From positions 496,001 to 560,000 of the forward strand of contig NZ_SWBQ01000001.1 in NCBI RefSeq assembly GCF_005116445.1: a stretch of 64,000 bases of DNA, given 5' to 3'. Every line of letters begins with the position of its first letter. The first letter of the stretch is position 1. The position numbers and the translations under genes were made by a program. Of the stretch, positions 1-64,000 are shown piece after piece. Below the pieces are notes generated by a model. That model searched no databases, had not been told where the DNA came from, and saw only the letters and a list, made by a program, of their open reading frames with translations. Origin of the DNA: Pedobacter frigoris (GTDB lineage Bacteria; Bacteroidota; Bacteroidia; Sphingobacteriales; Sphingobacteriaceae).

Positions 1-1229
1 GGATCATCGCACCAATGCCGGGAAAAGGAACCATCGGTATAGAGGTGCCGAATATGCATCCAGAGATGGTTTCTATGCGCAGTATTCTGGCGACAGAGAA
101 ATTTCAGCAGACTACTATGGATCTGCCGATTGCTTTGGGTAAAACGATCTCTAACGAGGTCTATATTGCAGATTTATCTAAAATGCCCCACTTGCTGGTT
201 GCCGGAGCTACTGGGCAGGGTAAATCGGTGGGTATCAACTCAATTTTGGTATCCCTGCTTTACAAAAAGCACCCGTCGCAGCTGAAATTTGTACTGGTAG
301 ATCCTAAAAAGGTAGAGTTGACCCTGTTCAATAAAATTGAGCGCCACTTCCTGGCGAAATTACCTGGAGAAGCAGATGCGATCATTACAGATACAAAGAA
401 AGTAATCAATACGCTAAACTCTTTATGTATTGAAATGGATCAGCGCTATGACCTGCTGAAAGATGCGCAGGTTAGAAATCTGAAGGAATACAATGAGAAG
501 TTCATCAAGCGTAAGCTAAATCCAAATAATTCTCACCGCTTCCTGCCTTACATCGTGCTGATCGTGGATGAGTTTGCTGATCTGATGATGACTGCGGGAA
601 AAGAGGTAGAAACGCCCATAGCACGTTTGGCACAGCTGGCACGTGCGGTAGGGATTCACCTGGTACTGGCTACGCAGCGTCCTTCAGTAAACATCATTAC
701 AGGTACTATTAAGGCCAACTTCCCCGCAAGGCTAGCTTTCAGGGTATTGTCTAAAATAGATTCGAGGACCATCCTGGATAGTGGAGGTGCAGACCAGCTC
801 ATCGGTAGAGGAGATATGCTGTTGTCGACAGGAAATGACCTGATCAGGTTGCAGTGTGCTTTTGTAGACACACCTGAAGTAGACCGGATCTCTGACTTTA
901 TCGGCGTTCAGAGAGGATATCCGGAGGCCTACCAGTTGCCCGAGTATATTGACGAAGCAGCAGAAAATGCAAAACTGGAATTTGATCCTAACGATCGTGA
1001 CTCTATGTTTGAAGATGCTGCAAGACTGATCGTTATGCATCAACAGGGATCTACTTCGCTGATACAGAGGAAGTTGAAACTTGGTTACAACAGAGCAGGA
1101 CGGATCATTGACCAACTGGAGGCTGCGGGAGTGGTAGGGCCTTTTGAAGGTAGTAAGGCAAGAGAGGTTCTGATCCCTGATGATTATGCTTTGGAACAGT
1201 TCTTGAATGACCTGAACAACAATAAATAA
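1..1229 (+). CDS. ftsK: DNA translocase FtsK, C-terminal part (5' end outside window)
   Basis: The reading frame is open from the left edge, so the protein starts upstream; about 405 residues are visible. It is the motor domain of FtsK/SpoIIIE, the hexameric ATPase that pumps the chromosome terminus through the division septum. Visible motifs, counted from the Met at base 15: Walker A GATGQGKS near residue 64, Walker B IVLIVDEFADL near 178, the LATQRPS segment after it, and a C-terminal gamma winged helix of about 60 residues (QQGSTSLIQRKLKLGYNRAG), which in known FtsK reads chromosome polarity sequences. The N-terminal membrane domain is not in the window. Housekeeping gene, 14 bp upstream of the LolA-like gene. 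Confidence 0.96.
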   Translation, partial: IIAPMPGKGTIGIEVPNMHPEMVSMRSILATEKFQQTTMDLPIALGKTISNEVYIADLSKMPHLLVAGATGQGKSVGINSILVSLLYKKHPSQLKFVLVDPKKVELTLFNKIERHFLAKLPGEADAIITDTKKVINTLNSLCIEMDQRYDLLKDAQVRNLKEYNEKFIKRKLNPNNSHRFLPYIVLIVDEFADLMMTAGKEVETPIARLAQLARAVGIHLVLATQRPSVNIITGTIKANFPARLAFRVLSKIDSRTILDSGGADQLIGRGDMLLSTGNDLIRLQCAFVDTPEVDRISDFIGVQRGYPEAYQLPEYIDEAAENAKLEFDPNDRDSMFEDAARLIVMHQQGSTSLIQRKLKLGYNRAGRIIDQLEAAGVVGPFEGSKAREVLIPDDYALEQFLNDLNNNK

Positions 1230-1243
1230 AAAAGGAGAAAAAG

Positions 1244-1894
1244 ATGAAGAAGACCGCGTTGTTATTTGTAATGGTTTCAGGATTTATAGTTTCGGCTTAT
1301 GCCCAGACCGATGCGAAAGCAAAAGCTATACTCGCAGGGGTAAGTAAAAAATACCGTTCATTTGATGTCGTTAAAGCTGACTTCACATTTACACTGGATA
1401 ATTTACAGGCAAAAGTTAAGGAAAGTCAGCAGGGTACATTGCTGGTAAAAGCCTCGGCCAACAAGTATAAAGTGGCGATGACTGAGCAGGAGATGATCAG
1501 TGACGGTAAAAGTCAGTGGACTTATTTAAAAGATGATAAAGAGGTGCAGGTGACTACGGTAGATAATTCTGCAGATGGATTGAACCCTGCTAAAATATTC
1601 ACAGTATATGAAACCGGGTTTAAGTCCTTGTATACAGGCGATACTAAATCAGCAGGGAAGGTTTTTCAAATGATCGACCTTTCGCCAATAGACACTAAAA
1701 AGTCTTTTTACAAAATACGTCTGACGATAGATAAGGTGGCTAAGCAGATCAGTAACGTGCTCATTTTTGATAAAAATGGCAACAGGTATACCTATGCAGT
1801 AAAGTCATTCACAGGAAATGTGAAGGTTACTGAAAACACATTTACTTTTGATGTTAAAAAATATCCCGGAGTAGAAGTAGTAGATTTGAGGTAA
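1244..1894 (+). CDS. LolA-like outer-membrane lipoprotein carrier protein
   Basis: A 216-residue exported protein with an N-terminal signal peptide ending near the AYAQT at residues 18-22. The rest is a beta-rich half-barrel pattern of the LolA/LolB fold: KADFTFTLDN, a GTLLVKASANKYKVAM strand pair, and the DGKSQWTYLKDDKEVQV segment typical of Bacteroidota LolA. Members carry lipoproteins across the periplasm to the outer membrane. The FtsK-LolA order is common in Bacteroidota. The stop codon is immediately followed by the ATG of the next gene, so the two are co-transcribed. Confidence 0.85.
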   Translation: MKKTALLFVMVSGFIVSAYAQTDAKAKAILAGVSKKYRSFDVVKADFTFTLDNLQAKVKESQQGTLLVKASANKYKVAMTEQEMISDGKSQWTYLKDDKEVQVTTVDNSADGLNPAKIFTVYETGFKSLYTGDTKSAGKVFQMIDLSPIDTKKSFYKIRLTIDKVAKQISNVLIFDKNGNRYTYAVKSFTGNVKVTENTFTFDVKKYPGVEVVDLR

Positions 1895-2659
1895 ATGAAG
1901 ATCACGTTTCTAGGTACAGGCACTTCTCAAGGCATTCCGGTTATTACCTGCAGTTGTATCGTATGCACATCCGCAGATCATAGGGACAAGCGACTGAGGG
2001 TATCGGTACTCGTTGAAACAGATGATAAGACAATAGTTATCGATAGCGGACCTGATTTCAGGTATCAGATGCTGCGGGCAGAGGTGAAGAACCTGGATGC
2101 CATTCTTTATACGCATGAGCATAAGGACCATGTTGCAGGACTGGATGACATCAGACCATTTAATTATCTGCTTCGGAAGAATATAGCTATTTATGCTACC
2201 GAGCGTGTACAGCATGCTTTGAAAAAGGAATTCTCTTATATTTTCGCTGAGGCGCATTACCCTGGATTACCTCAGATTGATATGCATACCATTGCTACTG
2301 ATGTATTTAATATAGGTGAAACGGCGATTGTTCCTTTAGATATCATGCATTATAAACTGCCTATTCTGGGGTTTAAGATCAACGACTTTGTTTACATCAC
2401 AGATGCAAAGACAGTGTCTGAGGAAACTGTTGCAAAAATAAGGAGAACTAAAATACTGGTGGTAAATGCATTGCAAAGGGAAAACCACATTTCGCATTTC
2501 ACACTGGATGAGGCCATTGCATTTGCGGAGCTGGTGGGGGCTGAGACAACGTATTTTACACACATCAGCCATAATATGGGATTACATGAGGTTGTGGAAA
2601 GAGATTTGCCGAATAATATTAAAATGGCCTACGATGGCTTGACGTTATTTTGCAAATAA
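1895..2659 (+). CDS. MBL-fold metallo-hydrolase, PhnP-like
   Basis: A 254-residue cytosolic protein of the metallo-beta-lactamase fold. The metal-binding signature THEHKDH lies at residues 73-79, the later metal aspartate in the YITDAK segment and a final histidine in THISHNMGLHE. Near the N-terminus three cysteines (C19, C21, C24 in TCSCIVC) match the structural zinc site of PhnP-type phosphodiesterases. In other bacteria PhnP hydrolyses cyclic ribose phosphates, but no other phn genes are here, so the substrate is unknown. The start abuts the stop of the LolA-like gene. Confidence 0.85.
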   Translation: MKITFLGTGTSQGIPVITCSCIVCTSADHRDKRLRVSVLVETDDKTIVIDSGPDFRYQMLRAEVKNLDAILYTHEHKDHVAGLDDIRPFNYLLRKNIAIYATERVQHALKKEFSYIFAEAHYPGLPQIDMHTIATDVFNIGETAIVPLDIMHYKLPILGFKINDFVYITDAKTVSEETVAKIRRTKILVVNALQRENHISHFTLDEAIAFAELVGAETTYFTHISHNMGLHEVVERDLPNNIKMAYDGLTLFCK

Positions 2660-2671
2660 AACATATCTTTG
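2639..2671 (+). promoter_or_regulatory. Promoter of tRNA-Leu (TTG ... TATCTTTG)
   Basis: TATCTTTG at 2664-2671 is an exact match to the Bacteroidota -7 element TAnnTTTG and sits 12 bp before the tRNA. A TTG at 2639-2641, 22 bp upstream and inside the end of the preceding gene, could serve as the -33 element. The tRNA is therefore probably transcribed independently of the MBL gene. Confidence 0.55.
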
Positions 2672-2683
2672 CTGCATATAATC

Positions 2684-2767
2684 ACCTAGGTGGCGAAATT
2701 GGTAGACGCACCAGCTTGAGGGGCTGGCGCCCGCAAGGGTGTGGGAGTTCGAATCTCCTCTTAGGTA
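2684..2767 (+). tRNA. tRNA-Leu (anticodon GAG)
   Basis: Cloverleaf of a class II (long variable arm) tRNA. Acceptor stem ACCTAGG (2684-2690) pairs with CTTAGGT (2760-2766), followed by discriminator A. D-arm contains AATTGGTAGACGC. The anticodon stem CCAGC/GCTGG encloses TTGAGGG, giving anticodon GAG at 2718-2720 (reads CTC/CTT). Variable arm GCGCCCGCAAGGGTGT, and T-arm with GTTCGAATC. CCA is not encoded. The gene sits between conserved housekeeping genes and the accessory block whose recombinase points toward it. Confidence 0.96.
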
Positions 2768-2776
2768 CACTTTTCA

Positions 2777-2803
2777 ATAGCTAACAATCTGATTGTTAGC
2801 TAT
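2777..2803 (+). terminator. Hairpin terminator after tRNA-Leu
   Basis: Perfect 12-bp inverted repeat ATAGCTAACAAT / ATTGTTAGCTAT with a 3-nt loop, 9 nt after the tRNA end, followed by TTGTGTTTT. The T tract is imperfect, but position and stem strength fit an intrinsic terminator. From here to 3000 the sequence is AT-rich with no gene seen. Confidence 0.7.
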
Positions 2804-3000
2804 TTGTGTTTTAAAAATCTTCTTGTTCTAAGTGTTTTTGCTGCACTTTTAGAAATCTAATTTTGCAAATTTTTGATTTTCAAATACTTCAAAATCGTTG
2901 ATTTTAGACGTTTTTTTAATTGGTTTTTGCATCGTTTTGACTACCAATTCATTAAGATTTGGCGTGTTTTTTATCAAAATAAACCGAGCTCTGATACCAT

Positions 3001-3019
3001 GAGCAGATTAGCTTAGAAC
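3001..3019. repeat. 19-bp perfect direct repeat, left copy (candidate attachment site)
   Basis: GAGCAGATTAGCTTAGAAC occurs here and again, in the same orientation, at 33103-33121. The left copy overlaps the last codons and the stop of the serine recombinase. Similarity continues a little further right with one indel (ATTTTTCCCA here, TATTTTAATCCA there). Serine-integrase genes usually sit next to one attachment site, so this could be one junction of an integrated element; alternatively the right copy is a remnant of another recombinase 3' end. Confidence 0.45.
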
Positions 3020-4669
3020 ATTTTTCCCAGTTTTGTCTCCACTTTTTACAATTTCGGCTATGATTTGAGTTATGGATTTGATGAATTTTTCATCTTTATG
3101 GCATTTGATTTTTGTTTCTTCGGGCGTTGGTCTTCTTAATGCTCTTCTCATTTCTAGATGTTCTGCTTTGCTATTTTGGTCAGTTATTATCTTGTTTGCT
3201 AGTGACAACACTAATAGTATATTTATACTCGCTTTTCTAAGATTAAATTGTAAATGCTCATTAAAGTAATTAGAAGTAAATATCCCTTGATCCCATGTCA
3301 AATAGTCTTTGAATATCGCCCTTACCAAAAGTTGTTTTTGCAGTATGTCCGATCTTCTGTATAGTTTGTAGAAATTGAATCTGCCAGACTTAAATACACT
3401 CAACACATTTTCAATATTTGCTTTGTCTATTTGCGAGTTATTAGACAAACACTCAATATGTTTCTTTTCAATTTTAAACTCTTCTCTCCATTTATGATAA
3501 ACGGAAACTGAAATTTGGTCGGCTATGAATTTTTGCTCTAACCTTAGATTCTTTTCTCGTAGATTTCGAAGCAACCTTAATTTTTCTTTTTGTCTCTTGT
3601 TTTCGTCTTTTAATAGCTCGTCCGATAAGCTTAGTAGTGAACTATTCAGTAAGTCAACTTGATGTTTTTGCAGTGTAATTTTCTTTAATAATTCTTCAAA
3701 TTTCTTGTGCATAGTTTCTCCGGGAATGTTTATACTTGGATGATCAACGCATTTATAGTACAAGTAATATTTCCGATTTCCTTTTGTCCATCCAGCAGTA
3801 AGGTTGCGACCGCAAGGACATTTGATAACGCCTCTTAATGGGAATTCTTCATTGGCTCTAGTTCGTCTTTTTGACATTCCATCTAATATTTTTTGTATAC
3901 GCCAAAAGTCTGCCTCGGGTATTATGGGTTCATGTAGTGCTTTTACATATTTTTCTGAAATGTTTTTAAATGCATTGATCTTTATTAGGCCTGCATAGAC
4001 AGAATTTCTCAAAATATCATTGATAGCGTTACTTCCTCTATTTTTAAATCCAAGTGCTAATACTTCTTTATGTATTGTCTTTTGTGGAACTCCTGCTTCG
4101 AAATCAGAAAAGATTTTCTTTATGATGTAGCTTTGCAAGCTATTGATTTCTATCGTCTGGTCGTTGAACGGTTTTTTGATGTTCAGGTAACCAAATGGCG
4201 CCTTACCTAAAAATCGACCTTTTTCCTTTGCATTTAGTATGCCTAACCTAGTTCGGTTTTTTATGGTAAGAAGTTCTCTATGTGCTATCAAATATTCAAA
4301 GGCTCGTTTCATAAAGACATCCGAATCGGATGTGTCCAGGTTAATTGGCTCATTAGTTGATATTACTTTGACGTCATACTTTCTCTCTAGCTCAGCAATT
4401 TTCATTAACGCTTCAGGTAAATTCCTGCTGAAGCGATCATGGTCGAGCACCACAAGATATTGGCATTTGCTTTTATGTTTTTTAATGAAGTCCTCTAACG
4501 CTAAATAACTATTTCTTTTAAACGTATAGCTGTTTTCTCCATTATCTCTAAACACTTCCAGAATCTTCAGTTTATTTCGTTTACAATAATCACGTACAAT
4601 GGATTCCTGATATTCCAATGATTTAGATTGATCTTTGGTGCTCAATCTTAGATAACATACTGCATTCAT
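3008..4669 (-). CDS. Large serine recombinase (site-specific integrase)
   Basis: A 553-residue large serine recombinase. The N-terminal resolvase domain has the nucleophile Ser10 in YLRLSTKDQ and the catalytic arginines in LDHDRFSRN (residues 75-83). It is followed by a Recombinase domain (GFKNRGSNAINDILRNSVYAG), a zinc ribbon (KCPCGRNL ... YYLYYKC) and a coiled-coil region. Such enzymes integrate and excise phages and integrative elements without host factors. It is transcribed away from the defence operon, with its 3' end inside the 19-bp repeat at 3001. Base composition is clearly more AT-rich than the housekeeping genes on its left, consistent with transfer. Length fits the family, and both active-site and DNA-binding parts look intact. 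Confidence 0.93.
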   Translation of the reverse strand: MNAVCYLRLSTKDQSKSLEYQESIVRDYCKRNKLKILEVFRDNGENSYTFKRNSYLALEDFIKKHKSKCQYLVVLDHDRFSRNLPEALMKIAELERKYDVKVISTNEPINLDTSDSDVFMKRAFEYLIAHRELLTIKNRTRLGILNAKEKGRFLGKAPFGYLNIKKPFNDQTIEINSLQSYIIKKIFSDFEAGVPQKTIHKEVLALGFKNRGSNAINDILRNSVYAGLIKINAFKNISEKYVKALHEPIIPEADFWRIQKILDGMSKRRTRANEEFPLRGVIKCPCGRNLTAGWTKGNRKYYLYYKCVDHPSINIPGETMHKKFEELLKKITLQKHQVDLLNSSLLSLSDELLKDENKRQKEKLRLLRNLREKNLRLEQKFIADQISVSVYHKWREEFKIEKKHIECLSNNSQIDKANIENVLSVFKSGRFNFYKLYRRSDILQKQLLVRAIFKDYLTWDQGIFTSNYFNEHLQFNLRKASINILLVLSLANKIITDQNSKAEHLEMRRALRRPTPEETKIKCHKDEKFIKSITQIIAEIVKSGDKTGKNVLS

Positions 4670-4725
4670 ATATAAGTTTTTTAATGAATTGCCAATTGAA
4701 TAAAAAGATTGAGTTTCGAAGGAGT

Positions 4726-4771
4726 TTACGGTTTACCGTAATCCATCATTCTACTAATTTTAGTATATTTG
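4726..4771 (+). promoter_or_regulatory. Defence-operon promoter with palindromic candidate operator
   Basis: TATATTTG at 4764-4771 is a perfect Bacteroidota -7 element, 56 bp before the SIR2 start codon. Just upstream lies the perfect palindrome TTACGGTTTACCGTAA (4726-4741; 7-bp arms, 2-bp spacer), in the -33 to -45 region, where a dimeric regulator could bind. The palindrome also lies 57 bp from the divergent recombinase start, so it could act on both. No dedicated regulator gene is present in the operon. Confidence 0.55.
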
Positions 4772-4826
4772 ATTTATAGCAATTGGTTGATTGGTTGCTA
4801 TTTAATATAATTTTAACCAAATAAAT

Positions 4827-6116
4827 ATGAGCTCTCATGACCCAATACGTCAATCTAAATATTTAAGACAAACTTTATCCCAAGATAAAAAGCCTGTAGG
4901 TTTCTTCATTTCGGCAGGATGCCCTTTGGCTGTGACTATGCCTACGGAAAAGGAATGGCCATTGATTCCTGACGTAGCAGGCTTGACTAGATATATTAAA
5001 GATGAAATAGACAAAGAAATACCTGTTGTTCAAGGTGCTACACGAAGCTTAGCAGGTGCATATACTCAACTTATCGAAGAGGTAGTAAAAACGGGAAAGA
5101 CTAATCCAAATATTGAGGATATTTTAAGTTTTTTAAGAGGTATGATGCAAATCTCTAGAGGAGCTGCCGATATTAGGGGTTTTTCCGAAGCTGAATTAGA
5201 TAATCTAGAAAAAATAGTTTGTCAAAAAATAGCTGAAAAATTGAATGTCAAGCTTCCAGATAATAAATCGCCTTATCACAAATTAGCTAAATGGGTAAAC
5301 AACATTGATCGAGATACTCCTATTGAAATATTTACTACTAATTACGATCTGCTATTAGAAGAAGCATTTGAATCTCTGAAGGTTCCATATTTTGATGGAT
5401 TTGTGGGGACAAGATTTCCTTTTTTTGATTTAAGGGCTGTTGAAGATAATTTGATACCCAATCATTGGACAAGATTATGGAAAATTCACGGATCTATAAA
5501 TTGGTATCTGAAAGATAATAAAGATGTTTATCGTTCTACAAGCTTAGAAGAATGTGATTCCTATATTATCCATCCTTCTCATTTGAAATATGATCAAAGT
5601 CGTAAAATGCCTTATTTAGCATTAATAGACAGATTGAATAAATTTCTAAGACAGAATTCAGCGGTGCTAATACTGTCTGGATATTCTTTTAGTGATGACC
5701 ATTTGAACGATACGATTTTGAATGCTCTAAGAGCAAACCCTACTGCAATGGTGATTGCTTTACTATTTGGAGATTTAACCAAAACTATTCAAGAAAAAGG
5801 AGATGGAGAAGAAGAATTAATAACCAAAACTACCATTAACTACGATAAAGCTCTTGAATTGGCAGAAAATAGATCTAATCTAAGTATTTGGACTTTCGAC
5901 GAGGCTGTGATTGGTGGACTTAGAGCAAAATGGAAACCGACGAAATCAGACTATGATTCGGAAGAAAATATAGGTAATGCAGTAAGACCAATTAAAGATG
6001 ATGATCAAAAGATTGTTGGGTACAAATTTCATCTTGGAGACTTTGCCGTTTTAGGCGACTTTCTACAAGAATTAATTGGTAAGGAGCAGTTTAAAATAGT
6101 ACAGGATGGCGTTTAA
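4827..6116 (+). CDS. SIR2-like NADase, defence effector (SIR2-HerA system)
   Basis: A 429-residue SIR2-fold protein. Visible motifs are an N-terminal nucleotide-binding segment GFFISAGCP (residues 25-33), TTNYD (170-174) after the FT strand, the catalytic histidine in KIHGSINW (His221) and the SGYSFSDDHLN segment near 285. In characterised antiphage systems such SIR2 proteins hydrolyse NAD+ on infection and stop the host cell. Its last 11 bases overlap the HerA gene, the arrangement of SIR2-HerA pairs, in which HerA and SIR2 assemble into one complex. It is first in a seven-gene co-directional operon. The residues after about 330 (YDKALELAENRSNL) are not assigned to a domain. Confidence 0.85.
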   Translation: MSSHDPIRQSKYLRQTLSQDKKPVGFFISAGCPLAVTMPTEKEWPLIPDVAGLTRYIKDEIDKEIPVVQGATRSLAGAYTQLIEEVVKTGKTNPNIEDILSFLRGMMQISRGAADIRGFSEAELDNLEKIVCQKIAEKLNVKLPDNKSPYHKLAKWVNNIDRDTPIEIFTTNYDLLLEEAFESLKVPYFDGFVGTRFPFFDLRAVEDNLIPNHWTRLWKIHGSINWYLKDNKDVYRSTSLEECDSYIIHPSHLKYDQSRKMPYLALIDRLNKFLRQNSAVLILSGYSFSDDHLNDTILNALRANPTAMVIALLFGDLTKTIQEKGDGEEELITKTTINYDKALELAENRSNLSIWTFDEAVIGGLRAKWKPTKSDYDSEENIGNAVRPIKDDDQKIVGYKFHLGDFAVLGDFLQELIGKEQFKIVQDGV

Positions 6117-8193
6117 ATCTACTTACTTAGGAACAATACAAGATGTTAGTGGTACTTCATTAAGTGTTGCATTGGATAATACAGCACCATCTGGACTTAC
6201 TTATGTAGATGGAGAAGGATATCGCATTGGACAGATAGGATCTTTTGTGAAAATCCCTATTGGTTATATAGATCTTTTTGGCATTGTTACACAAGTAGGG
6301 GCAAGTGCAGTTCCAGATAATCAGATATTATCACAACCTTATGGATACCGTTGGATCAAGGTACAACTTATCGGTGAAGGGCAACGAAATGGTTCTTTCC
6401 AACGAGGAATATCCCAATATCCGACGATTAGTGATGAAGTTCATTTGGTGTCAGAGGCGGATTTAAAAAACATTTATGGACAACCAGATAAACCTTACTT
6501 TGTAAAGGTAGGTCATATTGCGGGAGCTGAGTCCATTCCGGCATTGATTGACATCAATAAATTGATTACTCGTCATTCTGCCATTGTCGGTACTACAGGT
6601 TCAGGAAAATCAACAACAGTTGCTAGTATATTAAATGCTATTTCTGATCCCCTAAGGTATCCCTCAGCAAGAGTAATTGTATTTGATTTACATGGTGAAT
6701 ACGGGCATGCTTTAAAAGACCGGGCCAATATTTTTAAGGTAAATGCAGATAAAACTGAAGGAAGCATCGAAAAAGATCTATTTGTTCCTTTTTGGGCACT
6801 AAGTTTTGAAGAACTCTGTAACATTAGTTTTGGTAAGTTCAATAACGAAAAAGATGAGAACATTATTCTTGAGCGTATATCTTTAGCAAAGAGAGCCAGT
6901 TTAAAAAAATATGCAAAAGATGGTGTCAATGAAGATACATTAAATGTGGATTCTCCTATTCCTTTTAGTTTAAATAAATTGTGGTATGAATTGTATCATG
7001 AATGTTTTGCAACTTACTATAGTAAAAACAAAGGTCAAGCATTCCAAAATTTAGCATTTGAAAACGATGAAGAAGGTAAAGAGTTTAAAGGTGATCTTAT
7101 AAATGCTGTACCGCCGATATTTAAGAAAGTTAAAAATGATGCTGGTGATGATGAGAAAATCAATTATGTTCCAGGTGGTCTAAATGTAGGTCAACAGGTA
7201 TTATCATTGGGTTCAAAACTCAGAATACCAAGATTTGATTTCTTATTTAAACCGGGAAAGTGGACTCCTAAGGAAGATGGTGCAACGGACTTTGATTTAG
7301 ATTCATTAATTAAAGACTGGATCGGAAGTGATAAGCCTATAACAATAATGGACTTATCGGGTGTTCCAAATTCAATTCTCAATACTATTATAGGAGTTTT
7401 GTTGCGTATTATTTATGATGGGCTTTTTTGGGCGAGAAATTTATCACAAGGTGGTCGAAATAGACCACTTTTATTACTGATGGAAGAAGCTCATAATTAT
7501 TTGAACAATGAAGGCAGTGCATTAAATATAGTCCAGAAGATAGTAAAGGAAGGACGTAAGTATGGCATTGGAGCTATGATAGTTAGTCAAAGGCCATCTG
7601 AAGTAAATTCAACAATTCTATCGCAATGCGGGACATTTTTTGCGTTACGACTGGCCAATGCAACAGATAGGGGGCATATCACTAGTGCGGTGACTGATAA
7701 TTTAGAAGGATTAACAAGTATGTTGCCGATTTTACGAACGGGCGAAGCTATCATACTAGGTGAGGCTGTAAAGCTCCCGATGAGAGCACTAATTGATGCT
7801 CCACCAAAAGACAGAAGACCTGATAGTCATGATCCGATAATCTACGACGAGCATGGAGAAGAGGATTCAATGCACCCAGGAGGTTGGGGAAGTAGAATGG
7901 AAGAAAATCCTAATTATAAAGAATTTGTAGAGACTTGGAGAGCCCAAAGTCCATTCATTAAATTAACAAATAAATCAAAAACTATGAACAGACAATCAGT
8001 TTCATCGTCAAATATTGCATCTATAGGATATGATGCAAATTCACAAATACTTGAAGTTGAATTTTTAAATGGAGGTGTATATCAATATTTTGATGCGCCT
8101 CAACATATTTACGAAGGACTTATGAGTGCAGGATCACACGGTGAATATCTGGCTCAAAATATTAAGGGTGCTTATAGATATTCCAAAGTCTAG
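6106..8193 (+). CDS. HerA-type DNA translocase with C-terminal KTSC domain
   Basis: A 695-residue HerA/DUF87 ATPase. An N-terminal HAS-barrel (about 1-120) precedes Walker A GTTGSGKST at 162-170; Walker B LLLLMEEAHN lies near 455-463, followed by an IVSQRPSEV segment and an arginine-rich region. The last 65 or so residues (from about 630: VSSSNIASIGYD, LEVEFLNGGVYQYFDAP, ANGEYLAQNIK-like end) match the small KTSC domain, normally found as a separate protein or appended to enzymes such as lysyl-tRNA synthetase. Partner HerA proteins form hexamers that hold SIR2 or nuclease effectors. The gene overlaps the SIR2 stop and ends 6 bp before the nuclease-like gene. Confidence 0.87.
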   Translation: MAFKSTYLGTIQDVSGTSLSVALDNTAPSGLTYVDGEGYRIGQIGSFVKIPIGYIDLFGIVTQVGASAVPDNQILSQPYGYRWIKVQLIGEGQRNGSFQRGISQYPTISDEVHLVSEADLKNIYGQPDKPYFVKVGHIAGAESIPALIDINKLITRHSAIVGTTGSGKSTTVASILNAISDPLRYPSARVIVFDLHGEYGHALKDRANIFKVNADKTEGSIEKDLFVPFWALSFEELCNISFGKFNNEKDENIILERISLAKRASLKKYAKDGVNEDTLNVDSPIPFSLNKLWYELYHECFATYYSKNKGQAFQNLAFENDEEGKEFKGDLINAVPPIFKKVKNDAGDDEKINYVPGGLNVGQQVLSLGSKLRIPRFDFLFKPGKWTPKEDGATDFDLDSLIKDWIGSDKPITIMDLSGVPNSILNTIIGVLLRIIYDGLFWARNLSQGGRNRPLLLLMEEAHNYLNNEGSALNIVQKIVKEGRKYGIGAMIVSQRPSEVNSTILSQCGTFFALRLANATDRGHITSAVTDNLEGLTSMLPILRTGEAIILGEAVKLPMRALIDAPPKDRRPDSHDPIIYDEHGEEDSMHPGGWGSRMEENPNYKEFVETWRAQSPFIKLTNKSKTMNRQSVSSSNIASIGYDANSQILEVEFLNGGVYQYFDAPQHIYEGLMSAGSHGEYLAQNIKGAYRYSKV

Positions 8194-8199
8194 ATTTAA

Positions 8200-9225
8200 A
8201 TGATTCATTTAAACCAACAGCTCAAGCGTATTGAAATTTCAAGCTTTGAAATCGAAAATCAAATTGCTTTCAATTTTTTCAATAACCTCCCAGCTTCGGA
8301 ACGAGATGAAAAGTTACTTCGTGCTATCTATATTGGGGTATTGGCATTGATGGAAGATCGTATGTCAGCATTCCTTTCTAAAACCAGTAATGAACTTGGA
8401 ACAGAACTCGAAAGCCTGAAGATGATCTTCGATATGAAAAACGAACTATTTTATAAATCGTCAATAAAAGGGATATTGGCGGAGGATGAAATAGCAGATT
8501 TCTTAAATCAATATTTTACAGACAAAAGGTTAAAAGATCGAGCAATACTCACAGGAAATAGTGCTGGAATCATTCCAAAGAATAAAACAGGTGATATTAT
8601 CTGTGAAGTAGACGGTGACCCAAACCTAAGAATTGCAATTGAATGTAAATTTGACAAAAGCGTCCGGTTAGGGGAAATTGAAACCAAAGATTTATTTACG
8701 AGAAAAACAGATACAGCTTGGAGTCAACTGCTCGAAGCGCAAGCTAATCGGGATGCCAAAGTAAGCCTCATAGTATTTGACATTTCCTTGGTCGATAATT
8801 CTATTATTAAGGAATTTGAAAATGTAGGATATATCCCTAGTGTTGGACTAATTGCCATCATAAATTCCCAAAAAGGAGATTACTCAAATTTAGCAATAGC
8901 CTATATGTTGGCGAGGGACATTGCTTTAAATGCAAAACAAGTAGATTTAGATAAAGACTTACTGGTGATATTAGTCAATCGCCTTATCAAAGATATCAAC
9001 GAAATTACAACCATAAAAAGTCTTGTTCATAATAATATTGAGAATAATAAAGCAATCCTTAAACAATTGGAAAAAAGTATTTTGTTGATGGAGTTTAATC
9101 AAGAATACCTTAGAAAATTTCTTGTGGATGGCACCTTAACTAAAGAAGATTTGTTGAATTATTATCAGGGAGAAAATATTAAAGACAAATATCGGTTGAT
9201 TGAAAAAGATATTAATGGTTTATAA
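8200..9225 (+). CDS. PD-(D/E)XK nuclease-like protein between HerA and JetA
   Basis: A 341-residue protein I do not recognise as a named family. A helical N-terminus (1-90) leads into a PD-(D/E)XK-like core: a glutamate-bearing helix (GILAEDEIADFL, 91-102), an aspartate after a strand (GDIICEV, Asp132), the ExK signature IECKF (Glu148, Lys150), and a glutamine-rich helix (WSQLLEAQANRDAK). The C-terminal part, about 240-341, is helical with a short coiled-coil-like stretch. This is the pattern of restriction-endonuclease-fold DNases. It starts 6 bp after the HerA stop and ends 18 bp before JetA, so it belongs transcriptionally to both halves. It may be a second effector of the HerA module or an accessory of the Jet system; the sequence does not decide. 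Confidence 0.65.
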   Translation: MIHLNQQLKRIEISSFEIENQIAFNFFNNLPASERDEKLLRAIYIGVLALMEDRMSAFLSKTSNELGTELESLKMIFDMKNELFYKSSIKGILAEDEIADFLNQYFTDKRLKDRAILTGNSAGIIPKNKTGDIICEVDGDPNLRIAIECKFDKSVRLGEIETKDLFTRKTDTAWSQLLEAQANRDAKVSLIVFDISLVDNSIIKEFENVGYIPSVGLIAIINSQKGDYSNLAIAYMLARDIALNAKQVDLDKDLLVILVNRLIKDINEITTIKSLVHNNIENNKAILKQLEKSILLMEFNQEYLRKFLVDGTLTKEDLLNYYQGENIKDKYRLIEKDINGL

Positions 9226-9243
9226 AATAATTATTCAGTCAAA

Positions 9244-10560
9244 TTGAGTGAAAATACCAACCCAAATTTTGACTTCGTTAAAATTCTCAACGAGGACAAA
9301 ACATATAAGCTTCTCTTTCCCGACAGAGAAGTAGGGCTGGCTATTGTTTTAATTTTTGAAAAGATCGAGAATGGGACTTTCGAAGACGGAAAGTTTACAG
9401 AAAAAGATTTACATAAAGCTTTTGAGCAGATTTATATAACCGAGAAGCGATATCCGAAAGAGGTATACAGTGAGCAGATAATGAACTTACAGGAATACTT
9501 CCTGGATTATGATCAGCTAGCCCAAAAGTATTTTTTTAAAGATTACGCGTATAAATTTTGTAAACACGCAAAGGAAACTTTACAGGGAGCATTTAACCCT
9601 ACAAGGATACAGAAGATCTGTATCCACCTGACAAATTCGTTAAGAACTACTGAGGATCTTAAATTTTGGTTAACTGATGAGTTTAAAAAGTATGAACCCG
9701 ATCTAAGAGAACAAATCGACTTTCTCGACCGCCAAATCTCTTTATCAATTGAAGACTTAAAAAAAGAAACAAATTTGCTTAATCAAAACTTTGTTGATGT
9801 TTTGGTGGCGACTGAAGAACGGCTTACAAACTCACAATTACATGTAAAAGAATTAAGAGCCGCTTATTCTGAAACGAAAACAATGAGGACATTGTTGGAG
9901 CAAAAAGGCAACTATGATAATGAGATTAATGACCTGATATCAGAAGTACACGTTTTTATTAAATATATCAACGATCGGTTGAATTCAATTGACCGAAAAT
10001 TAGACCGTATTCAACCCAAGATCCGGCAACTCTTTTCTACATTAAACAAACCCGCATTCAATTCAAAAATTGAAAAGTTCATTTTATTTATTCTTAAAAA
10101 GAGCGAACTGGATAATAAAAAGAATATTGTTTTTCCTGCTAGTATTACTTGTCCGGTCATACATATCCCAACGCCAAATTTCACGATAATTAGCAGGGAT
10201 AAAGAACTGTTTCCACCAAAGCCGAAAGAGAGAAGACATTATAAACAAAATGAAAAGATCATTGGTGAAAACAAAGAAAAAATACTAACGAAACTTAAAG
10301 AAGTTGACACGATCCTAAATTGGGAGAAATACATTCTGTCAGAAATTGAGCTAAGAGGGCGACTGAATTTAACAGAAGTATTTTTCAGGATGTTGAAAGA
10401 GGAAAATAACAGTCAGATAGCAGTAACAGTTATTTTCAACTTGATAAAACACACGTATAGCAATTCTGATAGACTTCAGTTAAAGGTAGAAAAGTCGTTG
10501 GTAACAAATAATGAATTTAATATATCACTATGGGAAATGACAATTATAAAGCAACAATAA
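9244..10560 (+). CDS. jetA: JetA-like (MukF/MksF-type kleisin) of a Wadjet condensin system
   Basis: A 438-residue protein with a TTG start (TTGAGTGAAAAT); no better ATG lies nearby. An N-terminal winged-helix-like portion (1-130) is followed by long helical stretches (LREQIDFLDRQISLSIEDLKKETN, here cut into parts) and a C-terminal domain, as in MukF/MksF/JetA kleisins, which bridge the heads of the SMC-like ATPase. Identification rests mainly on gene order: kleisin, small acidic partner, giant SMC-like ATPase and Toprim protein, the fixed order of Wadjet/Mks operons. Its 3' end overlaps the next gene by 31 bp. Sequence alone gives only moderate support. Confidence 0.72.
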   Translation: MSENTNPNFDFVKILNEDKTYKLLFPDREVGLAIVLIFEKIENGTFEDGKFTEKDLHKAFEQIYITEKRYPKEVYSEQIMNLQEYFLDYDQLAQKYFFKDYAYKFCKHAKETLQGAFNPTRIQKICIHLTNSLRTTEDLKFWLTDEFKKYEPDLREQIDFLDRQISLSIEDLKKETNLLNQNFVDVLVATEERLTNSQLHVKELRAAYSETKTMRTLLEQKGNYDNEINDLISEVHVFIKYINDRLNSIDRKLDRIQPKIRQLFSTLNKPAFNSKIEKFILFILKKSELDNKKNIVFPASITCPVIHIPTPNFTIISRDKELFPPKPKERRHYKQNEKIIGENKEKILTKLKEVDTILNWEKYILSEIELRGRLNLTEVFFRMLKEENNSQIAVTVIFNLIKHTYSNSDRLQLKVEKSLVTNNEFNISLWEMTIIKQQ

Positions 10561-11177
10561 GTGATTTTTTATTTGCTGATCATGCTAGAGAGCTTTTTGC
10601 GGAGATTGATTACTTTTTAAAGGATGGGGTGCATTTTCAGAGACACAGCAACCAAATAGGCCAGTTTAATTTTATTGATAAGAACTTTGATAGTCTTAGA
10701 CTCTATTATCGAGAGTTTTTTGATGTAGAGCTTTCTGAAGCAGGTGAAAAAGCGAATGCCTATTTCTATTTGGATTTTCATGGAAATAATCGTGGAAATA
10801 TCTCAGCCCGGCATAGAGATATACTAAAAAGCGAATATGTAATTATAGGCTTCATCATTTATAAAATCGTTTATATCGATAAAGAAATAGACCTAGATTC
10901 TGTCCAAAAACTGAAAGAGAAAATACGCATTGAATATGAAGATTATAAACCTGGCATTTACAGGTTGATTGCCAAATCTAGAAATACCACCCCCGGAAAT
11001 CTTAATGATAATGCAATAGACACTACAATTCAATCAGCATTAGAAGAATTTAAAAAAATAGGTTGGATCGAATTAAACAGAGATGAATTCGGCTTATTAC
11101 CTGCTTTTGATAGGCTAATAAAGGTTTATGAAGAATATATCTTAACTATTGATGAAACCTTAAACGAATTGAAATGA
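10530..11177 (+). CDS. jetB: JetB-like (MukE/MksE-type, DUF4194-like) subunit
   Basis: A 215-residue acidic, winged-helix-type protein. The segment FKKIGWIELNRDEFGLLPAF near residues 170-190 is the usual look of the MukE/JetB winged helix, and LRLYYREFFDVEL near 50 is the dimerisation portion. MukE-type subunits bind the kleisin as dimers and modulate the ATPase. The start overlaps the end of jetA by 31 bp, and the stop overlaps the ATG of jetC by 4 bp, which implies translational coupling and fixed stoichiometry. Assigned mainly from position and size. Confidence 0.72.
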   Translation: MGNDNYKATISDFLFADHARELFAEIDYFLKDGVHFQRHSNQIGQFNFIDKNFDSLRLYYREFFDVELSEAGEKANAYFYLDFHGNNRGNISARHRDILKSEYVIIGFIIYKIVYIDKEIDLDSVQKLKEKIRIEYEDYKPGIYRLIAKSRNTTPGNLNDNAIDTTIQSALEEFKKIGWIELNRDEFGLLPAFDRLIKVYEEYILTIDETLNELK

Positions 11178-14100
11178 AAAAGTATCCAAGAATAAAAAGG
11201 CTGTCTACCTTGGGCATTGTTCATCATCAAAATTTTGATTATGAATTTAGTTCATTTAGAACGGATTTTGTTGGCGAAGGCGGAGCTGGGAAAAGCATGA
11301 TATCTGATCTTTTGCAATTAATTTGTGTTGGAACGAAAGCCTTTCATTCACCAACTAAAGGTACTGGTCCAAGAAAGCCTCATACTATGGTTTTAAGAAC
11401 GGAAGGAAAAGGTACTGATATGGGATATGCATTTATCAATATTGAAAAAGCAGAGAATCAATATCTCATCATAGGTATTTACTTGGAAAGCTCTGGCACT
11501 TCCAATATGTTTATCATCCAAAATGGCAATAATTTTAATTCAGATACAAATTTGGTTCCTTTTTCCAGAATATTAGGAGTTGGAGATTTTCAGAACAATA
11601 ATATCATTTTTCCTATTAATGAGCTTAAAGAGCATATCCAGGATAATTTAAATCTGACATGCGAATCCTGGGAAAGAACCTCTATTTACCATAAGATTCT
11701 TTTTAATAATAACTTATTACCTATAGACCTTTCGGTGAGCGGCAAAACATTAGAGAATTATGCTAAGATTATACAGGCGTTTTCAAGAGAATCTTTAGAT
11801 ATCAGTAAAAGCAGTAGCGTACAAACTTTTTTATTTGGTGAGGAAGATGAAAAAGAATTGATCAGAAAATTCTACGCCACTGTAGAAGAGCTTCAGGAAG
11901 ATACCAGGCAGTTTGAAAATAATTTGGGAGAAATAGAAGCATTAACAACCAAGCAAATCCAATTGAGCAACCTGCTGGATTTAAAGAACTATAAAGAGAA
12001 ACATCATCAGTCATTTTTGATCGCTTCTTACCAATTTTATAACAATCAAATCACCATAAGTTCAAATGTAATTCGAAATCAGCTAGATAACTATCATTAT
12101 AGCTTAAGGTCAATTCCTTCATTAAAAGAAAAAATTGAAGAGAAGATTGCTTCCATAAAGGCTGAAAAGGAAGAAAGGGAATTCGCGTGGGAGGAAGCAT
12201 TTAGAACCAAAAGTGAATTGGAAAACAAAGTATCCAAAAGGCGGAAATTTTCTTCCTGGATGCAGGATTTTAAATGTTCTAGGGAAGCACTTATTGATAA
12301 ATTCGATAAATACCAAAAATCTATAACTACTATTAAAAGAATTAATGAATTACAGGAAGCTCTAAGATTGAGTAATATGCTTACAGCATTCAAAAGCAGC
12401 GAGTATAATGAAAAACACATTATCAATCAGATAGATAAACAACTTGAGAAAATAGTAATAGAATTAGAACTGAAGAACAAGCTCAGAGCCTTAAACAATA
12501 TTGAAGATAAACACTCCCTGGCTTATTGGGCTTTGCAATTACCAGATGAATTAAGCTTAAATCAAGAAGCCATTATCCGTAAATACCAGAATGAAGAGAT
12601 TAAAATAGATACTCCTGTTAATCCATCAAAAAGATATGTCCCTATTCCTGAAGCACTGCTAAACGATATTGTTATATATAAATCTGAGGAAAATGGTTTT
12701 TGGCTTGATCTCAATGGCGTTATTGAGTTCTTTTCAACTACTTTTTCTCCAATTTTTAATACCAAAGATAAGAATGAGATAAAAGCTTATTTTCAAAAAG
12801 AAGCTACAAGTATTCAAACTGATATTCTGAATTTAGAAAAAGATATCAGGGAAAAAACTCTTTTAAAAAGTGTTTTTGAGAGTTTGGAAAACCCTGATGA
12901 ATATTTGGTGGCTTGGAATGCTCAAACAGATTTAGAAGACCAGCTCGAGACCCACAGCATGTACGAAATAAGCTTGGAGGATTTTAAAGAATATTCAAAC
13001 TTGTACACACAAGACTTAATTGAAGACGATTTTAAAAACAGTAAAGCAGCATTTGAGAAATTAGATACTTATAGAAACAGCTTAATAACACTTTATGAGA
13101 ATCTCGAAAGAGAATCAGCTTCTTTTTTTGAAATTCAAACCGACTACAGAATTGAAGATATCAAAAGCAACTATAATCTGCCATCTGATCCTGATTTTAA
13201 TAAAGAAACCTTTTTATCTTATTTAGAAGAGACAGAAAATTATTATAAGGCGTTTCAAAAGCTTTACAATCAGGAAAAATTGAAATATCAGGAAGCAGAA
13301 AATATACTTTATTTACATGCACAGATTAAAGATATAATCTCCAAGAAAAATAAAATCTATTCAGAAAATGCGCAGATAGTAAATCAAGATTCTGAGCTTT
13401 TAGAGGAAGTAAATGAACAGCTAATAGAAAAATTGAATGCAGATTATGATTCAGCAAATCGTAAATATATTATAGAATATAATGTGCTTGTTAGGCAATA
13501 TCTAAAAACAAATGTGGAGCGGTTTGAAAACTCTGGAGATTTTCGTGCATTGTGTGAAGAGATACTACCTTCTGAGATTTTCAGTGAGATCAATACATTA
13601 GAACGAGAAGTGATCGAAATGATAGACAAGTATCTTAAAGATATTAATCTGAAAAATAAAAGATTAAACAATAGAAAGCTTCAAAAATTAGCTGTTATAA
13701 TCGAAGAAGTGGCCAGCGAAGTGAGTGACCAAAGAAATGACATCAGGACAATTAGAAATTTTCTTAACGCTGATGATAAAAAGATAACGGGAGGACACAC
13801 AGTAAGCCTCGAGGATGATAGCGAAGGAGTATTTTCTTCTGATTGGATGAATGTATTCACCGAAAATATTAATAAGGATTTGGGATTGGGATTAGAAAAT
13901 TCTTTGTTCGAATCTGAAAAAGGAATTACAAATGATCTAGAGAAATATCCATCATTAAAGGAGAAACTCACGGAGGCTTTTTATCGATCCGGTGGGTCGC
14001 GGAGTTTAAAACCTACAATAGAAGAATTATTAAATCCTAAATCTTACTATACTGTAAAATTCTCTATTAAGACCAATCAAGGTAAGAAAAATGACGGCAG

Positions 14101-14407
14101 TACCAGTCAAACTTATGCTGCTATTTCACTGCTTTGTATCGCAAAATTGTCTTTGCTAAATAGGCAATCAAAGAATTCCCCTGTTGAGGCTATTCGATTT
14201 ATGGCAATTGATGAAGCAGAAGGTTTGGGCGGTAATTTTGATATGCTTTATAAAATTGCGCTAGCAAATGATTATCAAATATTATCACTTTCTATCAGTC
14301 CAAACAAGATTGATGCAGAAAGGCAAAATATTTACTTGCTTCATAACAGCTTAGAAGACGAAAAAGTTAACTATGATCCAGTACCTATATTTGGTTTGAC
14401 AAGCTAA
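11174..14407 (+). CDS. jetC: JetC-like SMC/MukB-type ATPase of the Wadjet system
   Basis: A 1077-residue SMC-like ATPase. Walker A GEGGAGKS at residues 34-41 and Walker B FMAIDEAEG near 1009-1016 are separated by roughly 900 residues of predicted coiled coil rich in Glu, Lys and Leu. The signature region before Walker B reads GSTSQTYAAISLL, as in MukB/JetC-type heads. In known Wadjet systems this subunit extrudes DNA loops and, with the Toprim subunit, senses and cleaves small circular plasmids. Both head motifs are intact and the reading frame is unbroken. Its ATG overlaps the jetB stop, and jetD begins 12 bp after its end. Confidence 0.86.
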   Translation: MKKYPRIKRLSTLGIVHHQNFDYEFSSFRTDFVGEGGAGKSMISDLLQLICVGTKAFHSPTKGTGPRKPHTMVLRTEGKGTDMGYAFINIEKAENQYLIIGIYLESSGTSNMFIIQNGNNFNSDTNLVPFSRILGVGDFQNNNIIFPINELKEHIQDNLNLTCESWERTSIYHKILFNNNLLPIDLSVSGKTLENYAKIIQAFSRESLDISKSSSVQTFLFGEEDEKELIRKFYATVEELQEDTRQFENNLGEIEALTTKQIQLSNLLDLKNYKEKHHQSFLIASYQFYNNQITISSNVIRNQLDNYHYSLRSIPSLKEKIEEKIASIKAEKEEREFAWEEAFRTKSELENKVSKRRKFSSWMQDFKCSREALIDKFDKYQKSITTIKRINELQEALRLSNMLTAFKSSEYNEKHIINQIDKQLEKIVIELELKNKLRALNNIEDKHSLAYWALQLPDELSLNQEAIIRKYQNEEIKIDTPVNPSKRYVPIPEALLNDIVIYKSEENGFWLDLNGVIEFFSTTFSPIFNTKDKNEIKAYFQKEATSIQTDILNLEKDIREKTLLKSVFESLENPDEYLVAWNAQTDLEDQLETHSMYEISLEDFKEYSNLYTQDLIEDDFKNSKAAFEKLDTYRNSLITLYENLERESASFFEIQTDYRIEDIKSNYNLPSDPDFNKETFLSYLEETENYYKAFQKLYNQEKLKYQEAENILYLHAQIKDIISKKNKIYSENAQIVNQDSELLEEVNEQLIEKLNADYDSANRKYIIEYNVLVRQYLKTNVERFENSGDFRALCEEILPSEIFSEINTLEREVIEMIDKYLKDINLKNKRLNNRKLQKLAVIIEEVASEVSDQRNDIRTIRNFLNADDKKITGGHTVSLEDDSEGVFSSDWMNVFTENINKDLGLGLENSLFESEKGITNDLEKYPSLKEKLTEAFYRSGGSRSLKPTIEELLNPKSYYTVKFSIKTNQGKKNDGSTSQTYAAISLLCIAKLSLLNRQSKNSPVEAIRFMAIDEAEGLGGNFDMLYKIALANDYQILSLSISPNKIDAERQNIYLLHNSLEDEKVNYDPVPIFGLTS

Positions 14408-14419
14408 ATTGTTTAGATA

Positions 14420-15367
14420 ATGAAACATATTGAATGGAAATATCTAGTCGGCTTACATAAGCTTTATACAGATGGAAAAACCAAATTGAAAATCCTAAAT
14501 AATGATTATATTAATTTGATATTATTTAAGCAAAAGAAACTGATCAGGTTTAAATCAGGTAATCATTCCATTATTGAAGCAAACCAACGATATACTGAAT
14601 TCTATAAACTAGAACTATTAGATACGCATAATTACTATAATACTTTTTTTGAGCAGTCAGGAATAGAAAATAATGCAAAGAAAACTTTTACTCAGGAGGA
14701 CCTGGAGGCTCTGATGTTTGTTTACTACAATAAAAAAGAACTTCAAGAAAAACTGACAACAGTGAAAAAATTCTCTGCAAGAGTATTTAGAAATGAGAAC
14801 TCAAAGTACCTAGAAAATAAGCCAAGCCTAAAAACTGCAGTTTTACAACTATTAGAGGTTAATGAGTTTCCGGAGAAAGATCCTAAAAATCAACAGTGGA
14901 GATTTGTTATTGATTGTGATAATCCTAAAGCTATTGTATTATGTGAAAATCTAGATTGCCTTAAAATACCAGTTGAGTATAAGAAGAATAATATCGAACT
15001 ATGGTATGTAGGAGGTAATAACACAAAGCCTTTGCAGGATATCCAACAGGATAAACTGCAATTACCTATTTATTATTTTTGTGATTGGGACTATGCTGGA
15101 CTGAATATTTATTCGAAGGTTAAAGAAATCTTTCATAATAAAAATAAGGAAATACAAATAATACAACCACCGGCAAATGCCAAAAGACTTCCTGTTGGCG
15201 TTAAGCACCATAAGAGTAAATGGAAAAAGGAAGATTTTTCAGGATTGACAGAAGGTAATTTTAGTCAAGAGCAGGTAGATTTTATAAATCAACTTATTTC
15301 CGATAATGAGTGGGTAGAAGAGGAGTCGATGGACCTTATAAATTTACTAGATGCCGACTTAAGCTAA
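14420..15367 (+). CDS. jetD: JetD-like Toprim nuclease subunit
   Basis: A 315-residue protein with an N-terminal arm/winged-helix region and a Toprim fold. The expected catalytic glutamate is in AIVLCENLDC (Glu176), and the metal-binding aspartates are in YYFCDWDYAGL (Asp222, Asp224), matching the topoisomerase VI-A-like Toprim of JetD/MksG. In characterised systems JetD cuts plasmid DNA after the condensin has extruded it. It is the last gene of the operon; catalytic residues look complete. A new promoter follows at 15386, so the next pair is probably a separate unit. Confidence 0.82.
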   Translation: MKHIEWKYLVGLHKLYTDGKTKLKILNNDYINLILFKQKKLIRFKSGNHSIIEANQRYTEFYKLELLDTHNYYNTFFEQSGIENNAKKTFTQEDLEALMFVYYNKKELQEKLTTVKKFSARVFRNENSKYLENKPSLKTAVLQLLEVNEFPEKDPKNQQWRFVIDCDNPKAIVLCENLDCLKIPVEYKKNNIELWYVGGNNTKPLQDIQQDKLQLPIYYFCDWDYAGLNIYSKVKEIFHNKNKEIQIIQPPANAKRLPVGVKHHKSKWKKEDFSGLTEGNFSQEQVDFINQLISDNEWVEEESMDLINLLDADLS

Positions 15368-15385
15368 TGTAAATCATTGTAAGTT

Positions 15386-15393
15386 TATATTTG
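15386..15393 (+). promoter_or_regulatory. Candidate promoter of the DUF3800 gene pair
   Basis: TATATTTG matches the TAnnTTTG -7 element exactly and lies 114 bp before the DUF3800 start. Another match at 15496 overlaps the start codon and cannot drive it. The intergenic stretch is AT-rich, and no clear -33 element was identified. Confidence 0.4.
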
Positions 15394-15506
15394 ATGCAAA
15401 ACTTACACCAATTAGGCAATTTTTATAGTTGCTAATAACACAATGTCTTGTCCTGAATTTGCTTATTGTTTTTGAAAAATGAACTGAAAATAGATTAGAT
15501 TTGCAG

Positions 15507-16217
15507 ATGACATTTAATCTGTTCCTAGACGAGAGTTGCCATTTTGAAAAGGACAATTCCTCGGTAATGTGTATTGGGTATATTAAGGTGCCCGAAGCAT
15601 CATATCAGAAGCTATATGAATGCATCCGCAGTCTGAAGCTCGAACACAAGTCTACCTTTGAGTTGAAATGGAACAAGTTCTCCAATTCTAGGTTACCTTT
15701 TTATAAGGCACTTGTCGATCTTTTCTTTGACTCTCCCCTGGAATTTCGTTGTATTTTGGTCAAATACAAGGATCGCCTCTCACATGAAGAGTTTAATGGC
15801 GGTTCGCACGAAAATTTTTATTATAAGATGACCTACTTTCTTCTAAAGCCAAACAACCTCGGTTCAGATTATAAGGTCTTTTTGGATGTCATCAATACGC
15901 GCGGTAAGGAAAGGCTGAACAAGATACAGGAAATTTTCAGGCACTTGCACAATGGCGAATCCCCCTTTGTTTCATTTCAGCATTTGCACACGGAAAATCT
16001 TTTTTTCCAGCTCACTGATCTCTTTGTCGGCGCAATAACCTACAAATCGAGGGTTGTCGCTGGTGATTTTAAAGCTTCCCATCCTGCCAAGATGGAATTT
16101 GTCAAATATCTGGAAGAAAGGTCTGGGTATCTTTTGGAAGAGGGAACAGAGCCTTGGGAAACCAAGTTCAACATTTTTGATCATCAACCTAACATGAACA
16201 AGAATGTCGGTCAGTAA
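15507..16217 (+). CDS. DUF3800 family protein (RNase H-like fold)
   Basis: 236 residues from the ATG at 15507; a TTG two codons upstream is possible but less likely. The N-terminal FLDESCHF is the DUF3800 signature (FxDES), followed by the GYIKVPE strand and, at the C-terminus, FFQLTDLFVGAITYKSR with its LTDLFVG motif, an aspartate expected in the RNase H-like active site. DUF3800 proteins are common in phages, mobile elements and defence islands; their substrate is not established. The gene overlaps the following gene by 14 bp. The cysteine in DESC, where glycine is usual, is a small oddity. Confidence 0.8.
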   Translation: MTFNLFLDESCHFEKDNSSVMCIGYIKVPEASYQKLYECIRSLKLEHKSTFELKWNKFSNSRLPFYKALVDLFFDSPLEFRCILVKYKDRLSHEEFNGGSHENFYYKMTYFLLKPNNLGSDYKVFLDVINTRGKERLNKIQEIFRHLHNGESPFVSFQHLHTENLFFQLTDLFVGAITYKSRVVAGDFKASHPAKMEFVKYLEERSGYLLEEGTEPWETKFNIFDHQPNMNKNVGQ

Positions 16218-16713
16218 ACTTAAGCCATATTTTGAAGACGATATTTTAGATGCATCCTTCAATAAACCACAACTTGATGAGCTTTACGAGGTTTTCAAAG
16301 AGCACTTTGTTTTCGACCCCTTTGAAATCGATGGCAAGAGGATCAAGATCATCCATCAGAAATCTAGGGTAAAGCAATATTCGGAATATTCGGAAACTTT
16401 TGCGCACATCATATCTAGGAAAACTTATATTTTGGATGCCAGGATCTATGAATGTCAACGGGCCAACAGGATACATTGGATCAGACCTGTTTTACAGTCT
16501 CATCCCTGTAAGGACATCTTCTACTATAGGTGGAAGGACGATGAGGGTGTATGCAAACACCATTACTGGTTATTCGACAAGAATTTTATGGTAGTAACTG
16601 TAGATGTAAAACCAGATTTGAGGATTGTAACCACTTTCTGCGTTGACAATGATCAGAAATCTAAATTCTATGAACGATACAAGAATTTTCAGGAAGGAGA
16701 AGATTGTCTTTAA
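16204..16713 (+). CDS. Unrecognised partner of the DUF3800 gene
   Basis: A 169-residue soluble protein I do not recognise. It is rich in aromatic residues and has a compact beta-strand-like C-terminal half (FYYRWKDDEGV, HHYWLFDKNFMVVTVDV). No signal peptide, membrane segment or nucleotide-binding motif is visible. Its ATG lies within the last codons of the DUF3800 gene, so the pair is translationally coupled and may act as a unit, perhaps a nuclease with an inhibitor or adaptor; that role is inference only. Confidence 0.6.
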   Translation: MSVSKLKPYFEDDILDASFNKPQLDELYEVFKEHFVFDPFEIDGKRIKIIHQKSRVKQYSEYSETFAHIISRKTYILDARIYECQRANRIHWIRPVLQSHPCKDIFYYRWKDDEGVCKHHYWLFDKNFMVVTVDVKPDLRIVTTFCVDNDQKSKFYERYKNFQEGEDCL

Positions 16714-16802
16714 ATAAAAACAGCACCCGTTCGGTGCTGAGCGCAAATACGGCTTTGCGTTGCCAATACATTTGTCCTTTGGGCAATGATAGAACAAAGA
16801 TA
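16714..16802 (-). ncRNA. Candidate small RNA: promoter, three hairpins, intrinsic terminator
   Basis: Read on the minus strand: a perfect -7 element TATCTTTG (16802-16795), then three consecutive stem-loops, (1) TTGCC.../GGCAA, (2) CGCAAA/TTTGCG (16759-16742), (3) CAGCACC/GGTGCTG (16739-16721), and a run TTTTTATTT. The last hairpin with its T run has the form of an intrinsic terminator on this strand only; the plus strand lacks T's after it. The predicted transcript is about 75 nt. No known RNA family is recognised. A short overlapping open frame (16570-16797) is judged a shadow. Confidence 0.45.
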
Positions 16803-17033
16803 TAAATATTTTATAAATATTTATAAAATATTTTTAGTTGTCTTTATAATAAATGATTACGATCGTTTTGGGATTCGGTATTGACACATAAAGGAACTAT
16901 CAATGTAGATGCAGTGTGGACACTGTTCAGCCCACTCTCAATTAGCGATTTTCTTATTAAATTAAAGGTGTTTATGCATAGTATCAGCCAATACAAGGTA
17001 ATAAAAAATGACAAAAGTATTTGCTGGCAAATT

Positions 17034-17361
17034 TGCCAACTTTTTTGTTCTAATATAATCTGGTCAAGGTGTCCTTGATGAAAATTGGAAAATTTTTATG
17101 CTCTTTTTATATAAATCCTTTTCTCTCCAAATCCTCAATTATAGGCTCAATAAGCAATAAAAAGCGATTTAAATGTTCAAAGTATTCCTGCTGATCGGTA
17201 CTGTTCTAAGTATGCACGCTTAGGGTATAAACCGCACTTTGAATATTTTAAAGTGCGGTTTTTTAGTTCAAAATCATTGTTTTTAGCTATCTCAGCCTTG
17301 TTCAAAGTATTACTTCTAAAGGCTTTTGCAACTAAGGGGGATTACAAGATTACGTTTGAAC
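17034..17361. repeat. Degenerate repeat, copy A, with a conserved gene tail
   Basis: About 330 bp resembling copy B (32821-33121) throughout and copy C (34485-34790) in part. It starts TGCCAACTTTTTTGTTCTA, followed by a TGGTCAAGGT hairpin. On the minus strand comes a 30-codon 3' gene tail (17199-17107, TDQQEYFEHLNRFLLLIEP then IIEDLERKGFI, stop). It continues with a + strand terminator (CCGCACTTT/AAAGTGCGG, 17232-17264) and ends in a diverged form of the 19-bp repeat. The parent gene of the tail is not recognised. 16803-17033 is AT-rich with no gene seen. Confidence 0.6.
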
Positions 17362-17412
17362 TTTTTTTATGCAATAAAGTAGTTTATCCATCCTTCAATA
17401 TTTGCATCATCC

Positions 17413-19611
17413 TTAGTTCTCAGTATAGAGTTCAGGTACCCCGTTAAAAAAAGGTAAACATATAATTGCAATGGTTCCTTGCTGATCCGTACCGGCCTCG
17501 ATGGCAAAACTAGCTTTTTTACCAATCTGTTGTTTGTTGATCATGTCTATCCTTTCTTGGATAGAAGCCAGGCCCATTGACATTTCTTTAACACCACCCA
17601 TTACATTTTTATTTTCGATGTTCCCAATTCCTACGCCATTATCTTCCACTGTAATACGAATTTTATCTTCCTTTCTTGTTATTGTCACATTGAGATGGGC
17701 ATCTGGTTTTGGATTTACAATCAATCCATGTAAAATGGCATTTTCAATTAATGGTTGGATCAACATGGGTGGCAGGTATAAGGTTTTTAGCTGAATATCA
17801 TCTGCTACCGTAAATGTGTAAGTGAAAATATCATCGTAACGCATGGCTTCCAGCTCCGTATATAACATTAAAGCTTTCCATTCTTTATCTCCGCTTACTA
17901 AACTTTTTGTCGAATTTTCCAAGATCAGCCTACTCAATGAGGCAAATTTTTGTATTAGCCTGGAAGCTTTCCTTTTCTCGTTGTCCATAACATAGGCTTC
18001 AATTGAATTGAGGACATTGAATATGAAATGTGGGTTCATTTGTGACCTGATAGCCTTTAATTCGCTTTCTGATAATTGGTATTGTTGATACTGAAGTTCG
18101 CTTTTAAACTTCAATCGTCTAATCCGGTAAAGGTTTAAAAGGTAAATCAACACCGACATTAAAACAACAAGTGCCAAAATCCCGTACAACCATAATTGCT
18201 TTAACTCTAACTTATTTAATTTTTGCTGCTGCGAAAGTGCATTCACCTTACTGGCCTGTAACTTCTCTTTGTTCCTGGCGATTTGAAGTTGTTTTTCTTT
18301 TTCTTCAGATCTAAATTTTTCATTTTGCAACTGTACGGTTTGTAAATCTCTAAACTGTAACCCTTTTTGAATTTCGGCAGTGTTTAATGCCAATTGCAAT
18401 TGCTGTTGTTTGAGTTGCGCACCTGTCAATAGTTCCTTCTGTTTATAAGAGAATTCTTTTTTATCAAAATCAAACTGGATACCCATTCTGGTAATCTCAT
18501 TTTTCTTTTTGTCGTTACTGATGGTATCGGCAAATTTGGTGTATTGTTTATAGTAAAGCAGGGCACTATCGGGCATCTTCATCGCATCATAAAGTTCACT
18601 CAGGCCTAAACTGGCATCCCGTTTAAGCTCTGTAATATTTAGTTCGTTGCCTGTTTGTAGTGCTTTAAGTCCGTATGATTTAGCTTCTTTATAGTTACCC
18701 TTGCCCAGATAGGCTGCAGATACGTTTTGCATGTTAATACCCAAGCTCCTTTTGTTATTAGTCTTGGTATTAATTTCAATAGCTTTTAATCCATATATCA
18801 AGGCTAAATCATTGTTTTTTAGTTCGTTGTAATATGCTGAGAGATTTCCGTTGTCTCTCGCAGTTCCGCGTAAATCAGCTATAGAATCAGCAATTTTAAG
18901 AGACTTCTGGCTATATTTTATGGCTTCAGGAATGTTTTTGTTTTTAAATTGTATGATGCCGATGTTTGCTAAAACACTCGATTGACCAACATAATTTTTT
19001 AGTTTATGGTGTAATGCAAGTGATTTTTGATAATATTTCATTGCTTCTGTAAAATCTCCCATTTCGGTGTATACTATTCCAATTGTGCCTAAATCATTTG
19101 CAGCTTGTTGCTCATTTTTGTTTTTTTCAAATGATTTTAGCGCATCTAGTAAATATTTTAAGGCCTCTGGAAATTTAGACTGTACCAAATAGACTGTACC
19201 AATATTAGATAAAGCGGCTCCGATTTCTAAATCATTTTTTAATTGGAGAGATATGCTGAGTGCTTGGTTTAAAGAAGTCAACGCTTCTGTATACATGGCT
19301 AAATGAAAATGAATGATCCCTTTGATCCGATGGGTAGCAGAAACAATATTTTTATCTTTAATCTGGTTTTCAAAAGATAAAATTTCTTCTGTATACTTTA
19401 AAGCGGATTTTGGATTGTGTGGTAGAGTCTGCGTTGTCAGATCAAATAGAATTTTTGCTCTTACATCATCTTGTTTTGTATGGGATGCAGCACGTTTGAG
19501 CAGGGAATCAATTTTTTTAGTCTGTGCATAGCTATCTCTACTTCCCAGCAGAATGAGAGAAGTTAGTAAAGAAATGATATATACATTGAAAAAACTGAGT
19601 TTAAACTTCAT
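17413..19611 (-). CDS. TPR sensor histidine kinase, LytS type
   Basis: 732 residues from the ATG at 19611 (a GTG four codons upstream is possible). N-terminal signal/anchor, then about eight tetratricopeptide repeats (residues 40-360) exposed to the periplasm, a coiled coil, one membrane helix (LWLYGILALVVLMSVLIYLL) and a His_kinase domain: QMNPHFIFNVLNSIEAYV with the phospho-accepting histidine near residue 528, and ATP-binding boxes ENAILHG, VEDNGVGIG and MGLASIQERI. These kinases phosphorylate LytTR regulators. The only such regulator here is 10 kb away at 29723, with the secreted-protein genes in between, which it probably controls. Transcribed divergently from those genes. Confidence 0.9.
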   Translation of the reverse strand: MKFKLSFFNVYIISLLTSLILLGSRDSYAQTKKIDSLLKRAASHTKQDDVRAKILFDLTTQTLPHNPKSALKYTEEILSFENQIKDKNIVSATHRIKGIIHFHLAMYTEALTSLNQALSISLQLKNDLEIGAALSNIGTVYLVQSKFPEALKYLLDALKSFEKNKNEQQAANDLGTIGIVYTEMGDFTEAMKYYQKSLALHHKLKNYVGQSSVLANIGIIQFKNKNIPEAIKYSQKSLKIADSIADLRGTARDNGNLSAYYNELKNNDLALIYGLKAIEINTKTNNKRSLGINMQNVSAAYLGKGNYKEAKSYGLKALQTGNELNITELKRDASLGLSELYDAMKMPDSALLYYKQYTKFADTISNDKKKNEITRMGIQFDFDKKEFSYKQKELLTGAQLKQQQLQLALNTAEIQKGLQFRDLQTVQLQNEKFRSEEKEKQLQIARNKEKLQASKVNALSQQQKLNKLELKQLWLYGILALVVLMSVLIYLLNLYRIRRLKFKSELQYQQYQLSESELKAIRSQMNPHFIFNVLNSIEAYVMDNEKRKASRLIQKFASLSRLILENSTKSLVSGDKEWKALMLYTELEAMRYDDIFTYTFTVADDIQLKTLYLPPMLIQPLIENAILHGLIVNPKPDAHLNVTITRKEDKIRITVEDNGVGIGNIENKNVMGGVKEMSMGLASIQERIDMINKQQIGKKASFAIEAGTDQQGTIAIICLPFFNGVPELYTEN

Positions 19612-19862
19612 ATTCCTTTTCACGTTGTTTTTAATGGAACTGCTTTCTATTATATCAAAGTAACATATAAATATACCAAATGATATTAGGCTTTAATCGT
19701 TCGTCTTACAGTTCCGCTCATTTAAAATACCTATTCACTCAACATTTAAAATAGTGCAGTAAAATTACCGCTTAATGTCCTATTTGATAAGCTGTAACCA
19801 CACGATTTTTTGGTCTTTTTGCTATAGTCTTTAGTCCCTGCCTGCGGCATGCAGGTTTCCGC

Positions 19863-19949
19863 TTCCCTCAACTTATGCTACCCTTCACTCATTAAAATAA
19901 CGCTTTCAATCATTGTCTTAAAATTCTAGTAATAAGGTGAATATGTTTG
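19863..19949 (+). promoter_or_regulatory. Promoter P1 with 21-bp-phased repeats (candidate LytTR site)
   Basis: Two 10-bp repeats, TTCACTCATT (19884) and TTCAATCATT (19905), start exactly 21 bp apart. A weaker third (TTCCCTCAAC, 7/10) lies a further 21 bp upstream at 19863. TATGTTTG, a perfect -7 element, starts at 19942, 37 bp after the start of the last repeat. The same arrangement recurs at P2 and P3. Two-turn-phased direct repeats are the known geometry of LytTR-domain binding. The rest of 19612-19862 shows only a short GC-rich inverted repeat (CCTGC...GCAGG near 19837). Confidence 0.65.
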
Positions 19950-19995
19950 ATTAAGAAGCTATAATCGAAATCCATTCAACATTAAAAATATTATT

Positions 19996-20985
19996 ATGAA
20001 AACGAACCTTAAAAATTTATTAAGAATATCATTATCACTTTGTCTTTTAATCGTGATAAGTATCAATACTAACGCTCAAGAAGGTAAAAAATTAATCAAA
20101 AAGAAAAAAGTAGATACTACGGAAGGTAAGATTAAACCCATTATTACCTCGCCTGTGGCTGGCTCTACCGTAGATGGTCCATTTGTATTGGTAGGTAAAG
20201 CTGAACCAAATACCACGGTTAATGTAATTGTATCGCCCATTTATCAATTGCCAAAAAGTACAACTGGTAAAACGGTTTTAAGGGTTAGTACACCACTGCA
20301 CGAACCACAACAGTTTACTGCTAAAGCAGATGCGAATGGCGTTTGGCAAAGCCGATTGGTGGAGGTGCAGTATGATCCAAAAGCAACAAATAAAAGAATT
20401 TTTGCATCTGTTAATCAAATATGGGGTTCGAAAGTTATACAGAGTGGCAACACCGAATATTTCGCCTCACCTAAATTAACAATGATTGTGGGAACAATTA
20501 AAGTTCCTGCAAAACCAAAGGAAGAAGAGAAATCTTCAGGACAACCTGAAACAGATGAAGGGATAGTTAAAGGTGGTAGCGTTATGCCATTTCAAATTTC
20601 ATCCCCAAAAAATAATAGATATGTGGCGCATGATGATTTTAGTATTGCAGGCGTGGCAGCACCAGGAGCAACAGTTAGGGTAGAAGTGCGTTACTTTGGC
20701 TATAGAAGTAAATCTAATGTAACTATCCGTAATTATGGTCCTGCTTTTTTACCTGGGGTTGACAAGAATACAACAGTGGTCAACGATGCACTTTGGACTA
20801 CTTTTACCGTAAGAAGTAACGGAGGGATTTGGGGAACGGGCTATATCGAATTTATTAAAAAGATTGATGGCTACTCTTGCTGGGCAAACACGTATACCAT
20901 TACCGCAAGTTTAGTAAATGAAAATGGCAAATTGGTACGACCAGTTAAGGTAAATGTTACCCGAATGAAAACCAAAGCAATATAA
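19996..20985 (+). CDS. Secreted protein with two Ig-like repeats
   Basis: A 329-residue exported protein; the signal peptide ends near NTNAQEGKK (residues 24-32). Two homologous beta-sandwich modules follow: one beginning ITSPVAGSTVDGPFVLVGKA (about 49-68), the other beginning ISSPKNNRYVAHDDFSIAGV (about 200-220). Both contain the (S/T)SP...G...V.(V/I).GxA.P..TV.V pattern of bacterial Ig-like domains in surface adhesins. A related single-module protein is encoded at 27822. It is the first gene after promoter P1. Function unknown; probable cell-surface or periplasmic role. Confidence 0.7.
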   Translation: MKTNLKNLLRISLSLCLLIVISINTNAQEGKKLIKKKKVDTTEGKIKPIITSPVAGSTVDGPFVLVGKAEPNTTVNVIVSPIYQLPKSTTGKTVLRVSTPLHEPQQFTAKADANGVWQSRLVEVQYDPKATNKRIFASVNQIWGSKVIQSGNTEYFASPKLTMIVGTIKVPAKPKEEEKSSGQPETDEGIVKGGSVMPFQISSPKNNRYVAHDDFSIAGVAAPGATVRVEVRYFGYRSKSNVTIRNYGPAFLPGVDKNTTVVNDALWTTFTVRSNGGIWGTGYIEFIKKIDGYSCWANTYTITASLVNENGKLVRPVKVNVTRMKTKAI

Positions 20986-21038
20986 ATAAACTGATCATAA
21001 AGAGTTTGTTTTTAGGTATTTAAGAAGCAACTAAGCAA

Positions 21039-21695
21039 ATGAGAACAGGAATATTTTTAGCACTGATGCTAGGTATGTTAAACTTAGCTAGTGTAGCGCA
21101 ACAATTGCCTACCTGTATAGAGCAACTTAACAGGAAATCGGATATAACTACTACCAAATTTGAACGTGTTATTACACTTAAAGGAAATCGTACGGTGTAT
21201 GAATTTTCGATAACTAGTAAACGCGAATGCATCCATTGTGCAAGAGGGACTATTTTTTACGATGGCAATTGTAACGTTGTAGCATCTTTTATCACTTCAA
21301 GAGGATTCAAAGGTTTTGTAGAGGATGGTTATACGGCTGCAGAGCTCGGTTATCTAGGTTACCCCAACATCAAATATCGACCTAAAGAAGATCCTTTACC
21401 CAGTTGTATAGAGAAAGTATTGGTCAATGCCGATTCTTTAAACAAGGCAGGTGTAAGTAAGATTGTACAAGTGCGTATGAAGGATAAGATTTTATACGGC
21501 TTCGAACATCTTATAGACCCTAAATTGGCCAATTGTAAAGATTGTCCGAGATCTATTGTTTACTATAATGCCGATTGCAAACCAGAGGTTACTTTTAGGG
21601 TAGGCGGTATTGCAGGTGTTAAAGGTAATAATGGTTATACCGGGACCGATTACAATAGCAAACAAATCTTAAACATTTTATGGCGTACGAAATAA
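21039..21695 (+). CDS. Secreted cysteine-containing protein with internal duplication
   Basis: A 218-residue exported protein with a signal peptide ending near SVAQQ (residues 17-21). The mature part is two homologous halves: CIEQLNRK...CIHCARGTIFYDGNCN (24-80) and CIEKVLVN...CKDCPRSIVYYNADCK (125-190). Each has four cysteines in the same order, suggesting a disulfide-stabilised module present twice. The family is not recognised. It follows the Ig-like gene by 53 bp and precedes a lipoprotein gene, all behind promoter P1. Confidence 0.6.
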   Translation: MRTGIFLALMLGMLNLASVAQQLPTCIEQLNRKSDITTTKFERVITLKGNRTVYEFSITSKRECIHCARGTIFYDGNCNVVASFITSRGFKGFVEDGYTAAELGYLGYPNIKYRPKEDPLPSCIEKVLVNADSLNKAGVSKIVQVRMKDKILYGFEHLIDPKLANCKDCPRSIVYYNADCKPEVTFRVGGIAGVKGNNGYTGTDYNSKQILNILWRTK

Positions 21696-21741
21696 CAATT
21701 TGAAATACTTATTTCAATCTATAATTCTTAAAATCATAATC

Positions 21742-22428
21742 ATGAAAAATTTAAAAAACAACATAAAATATGTCATCATCTTTTTTTTCATATTATTGGC
21801 TTCCTGCCAGAAAGACGAAGTTGCAAAAGAAACAAAAGATGAACAACCAATTAATTTGGCTGACTATTATATCATTGGTAGAAAACCTGCACAACTCTCC
21901 AACGGACAAACGGTACAAATACCTTACCTCATTAATTTTGATGAATATGGGAAAGCAAATTTTTTAAGAGAAAGTGCTAAGCCATTTACGTTTAAGGATG
22001 GCAAAATTAAGATTAGTGATGCAATGGTTTTTACCATCAAAGACAATGCAATAACGGCTTACGAAGATGTGATAAAACGCTATCCATTTACAAGTTATAG
22101 TCTTCAAAAGAAGCCAACTACCAATCAATTCTATGGAAATTCATATCAGGGTAACTGGACTAATGTGGCAAAAACATTTTCGGTGTTTAAGTTTAATTCG
22201 GCTACCTACGAGGAAAAAACTGGTGCAATATATGCATTTGCAGGTAAGTATACTTTGCTTGGTAATATTGCTGCAATAAGCGATACTGAAGATTACGCTG
22301 CTGATAATTTTGCCGAATATACTATTGTGCTGATTGATGGAAAGTTGGAAGTTACCTGCCGCAAAAATAATTTAGTAGGTGCTGGGTCAGAAACATTTAC
22401 CTACGGTGTATTTACCAAAGTTCCATAG
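21742..22428 (+). CDS. Lipoprotein, paralogue of the 23896 and 28292 genes
   Basis: 228 residues from the ATG at 21742, chosen because it gives a standard lipoprotein signal MKNLKNN...ILLASCQKD; a start 14 codons upstream would spoil the signal. The mature protein resembles the products at 23896 and 28292: an opening (D)YYIIGRK / KYSIVGKL, a central DGKIKISDAMVFTIKDNAI-like strand set, and a TNQFYGNSYQGNW / TNQLEGKNFKGSW segment. This is a local paralogous family of predicted beta-rich lipoproteins with no known function. Last gene of the P1 unit. Confidence 0.65.
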   Translation: MKNLKNNIKYVIIFFFILLASCQKDEVAKETKDEQPINLADYYIIGRKPAQLSNGQTVQIPYLINFDEYGKANFLRESAKPFTFKDGKIKISDAMVFTIKDNAITAYEDVIKRYPFTSYSLQKKPTTNQFYGNSYQGNWTNVAKTFSVFKFNSATYEEKTGAIYAFAGKYTLLGNIAAISDTEDYAADNFAEYTIVLIDGKLEVTCRKNNLVGAGSETFTYGVFTKVP

Positions 22429-22450
22429 ATAATTTATTTAAATAAATTAG

Positions 22451-22537
22451 TTTACTCATCTCAAATCATAACTCACTCATTATTACCTAGCGTCCAATCA
22501 TTCCCATAAAATACTGTGTAGAAGGTATATATGTTTG
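22451..22537 (+). promoter_or_regulatory. Promoter P2 with three 21-bp-phased repeats
   Basis: Repeats TTTACTCATC (22451), CTCACTCATT (22472) and TCCAATCATT (22493) are spaced exactly 21 bp. The -7 element TATGTTTG begins at 22530, again 37 bp after the start of the last repeat, with 27 bp between repeat and box as in P1 and P3. Downstream, GAGTAAGC resembles P1 (GATTAAGA) and P3 (GATAAGC). It would drive the five-gene run 22576-26277. Confidence 0.65.
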
Positions 22538-22575
22538 AGTAAGCAAATTAGCTATGAACATTAAAACTAAAAACC

Positions 22576-23328
22576 ATGAAAAAATTACTAATCATTCCAA
22601 TGTGTATCTTATTAATCGTTCTATCGTGTAAAAAAAACAAAACGCCTGCCGACGAAAAAGAAGTGGTTAAAGGAAATATTAAACAAGTTGTGGAGACTGT
22701 AAATGGTATCACTTACAAAATTTTTACGGATTTAAACACAACCAATTTTAAAGGGATTTTAGTTGTGGGAAGCGGTAACGAAGAAAACAATCCATCGGAA
22801 GGCGCAATAAATGGTGCAGCAGAAACTGCCTTATGCGAAAAAGCAGCAGCCAATGGTTATGCAGCGGCAATTGTTAAATATCAAAAACCTCCGGCAGGTG
22901 CCGATTGGAATAGCAGGGCAAAATTAATAGGTGAAGATTTTAATAGAGCTATTGTAGGTATTGCAGGCAAGTACGGTATCGATAAAAGTAAATCGGTAGT
23001 GGGTGGTTTTTCTTATTCCTCTAATATGTTGTTTACTGATATCTCTAGCAATAATATGACCTTGAGTTACTGTAAAGGCCTGGTGGCTGCTTGTGGAGGA
23101 GGTGGTGCTTGGAATGCCCAAAATTTTAAAATTCCTATTTATGCCATTAACTGTAGTAACAGCAACCAAGATGGCGAATATTATGGCAAAGGCCTTTACG
23201 ATCAAATTCCAGCCAATTCAGCTATAAAAGCCAAAAGTGAAGGTGTAACAGACAATAATTGCAATACCCATTGTGGTGGCGATTGGACCGATAAAATGTA
23301 CAATAAAATGGTGTATTGGTTGCAGTAA
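22576..23328 (+). CDS. Lipoprotein with alpha/beta-hydrolase fold
   Basis: A 250-residue lipoprotein (lipobox in LIVLSCKKN, residues 14-22). The mature part reads like an alpha/beta hydrolase: an ILVVGSGNEEN opening strand, a helix with AKLIGEDFNRAIVGIAGKYG, a nucleophile-elbow candidate VGGFSYSSN (serine at about residue 145), and a late histidine in NTHCGGDW. It is probably a surface-anchored esterase- or peptidase-like enzyme, but the substrate is unknown and the elbow is not a strict GxSxG. First gene after promoter P2. Confidence 0.6.
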   Translation: MKKLLIIPMCILLIVLSCKKNKTPADEKEVVKGNIKQVVETVNGITYKIFTDLNTTNFKGILVVGSGNEENNPSEGAINGAAETALCEKAAANGYAAAIVKYQKPPAGADWNSRAKLIGEDFNRAIVGIAGKYGIDKSKSVVGGFSYSSNMLFTDISSNNMTLSYCKGLVAACGGGGAWNAQNFKIPIYAINCSNSNQDGEYYGKGLYDQIPANSAIKAKSEGVTDNNCNTHCGGDWTDKMYNKMVYWLQ

Positions 23329-23362
23329 CCTAGTTTATAATTAATTATTAAGGAATTAAATC

Positions 23363-23842
23363 ATGAAAACATTTAAAATATTATCAATACTAGTATTGCT
23401 TATAAGTTTTATGGCTTGTAAAAAAGATAGGGCAATTGTTGAAGTAAAAAATATAGGTACGATTACCACCCTGGGCGAAAAAATGGATATTACCGAAGCT
23501 GTTTACACACATAGTTCTAAAGACAATAGTTCACTTATTACTTTATTCACAGAAAATCAACGGTTTGCACTCATATTGCGTTTTACCCACGTAAGTTTTA
23601 ATGAAATACCAGCTGGAAGTTTCACCTTAACAAAAGTTTTCCCTAATGATGCTAAAATATATTTTAATGATGGCTTAACATTTATTAGCCATGCAAATGG
23701 CGAAACTGCAGACTATTTTACCTCTGGGAATGTAGAGATTATTAAAAACGGAGATCGCTATAAAATTACAGCAAATGTAATGACAGCGAAAGGCGCCACA
23801 ACATGTAGTTACGAAGGCACATTAACCATACAAGGCTCTTAG
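23363..23842 (+). CDS. Small lipoprotein, unknown function
   Basis: A 159-residue predicted lipoprotein: signal MKTFKILSILVLLISFMACKKD with the lipobox cysteine at 19. The mature protein is beta-rich (ITTLGEKMDITEAVYTH, FALILRFTHVSF, GDRYKITANVM). Such short proteins resemble lipocalin-like or calycin-type folds seen in many Bacteroidota lipoproteins, but no family is recognised. The signal sequence is nearly the same as that of the RCC1 lipoprotein at 24533, suggesting duplicated upstream parts. Confidence 0.55.
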   Translation: MKTFKILSILVLLISFMACKKDRAIVEVKNIGTITTLGEKMDITEAVYTHSSKDNSSLITLFTENQRFALILRFTHVSFNEIPAGSFTLTKVFPNDAKIYFNDGLTFISHANGETADYFTSGNVEIIKNGDRYKITANVMTAKGATTCSYEGTLTIQGS

Positions 23843-23895
23843 TTAAAATAGCAAATCAAAATAGTTCTCCTCACCAAAATAAAAACTTAAACATC

Positions 23896-24495
23896 ATGAA
23901 AAACATATTAAAAATGCTACCCATATTATTGTTAACAATATTGCTAAGCTGTAAAAAGAAAGATCCTAAACCAGAGGTTTTTGATATTACCAAATATAGT
24001 ATTGTAGGAAAGCTATCTACTGGATATCCTTACATAATTACCATAGAAAGTGACAAAGCAGTTTTGACATCCTATAGTGTTAGCGATGGAAAATATACTT
24101 ATACAGATGGTGTTTTAAAGCTAAATTTTAATGGAGGCGAAGTTATTTGTTCTTTCACTATAGAAAATGGAAGCATCAAAGCCTACGTAGGTCCAGTAAT
24201 AATAAACACTTATGATTTGGTAAAAATACCAGCAACCAACCAGTTAGAAGGTAAAAACTTTAAAGGAAGTTGGAACGGTTCCGGTTATTTAACTCAGGTT
24301 AAATTCACAGGTGCAAAATACACAGAAATTACTAATGGTCAGCAAAATGAAGTTAATTATACCCTAATAAATAACCTCGCTGTTAAAAAAGAGGAGGGTA
24401 TTAACATCACCGTATTTATGATGTTGAATGGTAAATTGGAGGGAGGTCGTTATAGATATCCAAATACCGATTGGGGTACTTTTATGAAAGAGTAA
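23896..24495 (+). CDS. Lipoprotein, paralogue of the 21742 product
   Basis: A 199-residue lipoprotein with lipobox LLSCKKKD (cysteine at about 18). It shares with the 21742 and 28292 products the order DITKYSIVGKL, a DGVLKLNFNGGEVICSFTIE strand set, an ATNQLEGKNFKGSWNG segment and a C-terminal MLNGKLE. Function unknown; probably a beta-rich outer-membrane-anchored protein. In the P2 unit, 53 bp after the preceding gene. Confidence 0.6.
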   Translation: MKNILKMLPILLLTILLSCKKKDPKPEVFDITKYSIVGKLSTGYPYIITIESDKAVLTSYSVSDGKYTYTDGVLKLNFNGGEVICSFTIENGSIKAYVGPVIINTYDLVKIPATNQLEGKNFKGSWNGSGYLTQVKFTGAKYTEITNGQQNEVNYTLINNLAVKKEEGINITVFMMLNGKLEGGRYRYPNTDWGTFMKE

Positions 24496-24532
24496 AATTT
24501 CTCATTTGATCCATTTTTATAAAACTTAAATC

Positions 24533-25639
24533 ATGAAAACATTAAAAATAGCATCAACGCTCTTATTGCTGTTGAGCTTTATGGCGTGCAAAAAAGATAA
24601 AGATAATAATGAAACCGAGAAAAATAACAAGGTTATAGGCATTTACGCAGGCCCGCAATTTTCCATGTTTATTAAAGCCGATAACACCCTATGGGTAACT
24701 GGCACCAACAAATATGGCCAATTGGCCGATGGCACTACCAACCAAATTACTAAACCAAAAATGGTGATGAGCAATGTGGCCGCAGTTAGTTCTGGTGGGG
24801 CACATACCATGATTTTAAAAACAGATAAAACGCTTTGGGGAGTAGGCTATAATTCGAGCGGACAATTGGGAGATGGCACCACCCAATCTTCGCCAAGCCC
24901 AAAGCAAATTATGATAGACGTAAGTGCGGTAAGTGCCTCTATTAGTGAAACATTTGTAATAAAAACGGACAAAACACTTTGGGCTATGGGCCACAACTAT
25001 TACGGCGAGCTAGGCGATGGTGCTACCCAAATGGTTAAAACACCCAAACAAATTATGAGCGATGTGTTAGCCGTAAGCGCAGAGTATAATTATACCTTAA
25101 TTTTAAAAACAGACCATACACTTTGGGCTACTGGGTTTAACGATTATGGCAAATTTGGCGATGGCACCACCACCAATTCTACGATATTTAAATTCATTAT
25201 GTCTGGTGTAAAAGCCATTAACGCAACTGTAGATGCCAGTCTAATTTTAAAAGATGACCATACACTTTGGGCAGTTGGCGATAATTCCAGTGGTAAATTA
25301 GGTGACGGAACTTATGATAATATCAGTTTCCCAAAACAAATTATGGCAAATGTAGCCACCATGAGCTCAATGGCGCACTATACTTTAATTTTAAAAACCG
25401 ACGGTACACTTTGGGCTACCGGAGATAATAGAGCCGGTCAGCTAAGTATAGGCACCATGGCAAAGATTAACTCACCTCAATTGGTAACTGACAATGTAAA
25501 AAGCATAGCTGCAGGTGTAGACCATTCAATCATTTTAAAAACAGATCATTCAGTTTGGCTTACCGGCTATAATGTATATGGGCAATTAGGAGATGAAGCC
25601 GATAAATACAGATTTCTTTTCAAAGAACTTAAACTTTAA
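24533..25639 (+). CDS. RCC1-repeat lipoprotein
   Basis: A 368-residue lipoprotein (lipobox LSFMACKKD). The mature part consists of seven RCC1-type repeats of about 50 residues, each with the pattern LKTDxTLWAxGxNxxGQLGDG followed by a KQIMSDVxAVS linker. RCC1 repeats form a seven-bladed beta-propeller, used for protein-protein or ligand binding. The lipid anchor places it on the outer membrane; no catalytic residue is evident. It belongs to the P2 unit and is one of two propeller-like repeat lipoproteins in the cluster (see 26462). Confidence 0.82.
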   Translation: MKTLKIASTLLLLLSFMACKKDKDNNETEKNNKVIGIYAGPQFSMFIKADNTLWVTGTNKYGQLADGTTNQITKPKMVMSNVAAVSSGGAHTMILKTDKTLWGVGYNSSGQLGDGTTQSSPSPKQIMIDVSAVSASISETFVIKTDKTLWAMGHNYYGELGDGATQMVKTPKQIMSDVLAVSAEYNYTLILKTDHTLWATGFNDYGKFGDGTTTNSTIFKFIMSGVKAINATVDASLILKDDHTLWAVGDNSSGKLGDGTYDNISFPKQIMANVATMSSMAHYTLILKTDGTLWATGDNRAGQLSIGTMAKINSPQLVTDNVKSIAAGVDHSIILKTDHSVWLTGYNVYGQLGDEADKYRFLFKELKL

Positions 25640-25650
25640 AAATATCAATC

Positions 25651-26277
25651 ATGAAAAAATATATATTTTACATCGTTTTAATGAGTTTAAGCTATGTTGG
25701 CCTAGCTCAAGAATTAACACCACCACAAGTAGAGGGTTATGTTAGTGGAAGTACAATTAAGGTGGGTTTTCCTTTTGCTATAAAGGGGGTTCCATTTTCA
25801 CAAATACCAGGTAGTGTGTGGTATAGCCACGGAAGGGTTATTGCTGAGTTACAAATGTCTTATTATATGGAAGGAGATGACAAGATGTACGTAACTAAAC
25901 TAGTTAAAAGTGTAAACCCCAGACAAACAGTTGGGAGTTGGGCTTTGGCTGATTTTAAGATTGAACCAAAACCTTATCCAATACCCAATAGGAATGTAGT
26001 GAGCGAGAAAACTACCTACCTACTTTCTGTTTATCAAAATAATAATTATAAAAGCTCAAAAATGTGGTATGCAAATATTGTTCTAATTAATCCGATCATC
26101 CGACCTCAAAATATACCTGATCAGAAATTAGGTTCTGAAATCATACTTCCAAAAATTCCTGATCAAAAAAAAGGGCCAATAAAAGTTCATCCAAAAGATA
26201 AGGTAATTCTTAATCCACAACCTATTCCACCAAAAATTAAAAGTAATAAGTACTCAGGTCAGCTTAATAAACAATAA
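25651..26277 (+). CDS. Secreted protein with Pro/Lys-rich tail
   Basis: A 208-residue protein with a Sec signal (cleavage near GLAQEL, about residue 20). A beta-rich N-terminal domain (GSTIKVGFPFAIKGVPF, WYSHGRVIAELQMSYY) is followed from about residue 150 by a low-complexity segment with short repeats IPDQKLG / IPDQKKG and PKDKVILNPQPIPPK. This tail may be a linker or wall-binding segment. No family recognised. Last gene of the P2 unit, 11 bp after the RCC1 gene. Confidence 0.55.
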   Translation: MKKYIFYIVLMSLSYVGLAQELTPPQVEGYVSGSTIKVGFPFAIKGVPFSQIPGSVWYSHGRVIAELQMSYYMEGDDKMYVTKLVKSVNPRQTVGSWALADFKIEPKPYPIPNRNVVSEKTTYLLSVYQNNNYKSSKMWYANIVLINPIIRPQNIPDQKLGSEIILPKIPDQKKGPIKVHPKDKVILNPQPIPPKIKSNKYSGQLNKQ

Positions 26278-26320
26278 ACACAATGCAAACGAATTTCTTA
26301 TTAACGAAGAAATATTTTTT

Positions 26321-26407
26321 CTAACTCATTGTATAGATCCATTCGCTCATTAGTAAGTGTTCTTCAATCATTGCCTCAAAAAGTAAAACTCAAGATAGAT
26401 AAGTTTG
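26321..26407 (+). promoter_or_regulatory. Promoter P3 with three 21-bp-phased repeats
   Basis: Repeats CTAACTCATT (26321), TTCGCTCATT (26342) and TTCAATCATT (26363) are spaced exactly 21 bp, and TAAGTTTG (TAnnTTTG) begins at 26400, 37 bp after the start of the last repeat. Repeat sequence, repeat phase and distance to the -7 box all match P1 and P2. It drives the repeat lipoprotein at 26462. Confidence 0.65.
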
Positions 26408-26461
26408 GATAAGCATCTGGATATTAACCAAAAAATGTATATCAAATTAAAATATAAATCC

Positions 26462-27505
26462 ATGAAAAATTTTAAAGCCAATTTTTTTATCAAACTAGTG
26501 TCTGTTGTATTTTTTACAACATCATTTATTTCTTGTAGTAAGAAAAATGAAAATACACCTAAAGAAATGCAGACCAATGTATACGTTGCAGGGCATGAGA
26601 CTAAAGCGGGCTTGTGGACCATTGCCAAAGTGTGGAAAAACGGTGAACCTACAAATTTAACTGATGGAAACCATGATGCCGCTGCACTTTCTGTTTATGT
26701 TAGCGGTAATGATGTATATGTTGCAGGTTACGAATTTATAGGGAAAAGGATAGCAAAGCTATGGAAAAATGGTGTGGCTACCAATCTTAGTGATGACAGT
26801 AAGAATGCCACTGCACTTTCTGTTTATGTTAGCGGTAATGACGTGTACGTGGCAGGTTATGCCAGTATCGGAAACATATATGTAGCCAAAATATGGAAAA
26901 ACGGTGTGGGTACAGATCTTACTGATGGTACTCGCAATGCCTATGCGTTGTCTATTTATGTATCAGGTAATGATGTATATGCGGCAGGTTATGAAGCATC
27001 TGGAAATGTAAATGTAGCCAAAGTATGGAAAAACGGTATAGCTACTAATCTTACCGATGGCAGTAGTACAGCCATAGCACAAATTGTTTATGTAGCAGGT
27101 AAGGATGTATTTGTATCAGGTTATGAAACCTCAAGCAGGAGTATAGCCAGAGTCTGGAAAAATGGTGTGGCCACAAATCTTTCTATTGGGAACCAAAATT
27201 CTTCCGCAGAATCTGTTTATGTGGCTGGTAATGATGTGTATGCGGCAGGATATGAATTTCTTGGAAATGCGTTTGTAGCTAAAGTATGGAAAAACAATGT
27301 GGCGACAAATTTAACCGACGGAAGCAGAGATGCACGAGCACGATCCGTGTATGTTGCAGGAGATAACATATACGTTGCAGGCTACGAAAACAACGGAAAC
27401 AAAACTGTAGCTAAAATGTGGAAAAATGGAGTGGTTACAAACCTAACCGATGGCAGTCAAGATGCACGGGCACAATCTATATTTGTTACACAAACAGAGA
27501 AGTGA
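26462..27505 (+). CDS. Lipoprotein with seven VYVAG/AKVWKNG repeats (propeller-like)
   Basis: 347 residues from the ATG at 26462, which gives a clean lipoprotein signal (MKNFKAN...FISCSKKNE); an ATG 19 codons upstream is less likely. The mature protein is seven tandem repeats of about 43 residues with the pattern VYVSGNDVYVAGYE...AKVWKNGVATNLTDG. A seven-fold repeat of short beta strands suggests a beta-propeller. DNA repeats are well conserved, so the gene is prone to repeat-number change. Function unknown; probably surface-exposed binding. It has its own regulated promoter (P3). Confidence 0.72.
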   Translation: MKNFKANFFIKLVSVVFFTTSFISCSKKNENTPKEMQTNVYVAGHETKAGLWTIAKVWKNGEPTNLTDGNHDAAALSVYVSGNDVYVAGYEFIGKRIAKLWKNGVATNLSDDSKNATALSVYVSGNDVYVAGYASIGNIYVAKIWKNGVGTDLTDGTRNAYALSIYVSGNDVYAAGYEASGNVNVAKVWKNGIATNLTDGSSTAIAQIVYVAGKDVFVSGYETSSRSIARVWKNGVATNLSIGNQNSSAESVYVAGNDVYAAGYEFLGNAFVAKVWKNNVATNLTDGSRDARARSVYVAGDNIYVAGYENNGNKTVAKMWKNGVVTNLTDGSQDARAQSIFVTQTEK

Positions 27506-27821
27506 TATCCTACAAACAAAACCTTCAATCAAATATGGTAAATACATATCCTTTAAGGTATAATCTCTAGTGTCAATCCAAAACCTATTTTCCTAAAAAC
27601 ATAAAACTGATTAAAAGAAAAGCTTTATAAGCATAAATGTTAAATAGGTAAATTTTATTTAGCAAGCTATCCTAATAGTATTGATAGGGTTTTTATGCCT
27701 TGTAGTTCCTTCCTTTCATCATCGTACATTAGTAGCCCTTCAGGCTTTTATGCCGAAAATGGCGGTATCGGTATTAAATATACTTTCTAAATTTTTTTTA
27801 ATAGTTTAAATAAATAAACAG
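27506..27821. other. Intergenic region without visible gene
   Basis: 316 bp of AT-rich sequence. I see no open frame with coding character, no strong terminator hairpin and no match to the phased repeats of P1-P3. A promoter for the following gene presumably lies here, but no TAnnTTTG box at a suitable distance is evident. Confidence 0.5.
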
Positions 27822-28280
27822 ATGAAAATTTTAATCATGATCAGTTGCATTTTATTTGGCGGCTTACAAACAGCCCCTGTAAAAATTAAGGTAAAGCCCG
27901 AAGCAACTCAAATAATACAATCTAGCCACGTACCTCGCATCCAAATCTATTTCCCTAAAAATAATCAAAAAGTTAGGGGAAGATATTCAATTTACGGCTA
28001 TACAGAGCCTAATGCTAAACTTAAAGTGCAAATCACAAGCAGTTATTATGAAAAGCTAGTAGATACTCAAAAAGAAACAATTAGCAAAGGAAAAGGACCA
28101 ATAAACAGGATAAATAGGACATACCCGTTAACGGCTAATAAAATTGGCTATTGGGAGCTAAAAAATATTGATTTAACAAACAGGAATTGGGAAGAAAATT
28201 TTACCATTAAAGCAATAGTTGATGGGCGCACAGCAACCATTAGGGTTTACGATGATACCCATCCTGTTGTAATTGATTAA
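27822..28280 (+). CDS. Small secreted Ig-like protein
   Basis: A 152-residue predicted secreted protein. The short signal MKILIMISCILFGGLQ is followed by a single module resembling those in the 19996 product: IQIYFPKNNQKVRGRYSIYG, TEPNAKLKVQI and a final strand pair. Probably a paralogue reduced to one Ig-like domain. Function unknown. It lies 11 bp before the interrupted lipoprotein gene and is probably co-transcribed with it. Confidence 0.58.
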   Translation: MKILIMISCILFGGLQTAPVKIKVKPEATQIIQSSHVPRIQIYFPKNNQKVRGRYSIYGYTEPNAKLKVQITSSYYEKLVDTQKETISKGKGPINRINRTYPLTANKIGYWELKNIDLTNRNWEENFTIKAIVDGRTATIRVYDDTHPVVID

Positions 28281-28291
28281 TGTAATCTTTA

Positions 28292-28948
28292 ATGAAAGTA
28301 TTTATGAAAAATCTAATATGCTTATTCTTAATGGTTTTATTTGCCTCGTGTAAAAAGGATAATGCCTCCATTAATGTGGATATCATGCAACATTATATTG
28401 CTGGCAAATTTACACAACTGCAAAGCCCGCAAGAGCCTTTCGCACTAATACCAATGTCGGCAAACAAGGCCATATTTGTATCGGTAAACGGAAAACTGGA
28501 AGTTGATTATACTTTTGAGAATAATAAATTTACCACAAGTATAAACGGGAATTCTTTGAGTTGCGATATTAATAACGGCATTATAGAAAATATAGCAGTA
28601 ATTTCTAATGCCCTAAGTATTCCTGCAGCAGTTTTAAACAAAAAAGAAGATGCCGGACTGGAATTAGCGGGCAAACGGTTTGAAGCGCCCTTAAACAGAT
28701 TAGATAACGGAGCAGTTCTTTTTGATAATTATTATTTCAGATTTAATGCTGATGCCGCACAATTCAATTACAGCGGTAATCCTACTTAAGGAAATTACCT
28801 GGTCACAACAAAAACTTATGAAAAACTAGCCGATGGTTGCTTTTACGATAAGCAGGCAATAGCTTTTGGGGTTATGTTAAACAATAAACTAGAAATAACA
28901 GCTAAAATAGGTAACAACTATGCCCTTTTTAGCGGAACGAAACTTTAA
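28292..28948 (+). pseudogene. Lipoprotein gene interrupted by an in-frame stop
   Basis: Lipoprotein (FASCKKDN lipobox) of the 21742/23896 family. A TAA at 28787-28789 ends the first frame after 165 codons. The same frame then stays open for 52 more codons to a second TAA at 28946-28948, and that downstream part encodes the expected family C-terminus (GNYLVTTKTYEKLADG, GVMLNNKLEITAKIG). The paralogues have exactly such an LNGKLE-containing end. This is a nonsense change rather than a frameshift. The truncated protein could still be exported. ATG 28304 is an alternative start. Confidence 0.7.
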
Positions 28949-28961
28949 TATATTTAACGAT

Positions 28962-29633
28962 ATGAAAACTTTAAAATTAACCTTAAGTCTGTTTGCCATC
29001 TTTTTAGTGCTATTTGCTGCTTGTAAAAAAGAAAAGAAAGAGGCAGCAAATACAACAGTAACTGCCGAAGATTTATTGGGCTATCAAATGTTTTGGGCTT
29101 TAATATCTCCAGCGAAAACCGCTGACTTGCGTTTACTTTATTTTAATAAAGAGGGGACTGAAGTTAAAGCTATTTTAGATGGGGTTACCTTTAGAAATAT
29201 TAAAACCGTTAAAATGGAAAATAATACCTTTAAATTCGATTTTCAAGATAATGGAAGTGTTGTTTACACTTTCGAATTTACTAAAAAAGATGGCGTGATC
29301 TCGTTAGTTTCTAGCAAATTTTATAATGTAAATAACCCAGCCTACTCAGCTTCTATACCCTCGATGTTGCCATTATCTAAATTTATATCAGTAAAAAATA
29401 AAGTTTTTAAAAGTAATGATGGTGCCAACAGTCACATCGTCACTTTTAGTACTGATACTTGGCGCTATAGTGCGTATCCAAATGTGGCTGGTACATATTA
29501 CGAATGTGGTACAGGAGGATGGAAAGGTAGAATTGCTGGACTAGATTATATTGGCCTCCAAGTTGAACAAGATGTACTACTTTTGACAGTTCAAAAAAAT
29601 GGAGAAAATATGATAGGGTTTGCACCTTATTAA
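28962..29633 (+). CDS. Lipoprotein, unknown function
   Basis: 223 residues from the ATG at 28962, preferred over one 14 codons upstream because it gives a regular signal (MKTLKLTLSLFAIFLVLFAACKKEK, here described only; lipobox LFAAC). The mature part is beta-rich with LRLLYFNKEGTEVKAIL, FKFDFQDNGSVVYTFEFT and a C-terminal LLLTVQKNGENMIGFAPY, similar in organisation to the other local lipoproteins. It starts 13 bp after the interrupted gene's final stop and precedes the response regulator by 89 bp. Confidence 0.58.
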   Translation: MKTLKLTLSLFAIFLVLFAACKKEKKEAANTTVTAEDLLGYQMFWALISPAKTADLRLLYFNKEGTEVKAILDGVTFRNIKTVKMENNTFKFDFQDNGSVVYTFEFTKKDGVISLVSSKFYNVNNPAYSASIPSMLPLSKFISVKNKVFKSNDGANSHIVTFSTDTWRYSAYPNVAGTYYECGTGGWKGRIAGLDYIGLQVEQDVLLLTVQKNGENMIGFAPY

Positions 29634-29722
29634 CATCAATAGCTTTAACCACTTGCAGCCAAAAGTTAATGCATAGTTATTGTATACTCAAATAAATACA
29701 CGAAATTTAATAAAAAGATAAA

Positions 29723-30445
29723 ATGTTAAAAGCGGCTATATTAGATGATGAGGTTAAGGGAAGCAAACTTCTTAGCCAAAAGCTCGAGTTTTTTGAAGAC
29801 GAGTTGCAGGTTGTTGGGATTTTCAATCAACCCACTAAAGCTTTGGACGCAATTATTGAGCTTAAACCGGACGTACTTTTTTTGGATGTTGAAATGCCTG
29901 GAATAAATGGCTTTCAGTTTTTAGAACGTTTGGGCAGTTTTGATTTTGAAGTAATTTTTACTACCGCATACGATAGCTACACATTGGAGGCACTCCGATT
30001 AAGTGCGGTAGATTATTTGCTTAAACCAGTTGATGAGGAAGAACTGAAAACCGCCATTACCCGATTAAGAAAACGTGTAGCAGAAAAATCTAACTTTAAG
30101 ACCTTAAAAAAAGAAAAAGTTAATAGCAACAGGTTGGCGCTAACTACCGCCGAAGGTGTATATATTGTTGATAAGACCCAAATTATCAGGGTTGAAGCCA
30201 TGAGCAATTACAGCGTGTTTATATTGGCAGGCAGTAAAAAAATAGTAGTTTCCAAAACCCTAAAGGAATTCGAAAACATATTAGATGATGAATTTTTTAC
30301 CCGTATCAGTCGTTCAATGATCATCAATTTAACTTACGTAGTTAAATACCGTAAAGGAGATGGGGGAACTTTAGAGCTTTCTGATGGTTCAGAAGTAGAG
30401 GTATCAACCCAAAGAAAAGATATTCTATTACAAAAGTTATTTTGA
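29723..30445 (+). CDS. LytTR-type response regulator
   Basis: A 240-residue regulator. The receiver domain (1-120) has the acidic pocket in ILDDE (residues 6-10), phospho-acceptor Asp55 in LFLDVEMPG, the TTAYD switch threonine and the KPVDEEE lysine. A LytTR DNA-binding domain follows (about 137-238: VDKTQIIRVEAMSNYSVF, ISRSMIINLTYV). LytTR domains bind pairs of short direct repeats on one DNA face, matching the 21-bp repeats at promoters P1-P3. The cognate kinase is most likely the LytS-type protein at 17413. The usual adjacency of kinase and regulator is broken here by the target genes. Confidence 0.9.
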   Translation: MLKAAILDDEVKGSKLLSQKLEFFEDELQVVGIFNQPTKALDAIIELKPDVLFLDVEMPGINGFQFLERLGSFDFEVIFTTAYDSYTLEALRLSAVDYLLKPVDEEELKTAITRLRKRVAEKSNFKTLKKEKVNSNRLALTTAEGVYIVDKTQIIRVEAMSNYSVFILAGSKKIVVSKTLKEFENILDDEFFTRISRSMIINLTYVVKYRKGDGGTLELSDGSEVEVSTQRKDILLQKLF

Positions 30446-30570
30446 TATAGAAGATAGCTTTATGATCAAACAGAAATACTTACAAAAGATAAAGCCTGCT
30501 AAGTTTGATCATCAACAGGTTACCGAAAAGAAGTTCGCTAAATATTAGTTGCAAAACCAAAAATTAAATT

Positions 30571-31221
30571 ATGAAAGTTAACGAAACCTCCCGACGTGAA
30601 GCAATGCAACAAATGGGTTTATTTGCTGCGGCATTGTGTATTCTTCCCTTAGCTTCTTGTGATAACCCAAGTAAGGAGTCAGAAATTAATGCTGCAACAA
30701 CTAAAGCTCCAATACCTTTTTTAATACCTCCAAAGGCTCCATTGGAAATTGGATCTCTTGGGAGTAATATGAGGACTTTGATTCGCAGTGCAGATACAAA
30801 TACGCAATTTTCTTGCATAGAAGCCGTTTTGGCTCCAAAAAAAATTGCAGGTGCTCCTCATAAGCATAACAACTTGGATGAATTGATGTATGTTTTAGAG
30901 GGAACAGCCTCGGTTTTAATGGGCGATGAAGTTATAGGGGTTACTGCCGGAAGCTGGCATTTAAGACCAAGAGGAATTGTTCACGTGGTCTGGAATTCTG
31001 GTGATGAAAATTTACGCCTTATTGATATGTATTTCAATCAAAACTTTGAAGATTATCTGGAAGAAATATATCATAAGATTATACCAGAAGTTATTAAACG
31101 TAAAATATCTTTCGAAGAACCAGAAATTGCAAAACGTGTAGCCGAACTGGATAAAAAATTTGGGCTTACCTATTATCCCGAAAAGAGCCAGGCTCTAATT
31201 GAAAAATACGGATTAAGTTAA
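30571..31221 (+). CDS. Exported cupin-domain protein (Tat-like, lipoprotein)
   Basis: A 216-residue protein with a twin-arginine-like start (TSRREAMQQMG) and a lipobox (PLASCDN), so probably a Tat-exported lipoprotein. The cupin barrel carries the metal-binding pattern PHKHNNLDELMYVLEG (motif 1) and RPRGIVHVVWNSG (motif 2). Substrate unknown. Part of a set with the metallopeptidase-like gene 18 bp downstream and a second cupin at 32003. Confidence 0.72.
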   Translation: MKVNETSRREAMQQMGLFAAALCILPLASCDNPSKESEINAATTKAPIPFLIPPKAPLEIGSLGSNMRTLIRSADTNTQFSCIEAVLAPKKIAGAPHKHNNLDELMYVLEGTASVLMGDEVIGVTAGSWHLRPRGIVHVVWNSGDENLRLIDMYFNQNFEDYLEEIYHKIIPEVIKRKISFEEPEIAKRVAELDKKFGLTYYPEKSQALIEKYGLS

Positions 31222-31239
31222 TCGATAAAACTATACGAT

Positions 31240-31944
31240 ATGAAAAGGATATTATCAATCTTGCTACTATCTTGGTTTTGCATAACAGCAAAAGCCCAGA
31301 ATAACTATTTTGAAATCTATACAGATTCTGCTGCATTGAAAAATCAAAATGATGAATTAATTCGTGATATTGAAAAACGGATAAAACTTTTTGAGCCTTC
31401 CTTTAGTTTCAAAGGCCTTACTACAGAAATCCCAAAAACGTTTATGCCAGGGCAATACAGATCTAAGACAAACAAAATCTACCAACTAACCTGGCAAATA
31501 GGTGGGCCACCAATGGAAAGTTTTCTCACAGAAATGGGTGGAAGTCCAGACAAAGGTAAATCTTTAGCTGCCCTATTTTTTTACGGATTTTTCTTGCCCC
31601 ACGAAGTTGGACATGCGTTGCAATACCATACGAACAAGCTTCCTGAAAATGCATACGATGAAGAGTACGAAGCAAACGAATTGGCTCTTTTATATTGGAG
31701 AAGCAAGGGAAGGGAGAAAGAACTTCAACAATGTAATGAAATGGCAAAATTGATACTTACAAAACTAAAGAACCCCATACCGGAAAATGTTGATGCAAAA
31801 AAGTATATCACAGCACATTATTACGAATTATTAAAAGACCCTTATAAATATGCTTTTATTCAATTTTCGCAAATAGTTAAAATTTTGGATGACAAATCAT
31901 TACCGGATTTTGATACCTACATTAAAAAATACTTTAAAAAGTAA
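31240..31944 (+). CDS. Secreted metallopeptidase-like protein (HEVGH)
   Basis: A 234-residue exported protein (signal ending near TAKAQ, residue 19). The zinc-binding helix FLPHEVGHALQYH (about residues 120-132), with a downstream acidic helix DEEYEANELALLYW, gives the HExxH + E arrangement of gluzincin-type peptidases. No named family recognised. It lies between two exported cupin genes, suggesting a small extracytoplasmic metabolic or stress unit; that link is inference. Confidence 0.62.
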   Translation: MKRILSILLLSWFCITAKAQNNYFEIYTDSAALKNQNDELIRDIEKRIKLFEPSFSFKGLTTEIPKTFMPGQYRSKTNKIYQLTWQIGGPPMESFLTEMGGSPDKGKSLAALFFYGFFLPHEVGHALQYHTNKLPENAYDEEYEANELALLYWRSKGREKELQQCNEMAKLILTKLKNPIPENVDAKKYITAHYYELLKDPYKYAFIQFSQIVKILDDKSLPDFDTYIKKYFKK

Positions 31945-32002
31945 GGCGGATAATATGAAACTTCCGTAAACAGTCTTTGCAACAAATATTAATAAACATA
32001 CC

Positions 32003-32629
32003 ATGGAACGACGTAAATTTTTGCTAACATCATTGCTAACGGTTCCATTAACCGCTTTAGCAAAACTTAATTTTTTAACTGAAAAAAAATTAAGGGCAAA
32101 GCCTGAAAAAGGATTTATTGTGAGGGCAGCTGAAAGTAGATTTTTCGGAAAGAAAACATCTCCAAAAGACACTTACGGACGTTGTATATTGTCTTCAGTA
32201 GATACGGATAATCAGCTGTATTTAAGCGTTGGTGCTGATTTATCAAATAGAGAATTGGGTGGCCCGGCATTGCACATACACCACAAAGACGATGAAATAT
32301 TCTATATTGTTTCCGGAGAATTTTTAATTCAGATCGATAAAGACATATTTCTTATCAAAAAGGGAGATACAGTTTTTATACCAAGGGGAACCGCACATAC
32401 TTTTGCCAACCACATTGTAGATAATCCAGGAGAACTACTTACCATTCATCAACCTATTTCTCCTGAACTTGAAAAATTTTATGATGTATTCTGTCATAAT
32501 GGATATATGAATGAAGAGCAGATGGGTAAACTTTTCACTAAAGATGAACTGAAAATGCTTTATGCCAATAATGCTTTTGTGGGGCCACCTATTGACATTG
32601 AATCGGCACTAAAAAAATTAAAATCATGA
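32003..32629 (+). CDS. Cupin-domain protein with Tat-like signal
   Basis: A 208-residue protein starting MERRKFLLTSLLTVPLTAL, a twin-arginine-type leader. The cupin core has HIHHKDDEIFYIVSGEF (metal motif 1; two histidines and a glutamate) and FIPRGTAHTFANH (motif 2). Related in plan to the 30571 cupin but without a lipobox cysteine. Probably an exported metal-dependent enzyme of unknown substrate. Last gene before repeat copy B. Confidence 0.72.
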   Translation: MERRKFLLTSLLTVPLTALAKLNFLTEKKLRAKPEKGFIVRAAESRFFGKKTSPKDTYGRCILSSVDTDNQLYLSVGADLSNRELGGPALHIHHKDDEIFYIVSGEFLIQIDKDIFLIKKGDTVFIPRGTAHTFANHIVDNPGELLTIHQPISPELEKFYDVFCHNGYMNEEQMGKLFTKDELKMLYANNAFVGPPIDIESALKKLKS

Positions 32630-32655
32630 TACAATTATCCAATAAATTGTGCTTT

Positions 32656-32793
32656 TCAAAGAGTTTTAATATTAAATACACATAGGGGTAGTTTCGGCAA
32701 AACTGGTTCTTCGTCACTTATGTTAAAACCGCCAATTTCAATCAATTCGTCAACAAAATGGTTAGAATTACGCACCGTTATCTGACCCGAAGT
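32656..32793 (-). pseudogene. Possible 3' gene remnant
   Basis: A 45-codon open stretch bounded by stops whose translation looks protein-like (TSGQITVRNSNHFVDELIEI, then GGFNISDEEP and LCVFNIKTL before the stop). No start codon or RBS fits, and the family is unknown. It borders repeat copy B, which itself carries a gene tail on the same strand, so it may be another fragment left by recombination. Low confidence. Confidence 0.25.
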
Positions 32794-32820
32794 TTAGGAT
32801 TAATTACAATTTTTCATATG

Positions 32821-33121
32821 TGCCAACTTTTTTGTTCTAAAATAGTCCTGTCAAGGTATTGGCTACTTTGACAAGACTGTTTTTTCTGGGAAAATCAGAT
32901 GAAATTTTTTCGTGCTAAATCTTCAATTATTGGCTCTATAAGTTGTAAAAAGCGCTTTAGATGTTCAAAGTACTCCTCCTGATCGGTACAACCGGACTTT
33001 GAACAACTCAAAGTCCGGTTTTTTTAAGAAAAATCATTGTTTTTAGCTATCTGAGCATTGTTCAAAGTATTCCTGCTCATGGTTAGTCTGGTAAAGGGGG
33101 AAGAGCAGATTAGCTTAGAAC
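32821..33121. repeat. Degenerate repeat, copy B, ending in the 19-bp direct repeat
   Basis: Homologous to copy A over its whole length. It has TGCCAACTTTTTTGTTCTA, a longer hairpin plus T run (GTCCTGTCAAGG/CTTTGACAAGAC), the conserved minus-strand tail (32987-32895: TDQEEYFEHLKRFLQLIEP, IIEDLARKNFI, stop), and the terminator CCGGACTTT/AAAGTCCGG (32992-33025). The stem pairs differ from copy A by a compensating G-C/C-G swap. It ends with GAGCAGATTAGCTTAGAAC at 33103-33121, identical to 3001-3019. Confidence 0.6.
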
Positions 33122-33203
33122 TATTTTAATCCAACTGTGGTACGCATACTTTCGGAACACATTTACTTCTGAGCAACATCAGGTGATATATTTTGCATTT
33201 TTA

Positions 33204-33722
33204 TCATCCATACATTTCATACAATGTATTAAAGATCAATCGATCATTATCATGTTGCCGCCAAAAGTCCTGTATGGTATATATAGTTTCGATACTTTCT
33301 TTTTCAGGTCCAAATTGATAGTCAGTGAGAATGCAGATTTTCTTAATTGGTGATTTGTCAAGCGCTGTTTTTAATAGTTTATCGATGTCAGCTTTATATT
33401 GATCTAAGAACCTAAATCTGAACTGTTGATTTGCTCCGCTATCATAAATTGGGCTGTCCAAATTGTTGATTGGTATTATAATTTCTTCATTTGGGTCAAT
33501 ACTCCAATCAATTAGCTCGCCGGCATAAAATCCGCCATCTTTTTGATTTTTAAGGTCAGGGTTACCAAGATGGACTATAGTTCCATTTTTTTCTCTAAGC
33601 AATTCATAAAAAAGTCCCCGATGACTTTCAAGCTTATTTTCTTCAATTATTGTAATCTCAAAGTCAGTTTGGTTCAATCCAAGTCCTGTCGAATTAATTG
33701 AAGCTATTTCTATTGTAGGCAT
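33204..33722 (-). CDS. Hypothetical protein, unrecognised
   Basis: A 172-residue soluble acidic protein with no signal peptide or membrane segment. It shows alternating strands (FEITIIEENK, KKICILTDYQFGPEKESIE) and a C-terminal helical WRQHDNDRLIFNTLYEMYG. No family recognised. It lies between repeat copies B and C, divergent from the decayed YhcG gene, and is AT-rich like the rest of the accessory block. Confidence 0.5.
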   Translation of the reverse strand: MPTIEIASINSTGLGLNQTDFEITIIEENKLESHRGLFYELLREKNGTIVHLGNPDLKNQKDGGFYAGELIDWSIDPNEEIIIPINNLDSPIYDSGANQQFRFRFLDQYKADIDKLLKTALDKSPIKKICILTDYQFGPEKESIETIYTIQDFWRQHDNDRLIFNTLYEMYG

Positions 33723-33862
33723 TGTTATTTTATAATGAAATATAGATGTTTAAATATATGTAATTCACTTTGTCATTTATTATAACTCACAAGTTTCATT
33801 ATACGGTTTGGATTCTTTTTCAATATTAGTGCCTCATCGATTGTTTTCTTTAAATTTGAAGT

Positions 33863-34466
33863 ATGACCAATTATATCGAAGAAATCAGAGGTATATTATC
33901 TGCAGCCAGGCAAAAGGCTTACACAGCTGTAAACGCGACAATGGTGGAGGCATATTGGCTGATCGGAAAACGTATTGTTGAGCAAGAACAGCATGGTGAA
34001 GAAAGAGCTGTTTATGGAGAAGGTATTTTGAAAGAACTTTCTAAAGCTTTGACAACAGAATTTGGGAAAGGTTTTTCTTATTCTAATTTATATAATTTCA
34101 GACAGTTTTATCTGACCTACCCTGAGCAAAACAAATTCTACACACTGTGTAGAAAATTGACATGGAGCCATAATCGGTTAATCATGAGGGTTGAAAATGA
34201 GGCTGCAAAAGGATTTTATTTAAACGAAGCGGCTGAACAGAACTGGAGTGTACGAACTCGTGAACGTAATATTAATACCTTCTACTATCATAGGCTTCTA
34301 TCTTCGAATGATAAAACTATAAATCAAGAAGATAGTAAGGTATTATGTGATTAATGATAATCCCAGACTCTTCGCTACTAAATACATGCCTTATTTACCT
34401 ACAGAAGAAGAACTGATTGCGGAAATAGAACGGGAAAAGGTAAAACTTAACCTTTTTAATAGTTAA
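33863..34466 (+). pseudogene. YhcG/DUF1016 nuclease gene with internal deletion
   Basis: The N-terminal domain (DUF1016_N; YWLIGKRIVEQEQHGEER, FSYSNLYNFRQFYL, LTWSHNRLIMRVEN) is intact for about 155 residues, then the frame shifts. The true C-terminal end of the family appears one frame on (34338-34466: NDNPRLFATKYMPYLPTEEE, IEREK). The middle, including the PD-(D/E)XK catalytic core present in full-length members of roughly 330-350 residues, is gone. So the gene is a remnant produced by deletion, not simply a short variant. Confidence 0.8.
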
Positions 34467-34484
34467 AAAACTGGTTCCCACATT

Positions 34485-34790
34485 TGCCAAGTTTTTGTTC
34501 TATTATAATCTGGTCAAGGTGATTCAATGCAAAATCACCTTGATTTTTGACGACTGTTTAAATAAACTTTTTCCTCTCCAAATCTTCAACTAAAGGCTCT
34601 ATAAGCAATAAAAAGCGATTTAAATGTTCAAAGTATTCCTGCTGATCGGTACATCCAACCTATCCATTATTTGGATAAGTTCTCCGAAAATATTGCATCG
34701 GAATTTAAAAATGCCTTCAGAGATCACTGAAGGCATTTTTTATGCAGGCAATTAAGTCTGGTCCACCACCAGATTGGGGAAGAACCACTT
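34485..34790. repeat. Degenerate repeat, copy C
   Basis: It begins like copies A and B (TTTGCCAAGTTTTTGTTCTA). A + strand terminator TCAAGGTGAT/ATCACCTTGA plus T run follows, serving the YhcG remnant. The minus-strand tail is present (34650-34558: TDQQEYFEHLNRFLLLIEP, LVEDLERKKFI, stop). After GATCGGTAC it diverges, but at the equivalent place it carries a different terminator (TGCCTTCAG/CTGAAGGCA, 34712-34741). The right end (AAGTCTGGT...GGGGAAGA) only loosely resembles copy B, so the boundary is approximate. Confidence 0.5.
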
Positions 34791-34824
34791 TCACCGAAAT
34801 AGACACTTAACCCCCGCAAGGTTA

Positions 34825-35448
34825 CTAGAAATTATACCCAAAATGTAATCCAGGCTGCCCGAAGAAGAACCTTGACCATCTATCATCAACCTGTTTAAAC
34901 GAATCAGGCATCTTTGATTGATAGGGACGATGGGTCACTGCTATTGAAGGTTGAAAAAAAAGCCTATCCTTGAAAAGTTTAATGTGATAACCAACGGAAT
35001 AAGTATTAAAGATTTGAAAGCCATTGTCAATCTTATCACCGTTATCATTTACAAAGCGTTGAAAAGCAGGCATCACGTCAACTTGAGCAAAAAGGCCATT
35101 CGATAAAAACCTTTGATAGTTAAGTGAAACTCCGTGTTCACGAATATAACCTGGAAACCCTTCTCCTTCTGCTTCAAATGATTTTCCATAAGGAATGCCA
35201 ATTGGCCAGGCATATTTCCAGGTTTTTAGTTCTAGTGAAATTACATCCTTTCCTGTAATGCGATAACCTAAGTTCAGATAAACCATACCAGGCGGATTAT
35301 TGTCAGCTACTACATTAGCTATCATAAACAAGGTACTGCCTATAAAATATTTTCTATAAGTACTGTCTTGTTTGGAATATTGAGCTTTAACTTGTAGCGT
35401 GCTTGCCATCATTAAAATCAAGGCGAACCATAAAATTTTCTTTTGCAT
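34825..35448 (-). CDS. Predicted outer-membrane beta-barrel protein
   Basis: A 207-residue exported protein (signal ending near VKAQYSK). It has alternating amphipathic strands and ends with an aromatic residue (PGLHFGYNF), the usual outer-membrane insertion signal. Characteristic strands include VYLNLGYRITGKDVISLELK, HGVSLNYQRFLSNGLFAQV and NTYSVGYHIKLFKDRLFFQP. Small Bacteroidota barrel of unknown function. Divergent from the Crp-like regulator 165 bp away, which may control it. Confidence 0.62.
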   Translation of the reverse strand: MQKKILWFALILMMASTLQVKAQYSKQDSTYRKYFIGSTLFMIANVVADNNPPGMVYLNLGYRITGKDVISLELKTWKYAWPIGIPYGKSFEAEGEGFPGYIREHGVSLNYQRFLSNGLFAQVDVMPAFQRFVNDNGDKIDNGFQIFNTYSVGYHIKLFKDRLFFQPSIAVTHRPYQSKMPDSFKQVDDRWSRFFFGQPGLHFGYNF

Positions 35449-35612
35449 ATCAATATATTAGCTGTTAAATGATAATGCAAAGGTAGATTGGCAAGACTTC
35501 ATAGCTCGTTCACTTAAGTTAAGAAAGAACCTTACCCTGTATTTTTCTCTATAGTCCTTAATAAACCAGCAAGAAATATTAGATTTGACACCATCGCCTA
35601 AATATTACAAAA

Positions 35613-36212
35613 ATGCAATTGACTAATGATAAAATGGATCAGGTTCTTCTAAATTTTTTAGCGAAATATGTCACCCTGACTGAAGAAGAGAAAAATGTTA
35701 TTATTGATATGGCCATTTTCAAAAGCTTCAGGAAAGGAACAATTTTATTAAGAGAAGGACAACTTTCGAAGGATGGTTATTTTGTGATTCAAGGATGCCT
35801 TAGGTGCTATTATTTAATTGATGCAGAAGAAAAGACTACTGCTTTTTATACCGAGTCCGAATCGCTTACTCCTCCTAGTGCATTGACCGGTACTCGATCT
35901 GAATATTATGTTTCTTGTCTTGAAGATTGCATCCTGACTGTCGGCATTTCAGACACAGATGACGAGCTTTTCAACAAATACCCTAACTTAGAAAAACTGT
36001 GTCGTCTTGTTTCTGAAGATTTACACTCAAAAAGTCAAATAGCATTTGATAATTTTAAGATTTCTACACCAGAGCAACGTTATTTGAATTTGCTGGAAGT
36101 AAGACCGGATTTGGCTCAAAGAATCCCTCAATACTATTTAGCGAGTTATTTGGGTATCACTCCGCAATCTTTAAGCAGAATGAGAAATAGGCTGTTTAGG
36201 AAAGTCTCTTAA
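35613..36212 (+). CDS. Crp/Fnr-family regulator
   Basis: A 199-residue protein of the cyclic-nucleotide-binding/Crp type: a beta-roll from about 35 to 115 (FRKGTILLREGQLSKDGYFV, QGCLRCYY), a dimer helix and a C-terminal helix-turn-helix (IPQYYLASYLGITPQSLSRM) near residues 170-190. A TAGATTTG box lies upstream. These Bacteroidota regulators are often single-gene stress regulators; no ligand residues for cAMP are clear. Divergent from the outer-membrane protein gene. Confidence 0.83.
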   Translation: MQLTNDKMDQVLLNFLAKYVTLTEEEKNVIIDMAIFKSFRKGTILLREGQLSKDGYFVIQGCLRCYYLIDAEEKTTAFYTESESLTPPSALTGTRSEYYVSCLEDCILTVGISDTDDELFNKYPNLEKLCRLVSEDLHSKSQIAFDNFKISTPEQRYLNLLEVRPDLAQRIPQYYLASYLGITPQSLSRMRNRLFRKVS

Positions 36213-36377
36213 ATCTACGACGTAATTTTAATAAGGTTCATTTATTAACTTTAGATAACTAGCCGATTAAATAAGCATACTTATTTTGTGCAAATGAAAA
36301 TAAGCATATTCATCTTGTTGTTTGTCTCGTGGCAATCCGTTACGTTTTAAGTTAGTGAATATTATAAATTGGATAAT

Positions 36378-37343
36378 GTGAAAGCAGTAGTATACAAAAA
36401 ATATGGGCCTCCACAAGTGGCAGAGCTGGCCGAAGTAGCGAAGCCAGTACCCAAAAGAAATGAGGTATTGGTTAAAGTCCATGCCTCTACTGTAAACCGA
36501 ACCGATGCCGGCTACAGAAGTGCACAATATTTTATTTCCCGTTTCTTCACGGGATTACTTAGGCCAAAAAATCAAATTTTAGGTTGTGAGTTTGCAGGTT
36601 GCGTGGAAGAAATTGGAGCCGGTGTTACGCTGTTCGAAAAAGGTGATCGGGTTTTTGGGTTTAACGATGCCAGTGCCGGAGGACATGCTGAGTTTTTAAC
36701 TATTGCAGAAACTGATGCAATCACCTTAATTCCGAAACAGTTGAGTTATATAGCGGCTGCTCCGATCGCAGAAGGAGCTCATTATGCACTGGGCGACATC
36801 AGGGCAGCCGGAGTGACAAAAGGGCAACTTGTTTTGGTTAATGGGGCGACGGGTGCAATAGGCTCAGCCGCTGTTCAATTGTTGAAGTATTTCGGTGCTA
36901 CCGTAACGGCAACATGTGCCACTAAAAACAAGGAATTGGTTAAATCATTCGGTGCAGATCATATTATTGACTATGAAACCAGCGACTTTACTAACACCGA
37001 ACAAAAGTTCGATTTTATATTTGATGCGGTAGGCAAAAGCTCGTTTAAAAAATGTAAACCCCTGCTCCGCAAACAAGGAATCTACATTTCTACTGAATTA
37101 GGGAGATATTCCGCAAATATCTTTTTAGCGCTGATCACCCCTGTTTTCAAGGGTAAAAAAGTAATGTTTCCTTTGCCAACGATGAATAAAGAAGTGATAC
37201 AGTTTTTAAAAGATCTTGTTGAAAAAGGAAGTTTCGTTCCGGTAATTGACAGGATATACAACATGGAACAGATCGTGGAAGCTTATACTTATGTAGAGTC
37301 CAAGCAAAAGGTTGGCAATGTGGTGCTCCAAATCGTTTTTTAA
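36378..37343 (+). CDS. Zinc-independent alcohol dehydrogenase / quinone oxidoreductase-like protein
   Basis: A medium-chain dehydrogenase/reductase of about 322 residues. I start it at the GTG at 36378 (VKAVVYKKYGPPQV, the usual family opening); a TTG three codons earlier would add a few residues. The NADP-binding motif is VNGATGAIGSAAVQ, with a GCEFAG segment, and no catalytic-zinc cysteine cluster is seen, as in QOR-type enzymes. Probable NADPH-dependent reductase of quinones or enones. Single gene. Confidence 0.85.
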   Translation: MKAVVYKKYGPPQVAELAEVAKPVPKRNEVLVKVHASTVNRTDAGYRSAQYFISRFFTGLLRPKNQILGCEFAGCVEEIGAGVTLFEKGDRVFGFNDASAGGHAEFLTIAETDAITLIPKQLSYIAAAPIAEGAHYALGDIRAAGVTKGQLVLVNGATGAIGSAAVQLLKYFGATVTATCATKNKELVKSFGADHIIDYETSDFTNTEQKFDFIFDAVGKSSFKKCKPLLRKQGIYISTELGRYSANIFLALITPVFKGKKVMFPLPTMNKEVIQFLKDLVEKGSFVPVIDRIYNMEQIVEAYTYVESKQKVGNVVLQIVF

Positions 37344-37358
37344 CTTAAGGTAACGAGT

Positions 37359-37574
37359 TTAAGCTTTTATCATTTTTATGGCGTGTTGAGTGGTTGAAAT
37401 GGCGGAAAATATTTTCAGGTCTGCAATAATCCAAAAGCGCATGACATCCGTATCGGGAGGGATGTGCCCAAGTAGTCTGGCCATGGTCATGGCTTGTCCT
37501 TTATGGTGAAACTCGTGGGTAATGACATCGGTAAAAATACCATATGCATCAGTTTCAATGTATTTTTCCGGCCA
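37359..37574 (-). pseudogene. DinB-family 3' remnant
   Basis: An open stretch preceded by a stop, with no start codon, encoding the end of a DinB-type metal-binding protein: WPEKYIETDAYGIFTDVITH, EFHHKGQAMTMARLLGHIPP, ending QHAIKMIKA. The HEFHHKGQ motif is the C-terminal metal ligand of DinB proteins. The first two thirds of the gene are missing. An intact DinB gene lies at 39298. Confidence 0.7.
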
Positions 37575-37592
37575 TTAACCTAAACAGATATT

Positions 37593-37636
37593 AAAAGGAG
37601 GTTGATCGTTTTTTTTAACTTTCAATCTCCTTTTTT
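37593..37636. terminator. Bidirectional terminator candidate
   Basis: Imperfect stem GGAGGTTGA/TCAATCTCC with T runs on both strands (TTTTTTATTT on plus, TTTTAATAT on minus). It lies 20 bp beyond the 3' end of the VOC gene at 37657, which it would terminate. Confidence 0.55.
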
Positions 37637-37656
37637 ATTTATTGGTTCTCTGGCAA

Positions 37657-38112
37657 TCAGATGGAATTGTTAAGTTCTTCAGCCAAACCGATTAGAAGCC
37701 CGTCCTTTGCCCGAATATAGCAGAGCCGGTATGAACTTTCATACTGAACCACTTCGCCAACGAGCTGGGCACCATGACTGATGAGTCTGGATACCATCTC
37801 GTCAACATTCTCAACGGTGAACATCACACGCAGGTAACCAAGCGCATTCACAGGAGCGGCCCTGTGATGTTCGATAGTAGCCGGGCTCAGAAATCGTGAA
37901 AGCTCCAATCGGCTGTGGCCATCAGGGGTGATCATCATTGCAACCTCCACATGCTGATTGCCTAATCCGGTAACACGACCGGCCCATTCACCCTCAATGG
38001 TTGCCCGACCTTCCAGTTTTAGGCCTATCTCTGTGAAAAAAGCGATAGCCTCGTCGAGGGATTCTACAACGATGCCGACATTGTCCATTCGCAGTAATTT
38101 ATTGTTTGCCAT
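37657..38112 (-). CDS. VOC-superfamily (glyoxalase-like) protein
   Basis: A 151-residue protein with two beta-alpha-beta-beta-beta modules: LRMDNVGIVVESLDEAIAFF (N-terminal) and LGYLRVMFTVENVDEMVSRL (C-terminal), the hallmark of vicinal-oxygen-chelate proteins. An LELSRFLSP segment and a late GLLIGLAEEL strand carry candidate metal glutamates. Substrate unknown. Followed on the same strand by a second VOC gene 34 bp upstream. Confidence 0.8.
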   Translation of the reverse strand: MANNKLLRMDNVGIVVESLDEAIAFFTEIGLKLEGRATIEGEWAGRVTGLGNQHVEVAMMITPDGHSRLELSRFLSPATIEHHRAAPVNALGYLRVMFTVENVDEMVSRLISHGAQLVGEVVQYESSYRLCYIRAKDGLLIGLAEELNNSI

Positions 38113-38146
38113 AGTTTTTTCTTAAAAATAAGATATGTTGTGTTCA

Positions 38147-38557
38147 CTATTGTTGTTCAGGCATACCGTTAGGATCCATCCATGCAAACTCCCAATGGTG
38201 GCCATCAAGGTCTTCAAAGCTGTGCTGGTACATAAAGCCGTAATCGGTAGCCGGATTAGGTATCGTGGCACCTGCCGCTTGTGCTTTCTCCACCATTTCG
38301 TTAACCGCCTCTTTACTGTCGGCCGATAAGCAAATAGAACACTCTACTGACTTATGCGCATCTACAATTTCTTTTTTAGTAAAGGTCTGAAAGAAAGGTT
38401 CTGTCAGCAGCATAATGTAAATGGTATCGCTGATGATCATGCAAGTCGCTTTCTCGTTGGTAAATTTCGGATTAAAAGTATAACCGAGTTTGGTAAAAAA
38501 TTCTACAGATCTGTTGAGGTCTTTGATGGGTAGGTTGACAAAAATTTGAGTTGCCAT
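38147..38557 (-). CDS. VOC-superfamily protein (PhnB/extradiol-like)
   Basis: A 136-residue VOC protein: IFVNLPIKDLNRSVEFFTKL opens the fold, with SFEDLDGHHWEFAWMDPNG at the end, the typical C-terminal metal-ligand segment of this subfamily. A different subfamily from the neighbouring VOC gene, so not a recent duplicate. Probable small-molecule or antibiotic-stress role; not determined. Confidence 0.8.
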   Translation of the reverse strand: MATQIFVNLPIKDLNRSVEFFTKLGYTFNPKFTNEKATCMIISDTIYIMLLTEPFFQTFTKKEIVDAHKSVECSICLSADSKEAVNEMVEKAQAAGATIPNPATDYGFMYQHSFEDLDGHHWEFAWMDPNGMPEQQ

Positions 38558-38734
38558 ATTGTCTTTCTGTTTTAGTTGTACTCAAAGGTACAGGAATGCT
38601 ACGTAGTTCAAATGTGTAAGAACGACAAGTTAAGGGGGTAAATGCGACTATCTGTTTGAAAGGGACGGCTATACGGGGGGCAAAACCTTTTGTTTTGAAG
38701 GATGTTATCAATAAGACTGTAAATAAAGATAGGT

Positions 38735-39328
38735 ATGAGAAAAATAATAGTTTTATCATTTATTACATTAGATGGGGTGATGCAGGCACCCGGTGGTCCT
38801 GAGGAAGATACATCCGGCAGTTTTGAATACGGTGGTTGGACTGCACCTTATGATGACGAAGTCTCCGGTAAACTCATGCAAAAACAGATGCAACCCGCAG
38901 ATCTTCTGCTCGGCAGAAAAACATTCGAAATCTTTGTGGATTACTGGCCAAAGCATGCGGATTATTGGCCGGGCGTAAATGAGGTCGCCAAGTATGTTCT
39001 TTCCAATACCATGGAGAGGTCTGACTGGAACAACAGCATGTTCCTTAGCAGTGTGGTTGATATAGAAAAGCTTAAGAACTCGGAAGGCAATGACCTCAAG
39101 GTATGGGGTAGTAGTGAGCTGGTTCAGCTTTTGCTGAAGCATGATTTAGTAGACGAACTTTGGCTCAATATTCATCCGGTGCTTCTTGGCAAAGGGAAAA
39201 AGTTGTTTGACAATGAAGCGATTCCGGCAGCTTTTGAATTAATAGAGAGCGTTGTTACGCCAAAAGGTGTAATTATGGCCAATTACAAGCGTGCTGGTCA
39301 GGTGGAGACAGGTACTGTTTCTTCATAA
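38735..39328 (+). CDS. Dihydrofolate reductase-like (RibD C-terminal) protein
   Basis: A 197-residue protein of the YyaP/YwjB type: MRKIIVLSFITLDGVMQAPG at the start, LLGRKTFEIF, VWGSSELVQLLLKHDLVDEL and HPVLLGKGKKLF in order. This is the RibD C-terminal/DHFR fold without evidence for folate activity. Convergent with the DinB gene, overlapping its 3' end by 31 bp. Confidence 0.84.
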   Translation: MRKIIVLSFITLDGVMQAPGGPEEDTSGSFEYGGWTAPYDDEVSGKLMQKQMQPADLLLGRKTFEIFVDYWPKHADYWPGVNEVAKYVLSNTMERSDWNNSMFLSSVVDIEKLKNSEGNDLKVWGSSELVQLLLKHDLVDELWLNIHPVLLGKGKKLFDNEAIPAAFELIESVVTPKGVIMANYKRAGQVETGTVSS

Positions 39329-39807
39329 GTAGGACCATACATGCCGGGCACTTTATTTCCTGTTGCGCGCAGATAAACAATCAATTCGCCACGATGGTGA
39401 TAAATATGGTTAAAAAGAAAACCACGCGAAACGATGCCTCTTGGCATAGGTCCAAGAACTACCTTCTCACCAACTTTCATAGTCCAGTTGTCCAGTAATT
39501 TTTGTTCAGTAAGAGCGTTTAATGCAGCACGTGCTTTTTCGACGTTACTTTCAAAAAGTGCTAAGGTAGCTTTGATGTCATTTGGTTCACCTCTTTTAAC
39601 ATGGTCGGCCGCCATGTCGTATATATCTTCTGTGAGCGTGCCAACATACCAGTAGTAAATTGTAGCGATGTGCTGGGCGAGTTCTCCCATTGTCCATGAT
39701 ATGTCGGATGGCTTATAATCAATGTCTTTTTCCGGAACTGCCTGAAGTAATTTACGGGTGCTATTTACTTCTTGTTCGAATTCTCCTTTGAGTTGTTGCA
39801 GTATCAT
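39298..39807 (-). CDS. DinB-family protein
   Basis: A 169-residue four-helix-bundle metal-binding protein: MGELAQHIATIYYWYVG (first histidine) and FNHIYHHRGELIVYL (the other two) give the His triad of DinB/YfiT proteins, some of which are thiol-S-transferases. Its last 31 bp overlap the end of the DHFR-like gene on the opposite strand, so the two transcripts are antisense there. Confidence 0.82.
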   Translation of the reverse strand: MILQQLKGEFEQEVNSTRKLLQAVPEKDIDYKPSDISWTMGELAQHIATIYYWYVGTLTEDIYDMAADHVKRGEPNDIKATLALFESNVEKARAALNALTEQKLLDNWTMKVGEKVVLGPMPRGIVSRGFLFNHIYHHRGELIVYLRATGNKVPGMYGPTYEETVPVST

Positions 39808-39879
39808 ATGCTAAAGGTTTATAGTAAGCTAGACGTAACTATATAACAATGAACATTTATTTTGGTTTTTTTCCTATGG

Positions 39880-40239
39880 TTATGTCCTTTGCCTCATGTC
39901 ATCTAACCCCCAGATGGCCATTGCATTTAGGACGGGTTGTAGTTTTGCTCCTGCAAGAGTTAATGAATAAGTTACAAATGGGGGTACAACAGGTTCTGCA
40001 GTTCTGAGAACCAGGTCATCTTCCTGCAATTGTTTTAAGTGCTGGATCAGCATCTTTTCCGTGATCTCAGGAATTGCACGTTTTAATTCGCTGTAGCGCT
40101 TCGGACCAATTGAAAGATGATATAAGATAATGGGCTTCCAGTGCCCTCCAATCTTATTCATTACATAGGTTACAGGACAGGAAACAGCAGAAATCTGTTT
40201 GTTGAAGTTGCGGGTTGAATTTTCTTTAATGGCAGTCAT
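39880..40239 (-). CDS. HxlR-family transcriptional regulator
   Basis: A 119-residue winged-helix regulator: CPVTYVMNKIGGHWKPIILY with the characteristic Cys before the helix, then RYSELKRAIPEITEKMLIQH (recognition helix) and the wing VVPPFVTYSLT. HxlR proteins sense electrophiles or redox state through that cysteine. It is divergent from the NmrA-like reductase, with a repeat-rich 82-bp gap between them, the usual arrangement for control of the neighbour and itself. Confidence 0.9.
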   Translation of the reverse strand: MTAIKENSTRNFNKQISAVSCPVTYVMNKIGGHWKPIILYHLSIGPKRYSELKRAIPEITEKMLIQHLKQLQEDDLVLRTAEPVVPPFVTYSLTLAGAKLQPVLNAMAIWGLDDMRQRT

Positions 40240-40256
40240 GAGTTACATACTTTGGG

Positions 40257-40282
40257 GTAAGTACTTGTATAAAAGTAAGTAC
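40257..40282. promoter_or_regulatory. Candidate HxlR operator
   Basis: GTAAGTACTT (40257-40266) and GTAAGTAC (40275-40282) lie 18 bp apart, containing the inverted pair GTACTT / AAGTAC with a 10-bp spacer (40261-40282). HxlR proteins bind GTAC-type inverted repeats between divergent genes, so this is a likely operator for both the regulator and the reductase gene. Confidence 0.5.
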
Positions 40283-40321
40283 AAATATACCTTTGTAATC
40301 AACAATTTAAAATATATAATT

Positions 40322-41200
40322 ATGAATTTTACAATCACAGGATCACTCGGAAATATCAGTAAACCATTGGCGGCAACTTTAATTGCTGCCGGACATCATG
40401 TAACCATAATTAGTAGCAATGCGGCCAAGGCTAAGGAGATTGAAGCGCTTGGAGCCACGGCAGCTATTGGCTCTGTAGAAGACGTTGCATTTTTAACTGC
40501 AGCGTTTTCTGATAAAGATGCCATTTATACAATGGTTCCTCCAAATTTTGGAGCTTCAAACATCAGGGAATTCATTTCTTCTGTAGGTGAAAAATATGCA
40601 GCCGCTATTCAGGCTTCAGGAGTAAAAAGGGTAGTAAATTTGAGTAGTATTGGTGCGCACCTTGATGGCGGGACAGGGCCGATTTCAGGTCTGCATGATG
40701 TGGAGCAAACGTATAGCAAACTGGATGGTGTGGCTGTTAAACATCTGCGCCCTGCATTTTTCTATACCAATTTCTATGGAAATGTAGACATGATCAAACA
40801 TGCTGGTATCCTAGGTTCAAATTATAGTGCTGAAACACCACTTGTACTGGTGCATCCTAAAGATATCGCAGCAGCTGCCGCAGAAGAATTGCAACATGAT
40901 TTTACGGGAAAGGTTGTAAGGTATGTTGCCAGTGATGAAAGTACTGCTGCGGGTGTAGCTGGTGTTCTTGGTGCTGCTATAGGAAAACCTGAACTGCTAT
41001 GGGTAGAGTTTAATGATGAAGATGCGCTAGGTGGTATGCTGCAGGCAGGATTGCCTGAGGTAATGGCTAAAAGTTACGTAGAAATGGGGGATGCAACCAG
41101 GAGCCGCAAATTATATGAGCATTATTTTAATCACAAGCCGTCGTCGTTTGGGAAAGTGAAGCTGGAGGATTTTGCAAAGGAATTTGCGAAGGCTTTTTAA
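40322..41200 (+). CDS. NmrA-like NAD(P)-binding reductase
   Basis: 292 residues from the ATG at 40322; upstream in-frame codons would cover the operator. An atypical short-chain dehydrogenase opening (MNFTITGSLGNISKPLAATL) has the Gly-x-x-Gly nucleotide-binding loop. FVNLSSIGAH-type and KHLRPAFFYTNFYGN segments are as in NmrA/QOR2-like quinone reductases. Substrate probably a quinone; expression probably set by the divergent HxlR regulator. Confidence 0.83.
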   Translation: MNFTITGSLGNISKPLAATLIAAGHHVTIISSNAAKAKEIEALGATAAIGSVEDVAFLTAAFSDKDAIYTMVPPNFGASNIREFISSVGEKYAAAIQASGVKRVVNLSSIGAHLDGGTGPISGLHDVEQTYSKLDGVAVKHLRPAFFYTNFYGNVDMIKHAGILGSNYSAETPLVLVHPKDIAAAAAEELQHDFTGKVVRYVASDESTAAGVAGVLGAAIGKPELLWVEFNDEDALGGMLQAGLPEVMAKSYVEMGDATRSRKLYEHYFNHKPSSFGKVKLEDFAKEFAKAF

Positions 41201-41210
41201 GTTTAATCAG

Positions 41211-41239
41211 AAAGGGTTGCTCATAAGGAGCAACCCTTT
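41211..41239. terminator. Bidirectional terminator between convergent genes
   Basis: AAAGGGTTGCTC (41211-41222) and GAGCAACCCTTT (41228-41239) form a perfect 12-bp stem with a 5-nt loop between the end of the NmrA-like gene and the end of the histidine decarboxylase gene. The right arm reaches the hdc stop codon. T's on the plus strand are few. Confidence 0.75.
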
Positions 41240-42368
41240 AAACTTCGACTAAATCAGCTTTCATTTCCAATACCAATTGGTCAATCTGTTCTTTTTGAAC
41301 ATTGGGCATGCAGATGATATGAGAAATAGCATTTTCTGAAGCAAGCTGCCATTTTTTTCTGATGGCTGAACTGGGGGCAGGGAAGTTAACCGTTATCGTA
41401 TTTGGATTTCTCCAGGCTGCTATACCGATCTCTTTCAATTTACGTTCGGCATACTGAGCAATTGCAAGGCTATGCTGTGCCCGTTTTTTTAGGCCATCTA
41501 TACCATGTTTTTTTAAGGTATACCATAGGAAGAGGGGGCTATGCCCATTTCTAGATCCCGTGATGGTGGTGTCTACACTGCCAATATAGGCTACCGATCT
41601 CGCTATTCGATCCCTGTTTGATTTCTTGACAACAACAACGCCGCAAGGCATCGGAGAACCAAAAAACTTATGGCCACTAATCGCAATGCTATCCGCACCA
41701 TCTGCAAAGTCAAATGCAGGCCTGGGTTCAATAAAGGCACTATAACTGCCTGAAAGTGCACCATCGGCATGGATGTAATAATTTTTGATGGCCATCTTTT
41801 TTAGGATATCTTTAATTTTACTGATGTCATCACGTGCCTCGGTCATGGTTGTACCAATATTTGCCATAATGATCACAGGCATATGCCGGTTCATTCGGAT
41901 AGTATCTTCCAAATCCTGATAATTGATTTCACCATTTTCCTGTGCGCTGATCACGATATTTGTCATATTTAACAAATGAATGTTCTTTTGTACGCTATAA
42001 TGAGTCGATTCCGAACAATAGACCATGCCTTTAGGGTGGAGTTCGCGGGCCAGGTATAAACCATATAGATTTCCCTCAGAACCGCCATTTGTTACATAGC
42101 CCCACCAGTTGTCTTTTTCTGCTCTGAATAATGTTGCGAAAAACTCGATTACCTCTTTTTCCATTTCCCTTGAGTCGACGCCGTATGTAGAATCTACAAA
42201 AGGATCACCAAGATTATTCATTGGATAGTTCAGGAAAGGAATAAGTTCGGTAAAGTCAAAATCCTTAGATACCGGATATCCCATGAAGTTATTCGTTTTG
42301 AGCTGAATCTTGTAGAGCAATTCTGTCAACGTATACTGATCTTCAGGAGACAAGGTGTTTTCTTGCAT
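41238..42368 (-). CDS. hdc: PLP-dependent histidine decarboxylase
   Basis: A 376-residue group II PLP decarboxylase whose sequence closely follows the Gram-negative histidine decarboxylases. It has GYVTNGGSEGN (90-100), THYSVQKN with the ring-stacking His123, IHADGALSG with Asp202, the PLP lysine Lys234 in SGHKFFGSPMPCG, and TGSRNGHSPLFLW near residue 270. It converts histidine to histamine and CO2, often for acid resistance or as a siderophore/antibiotic precursor step. No histidine/histamine antiporter is next to it. It is divergent from the AraC gene of the hydroxyproline cluster across 200 bp of very AT-rich DNA. Confidence 0.87.
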   Translation of the reverse strand: MQENTLSPEDQYTLTELLYKIQLKTNNFMGYPVSKDFDFTELIPFLNYPMNNLGDPFVDSTYGVDSREMEKEVIEFFATLFRAEKDNWWGYVTNGGSEGNLYGLYLARELHPKGMVYCSESTHYSVQKNIHLLNMTNIVISAQENGEINYQDLEDTIRMNRHMPVIIMANIGTTMTEARDDISKIKDILKKMAIKNYYIHADGALSGSYSAFIEPRPAFDFADGADSIAISGHKFFGSPMPCGVVVVKKSNRDRIARSVAYIGSVDTTITGSRNGHSPLFLWYTLKKHGIDGLKKRAQHSLAIAQYAERKLKEIGIAAWRNPNTITVNFPAPSSAIRKKWQLASENAISHIICMPNVQKEQIDQLVLEMKADLVEV

Positions 42369-42568
42369 AAAAGTTTATCTTTTTGGTCGAGACAAAACTA
42401 AGTAATTCAGAATAAAAACAATATGTTTTTAATTATATTAGAATATAATATTGAATTTGTTTTTTATTCAGAATATTGTATCTAATATAGGTGAATTTGT
42501 TATGACCTATGAAATTATATTGCAGTCCTGAACGGTGTTATCCATAGAATTTCTAAATTTGAGTGTAA

Positions 42569-43456
42569 ATGAATGTCCTCCAGTTTACAATCCCTGTTCC
42601 GGCAAATAAGAATATTATTCTACAGGAAGAGCGCGGGCCTTTTTTTTATCCTCATTTGCACAGGCATACGGAAATGCAACTCACATGGATAGAAAAGGGA
42701 GAGGGTACTTTAGTGGTCAGCAATCAGATGTATCCGTTTTCCTCAGGTGATATATTTTGCATTGGTGCGAATCAGCCTCATGTCTTTAAAAGTAGTCCGG
42801 GTTATTTTAAAGAGCCTTTTGAGCAGGATATTAAGGCATTGACTATTTTTTTTAACCCATCCGGAGATTTAAAAGGTTTGTTTGGGCTAACCGAATTGAG
42901 TGTGATACAAACACTTTTTAGTAAGTATAGTACCGGGTTTGGTATCCCTGAATCAGCAAAAAAAGAAGTAGTATCCCGCTTGAAATTACTTTTTAAAAGT
43001 GAAGGAGCCCCATTGCTAGTCGGATTTATTGAACTGATGATTCACATTACACAGATCAAGAATTTGAAACTGTTGTCAGCCAACGGAGATCTGGGACTGG
43101 TTAGTGAAAACGAAGGGGTGAAAATCAGTCAGATCTACCACTATATCATGACAAATTACAATAAAGAGATCACTTTGGAGGAGATTTCGAAGAAAGCCAA
43201 TATGACCCCACCGGCTTTTTGCCGCTATTTCAAGAAGAGGACCCTGCGTACTTTTATCTCGTTTTTGAATGAGGTACGGGTTAATGAAGCCTGCCAGCAA
43301 CTTGTTAAGGAAGGATCAGAAAGCAGTAAATCTCTGATCGCCTATAATTGTGGCTTTAATAATGTTACTCATTTTAACCGGGTTTTCAGGGCAATGATGG
43401 GGAAATCGCCCAGTGAGTACCTCAACAATTACCTATCTGCTACATATATTCATTAA
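42569..43456 (+). CDS. AraC-family regulator of the hydroxyproline cluster
   Basis: A 295-residue AraC protein: an N-terminal cupin-like sensor (HLHRHTEMQLTWIEKGEGTL, FSSGDIFCIGANQPHVF) and a C-terminal double helix-turn-helix (ITLEEISKKANMTPPAFCRY ... GFNNVTHFNRVFRAMMGKSP). It sits immediately before the catabolic genes on the same strand, 122 bp away, and divergent from hdc. It is therefore the likely activator of the hydroxyproline genes; the inducer is presumably hydroxyproline or an intermediate, by inference. Confidence 0.86.
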   Translation: MNVLQFTIPVPANKNIILQEERGPFFYPHLHRHTEMQLTWIEKGEGTLVVSNQMYPFSSGDIFCIGANQPHVFKSSPGYFKEPFEQDIKALTIFFNPSGDLKGLFGLTELSVIQTLFSKYSTGFGIPESAKKEVVSRLKLLFKSEGAPLLVGFIELMIHITQIKNLKLLSANGDLGLVSENEGVKISQIYHYIMTNYNKEITLEEISKKANMTPPAFCRYFKKRTLRTFISFLNEVRVNEACQQLVKEGSESSKSLIAYNCGFNNVTHFNRVFRAMMGKSPSEYLNNYLSATYIH

Positions 43457-43548
43457 AGTAATCGAAAAACCACGTATTACTGGTGTTTAGGGTTAAAAAA
43501 TGTAAAGAATCTACTAATCGAGGTGAATCTATAATTACATTTAGTAAA

Positions 43549-43556
43549 TACTTTTG
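43549..43556 (+). promoter_or_regulatory. Candidate promoter of the hydroxyproline operon
   Basis: TACTTTTG matches TAnnTTTG and lies 22 bp before the first catabolic gene. No convincing -33 element is visible, which is common for activator-dependent promoters. Confidence 0.4.
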
Positions 43557-43578
43557 ACTAAACAAAAAGCCATATCGT

Positions 43579-44514
43579 ATGAATAAGATAAATTGGAATG
43601 GAGTATTCCCTGCACTTTTAACGCCTTTTACGGCTGAAGATAAAATTGATCTCGAAACTTTTAAAATCAACCTGACTGCCCAACTGGAAGCAGGTGTTGA
43701 CGGAATAATTTTAGGCGGATCATTAGGCGAGGCCAGTTCCCTTAGCAATGATGAAAAAAAGCAACTGTATTTTGCTGCCAGGGAATTCCTTCCAAGTAAT
43801 TTTCCAATTTTGATTAACATCGCAGAGCAAACTACCGAAGCCGCAATTAAACTAGCTACGGAAGCTGAAGCTTACGGTGCTGACGGTTTCATGTTATTGC
43901 CTCCAATGAGGTACTATGCAGATAGTGAAGAGACCCTGGAATATTTCAAAGCCGTTGCAAAATCTACGAAGCTACCGATCATGCTGTACAATAACCCCGT
44001 GGATTATAAGATCATGATTACGCTGGATATGTTTGAGGAACTATTGCCATTTGAAAATATTGAAGCAGTTAAAGAATCAACCAGGGATATCACGAATATC
44101 ACCCGAATGATCAACCGTTTTGGAGACCGTTTTAAAATCCTGACAGGAGTAGATCCTCTTGCATTGGAAAGTTTGGTTATGGGCGCACACGGATGGGTAG
44201 CCGGTCTTGTAGATGCTTTCCCGGCAGAAACTGTTGCGATCTACAAGTTGGTAAAAGCAGGAGAGATCACAAAGGCGATAGCTATTTACAGGTGGTTTAT
44301 GCCATTACTTGAACTGGATACAGATCCTAAACTGGTACAATACATTAAATTGGCAGCAGTGGCCACCGGAATTGGAACAGAAACAGTAAGGGCGCCAAGA
44401 CTACAATTGTCGGGCGAAGAGCGTGAGCGTGTAATTAAAGTTATAGACGATGCATTGGCAGTTCGCCCTGAATTACCAGATTATAAAAATATAAAAGAGA
44501 CAGCAGATGCTTAA
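43579..44514 (+). CDS. DapA-family lyase, probable 1-pyrroline-4-hydroxy-2-carboxylate deaminase
   Basis: A 311-residue TIM-barrel protein of the dihydrodipicolinate synthase/N-acetylneuraminate lyase family. The Schiff-base lysine is Lys165 in EAVKESTRD, the catalytic tyrosine Tyr137 in MLYNNPVDY, and the substrate-binding GGSLGEASSLS lies at 46-56. In hydroxyproline catabolism this family member deaminates 1-pyrroline-4-hydroxy-2-carboxylate to 2-oxoglutarate semialdehyde. That specificity is inferred from the neighbouring epimerase, oxidase and dehydrogenase. It overlaps the start of the next gene by 8 bp. Confidence 0.85.
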   Translation: MNKINWNGVFPALLTPFTAEDKIDLETFKINLTAQLEAGVDGIILGGSLGEASSLSNDEKKQLYFAAREFLPSNFPILINIAEQTTEAAIKLATEAEAYGADGFMLLPPMRYYADSEETLEYFKAVAKSTKLPIMLYNNPVDYKIMITLDMFEELLPFENIEAVKESTRDITNITRMINRFGDRFKILTGVDPLALESLVMGAHGWVAGLVDAFPAETVAIYKLVKAGEITKAIAIYRWFMPLLELDTDPKLVQYIKLAAVATGIGTETVRAPRLQLSGEERERVIKVIDDALAVRPELPDYKNIKETADA

Positions 44515-46090
44515 AGGCTATAATTTTATTGGTTTTGAGAGATCCGGTCAGAGTACGCAGACTATAAAGGTCTACAGTACGCTGGAGCAAAGATATCTGA
44601 ATGATACATTTTACCCTGCAACGGATGCCGAAATTGAACTGGCCGTTCAAAAGGCTAAGTCGGCCTTTACTGCACTAAAGGAAATCTCCAATGAGCAAAG
44701 GGCAGCTTTTCTGGAAGCTATAGCAGCTGAAATTGAAGCCAATGCTGAAGAGAATATCAGCAAAGCTTTGGTGGAAACAGCTTTGCCTAAAGGCAGACTG
44801 GAAGGTGAGACGGGTAGGACTACCGGACAATTGAGATTTTTTGCAAAAATCGTAAGGGAAGGAAGTTACCAGAACTGTATCATCGATCTTGCGCAGCCGG
44901 AAAGATCACCGCTGCCAAAACCAGGTCTGAGAACTATTAATGTTCCTTTGGGTCCTGTGGTTGTATTTGCTGCAAGTAATTTCCCTTTTGCATTTTCAAC
45001 TGCGGGGGGTGATACTGCATCAGCACTTGCGGCGGGATGTCCTGTGATTGTGAAGGCACATCCTGCTCATCTGGGTACGAATGAACTGATCTCAGCATGT
45101 ATTTTGCGTGCTGCGGAAAAGTGTAATATGCCTAACGGCGTTTTCTCCAGTCTGAACGGTGAAGGTGCCGAACTGGGAGCTAAGCTAGCTGCACATCCTG
45201 GAATTAAGGCCATAGGTTTTACTGGTTCAAGAAACGCAGGTCTTGCTTTAAGTAAGATAGCTTCCGAAAGAGAAGTGCCAATACCTGTTTATGCAGAAAT
45301 GAGCAGTGTAAATCCTGTTGTGATCCTTCCGGAGTTACTTGCCGAAAAAGCAGAAGAAACCGCCGGAAAACTAGCGGCGTCTATCAGTTTAGGAGCCGGA
45401 CAGTTTTGCACAAATCCGGGGTTGTTATTTGTCTTGAATGACAAAAACTGGGATGTGTTTGCGCAAACGTTGCAGCAAAAGCTTTCAGATACCGCCGGGC
45501 AGGTGATGCTAAATAGGGGTATTGCACAGCATTATTATGAGTCGAAAGATAAGCTTCGTCAGTCCAAATCTTCTGAAACCCTTTTGTTTGCAGCAGACGA
45601 ACAGGAGAGTTTTAAAGCTGCACCAGGGATTTTCAAGGTTTCTCTGGATGACTTTCTGGCTGATAAACATTTGCAAAATGAGGTCTTTGGCCCTACAAGC
45701 ATTATGGTGGTTTGCAACAGCAAATCTGATTTATTGGATGGACTGGAAAGCCTTGAAGGACAACTGACTGCCACTGTTTTCGGTACGGCAAGTGAATTGC
45801 AAAACTACCGGGATTTAGTAGCCGTCCTGACAGAAAAAGCCGGACGTATTATATTTAATAGTGCTCCGACCGGTGTGGAGGTTTCGTACGCAATGGTACA
45901 CGGTGGTCCGTTTCCGGCTACAAGTGACGCCAGATCTACTTCCGTTGGCGGAGCGGCAATCAACAGGTTTTTAAGACCGGTATGTTTTCAGGATTTTCCG
46001 GACGATATATTGCCTGAGGGGTTGAAGAATGAAAACAAGCAGAGGATTTTGAGAAAGGTTGATGGAATTTATAATACTAAGGATATTTAA
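44507..46090 (+). CDS. 2-oxoglutarate semialdehyde dehydrogenase (aldehyde dehydrogenase family)
   Basis: A 527-residue aldehyde dehydrogenase, the length of the ketoglutarate-semialdehyde dehydrogenase subgroup. The catalytic cysteine is Cys301 in GAGQFCTNPG, the general-base glutamate is in AEMSSVNPV, and the NAD(P)-binding region contains GFTGSRNAG. It would oxidise the product of the upstream lyase to 2-oxoglutarate, feeding the TCA cycle. The ATG overlaps the end of the DapA-like gene, showing tight coupling. Confidence 0.88.
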   Translation: MLKGYNFIGFERSGQSTQTIKVYSTLEQRYLNDTFYPATDAEIELAVQKAKSAFTALKEISNEQRAAFLEAIAAEIEANAEENISKALVETALPKGRLEGETGRTTGQLRFFAKIVREGSYQNCIIDLAQPERSPLPKPGLRTINVPLGPVVVFAASNFPFAFSTAGGDTASALAAGCPVIVKAHPAHLGTNELISACILRAAEKCNMPNGVFSSLNGEGAELGAKLAAHPGIKAIGFTGSRNAGLALSKIASEREVPIPVYAEMSSVNPVVILPELLAEKAEETAGKLAASISLGAGQFCTNPGLLFVLNDKNWDVFAQTLQQKLSDTAGQVMLNRGIAQHYYESKDKLRQSKSSETLLFAADEQESFKAAPGIFKVSLDDFLADKHLQNEVFGPTSIMVVCNSKSDLLDGLESLEGQLTATVFGTASELQNYRDLVAVLTEKAGRIIFNSAPTGVEVSYAMVHGGPFPATSDARSTSVGGAAINRFLRPVCFQDFPDDILPEGLKNENKQRILRKVDGIYNTKDI

Positions 46091-46093
46091 GTT

Positions 46094-47095
46094 ATGGGCC
46101 ATAAAAAGTTTTTTTGTATTGATGCGCATACCTGCGGTAACCCTGTAAGGGTTGTTGCGGGTGGTGGCCCCCAGCTCGTTGGGGAGTCAATGATGGACAA
46201 AAGGCTTCATTTTTTAGCGGAGTATGACTGGATCAGAAAGGGTCTGATGTTTGAACCCCGTGGACATGATATGATGAGCGGAAGTATTCTGTATCCGCCT
46301 TCGAACCCGGAGAATGATTGTGGAGTACTGTATATCGAAACAAGCGGCTGTCTGCCCATGTGCGGTCATGGTACCATCGGTACGGTAACAATTGCCATTG
46401 AAGAGGGGCTTATCATCCCTAAAACAGAAGGCAGACTGAGACTTGAAGCTCCGGCGGGACTAATTCTGATCGACTATACCAAATCAGGTAAAAAAGTAAC
46501 CTCCGTGAAACTGACCAACGTAAAGTCATTTCTCGCAAAAGAGAACATCAAGGTGGTAAGCCCGGATTTGGGTGTACTAACGATTGATGTCGCCTATGGC
46601 GGGAATTTTTATGCGATTGTAGATCCACAGGAAAATTTTAAAGGTGTAGAACACCATACTGCAGATGAGCTGATTAAATTTAGCCGGACAATCAGGGAGA
46701 TCATCAATCGCCAGGAAGAATTCGTTCATCCGGAAGATGAGAACATCAGGGGCTGCAGTCATCTGCTGTGGGCAGGAAAGACGCTGGATGCATCATCAAC
46801 AGCCAGGAATGCGGTGTTTTATGGAGATAAGGCCATCGACCGTTCACCTTGTGGTACCGGCACGTCGGCGAGAATGGCGCAGTGGCATGCAAAAGGTAAG
46901 CTAAAAAAGGGCGATCAGTTTATCCATGAGAGTTTTATAGGATCAAAGTTTACCGGTACTATAGAAGAAGAAACGACAGTAGGTGGGGTACCGGCCATAG
47001 TTCCCGGCATAGCCGGATGGGCGATGGTGACGGGTTACAATACCATAATTATTGATGATGATGATCCATATGCACATGGATTTCAGGTTATTTAA
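46094..47095 (+). CDS. 4-hydroxyproline 2-epimerase (proline racemase family)
   Basis: A 333-residue proline-racemase-fold enzyme. Both catalytic cysteines are present, Cys90 in PMCGHGTIG and Cys253 in SPCGTGTSAR, so it is an epimerase/racemase and not a dehydratase, which has Thr at the second site. In this operon it would convert trans-4-hydroxy-L-proline to cis-4-hydroxy-D-proline. It starts 3 bp after the dehydrogenase stop. Confidence 0.9.
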   Translation: MGHKKFFCIDAHTCGNPVRVVAGGGPQLVGESMMDKRLHFLAEYDWIRKGLMFEPRGHDMMSGSILYPPSNPENDCGVLYIETSGCLPMCGHGTIGTVTIAIEEGLIIPKTEGRLRLEAPAGLILIDYTKSGKKVTSVKLTNVKSFLAKENIKVVSPDLGVLTIDVAYGGNFYAIVDPQENFKGVEHHTADELIKFSRTIREIINRQEEFVHPEDENIRGCSHLLWAGKTLDASSTARNAVFYGDKAIDRSPCGTGTSARMAQWHAKGKLKKGDQFIHESFIGSKFTGTIEEETTVGGVPAIVPGIAGWAMVTGYNTIIIDDDDPYAHGFQVI

Positions 47096-47104
47096 AGAAA
47101 TTAT

Positions 47105-48346
47105 ATGAGAGCAGTAGTTATTGGTGGTGGGATAATTGGGCTATTTTCAGCTTATTATTTGAATAGGGAGGGATATGAGGTGACGATAATAGATAAAGGA
47201 GATTTATCTGCCAACAGTTCCCTTGGAAACCTCGGTATGGTGGTACCCAGTCATTTTATTCCACTGGCCTCACCGGGCATTGTAGCAAAAGGGCTGAAAT
47301 GGCTGACCAATTCGAGAAGCCCTTTTTATATCAGGCCCAGCCTGAGCCTTGACCTTGTGAGCTGGGGATTGAAGTTTGTAAAAAATGCCAACCAGAAGAA
47401 ATGTGATGCTGCTGCCCCATACCTCAAAGATTATAACCTATTCAGCAAGCAGCTGTTTCAGGATTTAGCGAAGGAGCCGGATTTTGATTTTTTCTACCAT
47501 CAGAATGGGATTCTGATGTACTACAATACCGAAGAAGGAGAAAAGGAAGAGGTTCATGTGGCAAAAATCGCCCAGGATATGGGTCTGGATGTTGGCATAT
47601 TGAGTCCCTCAGAGCTCCAAAAGCTGGAGCCCGATCAGAAACTTAAGGTTTTGGGTGCGGCCCATTACAGGTGTGATGCGCATTTAAACCCAAATTTGCT
47701 GAATGCACAATTGCGGACTTACCTGATTTCAAAAGGTGTTAAGATCATTAAAAACAAGAAGATAAACGGCTTTGAATATAGAAATGATGTGATCAGTAAA
47801 GCGATTTGTGATGGCGAAGCATTTGAAGCTGACCAGTTTATACTTTCGCCGGGAGCCTGGATGAAAGAAGTTGCGGACTTGCTACACATTAATATTCCGA
47901 TGATGCCAGGAAAGGGCTATACCTTCAATGTGGAAAATAAACCGGAGATGAAAATTCCGGCTATACTCTGCGAAGCAAGGGTGGCAATAACACCAATGGG
48001 CGATAAAATCAGGTTTGGCGGAACTATGGAACTTGGCAAAATGAATGCTAAAGTGAACATGAACCGCGTGGAAGGCATTGTGAACTCTATACCTAAGTAT
48101 TTTGAGAACATTGATCTGGCTATGCCTGATGAGAAAGATGTATGGTATGGATTTAGGCCCTGCTCTCCTGACGGTTTACCTTACCTGGGGCATGCTTATC
48201 AGTATAAAAATTTAATTATAGCCGGAGGGCATTCTATGATGGGATTGAGCCTGGCCCCTGCTACGGGAAAGATGGTAGCTGAGCTGGCTACAAATAGAAA
48301 AACTACAATAGATTTGAGATTATTTTCTCCGGACAGATACAACTGA
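47105..48346 (+). CDS. FAD-dependent D-amino-acid (cis-4-hydroxy-D-proline) oxidoreductase
   Basis: A 413-residue DAAO-type flavoprotein. The N-terminal Rossmann motif is VIGGGIIGLFSAYYL, with a second FAD segment GNLGMVVPSHFIPLASPG and the C-terminal GHSMMGLSLAPATGKM. It would oxidise cis-4-hydroxy-D-proline to 1-pyrroline-4-hydroxy-2-carboxylate, the substrate of the DapA-like lyase. Single-subunit form rather than the heteromeric hydroxyproline dehydrogenase. 9 bp after the epimerase gene. Confidence 0.87.
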   Translation: MRAVVIGGGIIGLFSAYYLNREGYEVTIIDKGDLSANSSLGNLGMVVPSHFIPLASPGIVAKGLKWLTNSRSPFYIRPSLSLDLVSWGLKFVKNANQKKCDAAAPYLKDYNLFSKQLFQDLAKEPDFDFFYHQNGILMYYNTEEGEKEEVHVAKIAQDMGLDVGILSPSELQKLEPDQKLKVLGAAHYRCDAHLNPNLLNAQLRTYLISKGVKIIKNKKINGFEYRNDVISKAICDGEAFEADQFILSPGAWMKEVADLLHINIPMMPGKGYTFNVENKPEMKIPAILCEARVAITPMGDKIRFGGTMELGKMNAKVNMNRVEGIVNSIPKYFENIDLAMPDEKDVWYGFRPCSPDGLPYLGHAYQYKNLIIAGGHSMMGLSLAPATGKMVAELATNRKTTIDLRLFSPDRYN

Positions 48347-48353
48347 AATTAGT

Positions 48354-50465
48354 ATGGTAAATGTAAAAAAGAGCTGTGTAGCTTTAGTGTGCCTGGGTCT
48401 AAGTTTGACCCTGAATGTAAAAGGACAAAATGCCCGGTTGCCCTATCATCCCGAACCGGCTGAGCTACTCTCTAATTATCAGCGGGCATTAATGCTGGAT
48501 ACAGCAGTTTCGAAAAACATCTACAATACCAGTTTGACCCCACATTGGAAACCTGATGGTAAGAGTTTTTGGTATGTAAAATCCTCAGCAGATAAAAAGG
48601 AAGAGATTTTTGAAGTGAATGTTGCCACCGGTGTGAAAAGTAAAATTTTTGACCGGCCTCAATTAACGAACCCTCTAAATCGCCAAAGAAACAGATCCTA
48701 TTCGCGGAGGTCTGATTCTGCAGCTTACCGATCGCCCGACAGTAAATGGTTTATATCTTTAAGGAATAACAATCTGTTTTTGGTTGATAACGCAAATAAG
48801 TCATCCAGACAACTGACTACAGACGGAGATAAGGAGTTGCCTTACGGAGCAGTAACCTGGTCGCCGGACAGTAAATACTTCGTTTTTTATAAGACAAAGA
48901 TAATTGTACCCAAAAGTGTATATAAAGTAAGCTCTTCAGTTTCAAACACTACACGCGGAGAACTGACTACTTTGCCTTATTTACAACCAGGAGACGAAAA
49001 CAGCAGTTATGAGATGTATATCGGTAATCCTTATGCTCAGACTAAACATGCTGTAAAGGTAGATTTACCTAAAATAGATTTCAATGGTGTTCCTGAATTA
49101 CACTTTAACAAGGATAATCAGACGTTTCTGTTCAACAGACCGGACCGTGGCGTACAGCGCTATCAGATTATAGAGGTGAATGCCGAAAAGGGAACCTCCA
49201 GAAGTGTGATCGATGAAAAAACAGATACATTTATATTCTTATGGAGGGTTTTTACCAAATACCTTCCAAAGAGCGATGAGATCATCTATTCTTCAGAACG
49301 GAGTGGTTATCGTCATCTTTACCTGATCAATACAAAAACCAATCAGATAAAGCCTGTTACTAGAGGCAATTGGGTAGTAAAGGGAATTGATAGTATTGAC
49401 ATTGTAAAACGTGAAATATGGTTCAACGCCTGTGGTGTGAATGCGGGTGAGGATCCCTACAATGTGCATTACTATCGTATTGGATTTGATGGTAAAAAGC
49501 TGGTTTCCCTTACGCCTGAAGCGGGAAATCATAAAGTGAATTATTCGCCGGATTACAAATATTTTACCGATAGTTATTCGCAGGTAAATATTCCACCTGT
49601 TCATGAGCTTCGCCGTTCGTCGGATGGCGGGAAGATTTCAGATCTTGAGCAGGCTGATGTTGGTTATTTGTCTAAGCATAATGTCAGGAAAGCGGAGCCG
49701 TTTGTCGCAAAAGGGAGAGATGGGAAAACCAATATCTATGGCATCGTATGTTTGCCTTCAGATCTGGACAGTACCAGGAGCTATCCGATAGTAGAGTACA
49801 TTTATGCGGGTCCGCATGACTCCTTTGTTCCCAAAAATTTTGTGGCCTATGGTGAGATGCAAAGTCTGGCTAATCTGGGTTTTGTGGTGGTGCAGATGGA
49901 TGGCATGGGGACTGCCAATCGGTCTAAGGCTTTTCATGATGTATGCTGGAAAAATCTTGCAGATTCTGGATTTCCTGACCGCATCCTGTGGATTAAAGCG
50001 ATGGCAAAAAAGTATGCTTTTGCAGATACCTCACGGGTAGGGATATTCGGCACTTCGGCCGGCGGACAAAGTGCTTTGGGCGCATTGCTGTTTCATCCTG
50101 AATTTTATAATGCTGCTGTTTCGGCCTGTGGTTGTCATGATAATCGCGTGGACAAGCAGATCTGGAATGAGCAATGGATGGGTTACCCCGTTGGAGCACA
50201 TTATGACCAGCAGTCTAATGTCACTAATGCGTATAAACTTAAAGGAGCCTTGCTGCTGGTAGTAGGAGAATTGGATTCAAACGTGCCTCCGGAATCTACA
50301 TACCGTGTAGCCAATGAGTTGATCAAAGCGAAAAAGACATTCGATCTGTTGACCATACCTGGAGCCGGGCATACTGACGGAGGGGTGTACGGACACCGGA
50401 AATCAAGAGATTTTTTTATAACCCATCTTTTGAAAACATTGCCGCCTGACTGGAACAATTTTTAA
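48354..50465 (+). CDS. Secreted S9 prolyl-peptidase (DPP IV-like)
   Basis: A 703-residue exported serine peptidase: signal to about NVKGQ (residue 25), an N-terminal beta-propeller (SPDSKWFISLRNNNLFLV; TWSPDSKYFVFY) and a C-terminal alpha/beta-hydrolase with the triad Ser568 in GTSAGGQS, Asp in GELDSNVPPES and His in PGAGHTDGG. S9 enzymes cleave after proline. Its position directly after the hydroxyproline genes (7 bp) suggests it releases (hydroxy)proline-containing peptides outside the cytoplasm, an inference from context. Confidence 0.86.
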   Translation: MVNVKKSCVALVCLGLSLTLNVKGQNARLPYHPEPAELLSNYQRALMLDTAVSKNIYNTSLTPHWKPDGKSFWYVKSSADKKEEIFEVNVATGVKSKIFDRPQLTNPLNRQRNRSYSRRSDSAAYRSPDSKWFISLRNNNLFLVDNANKSSRQLTTDGDKELPYGAVTWSPDSKYFVFYKTKIIVPKSVYKVSSSVSNTTRGELTTLPYLQPGDENSSYEMYIGNPYAQTKHAVKVDLPKIDFNGVPELHFNKDNQTFLFNRPDRGVQRYQIIEVNAEKGTSRSVIDEKTDTFIFLWRVFTKYLPKSDEIIYSSERSGYRHLYLINTKTNQIKPVTRGNWVVKGIDSIDIVKREIWFNACGVNAGEDPYNVHYYRIGFDGKKLVSLTPEAGNHKVNYSPDYKYFTDSYSQVNIPPVHELRRSSDGGKISDLEQADVGYLSKHNVRKAEPFVAKGRDGKTNIYGIVCLPSDLDSTRSYPIVEYIYAGPHDSFVPKNFVAYGEMQSLANLGFVVVQMDGMGTANRSKAFHDVCWKNLADSGFPDRILWIKAMAKKYAFADTSRVGIFGTSAGGQSALGALLFHPEFYNAAVSACGCHDNRVDKQIWNEQWMGYPVGAHYDQQSNVTNAYKLKGALLLVVGELDSNVPPESTYRVANELIKAKKTFDLLTIPGAGHTDGGVYGHRKSRDFFITHLLKTLPPDWNNF

Positions 50466-50498
50466 ATCAAATTGTGAATAGAACACTATATTAGCTTT

Positions 50499-52013
50499 AT
50501 GAATAAACTAGTTCTATTGGCATTGATACTGTTTATCAACGGAAATGTTTTTGCTCAGTCTGAGGTTTCGGCTAAAAAACCAAATATCATTTACATTTAT
50601 GCAGATGATATGGGGTATGGCGAGACAGGGCCGTATGGGCAAAAGTTAATTAAGACCCCTAACCTGGATAAAATGGCCAGAGAAGGTATGAAGTTTACTC
50701 AGCATTATACCTCTACGCCTGTCTGCGCACCAGCACGCTGTATGCTCATGACAGGAAAACATGGAGGGCATTCTTACATCAGAGGTAATTATGAAATGGG
50801 AGGCTTTAGCGATGACAAGGAAGGCGGGCAAATGCCTTTACCGGAAGGTATTTTTACCATTCCGGCGATGCTGAAGAGTGTGGGTTATACTACCGGGATG
50901 AGCGGTAAATGGGGCTTGGGGATGCATAATTCTACTGGTTCGCCAAATAAGCAGGGGTTTGACTATGCCTATGGTCTGTTAGACCAAAAGCAGGCGCATA
51001 ATTTCTATCCTACACACCTATGGGAGAACGGTAAATGGGATACACTGTCCAATCACTATTTTGATTCTCATAAACGCCTGGATTCTGCTAGAGCAACAGA
51101 CGAAGATTTTGCCTCTTTCATAGGTAAAGACTATGCTGCTACAAAGATGACAGAGAAAGCACTAAAGTTTATTGAAAACAATAAGAAGAAACCTTTCTTT
51201 TTATATTTACCCTACACTATACCACACGTAGGGCTGCAGGTTCCTTCTGAAGAACTCACACAATATATCGGTAAATTCCCAGGTGAAAAACCTTATTATG
51301 GACAGAATGGTTATAATCCTTCCAAATATCCGCTGTCGACCTACGCTGCCATGATTACTTATCTGGATAAGCAGATTGGCCTGGTTATGGAAAAGGTGAA
51401 GGCGTTAGGACTTGATGACAATACCATTATCATGTTTAGCAGTGATAATGGAGCGACATTTAATGGCGGTGTACAGGCCAAATATTTCAATAGTGTAGCG
51501 GGGTTGAGAGGACTGAAAATGGATTTGTTTGAGGGAGGGATAAGGGAGCCATTTATTGCAAGGTGGCCCGGGAAAATTCCGGCAAATACAAGCAGTGATT
51601 TGATCTCTGCTCAGTTTGACATGATGGCTACTTTTGCAGCGATTTCTGGTGCTAAAACCAACAATACAGATGGGATATCACTGTTGCCAACACTCCTTGG
51701 TAAGCCAAATATGCAGCGGCAACGTGAATACCTGTATTTTGAATATCCGGAAAAAGGAGGGCAGGTGGCGATACGGATGGGTGACTGGAAAGGGGTACGC
51801 ATTAATGTACGTAAAGATATTAATGCACCCTGGATGATCTTTAACCTAAAGACTGATATGGGAGAGACTACTGATTTAGCTGCACAGCATCCTGAACTGA
51901 TCGCTAAATTCAATGCGATCATGAAAAAGGAACATCAGATCTCACACATCAATGAATGGGAGTTCTTAGAAAGTAAGATGCCGAAAAAAGGTGCCGGGGC
52001 AGATGCAAATTAA
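50499..52013 (+). CDS. Cys-type sulfatase (arylsulfatase family)
   Basis: A 504-residue exported sulfatase (signal ending near VFAQ, residue 20). The formylglycine motif CAPAR has its Cys at residue 76; metal-binding YADDMGYGE (35-43) and SDNGATF are present, with the GKWGLG segment. It requires an anaerobic or FGE-type maturase, not seen in this window. Substrate uncertain: sulfated glycan or GAG. 33 bp after the S9 peptidase, so possibly in the same transcript. Confidence 0.9.
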   Translation: MNKLVLLALILFINGNVFAQSEVSAKKPNIIYIYADDMGYGETGPYGQKLIKTPNLDKMAREGMKFTQHYTSTPVCAPARCMLMTGKHGGHSYIRGNYEMGGFSDDKEGGQMPLPEGIFTIPAMLKSVGYTTGMSGKWGLGMHNSTGSPNKQGFDYAYGLLDQKQAHNFYPTHLWENGKWDTLSNHYFDSHKRLDSARATDEDFASFIGKDYAATKMTEKALKFIENNKKKPFFLYLPYTIPHVGLQVPSEELTQYIGKFPGEKPYYGQNGYNPSKYPLSTYAAMITYLDKQIGLVMEKVKALGLDDNTIIMFSSDNGATFNGGVQAKYFNSVAGLRGLKMDLFEGGIREPFIARWPGKIPANTSSDLISAQFDMMATFAAISGAKTNNTDGISLLPTLLGKPNMQRQREYLYFEYPEKGGQVAIRMGDWKGVRINVRKDINAPWMIFNLKTDMGETTDLAAQHPELIAKFNAIMKKEHQISHINEWEFLESKMPKKGAGADAN

Positions 52014-52016
52014 AGA

Positions 52017-53102
52017 CTACTGCTTAATTCTTTTTCGTGCTAAATATTTGCGGACAGGAATGTCATAAAGTACCATGACCAGATAAGCAAAACCTACTAG
52101 TAGTATAGTCCCTGCTACTATGATCAGAACCAGTTGTGTTGTGTCAGGTTTGTGTGCGATATTGTAATTCATGAACATCCAGATTACCATATAGTGTGTC
52201 ATGTATAGCGGGTAAGAGATGTTACCCGAAAATACACACAGCTTTTTAATGCCTTCACTAAGCTTAGTTCCGGCACCTAAAGAGATCAGCAGCGGGAAGT
52301 AAAACAACACTACAGCAGGTTCAGTAAGCCAGTTCCATTTGCTATAAGGAAGGATGAATGCAAGTAGCAGTAGTACAGCAAGACCTAAGAAACCCAGCTT
52401 ATTTTTAATGATCAGGTTATAGCGATAGATGATCATACCCGCAAGAAATGAGTAAGAGATCCTTGCACAGCCGTCCCAAAAACTCTTTCCGTCCCATCCG
52501 CCCAGGAGAGATCCACCGGCGTGTTGACTTGCATAAAATAATGTGCAGGCTGAAATGGCACATAATACAACCAAATACCTTCGGTTAAGTCTGCAAAGTA
52601 CCAATGCATAAACGATATTCGCGATGTATTCCCAGAACAATGACCAGGCCGGTGCATTTAAGCCGAAGTTGTTGAACGAACGTTCTGTGATGACCGGAAA
52701 AGGAATGATCAGGATTGAGCAAAGGAAAATGAGTGCAATTTTGCCTGCGCTGTAAGCTCCGGGATCACCACCGAAAGGATCGAATAGAAAGGCGAGTAAG
52801 CCAATTACAGAGCCGAAGACAACAAGAGGGTGTAACCTGATCAATCTTGATTTAAAGAATTCCCTGATGCCCATTTTTCCGATCCGGTCATCGTAAGCAT
52901 AAGCGATTACAAATCCGGACAGGCAGAAAAAGAAATCAACAGCAAGGAATCCGTGCGCGATGAAGTTTTTGTCGGGCAGGTATACCATTTCCATAAAATG
53001 GAAAACTACAATTGCTAAAGCGGCTACACCTCTTAGTCCGTCAAGAATTTGAAAATGTTGTTTAGTCTTTAAGATTTCAGGAGTTAAAGTAGCTGTGTTC
53101 AT
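52017..53102 (-). CDS. Acyltransferase 3 family membrane protein
   Basis: A 361-residue polytopic protein with about ten membrane helices. It has the N-terminal signature ILDGLRGVAALAIVVFHFME (with the R and H typical of the active site) and FLAVDFFFCLSGFVIAYAY. These proteins O-acylate surface sugars such as LPS, capsule or Nod-factor-like molecules. Convergent with the sulfatase gene, ends 4 bp apart. Confidence 0.9.
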   Translation of the reverse strand: MNTATLTPEILKTKQHFQILDGLRGVAALAIVVFHFMEMVYLPDKNFIAHGFLAVDFFFCLSGFVIAYAYDDRIGKMGIREFFKSRLIRLHPLVVFGSVIGLLAFLFDPFGGDPGAYSAGKIALIFLCSILIIPFPVITERSFNNFGLNAPAWSLFWEYIANIVYALVLCRLNRRYLVVLCAISACTLFYASQHAGGSLLGGWDGKSFWDGCARISYSFLAGMIIYRYNLIIKNKLGFLGLAVLLLLAFILPYSKWNWLTEPAVVLFYFPLLISLGAGTKLSEGIKKLCVFSGNISYPLYMTHYMVIWMFMNYNIAHKPDTTQLVLIIVAGTILLVGFAYLVMVLYDIPVRKYLARKRIKQ

Positions 53103-53202
53103 GGTTAAATTTTATCTGCGGTGCCAAGATTACCAAAAATTGGTGATTCTGTCAAGATTCCCATTATAGTGTTACAAATAGGGTGGATAGACTGAGCATA
53201 AA

Positions 53203-53227
53203 AAAAGCATCCTTTTGAGATGCTTTT
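53203..53227. terminator. Terminator of the cold-shock gene
   Basis: AAAAGCATC/GATGCTTTT stem with a 7-nt loop, T-rich on both strands (CTTTTCTT; TTTTTTATG on minus). It lies 14 bp past the 3' end of the cold-shock gene. Confidence 0.7.
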
Positions 53228-53240
53228 CTTAAGAATGTCC

Positions 53241-53432
53241 TTAAACGACTCTGACCTGTGTCGCGTTAAGGCCTTTTTTACCATTTTCTACTTCATAAGT
53301 GACCTCGTCTTTTTCTCTGATTTTATCGATAAGACCGGTTACATGAACAAAGATTTCCGGATCTCCGTTGTCCGGTACGATAAAGCCAAAACCTTTTGAT
53401 TCATTGAAAAATTTTACTGTTCCTTGTGGCAT
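53241..53432 (-). CDS. Cold-shock protein (CspA family)
   Basis: A 63-residue OB-fold RNA chaperone: MPQGTVKFFNESKGFGFI with RNP1 KGFGFI and RNP2 IFVHVTGL. Full family length. A long untranslated leader is possible in the 220-bp gap on its 5' side, as usual for such genes, but none was defined. Single gene between the acyltransferase and the fucosidase. Confidence 0.95.
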   Translation of the reverse strand: MPQGTVKFFNESKGFGFIVPDNGDPEIFVHVTGLIDKIREKDEVTYEVENGKKGLNATQVRVV

Positions 53433-53599
53433 TGCATTTAAATTATATTGACTACTGATTAATTCTTGTATAATATTCTAAAGAAACAAAATTTCAAGGA
53501 GAAAGTTTACATACAAAGTCATCAAATTTTAAAAAAATATTTAAAGAGCCTGCAATTGTTAAAATAGTTTATCAATATGCTATAATCACTGAACTTTGT

Positions 53600-53632
53600 T
53601 TTGATGGCTTTGGTTATCATTGAATAACTTTG
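53600..53632 (+). promoter_or_regulatory. Promoter of the GH95 gene
   Basis: TTTG at 53600-53603 and TAACTTTG at 53625-53632 (21-bp gap) fit the Bacteroidota consensus TTTG-N19-21-TAnnTTTG. The -7 box is 23 bp before the start codon. Confidence 0.5.
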
Positions 53633-53654
53633 TTAATTAAAGCATTTTTTCGAA

Positions 53655-55928
53655 ATGAAATTATTCAGTAGCCAATTTTCAATAATATTTATCTTATTAC
53701 TTTTCAGGGTAAGTTCCATTGCACAGGTAAAAGCAACAAAAACGCAGGACGATTTAAAGCTTTGGGACAACAAGCCGGCAAAAGACTGGATGATGGAGGC
53801 CTACCCAATTGGAAATGGGAGGATAGGGGGTATGGTGTTTGGAGGTGTAGATAAAGAGCAGATACAATTTAACGAAATCAGCCTGTGGACCGGAGATGAG
53901 ATCAATACAGGAGCTTATCAGGCTTTCGGAAATATTTTTATTGATTTTAAAGATACAGATAATACAACAGTTCCTGCTGATTACAAGAGAGTGACGAATC
54001 TTAGCAGAGGGGTTCATACCATATCTTATACCAATGGAGGGGTTGCTTATAAACGCGAGTATTTTTGCAGTTTTCCCGATCAGACCATGGTATTACATTA
54101 TGCTGCTGATAAAAAAGCAGCTTATTCGGCCGTAATTCAAATTAAAGATGCCCATGATATTAAGGAAACAGCTGAAGGATTGAAACTGATCATCAGAGGT
54201 AAGCTGGAAAATGGAATGGCTTATAGCGCTACATTATTATTGAAAACTGAAGGAGGTAAAGCAACGACTGAACCTAATGGAAAGGGTGGTTTTCAGTTGA
54301 CACTTCATAAAGCAGACTCCTTTACCCTTTTGCTCGCTGCTGCTACAGATTACAGCAATAAACGCGAGCAAAAGTGGAAAGGTGAAGCTCCTGACCTCAA
54401 AGTAAATCGTATCCTTGCTTTGGCCGGTGCTAAAAGTTATGCGACACTTATAAATAATCACGTTAAAGACTACCAAAGCCTTTTTGGCAGGATGTCATTG
54501 AATATTGGCAGTACTCCGGTATCTGTATTGGCGCTGCCTACCTATAAAAGGCTATTAAATTATGGGAAAGCTGCAGATCCTCAATTGGAAGCCTTGATTT
54601 TTCAATATGGCAGGTACCTGCTGATCAGCTCGTCACGCAAAGGAGGCTTACCGGCCAATTTGCAGGGCTTATGGAACAACAGCAACAATCCGCCCTGGAG
54701 ATCTGATTATCACTCAAATATTAATATTCAGATGAACTACTGGCTGGCAGAGCCAACGAACCTTTCAGAATCTCACATTCCTTACCTCGATTACATCAAC
54801 AGTATGAGATCGGTGAAAAAGGAGAACAGTAAACAAGAATATCCGGGTGTAAGGGGCTGGACCGTAAAAACAGAGAATAATATTTTTGGTGGTGAAAGTT
54901 TCTTGTGGAACACGCCAGGCAGTGCATGGTATGTGCAATCTATATGGGAGCACTATGCGTTTACAAAAGATAAGGAATATCTAAAGAATTTTGGTTACCC
55001 TATTATAAAAGAGATCACTGAATTTTGGGATGATTACCTGAAGCGTAGAGAAGACGGTACACTTGTGGCCCCTAAAGGTTGGTCGCCCGAGCATGGACCC
55101 AGAGAAGACGGTGTTTCACATGATCAGCAAATAGTGTATGACCTGTTTACCAATTACATAGAAGCAGCAGATGCTTTGGGTGTAGATAAAACTTACAGAG
55201 ACAGGGTAATGGATATGCGCGAGCATTTACTGAAACCAAAGATCGGCAAATGGGGCCAATTGCAGGAATGGGAAACAGATCGTGATGATCCTAAAGACAA
55301 CCACCGACATGTTTCACATTTATTTGGCTTGCATCCGGGCAGACAATTCAGTGTAGTAGAAACACCAGAACTGGCAAAAGCAGCAAAAGTAAGTCTTCTT
55401 GCAAGGGGAGATGCTTCTACAGGCTGGTCCATGGCCTGGAAAATGAATTTCTGGGCTCGTTTTCACGACGGTGACCATGCTTATGTGATGATCAAAAATT
55501 TCATCACCCCGGTAGGCGGCTCTGGTGTAGATTATAATAATGGCGGCGGTATTTACTCTAACCTGTTCTGCGCGCACCCGCCTTTTCAGATAGATGGTAA
55601 TTTCGGATATACTGCCGGTGTGGCGGAGATGCTGCTTCAAAGTCAGACCCCAACCATAGAATTACTTCCTGCTTTGCCTAAAGAATGGGCAGAGGGAAGT
55701 GTTAAGGGCTTACGTGCAAGAGGTAATTTTGAAATCAGCAATATGGAATGGAAGAATGGGAAAATTGTGAAACTGACCATTAAATCCTTATCAGGTTCAG
55801 ATTGTAATATATCAGCGCCAAATGCTTTAAAGTCTAATCTTGCGCTTAAACAAAGTAAAAGTGTAAATGGATATCAATACACTTTTAAAACCCAGGCCGG
55901 GAAAAGCTATAATTTTAATGGCATTTAA
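53655..55928 (+). CDS. Glycoside hydrolase family 95 (alpha-L-fucosidase-like)
   Basis: A 757-residue exported GH95 enzyme. It starts with a signal ending near SSIAQ. Then come the N-terminal domain with [20 protein letters not shown], the catalytic (alpha/alpha)6 barrel with [17 protein letters not shown] and [13 protein letters not shown] (Asn pair that activates water), the general-acid candidate Glu479 in [10 protein letters not shown], and [17 protein letters not shown] at the end. GH95 enzymes release alpha-1,2-fucose or alpha-L-galactose. The nearby sulfatases fit a fucosylated, sulfated glycan target. Confidence 0.93.
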
Positions 55929-56037
55929 AAATATATTTAACACCAAAGGAAAGATTTTGTTTAAACATTATTAAAATTGTTTAAACTAAAACATTATTCC
56001 TGTATGCCTGTTAATCTCTTAGTTTACAGCACATCAC

Positions 56038-56352
56038 ATGGAAAAAAATAAGGAAACAGAACCATTTAACATTAGAATTGGTTACGGAGAAAAAGAGGTT
56101 ACGTTAACCATACTGCCAACAAATGAAGGTTATTATAAGGTAATCTATTTCGGAGGCATATTAGGCGCAGTTTGTTTTGATGGAGATGACTGGGACCTTG
56201 TAGAGCCGGCTGAAGTTGTAGCTGGAGATCTTCCTTTTTATGAACCAGAACTTAAAGGAGACAGGCTCGAAATCGTACTTAATGAGCTTACAGTTGACCG
56301 AATAGGAAGAGAAATTGACCTGTATAATGATGAAGATGACGATGTATATTGA
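56038..56352 (+). CDS. Small acidic protein, unknown
   Basis: A 104-residue cytosolic acidic protein without signal peptide. Beta-strand pattern (EVTLTILPTNEGYYKVIYFG, GAVCFDGDDWDLVEPAEVV) and an acidic end (DLYNDEDDDVY). No family recognised. It stands alone between the fucosidase and a sulfatase; the ATG follows an AT-rich leader. Confidence 0.5.
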   Translation: MEKNKETEPFNIRIGYGEKEVTLTILPTNEGYYKVIYFGGILGAVCFDGDDWDLVEPAEVVAGDLPFYEPELKGDRLEIVLNELTVDRIGREIDLYNDEDDDVY

Positions 56353-56402
56353 GTTTCTGCAATAATATTTTCTACTTTCATTAAAATTTAAAAAATTAAT
56401 GT

Positions 56403-57932
56403 ATGAAATTTAGGAATCTAATTGCACTTGGATTAATAAGCATAACATTTGGTGTTTCAGCACAAAATGCTTCAAAAAAAAGTACCGCTGTCAGGCCAAA
56501 TATCATAGTTATCTGTGCTGATGACCTGGGCTATGGTGATTTAAGTTGCTATGGCGCAACGAAAATACAAACACCTAATTTAGATAAACTTGCTGCTTCA
56601 GGTATTCGTTTTACTGACGGACATTGCACTTCAGCAACCTGCACGCCTTCCAGATATGCATTGATGACCGGGGAGTATCCATGGCGGAAAAAAGGAACCG
56701 GCGTTTTACCTGGTGATGCAGCATTGATTGTCCCGACCAATAAAACTACACTTCCTAACTTATTTCAGAAAGCTGGTTATGAAACTGCAATAGTAGGAAA
56801 ATGGCATCTCGGTTTAGGAACTGCTGTTGCCAAGGATTGGAATGGAGCGGTAAAACCAGGGCCCAATGAGGTCGGGTTTGGTTATTCATTCATTTTTCCG
56901 GCTACTGCCGATAGGGTTCCAACCGTTTTTCTTGAGAACCATAAGGTGGTTGCTTTGGATCCTAAAGATCCCATTACGGTAGATTATACGACTAAAGTTG
57001 GAGATGATCCCACTGGGAAAGAACATCCTGAATTGCTTAAATTGCAATCTTCACCCGGTCAGGGACATAACAATACAATTGTAAATGGCATTGGCAGGAT
57101 CGGATATATGAGTGGGGGGAAAATGGCCCGTTGGGTGGATGAAGAGGTTTCTTCTACTTTTCTTACAAAAGCTCAAAGTTTTATTGAGGCGCATCAGAAA
57201 AATCCTTTTTTCCTTTATTTTGCGTTGACAGAACCACACGTACCGAGAATGCCGGCTACTATGTTTAGGGACAAAAGCGGACTTGGCTTAAGAGGGGATG
57301 CAATTCTTCAATTAGATTATACAGTGGGGGAGATCATGAAGCAATTGAAAACCTTAGGCATCGAAAAGAACACGTTAATTGTATTTAGTAGCGACAACGG
57401 TCCGGTGCTTGACGATGGCTACCAGGATGAAGCAGTTACTAAACTAAATGGACATACGCCGGCAGGCAAGTTGCGTGGAGGAAAATACAGCTCACTTGAA
57501 GCCGGAACAAGGGTGCCTTTTATCATCAGTTGGCCCGGTACTATAAAACCAAAAGTCTCTGCTGCGGTAGTGAGTCAACTTGATTTTCTTGCTTCTTTTT
57601 CAAAACTTATAGGTCAGCCTATTCCAGCAGGTGATGGGCCGGACAGTGAAAATACGCTGGATGCTTTTCTAGGTAAATCTGAGAAAGGTCGGGCGATATT
57701 AATCGAACATGCCTCGTCACTTTCAATTGTAAAAGACGGATGGAAATACATCAGTCCGAGTGATGGACCTGCTTATGCCAGATTGGTAGGTATAGAGACC
57801 GGAAACCTGAAAGAAGCGCAATTATTCAATCTGAAAGAAGATTTGAGTGAGCAGCATAACCTGGCTTCTAAAAATCCTGAGAAGGTAAAAGAATTGGCAG
57901 AATTGCTGATGTCCATCAGAGGAGAAAAGTAA
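56403..57932 (+). CDS. Cys-type sulfatase (arylsulfatase / GalNAc-6-sulfatase-like)
   Basis: A 509-residue exported sulfatase: signal ending at SAQNA, metal-binding CADDLGYGDLSCYG (residues 38-51), formylglycine motif CTPSR with Cys80, GKWHLGLG, and SSDNGPVLDDG. It belongs to a different subgroup from the sulfatase at 50499, so the two probably act on different sulfate positions. It lies between GH95 and GH172 genes, consistent with one glycan-degradation district. Confidence 0.91.
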   Translation: MKFRNLIALGLISITFGVSAQNASKKSTAVRPNIIVICADDLGYGDLSCYGATKIQTPNLDKLAASGIRFTDGHCTSATCTPSRYALMTGEYPWRKKGTGVLPGDAALIVPTNKTTLPNLFQKAGYETAIVGKWHLGLGTAVAKDWNGAVKPGPNEVGFGYSFIFPATADRVPTVFLENHKVVALDPKDPITVDYTTKVGDDPTGKEHPELLKLQSSPGQGHNNTIVNGIGRIGYMSGGKMARWVDEEVSSTFLTKAQSFIEAHQKNPFFLYFALTEPHVPRMPATMFRDKSGLGLRGDAILQLDYTVGEIMKQLKTLGIEKNTLIVFSSDNGPVLDDGYQDEAVTKLNGHTPAGKLRGGKYSSLEAGTRVPFIISWPGTIKPKVSAAVVSQLDFLASFSKLIGQPIPAGDGPDSENTLDAFLGKSEKGRAILIEHASSLSIVKDGWKYISPSDGPAYARLVGIETGNLKEAQLFNLKEDLSEQHNLASKNPEKVKELAELLMSIRGEK

Positions 57933-57966
57933 GTCGTTGTAAAAACCGTTTTTAAATAGCATAAAC

Positions 57967-58149
57967 ATGATCAGATTAAACAACGATACACCATCAGATG
58001 TATTGCAGGATGTAAAAGAAGGTGATATGGTGACTGATACATTCAGTAAAACCGGTCTTGTGGAAAGTATTGAAATTACTGATGATGGTCTATATAGGGT
58101 GTATACTTTTCATTTGGTTACCGGAAGAAGTATTGTTATAAGGAAATGA
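57967..58149 (+). CDS. Small protein, unknown
   Basis: A 60-residue soluble protein (MIRLNNDTPSDVLQDVKEGD start) with a beta-hairpin-like C-terminus (YRVYTFHLVTGRSIVIRK). No family recognised. 34 bp after the sulfatase. It is kept because it has an ATG, a protein-like composition and a hairpin at 58159-58190 after its end. Confidence 0.4.
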   Translation: MIRLNNDTPSDVLQDVKEGDMVTDTFSKTGLVESIEITDDGLYRVYTFHLVTGRSIVIRK

Positions 58150-58469
58150 GATTGAGCATGAGCGGATGTAACCCTAAGAACATCCGCTCATTGGAGCTCA
58201 ATGAATAATTATGCGCCACACATAATTATTAGCGTATAAAACCTTAAAAAGATCTCCCTCACTATCCCTAAATACTTTGCTTGGCCCCTAAAACTATTAC
58301 CAGCAGCAAAGTATTCTGAAGTGACTTATAGTCAGTTTCATTATCATATTTGCAAACCAGTTGCCACAGCCGAAAATGGCCTCCAGTGGACTGAAAAGCT
58401 ACATCGCTATAAAGTTGTTATGGTGGTATTTCACCACAATGAGGTGAGATGTTCCCTTGTGTGAATTGC
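58150..58469. other. Intergenic region with hairpin
   Basis: It holds a perfect 10-bp stem TGAGCGGATG/CATCCGCTCA (58159-58190) just after the small gene, without a T run. A plus-strand frame of about 75 codons stays open further on (to about 58461), but it lacks a start and gives no recognisable motif. Nothing else is seen. Confidence 0.4.
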
Positions 58470-60377
58470 TTAGGGGTGATTTTTGATGAGGATCAAACGA
58501 TGTATATTTACAATTGATTTTGCAACATCTCTTTTTATGTGAATGGTTATTGCATTTTTAAAATCATCCAAAACTAAATTGGAGAGAAAAGAATTTGGTG
58601 CTGATTCTCTTTTTTCAGCATAGAATGAAATTGCTTTACTCATTAGTTTTTGCCTTTGCCAGATTTGGATTTCTGCACCATCCGGAGATTTTTCCATATC
58701 AGCATACAATTTATAATTCCCTTTTGGGAGATCACTCAGGTCTATTTTAACCTCACCTCCGTTTGTGCAGTGAAACACGCTGCCCTCAATTTTGATACCT
58801 CCGCTTATAGTGTACTGCATCAGTTGAGGATAAACCATTAAAGTATCAGGTACATAAATCTTATTTAAATTGTAATCTGGTAGCTTTTGTTGACCTTCAT
58901 TAATGGATTTCGAGGCATAATAGAATGCTATGGAGGTATAGTCTCCGGGTTTGTTGTTGTTCTCAGGGCCATGCTCTATGGTGTGACGTATTTCTTTAGA
59001 AAATGGCATTTTATCTGAGATGAACAGGCGATAACCTCCGGTTCTGGCGTAAGGGAGAGAATAATCAAGTGATCCGTGAAGCGGCAAACTCATTTTTCTA
59101 TCCCAGCGATCTAATAGTGCATACCAGCCTCCGTTAAAATAATCTTCGGAACCGGTGCCGTGTATGGTAAGCTTCCCGTCGACAGTAGTTACATCATCGC
59201 CTTCAAAAAATAAGGTCATGCCAGGCGTAAGACCCTGCGCTTGCAATATAGTTCCCACATAATGTCCTTTTCCTTTTCCGGCAAGAAATAAATGAGGTTG
59301 CCCTGGTGTTGTTTTCTTTTCCGGGTTCCAGAAAGCATAAAATTTACCTTCTTTAAGTGGTTCGTATTGCTTTTCGGAGAAATATACATCTGCAGATATT
59401 TTTACGGGATCGGTTCTCATACCCACTTTTTGTAGGTAAAGTAGTTCTATTTTAGCCTTGCTGCCAAAGGGCATAGGGAAATAACAGTAGTTGGTATTGT
59501 CAGCAGAACCGAGCAATAAACTTTGCATAGACTCTTTCCCAAAGGCATATCCAAAGAAATCGGCAACCGGCATGAATACCGCAGGGTGATCTTCATCATC
59601 CCAGGTAATTCGGATTTGCATGCTCTTGTTGAGCCCCCTGAAGCTATCGGCATGATGCAACCTGATCCCGGTAATTCTACCGCCTTTATTGAGATCCGCA
59701 ATTGTTATACTGTCGCCATTGCGAAGTAAGTTCTCTGTGTGAATGGATTTGCCTTTGAAGCTGGCAACTTTATTCCAGTTTTCAGATACCGCATTTAATG
59801 CAGATATTTCCCGACTATCAAGATTTCCACTGAAACTTTTAACCTGATAGTTGGCAGGGTAAGTTCGCTGTTGGATCTGGTAAAACTCCATTTTCTTTCC
59901 TCTTGAAGTAATTTTGCATCCATTTTTAAAGGGTATTGGTACATAGCTGAAATACCCTCCTAATTCATTGCCGGTTAGCGGGGCGATGAAGGGATATACT
60001 TTACCGGTAAACAAATCAGAAAAACATATCGAATAGTTTGGCTTTACGGATCCTTCGAAATAAAAATCTAACGTATCATTGTTTGGGGTAGGCGTCCATA
60101 TCCTGTTGATCACACCATTTCCTTTTGCTTCAAATATCACCAGAGAACCGTCAGGGTTTTTGCGTACAAATGAATACTTGCCGCTAAAGCCATCGTCATT
60201 GTTGCCGGTTGTATCATAAGAGGAAGTTTGCGTCACCCTGGTTTCATCCAAATAAGCTGGAAGATCACTGATGTTTGCCAATTTATTCAATTCTGTAGTC
60301 ATACTAATTTGCTTTTTCTGTGCATTGCTACTCAAAAATAGACTGCTTATTGCTATGAATAAAAGGACTCGTTTCAT
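58470..60377 (-). CDS. DUF2961 / glycoside hydrolase family 172 protein
   Basis: A 635-residue exported protein (signal ending near SSNAQ). It has the DUF2961/GH172 core: DDGFSGKYSFVRKNPDGSLV, GNGVINRIWTPTPN, GTGSEDYFNGGWYALLDRWD and RTGGYRLFISDKMPF. GH172 members act on furanosides such as D-fructofuranose or D-arabinofuranose; the exact substrate here is unknown. C-terminal accessory region from about 510. Transcribed toward the sulfatase/small gene, near the other glycan genes. Confidence 0.85.
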   Translation of the reverse strand: MKRVLLFIAISSLFLSSNAQKKQISMTTELNKLANISDLPAYLDETRVTQTSSYDTTGNNDDGFSGKYSFVRKNPDGSLVIFEAKGNGVINRIWTPTPNNDTLDFYFEGSVKPNYSICFSDLFTGKVYPFIAPLTGNELGGYFSYVPIPFKNGCKITSRGKKMEFYQIQQRTYPANYQVKSFSGNLDSREISALNAVSENWNKVASFKGKSIHTENLLRNGDSITIADLNKGGRITGIRLHHADSFRGLNKSMQIRITWDDEDHPAVFMPVADFFGYAFGKESMQSLLLGSADNTNYCYFPMPFGSKAKIELLYLQKVGMRTDPVKISADVYFSEKQYEPLKEGKFYAFWNPEKKTTPGQPHLFLAGKGKGHYVGTILQAQGLTPGMTLFFEGDDVTTVDGKLTIHGTGSEDYFNGGWYALLDRWDRKMSLPLHGSLDYSLPYARTGGYRLFISDKMPFSKEIRHTIEHGPENNNKPGDYTSIAFYYASKSINEGQQKLPDYNLNKIYVPDTLMVYPQLMQYTISGGIKIEGSVFHCTNGGEVKIDLSDLPKGNYKLYADMEKSPDGAEIQIWQRQKLMSKAISFYAEKRESAPNSFLSNLVLDDFKNAITIHIKRDVAKSIVNIHRLILIKNHP

Positions 60378-60416
60378 AAGATGTAATGGTGTTTTTACTA
60401 AAATACAATTCTATAT

Positions 60417-60812
60417 TTGGATTCGAAAATAAAGCATGTAGCCATGAGTTCAGAAGATGTTTCCTTAATCAGGCAGTCGAGATTAGATTCCAATGTCTGT
60501 ATCGCAAAAAAAGATGTGGATGGGGTAGCCAAGTACTGGATGAAAGATTTTGTGCAGATTGCAGGAGATGGGAGTCATACAGTTGGAAAAAAAAATATTG
60601 TGGAAGACTGGAAATATATGTTTTCCAAAAGCAGTCCTTTATTTGAACGCCTGCCAGATGAAATTGTGATCTCTAAGGGTGGAGAGTTGGCCTGGGAAAA
60701 GGGTGTTTGGAACTATAAAAATGATAAATATCATGGTAATTACGCCGCAATGTGGCGCAAGATAAAAGGGAAGTGGTTTACACAGAGTGAGCTATATGTA
60801 TCGCTGAACTAA
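60417..60812 (+). CDS. NTF2/SnoaL-like domain protein
   Basis: A 131-residue protein of the NTF2-like alpha+beta fold (DUF4440/SnoaL type): DVDGVAKYWMKDFVQIAGDG, SHTVGKKNIVEDWKYMF and YAAMWRKIKGKWFTQSELYV, the last being the usual family ending. No catalytic assignment. An internal ATG at 60444 is an alternative start. Divergent from GH172. Confidence 0.7.
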   Translation: MDSKIKHVAMSSEDVSLIRQSRLDSNVCIAKKDVDGVAKYWMKDFVQIAGDGSHTVGKKNIVEDWKYMFSKSSPLFERLPDEIVISKGGELAWEKGVWNYKNDKYHGNYAAMWRKIKGKWFTQSELYVSLN

Positions 60813-61037
60813 GGTGTCTTGTTTACTGGGAATAGAAAAATAATTAAAATAAAAGTTCCTGTTTTGCGGGAGATGATCGTTTAACTAATAATTCTTCCCT
60901 GAATTTTTTGATGTTACTTAACTTTTATGATGGTTGTAAGTTGGTTTATGACGATCGTAAAGGTTAGGAACGTCAGAGTACGTTAAATAAAGTTAAAATG
61001 GCAGGTTCCTGGAAATTTGATCCTTATCTTGCAGGAA

Positions 61038-61745
61038 ATGAACTTAAAATGCGGCTCACTTCTTATTATTTTTCTGTTAACCAGCTATGTTCAGGTTTTT
61101 GCTCAGAGTGCTAAACTGCTAAAGGGAGCTGTTTTTCAACAGGGAACTACTGCGCGGATTGAGCACGTTTTGGTGTTTAATAAAAATACGGGAAAACATA
61201 CGCTCACCGATGGTCTTGGGATTTTTGAAATGATGTGCAGTGTAGGAGACACACTAAAATTGAGCCTTATTGGTTACATGGACCAGCAGGTTGGAATTGG
61301 CAGACTTGAGAATCTTAAGATTCAATTGCGGCCCAATAACCAACTGGCCGAAGTGAAAATCATAAGTAAGACAGCTTCTAAGCATTTTGCCGAAATCAGC
61401 GCGGCTTATAGTAAAGAAAAAGGGATTTTTTATGGAGGTAAACCTCCGATTGGTCTACTTTCACCTTTTGGAGGAAGTCCCCTTACTTTTTTTCATGAGC
61501 TTTTAGGCAAAGATGGAAAGAGGGTGAGGCGATTGAACCAGCTGGCAAACGAAGCTGAACTGGCAGAGGAAATAGAAAGACGTTTCAATGATCTTAAAAT
61601 ATTAGGCTCAGTGCCGATTAGTAAAGAACAGCTGGCGGCGTTTAAAATATTATATACACCGAAGCTTGATGAATTGAGAAAATGGTCTGATTATCAGTTG
61701 GTAAGTTATATTAAGGCGTCCTATGAGGAATTTATAAAAAAATAA
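61038..61745 (+). CDS. Exported carboxypeptidase-regulatory-like domain protein
   Basis: 235 residues from the ATG at 61038, giving a normal signal peptide (MNLKCGSLLIIFLLTS start, ending near VFAQS). The N-terminal mature domain is CarboxypepD_reg-like (GAVFQQGTTARIEHVLVFNK, DGLGIFEMMCSVGDTLKLSL), with a helical C-terminus from about residue 140. In Bacteroidota such proteins lie on the periplasmic or surface side; the role is unknown. Confidence 0.65.
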   Translation: MNLKCGSLLIIFLLTSYVQVFAQSAKLLKGAVFQQGTTARIEHVLVFNKNTGKHTLTDGLGIFEMMCSVGDTLKLSLIGYMDQQVGIGRLENLKIQLRPNNQLAEVKIISKTASKHFAEISAAYSKEKGIFYGGKPPIGLLSPFGGSPLTFFHELLGKDGKRVRRLNQLANEAELAEEIERRFNDLKILGSVPISKEQLAAFKILYTPKLDELRKWSDYQLVSYIKASYEEFIKK

Positions 61746-61760
61746 ATGCTGGTTTGATTC

Positions 61761-62024
61761 TTATGCCTTAAGATTTAATAACTCATCAATCGCTTTTGCA
61801 AGGGTTCTGTCTTTTTCAGTTACAATATCACCAGCATCGTGTGTGCTCAGCCAGATTTCTACTTTGTTGTATTCATTGGTCCATTTGGGATGATGGTTGT
61901 TTTTCTCAGCCACAAATGCTACTCTTACCATAAAAGCGAAGGCTTCCTGGAAATCCTTGAAAAGCAATACTTTATATAGCTTTTTGTCTATCTCTTCCCA
62001 CTGTTTTTGAACTACATTTTCCAT
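61761..62024 (-). CDS. 4a-hydroxytetrahydrobiopterin dehydratase (PCD/DCoH)
   Basis: An 87-residue protein with the pterin-4a-carbinolamine dehydratase signature: [20 protein letters not shown] (active-site His-His) and [20 protein letters not shown]. It recycles the pterin cofactor after aromatic amino acid hydroxylation. Full family length. Confidence 0.92.
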
Positions 62025-62104
62025 CTTCTATTATATTAGTCTGTCAGTATAAGTTCAACAAACCAGCTGTGATTAAGTTTAATAGTTTTTAAGTTGTTTA
62101 TTGG

Positions 62105-62488
62105 TTAATGACTTTCAAGTACAGGGGCAGCAGGTCTTACAGTTATTTCCTGTAGCTCTTCTGCTCTTATTTTTCTTTGTGGCTGGTATCCAATTAATGC
62201 CAGATTTATTTCGTCCTGACTATTTGGATTGATCAGTTGCGAGCAATATCCTTCACCAGTTCTGTAACAGAAGCTGATGACTACACGTTCACTTGGATGG
62301 TCAATGTCGGGAAGTGTTTCTAACACACTGAGGAGGTTTTTGAAGACGGCTATTATGTTTTCTTCATCAGGAAGTACAAACAATATTTCCTCTTTTGGAG
62401 CCTCAAAAAATGTAATTGTACGCCAGCTTGGATCATCATAATGCAACTTCAGGTTTAGCAGAAGCTGGGATTTGTACGGATGTTTCAT
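62105..62488 (-). CDS. Hypothetical protein
   Basis: A 127-residue soluble protein with no signal peptide and no recognised family. It has a WRTITFFEAPKEEILFVLPD strand pair and a central CYRTGEGYCSQLINP segment. Its neighbours do not suggest a function. Confidence 0.5.
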   Translation of the reverse strand: MKHPYKSQLLLNLKLHYDDPSWRTITFFEAPKEEILFVLPDEENIIAVFKNLLSVLETLPDIDHPSERVVISFCYRTGEGYCSQLINPNSQDEINLALIGYQPQRKIRAEELQEITVRPAAPVLESH

Positions 62489-62556
62489 TGATTAGTTTGG
62501 TTGGTCTTGCTAATATAAGGTTTTAGGTTCATTTATTTTAGATCACAAACAGGATG

Positions 62557-63342
62557 CTATTCTGACGAAGAGGAAGAATTTAGTTCTTTTTGTTTGTTAA
62601 GGTTAAATTTGAAAAGATCTTCAGTGGCAACTAATTTTCTGGTGCACTTTTCTATGTCAATACCCTCCGGAGACCACAGGTAAGGTCGAAAGCTGTAAGA
62701 TTTGTTCCCATCGAGGTTTGCAATGAATTGATTCCAAGTAGACCACCTTAGTCCCTTATAAAATTGAGAGAGGTCACTGTCAAAGCAAAAACGAACAAAT
62801 TCGCTATACCCTGCACCCAAAGGTTCCCATTTCAAACTATTAGGAGCCAGGTAATAAATGTTCTTCAGATCACTTCCAAATGCGCCATAATTGATCGCAA
62901 AGAAGCCACCAACTGCATCGTCAGCAACTAATAGATAATCTGGTTTGTCTCCGTATTCTTTAATGGTTTTTCCTTTATTCCATTCGGGAACAGAACGGTT
63001 TAATCTGGAGTCTCCCGATCCTAAGATTCTTATCCAGCCGTTATCAATCATAATTCCACCACTATTATAAATTACAGCACCTAAAGTGGAATAAGTCGAT
63101 ACCTGCGTGTTGAATAACGCATCTTTTGCTCTTGATGAGTCACAGGGTAATATCTCAACTTTATTCCTTGCTGAATCTATCCATTTTAGCACAAGTGGCC
63201 AAGCAGGGTCAGTTTTGTTAATTAATTCATCAATGTTTTGCATTTTGTTTTGTGCAAAAGCAATATTGGATAGGACGAAGATGTAAGCGAGAATGATGGT
63301 TTTGATGGCGATTTTCATAGAAGAATGCAATATCTTTTTCAA
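62557..63342 (-). CDS. DUF2625 family protein, exported
   Basis: A 261-residue protein: an N-terminal hydrophobic signal (ILAYIFVLSNIAFAQN), then the DUF2625 body with LINKTDPAWPLVLKWIDSAR, GGIMIDNGWIRILGSGDSRL, DDAVGGFFAINYGAFG and LRWSTWNQFIANLDG. The family is of unknown function, often cytosolic in proteobacteria; this member appears exported. Confidence 0.8.
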   Translation of the reverse strand: MKKILHSSMKIAIKTIILAYIFVLSNIAFAQNKMQNIDELINKTDPAWPLVLKWIDSARNKVEILPCDSSRAKDALFNTQVSTYSTLGAVIYNSGGIMIDNGWIRILGSGDSRLNRSVPEWNKGKTIKEYGDKPDYLLVADDAVGGFFAINYGAFGSDLKNIYYLAPNSLKWEPLGAGYSEFVRFCFDSDLSQFYKGLRWSTWNQFIANLDGNKSYSFRPYLWSPEGIDIEKCTRKLVATEDLFKFNLNKQKELNSSSSSE

Positions 63343-63358
63343 AGATAATTATTGAAAT

Positions 63359-63388
63359 AGTAAAACCGCACATCCATGCGGTTTTACT
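63359..63388. terminator. Bidirectional hairpin terminator
   Basis: Perfect 12-bp stem AGTAAAACCGCA/TGCGGTTTTACT with loop CATCCA between the DUF2625 start and the helicase 3' end. It probably terminates the helicase transcript coming from the right, though 150 bp downstream of its stop. 63389-63540 is AT-rich without a gene. Confidence 0.55.
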
Positions 63389-63540
63389 ATTAGGGGGATA
63401 ATCATTCGAATTGAAATATAATCATATATGACTAATTGCATTTCAAAAAATTAGTATAAAAAAACTATACACTCATAACGGATAATGAGACAGCAACAGG
63501 AAGAAAAATCTGTCAATTTTTAAAGAAATTTATTGATCGG

Positions 63541-64000
63541 CTATTCAACAAATTCCCATGCACTTTTGTAACCTTGTTTTTCGTCGGAATAGTTGATGAA
63601 ATCTGAATAGAAAGGCAGGCGCGATAGTGTGGCGCTGTCACCAATCACAACCAGTTTTTGTTTAGCCCTGGTCATGGCTACATTCATCCTCCGGATATCA
63701 TTTAAGAAACCTATGTTTCTTTCTGCATTGCTCCTGGTTAACCCAAGGTAGATGATATCCCGTTCCTGGCCCTGAAAACTATCCACTGTATTGATGGTGA
63801 TGTGACCCGCATATTTATGCAATTCAGGCGTATTTTCAAATAAATCCTTTAAGGTTTTGATTTGCTGTTGGTATGGAGAGATGATTCCTATGGATGGGAA
63901 ATTTTCAATACCGTAGTGGGGATCTAGCTCGGCGATGTAGGCGGTCAGGTGTTTTAAGAGAAAAGAGGCTTCTTCCGGATTACTTAAACTTGTCCCCTCA
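63541..64000 (-). CDS. Superfamily 1 DNA/RNA helicase, C-terminal end (cut by window)
   Basis: The frame is open from the right edge to the stop at 63541, so only the last 150 or so residues are present. They include an NPEEASFLLKHL helix, GIISPYQQQIKTLKD (motif IV region), VDSFQGQERDIIYLGLTR (motif V) and RRMNVAMTRAKQKLVVIGD (motif VI with its arginine). This is the UPF1/DNA2-like (AAA_12) type of helicase core. N-terminal motifs lie outside the window. Confidence 0.88.
   Translation of the reverse strand, partial: EGTSLSNPEEASFLLKHLTAYIAELDPHYGIENFPSIGIISPYQQQIKTLKDLFENTPELHKYAGHITINTVDSFQGQERDIIYLGLTRSNAERNIGFLNDIRRMNVAMTRAKQKLVVIGDSATLSRLPFYSDFINYSDEKQGYKSAWEFVE

Follow-up and report, generated by a model that had tools for sequence, protein, structure and literature searches.

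Which protein reads a short repeat that stands in triplicate before genes for secreted proteins and lipoproteins in Pedobacter frigoris? The stretch analysed here, hereafter the window, comprises 64,000 nt of this genome (GCF_005116445.1, NZ_SWBQ01000001.1, 496,001-560,000, forward strand). Judging by sequence comparison, one LytTR switch very probably recognises a triple-repeat word before secreted/surface-protein operons in Pedobacter.

Geometry of the triple-repeat promoters

All three promoters lie on the forward strand. In promoter 1, three direct repeats (19863..19914) occupy positions 19863-19872, 19884-19893 and 19905-19914 (TTCCCTCAAC, TTCACTCATT and TTCAATCATT), followed by an A-tract at the -33 position (19920..19923) and by the -7 box TATGTTTG (19942..19949). 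Promoter 2 is built in the same way, with repeats (22451..22502) at 22451-22460, 22472-22481 and 22493-22502 (TTTACTCATC, CTCACTCATT and TCCAATCATT), an A-tract at 22508..22511 and the box TATGTTTG at 22530..22537. So is promoter 3, where the repeats (26321..26372) at 26321-26330, 26342-26351 and 26363-26372 (CTAACTCATT, TTCGCTCATT and TTCAATCATT) precede an A-tract at 26378..26381 and the box TAAGTTTG at 26400..26407. The first-pass annotation of this DNA had claimed that a 10-bp element recurs every 21 bp, in three copies, and that the -7 box begins 37 bp past the start of the last copy. The coordinates bear out both claims exactly in all three promoters: 10-nt repeats are separated by 11-nt spacers, and 27 bp lie between the last repeat and the -7 box. 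The most degenerate repeat of each array is the upstream copy. As a rule, LytTR operators consist of repeats that are 9-11 nt long and lie 11-13 nt apart (PMC4847170), and the three arrays, placed upstream of the promoter, have this geometry.

A genome-wide scan had been proposed along with these claims, which a pattern common before unrelated genes would have contradicted; no such spread was seen. We searched the whole 4.69-Mb genome for the composite pattern CTCATT-N15-ATCATT-N27-TANNTTTG and obtained three exact matches, all of them the window promoters, none with one or two mismatches and 14 with three, while a reversed control pattern gave nine matches in all; 300 Markov-1 random windows contained no match vs the three observed. 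The parts of the pattern occur in the window at chance level, both two repeats alone (two mismatches allowed; 23 vs 15.4 expected, with 7 of 100 shuffles reaching 23) and the -7 box alone (88 vs 85.4 expected). The signal is the full arrangement of repeats and box, neither two repeats nor the -7 box by itself.

One might suppose that a single upstream region was recently duplicated to give all three promoters and that no special regulation is involved. The lipoproteins starting at 21742, 23896 and 28292 are related to one another, so duplication has happened within the cassette. The spacers of the three promoters, however, are only 32% identical, vs 85% for the repeat and box columns (74% for columns not fixed by the pattern), and the same holds for 31 aligned sites (0.34 in the spacer vs 0.76 in repeats and box). 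Since the spacers diverged while repeats and boxes were kept, a recent-copy origin is ruled out for the window promoters, and we give this explanation practically no credence.

Primary-sigma promoters of Bacteroidota have a -33 box, TTTG or TTG. At -37..-26 of the 31 aligned sites, TTTG was never found and TTG only once, while AAA occurred in all 31; in a comparison set of all 88 TAnnTTTG sequences of the window, TTG was present in 20. The -7 box TAnnTTTG itself is exact in all three window promoters; its consensus is given in PMC9723704, together with its placement at -12 to -5 in Flavobacterium psychrophilum, from which our transcription start positions were derived. When spacings were left free, 36 of 56 arrays chose 21/21/37 and 47 of 56 chose 21/21 (two arrays in a reversed control); the distance from array to box is mostly fixed, and the promoter geometry is nearly rigid.

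Because an A-tract replaces the missing -33 box, the sequence suggests that the regulator is an activator. The LytTR protein CoxC binds three direct repeats and represses (PMC11347149), so that the regulator of the window might likewise repress, or do both depending on its phosphorylation state. Yet the CoxC repeats overlap the -35 box, whereas here 27 bp separate the last repeat from the -7 box, and the lack of TTTG at -33 throughout the 31 aligned sites is as expected of an activator-dependent promoter. We therefore regard repression as improbable and activation as the preferred reading.

The gene row, its putative regulator and kinase

Divergent from promoter 1, on the reverse strand, lies a gene for a LytS-type histidine kinase (17413..19623; Pfam: TPR repeats, PF06580 His_kinase and HATPase_c). 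Its assignment follows from matches to PF06580 (2.9e-20) and PF02518 (4.7e-06), and by eye the protein has a signal-like N-terminus and one membrane segment. Pfam at E 0.001 found no multi-transmembrane LytS input domain of the BtsS or YpdA kind in it, and reported TPR repeats in the N-terminal part.

The remaining genes are on the forward strand. Promoter 1 is followed by a predicted secreted protein of 329 aa (19996..20985), with homologues in six other loci, another of 218 aa (21039..21695) and a lipoprotein (21700..22428, likely start 21742). Past promoter 2 comes the core cassette lipoprotein (22576..23328), with homologues in 18 loci at 55-82% identity. By eye, a G-[FY]-S-[FY]-[SA] elbow makes it look alpha/beta-hydrolase-like; it has no Pfam family, profile comparison with solved structures yielded no significant match, and a structure predicted from five sequences had a mean pLDDT of 42 and no usable fold. 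Next are lipoproteins of 159 aa (23363..23842) and 199 aa (23896..24495, related to the 21742 product), a lipoprotein with RCC1-type repeats (24533..25639; Pfam PF25390/PF13540/PF00415) and a predicted secreted protein of 208 aa (25651..26277). The first gene past promoter 3 encodes a lipoprotein with repeated YVAGYE/VWKNG units (26462..27505), for which no homologue was found at 1e-4 among the ORFs of the relatives' loci compared. More genes for secreted proteins and lipoproteins (27822, 28292 and 28962; 27822..29633) lead to the LytTR response regulator (29723..30445; PF00072 and PF04397), the putative binder of the repeats. For most of the cassette proteins, Pfam and NCBIfam offered no usable function, weak sub-cut-off matches being ignored.

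The regulator is a receiver fused to a LytTR domain (PF00072 at 9.8e-20 and PF04397 at 1.8e-14, both above cut-off); a solved-structure search with it gave receiver-domain matches in the three alignments listed. No repeat array stands directly upstream of its gene in the window. Bacteroidota can carry many pairs of this type, and this genome has 18 LytTR domains and 16 PF06580 kinases; the window holds exactly one of each, in agreement with the first-pass annotation, which had named them as its sole LytTR regulator and LytS kinase.

Co-occurrence across Pedobacter and the family

Members of Pedobacter are soil bacteria. We searched 145 genomes of this genus with a 95-bp profile (R1, threshold E 1e-4) built on 13 sites, which were picked by eye on sequence from 26 places (a reversed control gave two). 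The other 13 places were set aside as probable chance or coding matches, though two of them, G033:C43 and G067, turned out on later inspection to be related. The profile matches 19 of the 145 genomes, and 17 of these 19 carry an orthologue of the window regulator, present in 24 genomes overall (Fisher p 9e-15), with the reservation that the seed choice was not formally blind, pattern matches and orthologue results having been obtained together. When the eight seed-supplying genomes were removed, the orthologue was found in 10 of 11 matched vs 7 of 126 unmatched genomes (p 4e-10); these are plain Fisher tests on genome counts that are not phylogenetically independent. Purely mechanical, and thus independent of seed choice, are the whole-genome composite counts and the exact genus matches, the latter occurring in 5 of the 145 genomes, all five with the orthologue. 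The kinase core was present in 25 genomes, namely all 24 with the regulator and G054 (p 2e-26).

In a sample of the whole family, the orthologue was found in 32 of 35 motif genomes vs 60 of 399 overall, and in 14 of the 16 motif genomes outside Pedobacter. Among the 60 orthologue genomes, 28 had no profile match at 1e-5, and two genomes (G312 and G320) had a site and no orthologue. The first gene downstream of 47 sites encodes a predicted secreted protein or lipoprotein in 35 cases and the LytTR regulator itself in six, and in 22 cases a kinase that contains NPHFxFN, a PF06580-type sequence, is encoded divergently from the site (the count excludes locus L155, whose contig begins 106 bases before the regulator gene).

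Two Pedobacter genomes, G067 and G128, have a strong site and lack the orthologue. No gene follows the site in either of them, and G128 keeps an 81-aa fragment with kinase sequence; these sites look like relics of decayed cassettes. Conversely, one of the 24 orthologue genomes, G142, showed no site in the stretch read or in the profile search. A wider profile, R2, passed 23 genomes at 1e-5, 21 of them with the orthologue (G050 was narrowly out at 1.2e-5); at E 0.01 it gave weak matches in 75 of the 145 genomes, above what its rough E-values promise.

With 18 LytTR domains in the genome, and 21-bp phased repeats being general for LytTR regulators, any paralogue could produce the same geometry; it, or some other transcription factor, might bind the repeats, the 29723 regulator being merely linked to them. 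Against this, strong sites track this one orthologue group (the 17 of 19 motif genomes above), whereas relatives of the LytTR protein in a broader sense occur in every one of the 145 genomes. The loci of 79 more distant relatives, of which only six were from Pedobacter and some were matched on the receiver domain alone, contained no site (best score 7.4 vs 10-77 for sites). Moreover, the group has invariants of its own in the DNA-binding domain, [SN]RS and KYRKG/KYKKG-[DE]GGT among 23 aligned orthologues, with HRQ replacing [SN]RS in six aligned paralogues and in BtsR. A different binder is thus unlikely in our opinion.

A candidate operator and its relatives

We consider, with a probability of roughly 0.8, that the repeats are the operator of the 29723 regulator, whose kinase-phosphorylated form would activate the secreted-protein and lipoprotein operons; the reading as a LytTR operator appears well supported by comparative genomics. 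In this scenario, the 17413 kinase, or a relative sharing its kinase core, would phosphorylate the regulator, which would then bind the three direct repeats, spaced at two helical turns (starts at about -91, -70 and -49). It would bring RNA polymerase carrying the primary sigma factor to a -7 box devoid of a -33 element, switching on the operons of secreted proteins and lipoproteins. In the common layout such a row ends with the regulator gene, and positive feedback would result. That the regulator binds directly, receives the phosphate from the kinase and activates instead of repressing, and that the genes are co-transcribed, are our inferences.

The first-pass annotation had the LytTR/LytS pair drive the secreted proteins as a unit. 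This holds insofar as promoter, orthologue and kinase core co-occur closely and six of the 47 sites precede the LytTR gene itself, but a single pair or unit is not the rule, since in several genomes the sites are spread over several contigs and there is more than one kinase. It is tempting to suppose, though somewhat less likely than not, that one LytTR regulator per genome serves several scattered plug-in cassettes, each bringing along a triple-repeat promoter and often a kinase as well, interchangeable sensors (TPR or longer, ~1040 aa) being set on a common kinase core. If so, any of several external signals could switch a shared surface programme, and the cassettes would encode either surface lipoproteins that change fast or giant proteins of a TANFOR-like kind.

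Neither LytTR systems nor 21-bp phasing nor triple repeats are new, as RcoM1 and CoxC illustrate; the unusual part here is the modularity, with repeated lipoprotein cassettes, several kinases and usually one regulator. The motif had initially been taken as unrecognised, which has to be corrected: its core CRCTCA is shared with the YehT/BtsR site of Escherichia coli, and the motif is close to that of RcoM1. BtsS/BtsR (YehU/YehT) is likewise a LytS/LytTR two-component system, and its yjiY probe (PMC4847170) has three [GA]CC[GA]CT[TC]A copies at 20- and 21-bp steps. It differs in its kinase, BtsS being a pyruvate receptor with seven transmembrane segments (PMC10653868), whereas the Pedobacter kinase has TPR repeats, and in its target, a transporter instead of a lipoprotein cassette; the Pedobacter promoter is of the Bacteroidota type. 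The regulator did not qualify as a BtsR orthologue: BtsR aligns with the group but lacks several of its invariant residues, and the kinase architecture differs. RcoM1 (Paraburkholderia xenovorans) and CoxC (Afipia carboxidovorans) have LytTR domains that bind direct repeats, three in each case and spaced by about two helical turns, and the RcoM1 consensus TTCNNGCA (12-13 bp spacing; PMC11347149) is one fixed position off TTCRCTCA. Both are, however, CO-responsive single-component regulators without a receiver domain, acting at proteobacterial promoters, and CoxC represses. YpdA/YpdB (E. coli), AgrA, ComE and VirR share the combination of receiver and LytTR domain, but as a rule have two repeats and different half-sites. 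The general rule of repeats 9-11 nt long and 11-13 nt apart (PMC4847170) applies to this group, AgrA, ComE and VirR included, and to our knowledge none of these four systems has a TPR kinase.

Judging by the entries listed in the literature searched, we found no operator of this kind described for LytTR regulators of Bacteroidota. Our analysis offers a concrete candidate operator with near-rigid geometry and no -33 box, together with a regulator and kinase family; such an operator predicts the regulon of the genome and would link a family of operons for variable surface lipoproteins with a signalling system. As a side observation, one paper on Flavobacterium columnare (PMC5395568) mentions both LytTR and direct repeats.

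The triple-repeat promoter and its geometry

The first-pass annotation described three promoters preceded by a 10-bp element repeated three times at 21-bp steps, and inspection of the sequence showed this description to be exact. The repeats start at 19863, 19884 and 19905 in the first array, at 22451, 22472 and 22493 in the second, and at 26321, 26342 and 26363 in the third; in all three, the -7 box TAnnTTTG begins 37 bp past the start of the last repeat. A scan of the whole 4.69-Mb genome returned only three exact matches to this composite pattern, namely the window arrays themselves, and none with one or two mismatches. Therefore, the pattern is not widespread, and the suggestion of a LytTR-type regulon survives the scan. 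Another 14 places matched with three mismatches, compared with 9 for the same pattern reversed. A domain search also bore out that the window holds a single LytTR regulator (gene 29723) and a single LytS-type kinase (gene 17413), from 18 LytTR domains and 16 PF06580 kinases genome-wide.

Thirteen seed sites from eight genomes, picked by eye from 26 pattern places in same-genus genomes, aligned without gaps across 95 bp. Several conserved columns lie outside the search pattern: CT.A in the first repeat, TTC opening both later repeats, an A-tract, and TAAG directly after the -7 box. Identity between the seeds was 73% in pattern-free repeat and box columns versus 35% in spacers. When spacing was left free (42 loci, 1215 combinations; repeat matrix trained on the 13 seeds), 36 of 56 arrays preferred 21/21/37, 47 preferred 21/21 and four 20/21/37, while the reversed control gave two arrays.

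Bacteroidota primary-sigma promoters include a -33 box as an element. This box is missing here: in the -37 to -26 region of a wider alignment (A2), AAA was present in 31/31 sites, TTG in one and TTTG in none, and AAAA occupied the identical four columns in 26. Among all 88 TAnnTTTG occurrences in the window, mostly chance matches, 20 had TTG in the same region and 9 had AAAA near the same place. On the scale of the Flavobacterium psychrophilum box, placed at -12 to -5 in PMC9723704, the repeats would begin near -91, -70 and -49, with the A-tract in the place expected of the -33 box.

At three sites in fetched loci (L157 5727, L158 9667 and L175 6510), the -7 box resembles TTCTTTTG followed by GTTAAC, replacing TAAGTTTG-nTTAAG; this sub-type may represent a second promoter class.

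Co-occurrence with the regulator and the kinase

Promoter, regulator and kinase co-occur across genomes, given here as plain counts over genomes that are not phylogenetically independent. A protein search placed orthologues of the 29723 regulator in 24 of the 145 same-genus genomes (63-100% identity); none of the remaining 121 gave a match stronger than E 4.8e-51, and identity there was 34-42% among the matches listed. Among named genomes, orthologues were present in P. panaciterrae (95% identity), P. foliorum (88%), P. jeongneungensis (80%) and P. miscanthi (79%), which places the window in the genus Pedobacter. The LytTR domain of the orthologues (23 sequences aligned) has invariant residues of its own.

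The exact pattern occurred in five of the 145 genomes, all with the orthologue. R1, the 95-bp profile of the 13 seeds, matched 19 genomes at E 1e-4, 17 of them with the orthologue; after removal of the eight seed genomes, the orthologue was present in 10 of 11 R1-matching genomes versus 7 of 126 without a match, an association that still rests on seeds picked by eye. The core of the 17413 kinase matched at E 1e-45 in 25 genomes, comprising all 24 regulator genomes and one other (G054), with two matches in nine genomes. The corresponding open frames span 605-797 or 1029-1048 aa, except for two of only 202 and 325 aa; the window kinase, the only one scanned against Pfam, carries TPR repeats. Among the loci from 79 more distant relatives, the top score was 7.4, versus 10-77 for the sites; six of these loci were same-genus stretches of only ~3.7 kb each, and the others came from other groups, some through receiver-domain matches only.

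R2, a wider profile of 31 sites chosen partly for closeness to orthologues, matched 23 of the 145 genomes at E 1e-5; the orthologue was present in 21 of them. Across 399 genomes sampled from the family, the site was found in 35 (R2, E 1e-5), the orthologue in 60 (1e-60) and both in 32; outside the genus of the window, 14 of 16 motif genomes carried the orthologue. Since R2 and the stretches read were selected partly for holding the orthologue, the genome pattern scan, the 145-genome pattern search, R1, the distant-relative loci and the kinase core are better tests of association.

No site was detected at R2 E 1e-5 in 28 of the 60 family orthologue genomes, nor in the orthologue carrier G142, either in the stretch read or by profile search. 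The orthologue was absent from four motif genomes (G067, G128, G312 and G320); in the loci read from G067 and G128, no gene follows the site, and both sites look like relics. In G067, the triple-repeat promoter at G067:C1:3068283-3068372 (L182), with no cassette behind it in a genome without the orthologue, looks like the remnant of a lost cassette.

At E 0.01, R2 gave weak matches in 75 of the 145 genomes. Those between E 1.2e-5 and 0.01, many in regulator-less genomes and the best at G050:C29:111262-111339, could be chance matches, other LytTR operators or diverged sites. At G002:C45:9009-9557 (L175), the orthologue meets a stop after ~180 residues, and the same contig keeps three promoter sites. 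Bacterium A37T11 (L074 9730-10720) has a 90% identical LytTR gene with its triple-repeat promoter, between which we saw by eye no lipoprotein gene, only a short stretch resembling a lipoprotein gene end; such a layout suggests cassette transfer or collapse.

Genes behind the sites

In 41 fetched loci, 47 sites scored above 10 (best reversed control with the same matrix, 9.4). By a hand tally, with signal peptides called by simple patterns, the first downstream gene encoded a predicted lipoprotein or signal-peptide protein at 35 sites and the LytTR regulator itself at six; at the remainder there was none (3), an ambiguous gene (2) or another (1). A divergent kinase with NPHFxFN, likewise called by pattern, was present at 22 of the 47, a figure in which one G035 kinase is entered for each of its two sites and an 81-aa G128 fragment is included. 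In four genomes (G040, G045, G059 and G077), the kinase is followed by a divergent promoter, six to seven secreted or lipoprotein genes and the LytTR gene, the last of the row.

Six genomes (G025, G071, G035, G026, G078 and G048) have at least one site that lies on a different contig and, judged by contig coordinates, at a distance from the LytTR gene; therefore, any control of these sites would have to act in trans. No gene was called behind the G078 site, and a short non-secreted frame follows the G048 site; contig breaks may hide neighbours in G116, G002 and G033.

The family of the 22576 lipoprotein, which by eye appears hydrolase-like, is the most widespread of the window cassette (18 loci, 55-82% identity). 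Five of the 47 sites precede a second kind of target, a 570-571-aa secreted protein. In the four of these loci where the next gene was seen, that gene encodes 1640-2413 aa; the one scanned gave a sub-cut-off TANFOR match (TIGR02542, 2.7e-12, 46.8 bits versus 67). Within the window cassette, the 26462-27505 lipoprotein contains repeated YVAGYE...VWKNG units of ~45 aa by eye; the ORFs in the fetched loci include no homologue of it, and Pfam gave no significant hit. The 28292 lipoprotein ORF (28292-28948) ends at an in-frame stop beyond which the frame stays open for ~50 codons, and appears to be a 21742/23896-family copy in decay.

Known LytTR operators, a proposed switch and the neighbouring genes

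LytTR response regulators recognise repeats of 9-11 nt separated by spacers of 11-13 nt (PMC4847170). PMC11347149 describes triple repeats both for RcoM1 (TTCNNGCA, 12-13 bp apart) and for CoxC. The yjiY probe of E. coli YehT/BtsR (PMC4847170) contains [GA]CC[GA]CT[TC]A three times, in steps of 20 and 21 bp; the Pedobacter repeat shares the core of this element, CRCTCA. Thus, this kind of operator is already known. We found no paper on LytTR in Pedobacter and, by titles, none on a Bacteroidetes or Bacteroides LytTR operator, both weak negatives because the search fell short of most subscription journals.

The arrangement, the co-occurrence and the absence of a -33 box are observed; we infer from here on that the regulator binds the repeats, receives phosphate from the kinases and acts positively. 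The kinases would probably phosphorylate the LytTR regulator, which would bind the three repeats on one helix face and take over the role of the absent -33 contact. Transcription of the surface-protein operons would thereby probably be switched on, and in several genomes that of the regulator's own gene as well.

Beside the cassette, the 11174 product had no match in a defence-family search, and the 14420 product matched JetD (Wadjet-like) weakly (1.8e-05). The 15501 and 16204 products strongly match the PDC-M04A/B candidate defence pair (9.7e-77 and 1.3e-60), and 14420-16713 is a candidate defence island adjoining the cassette.
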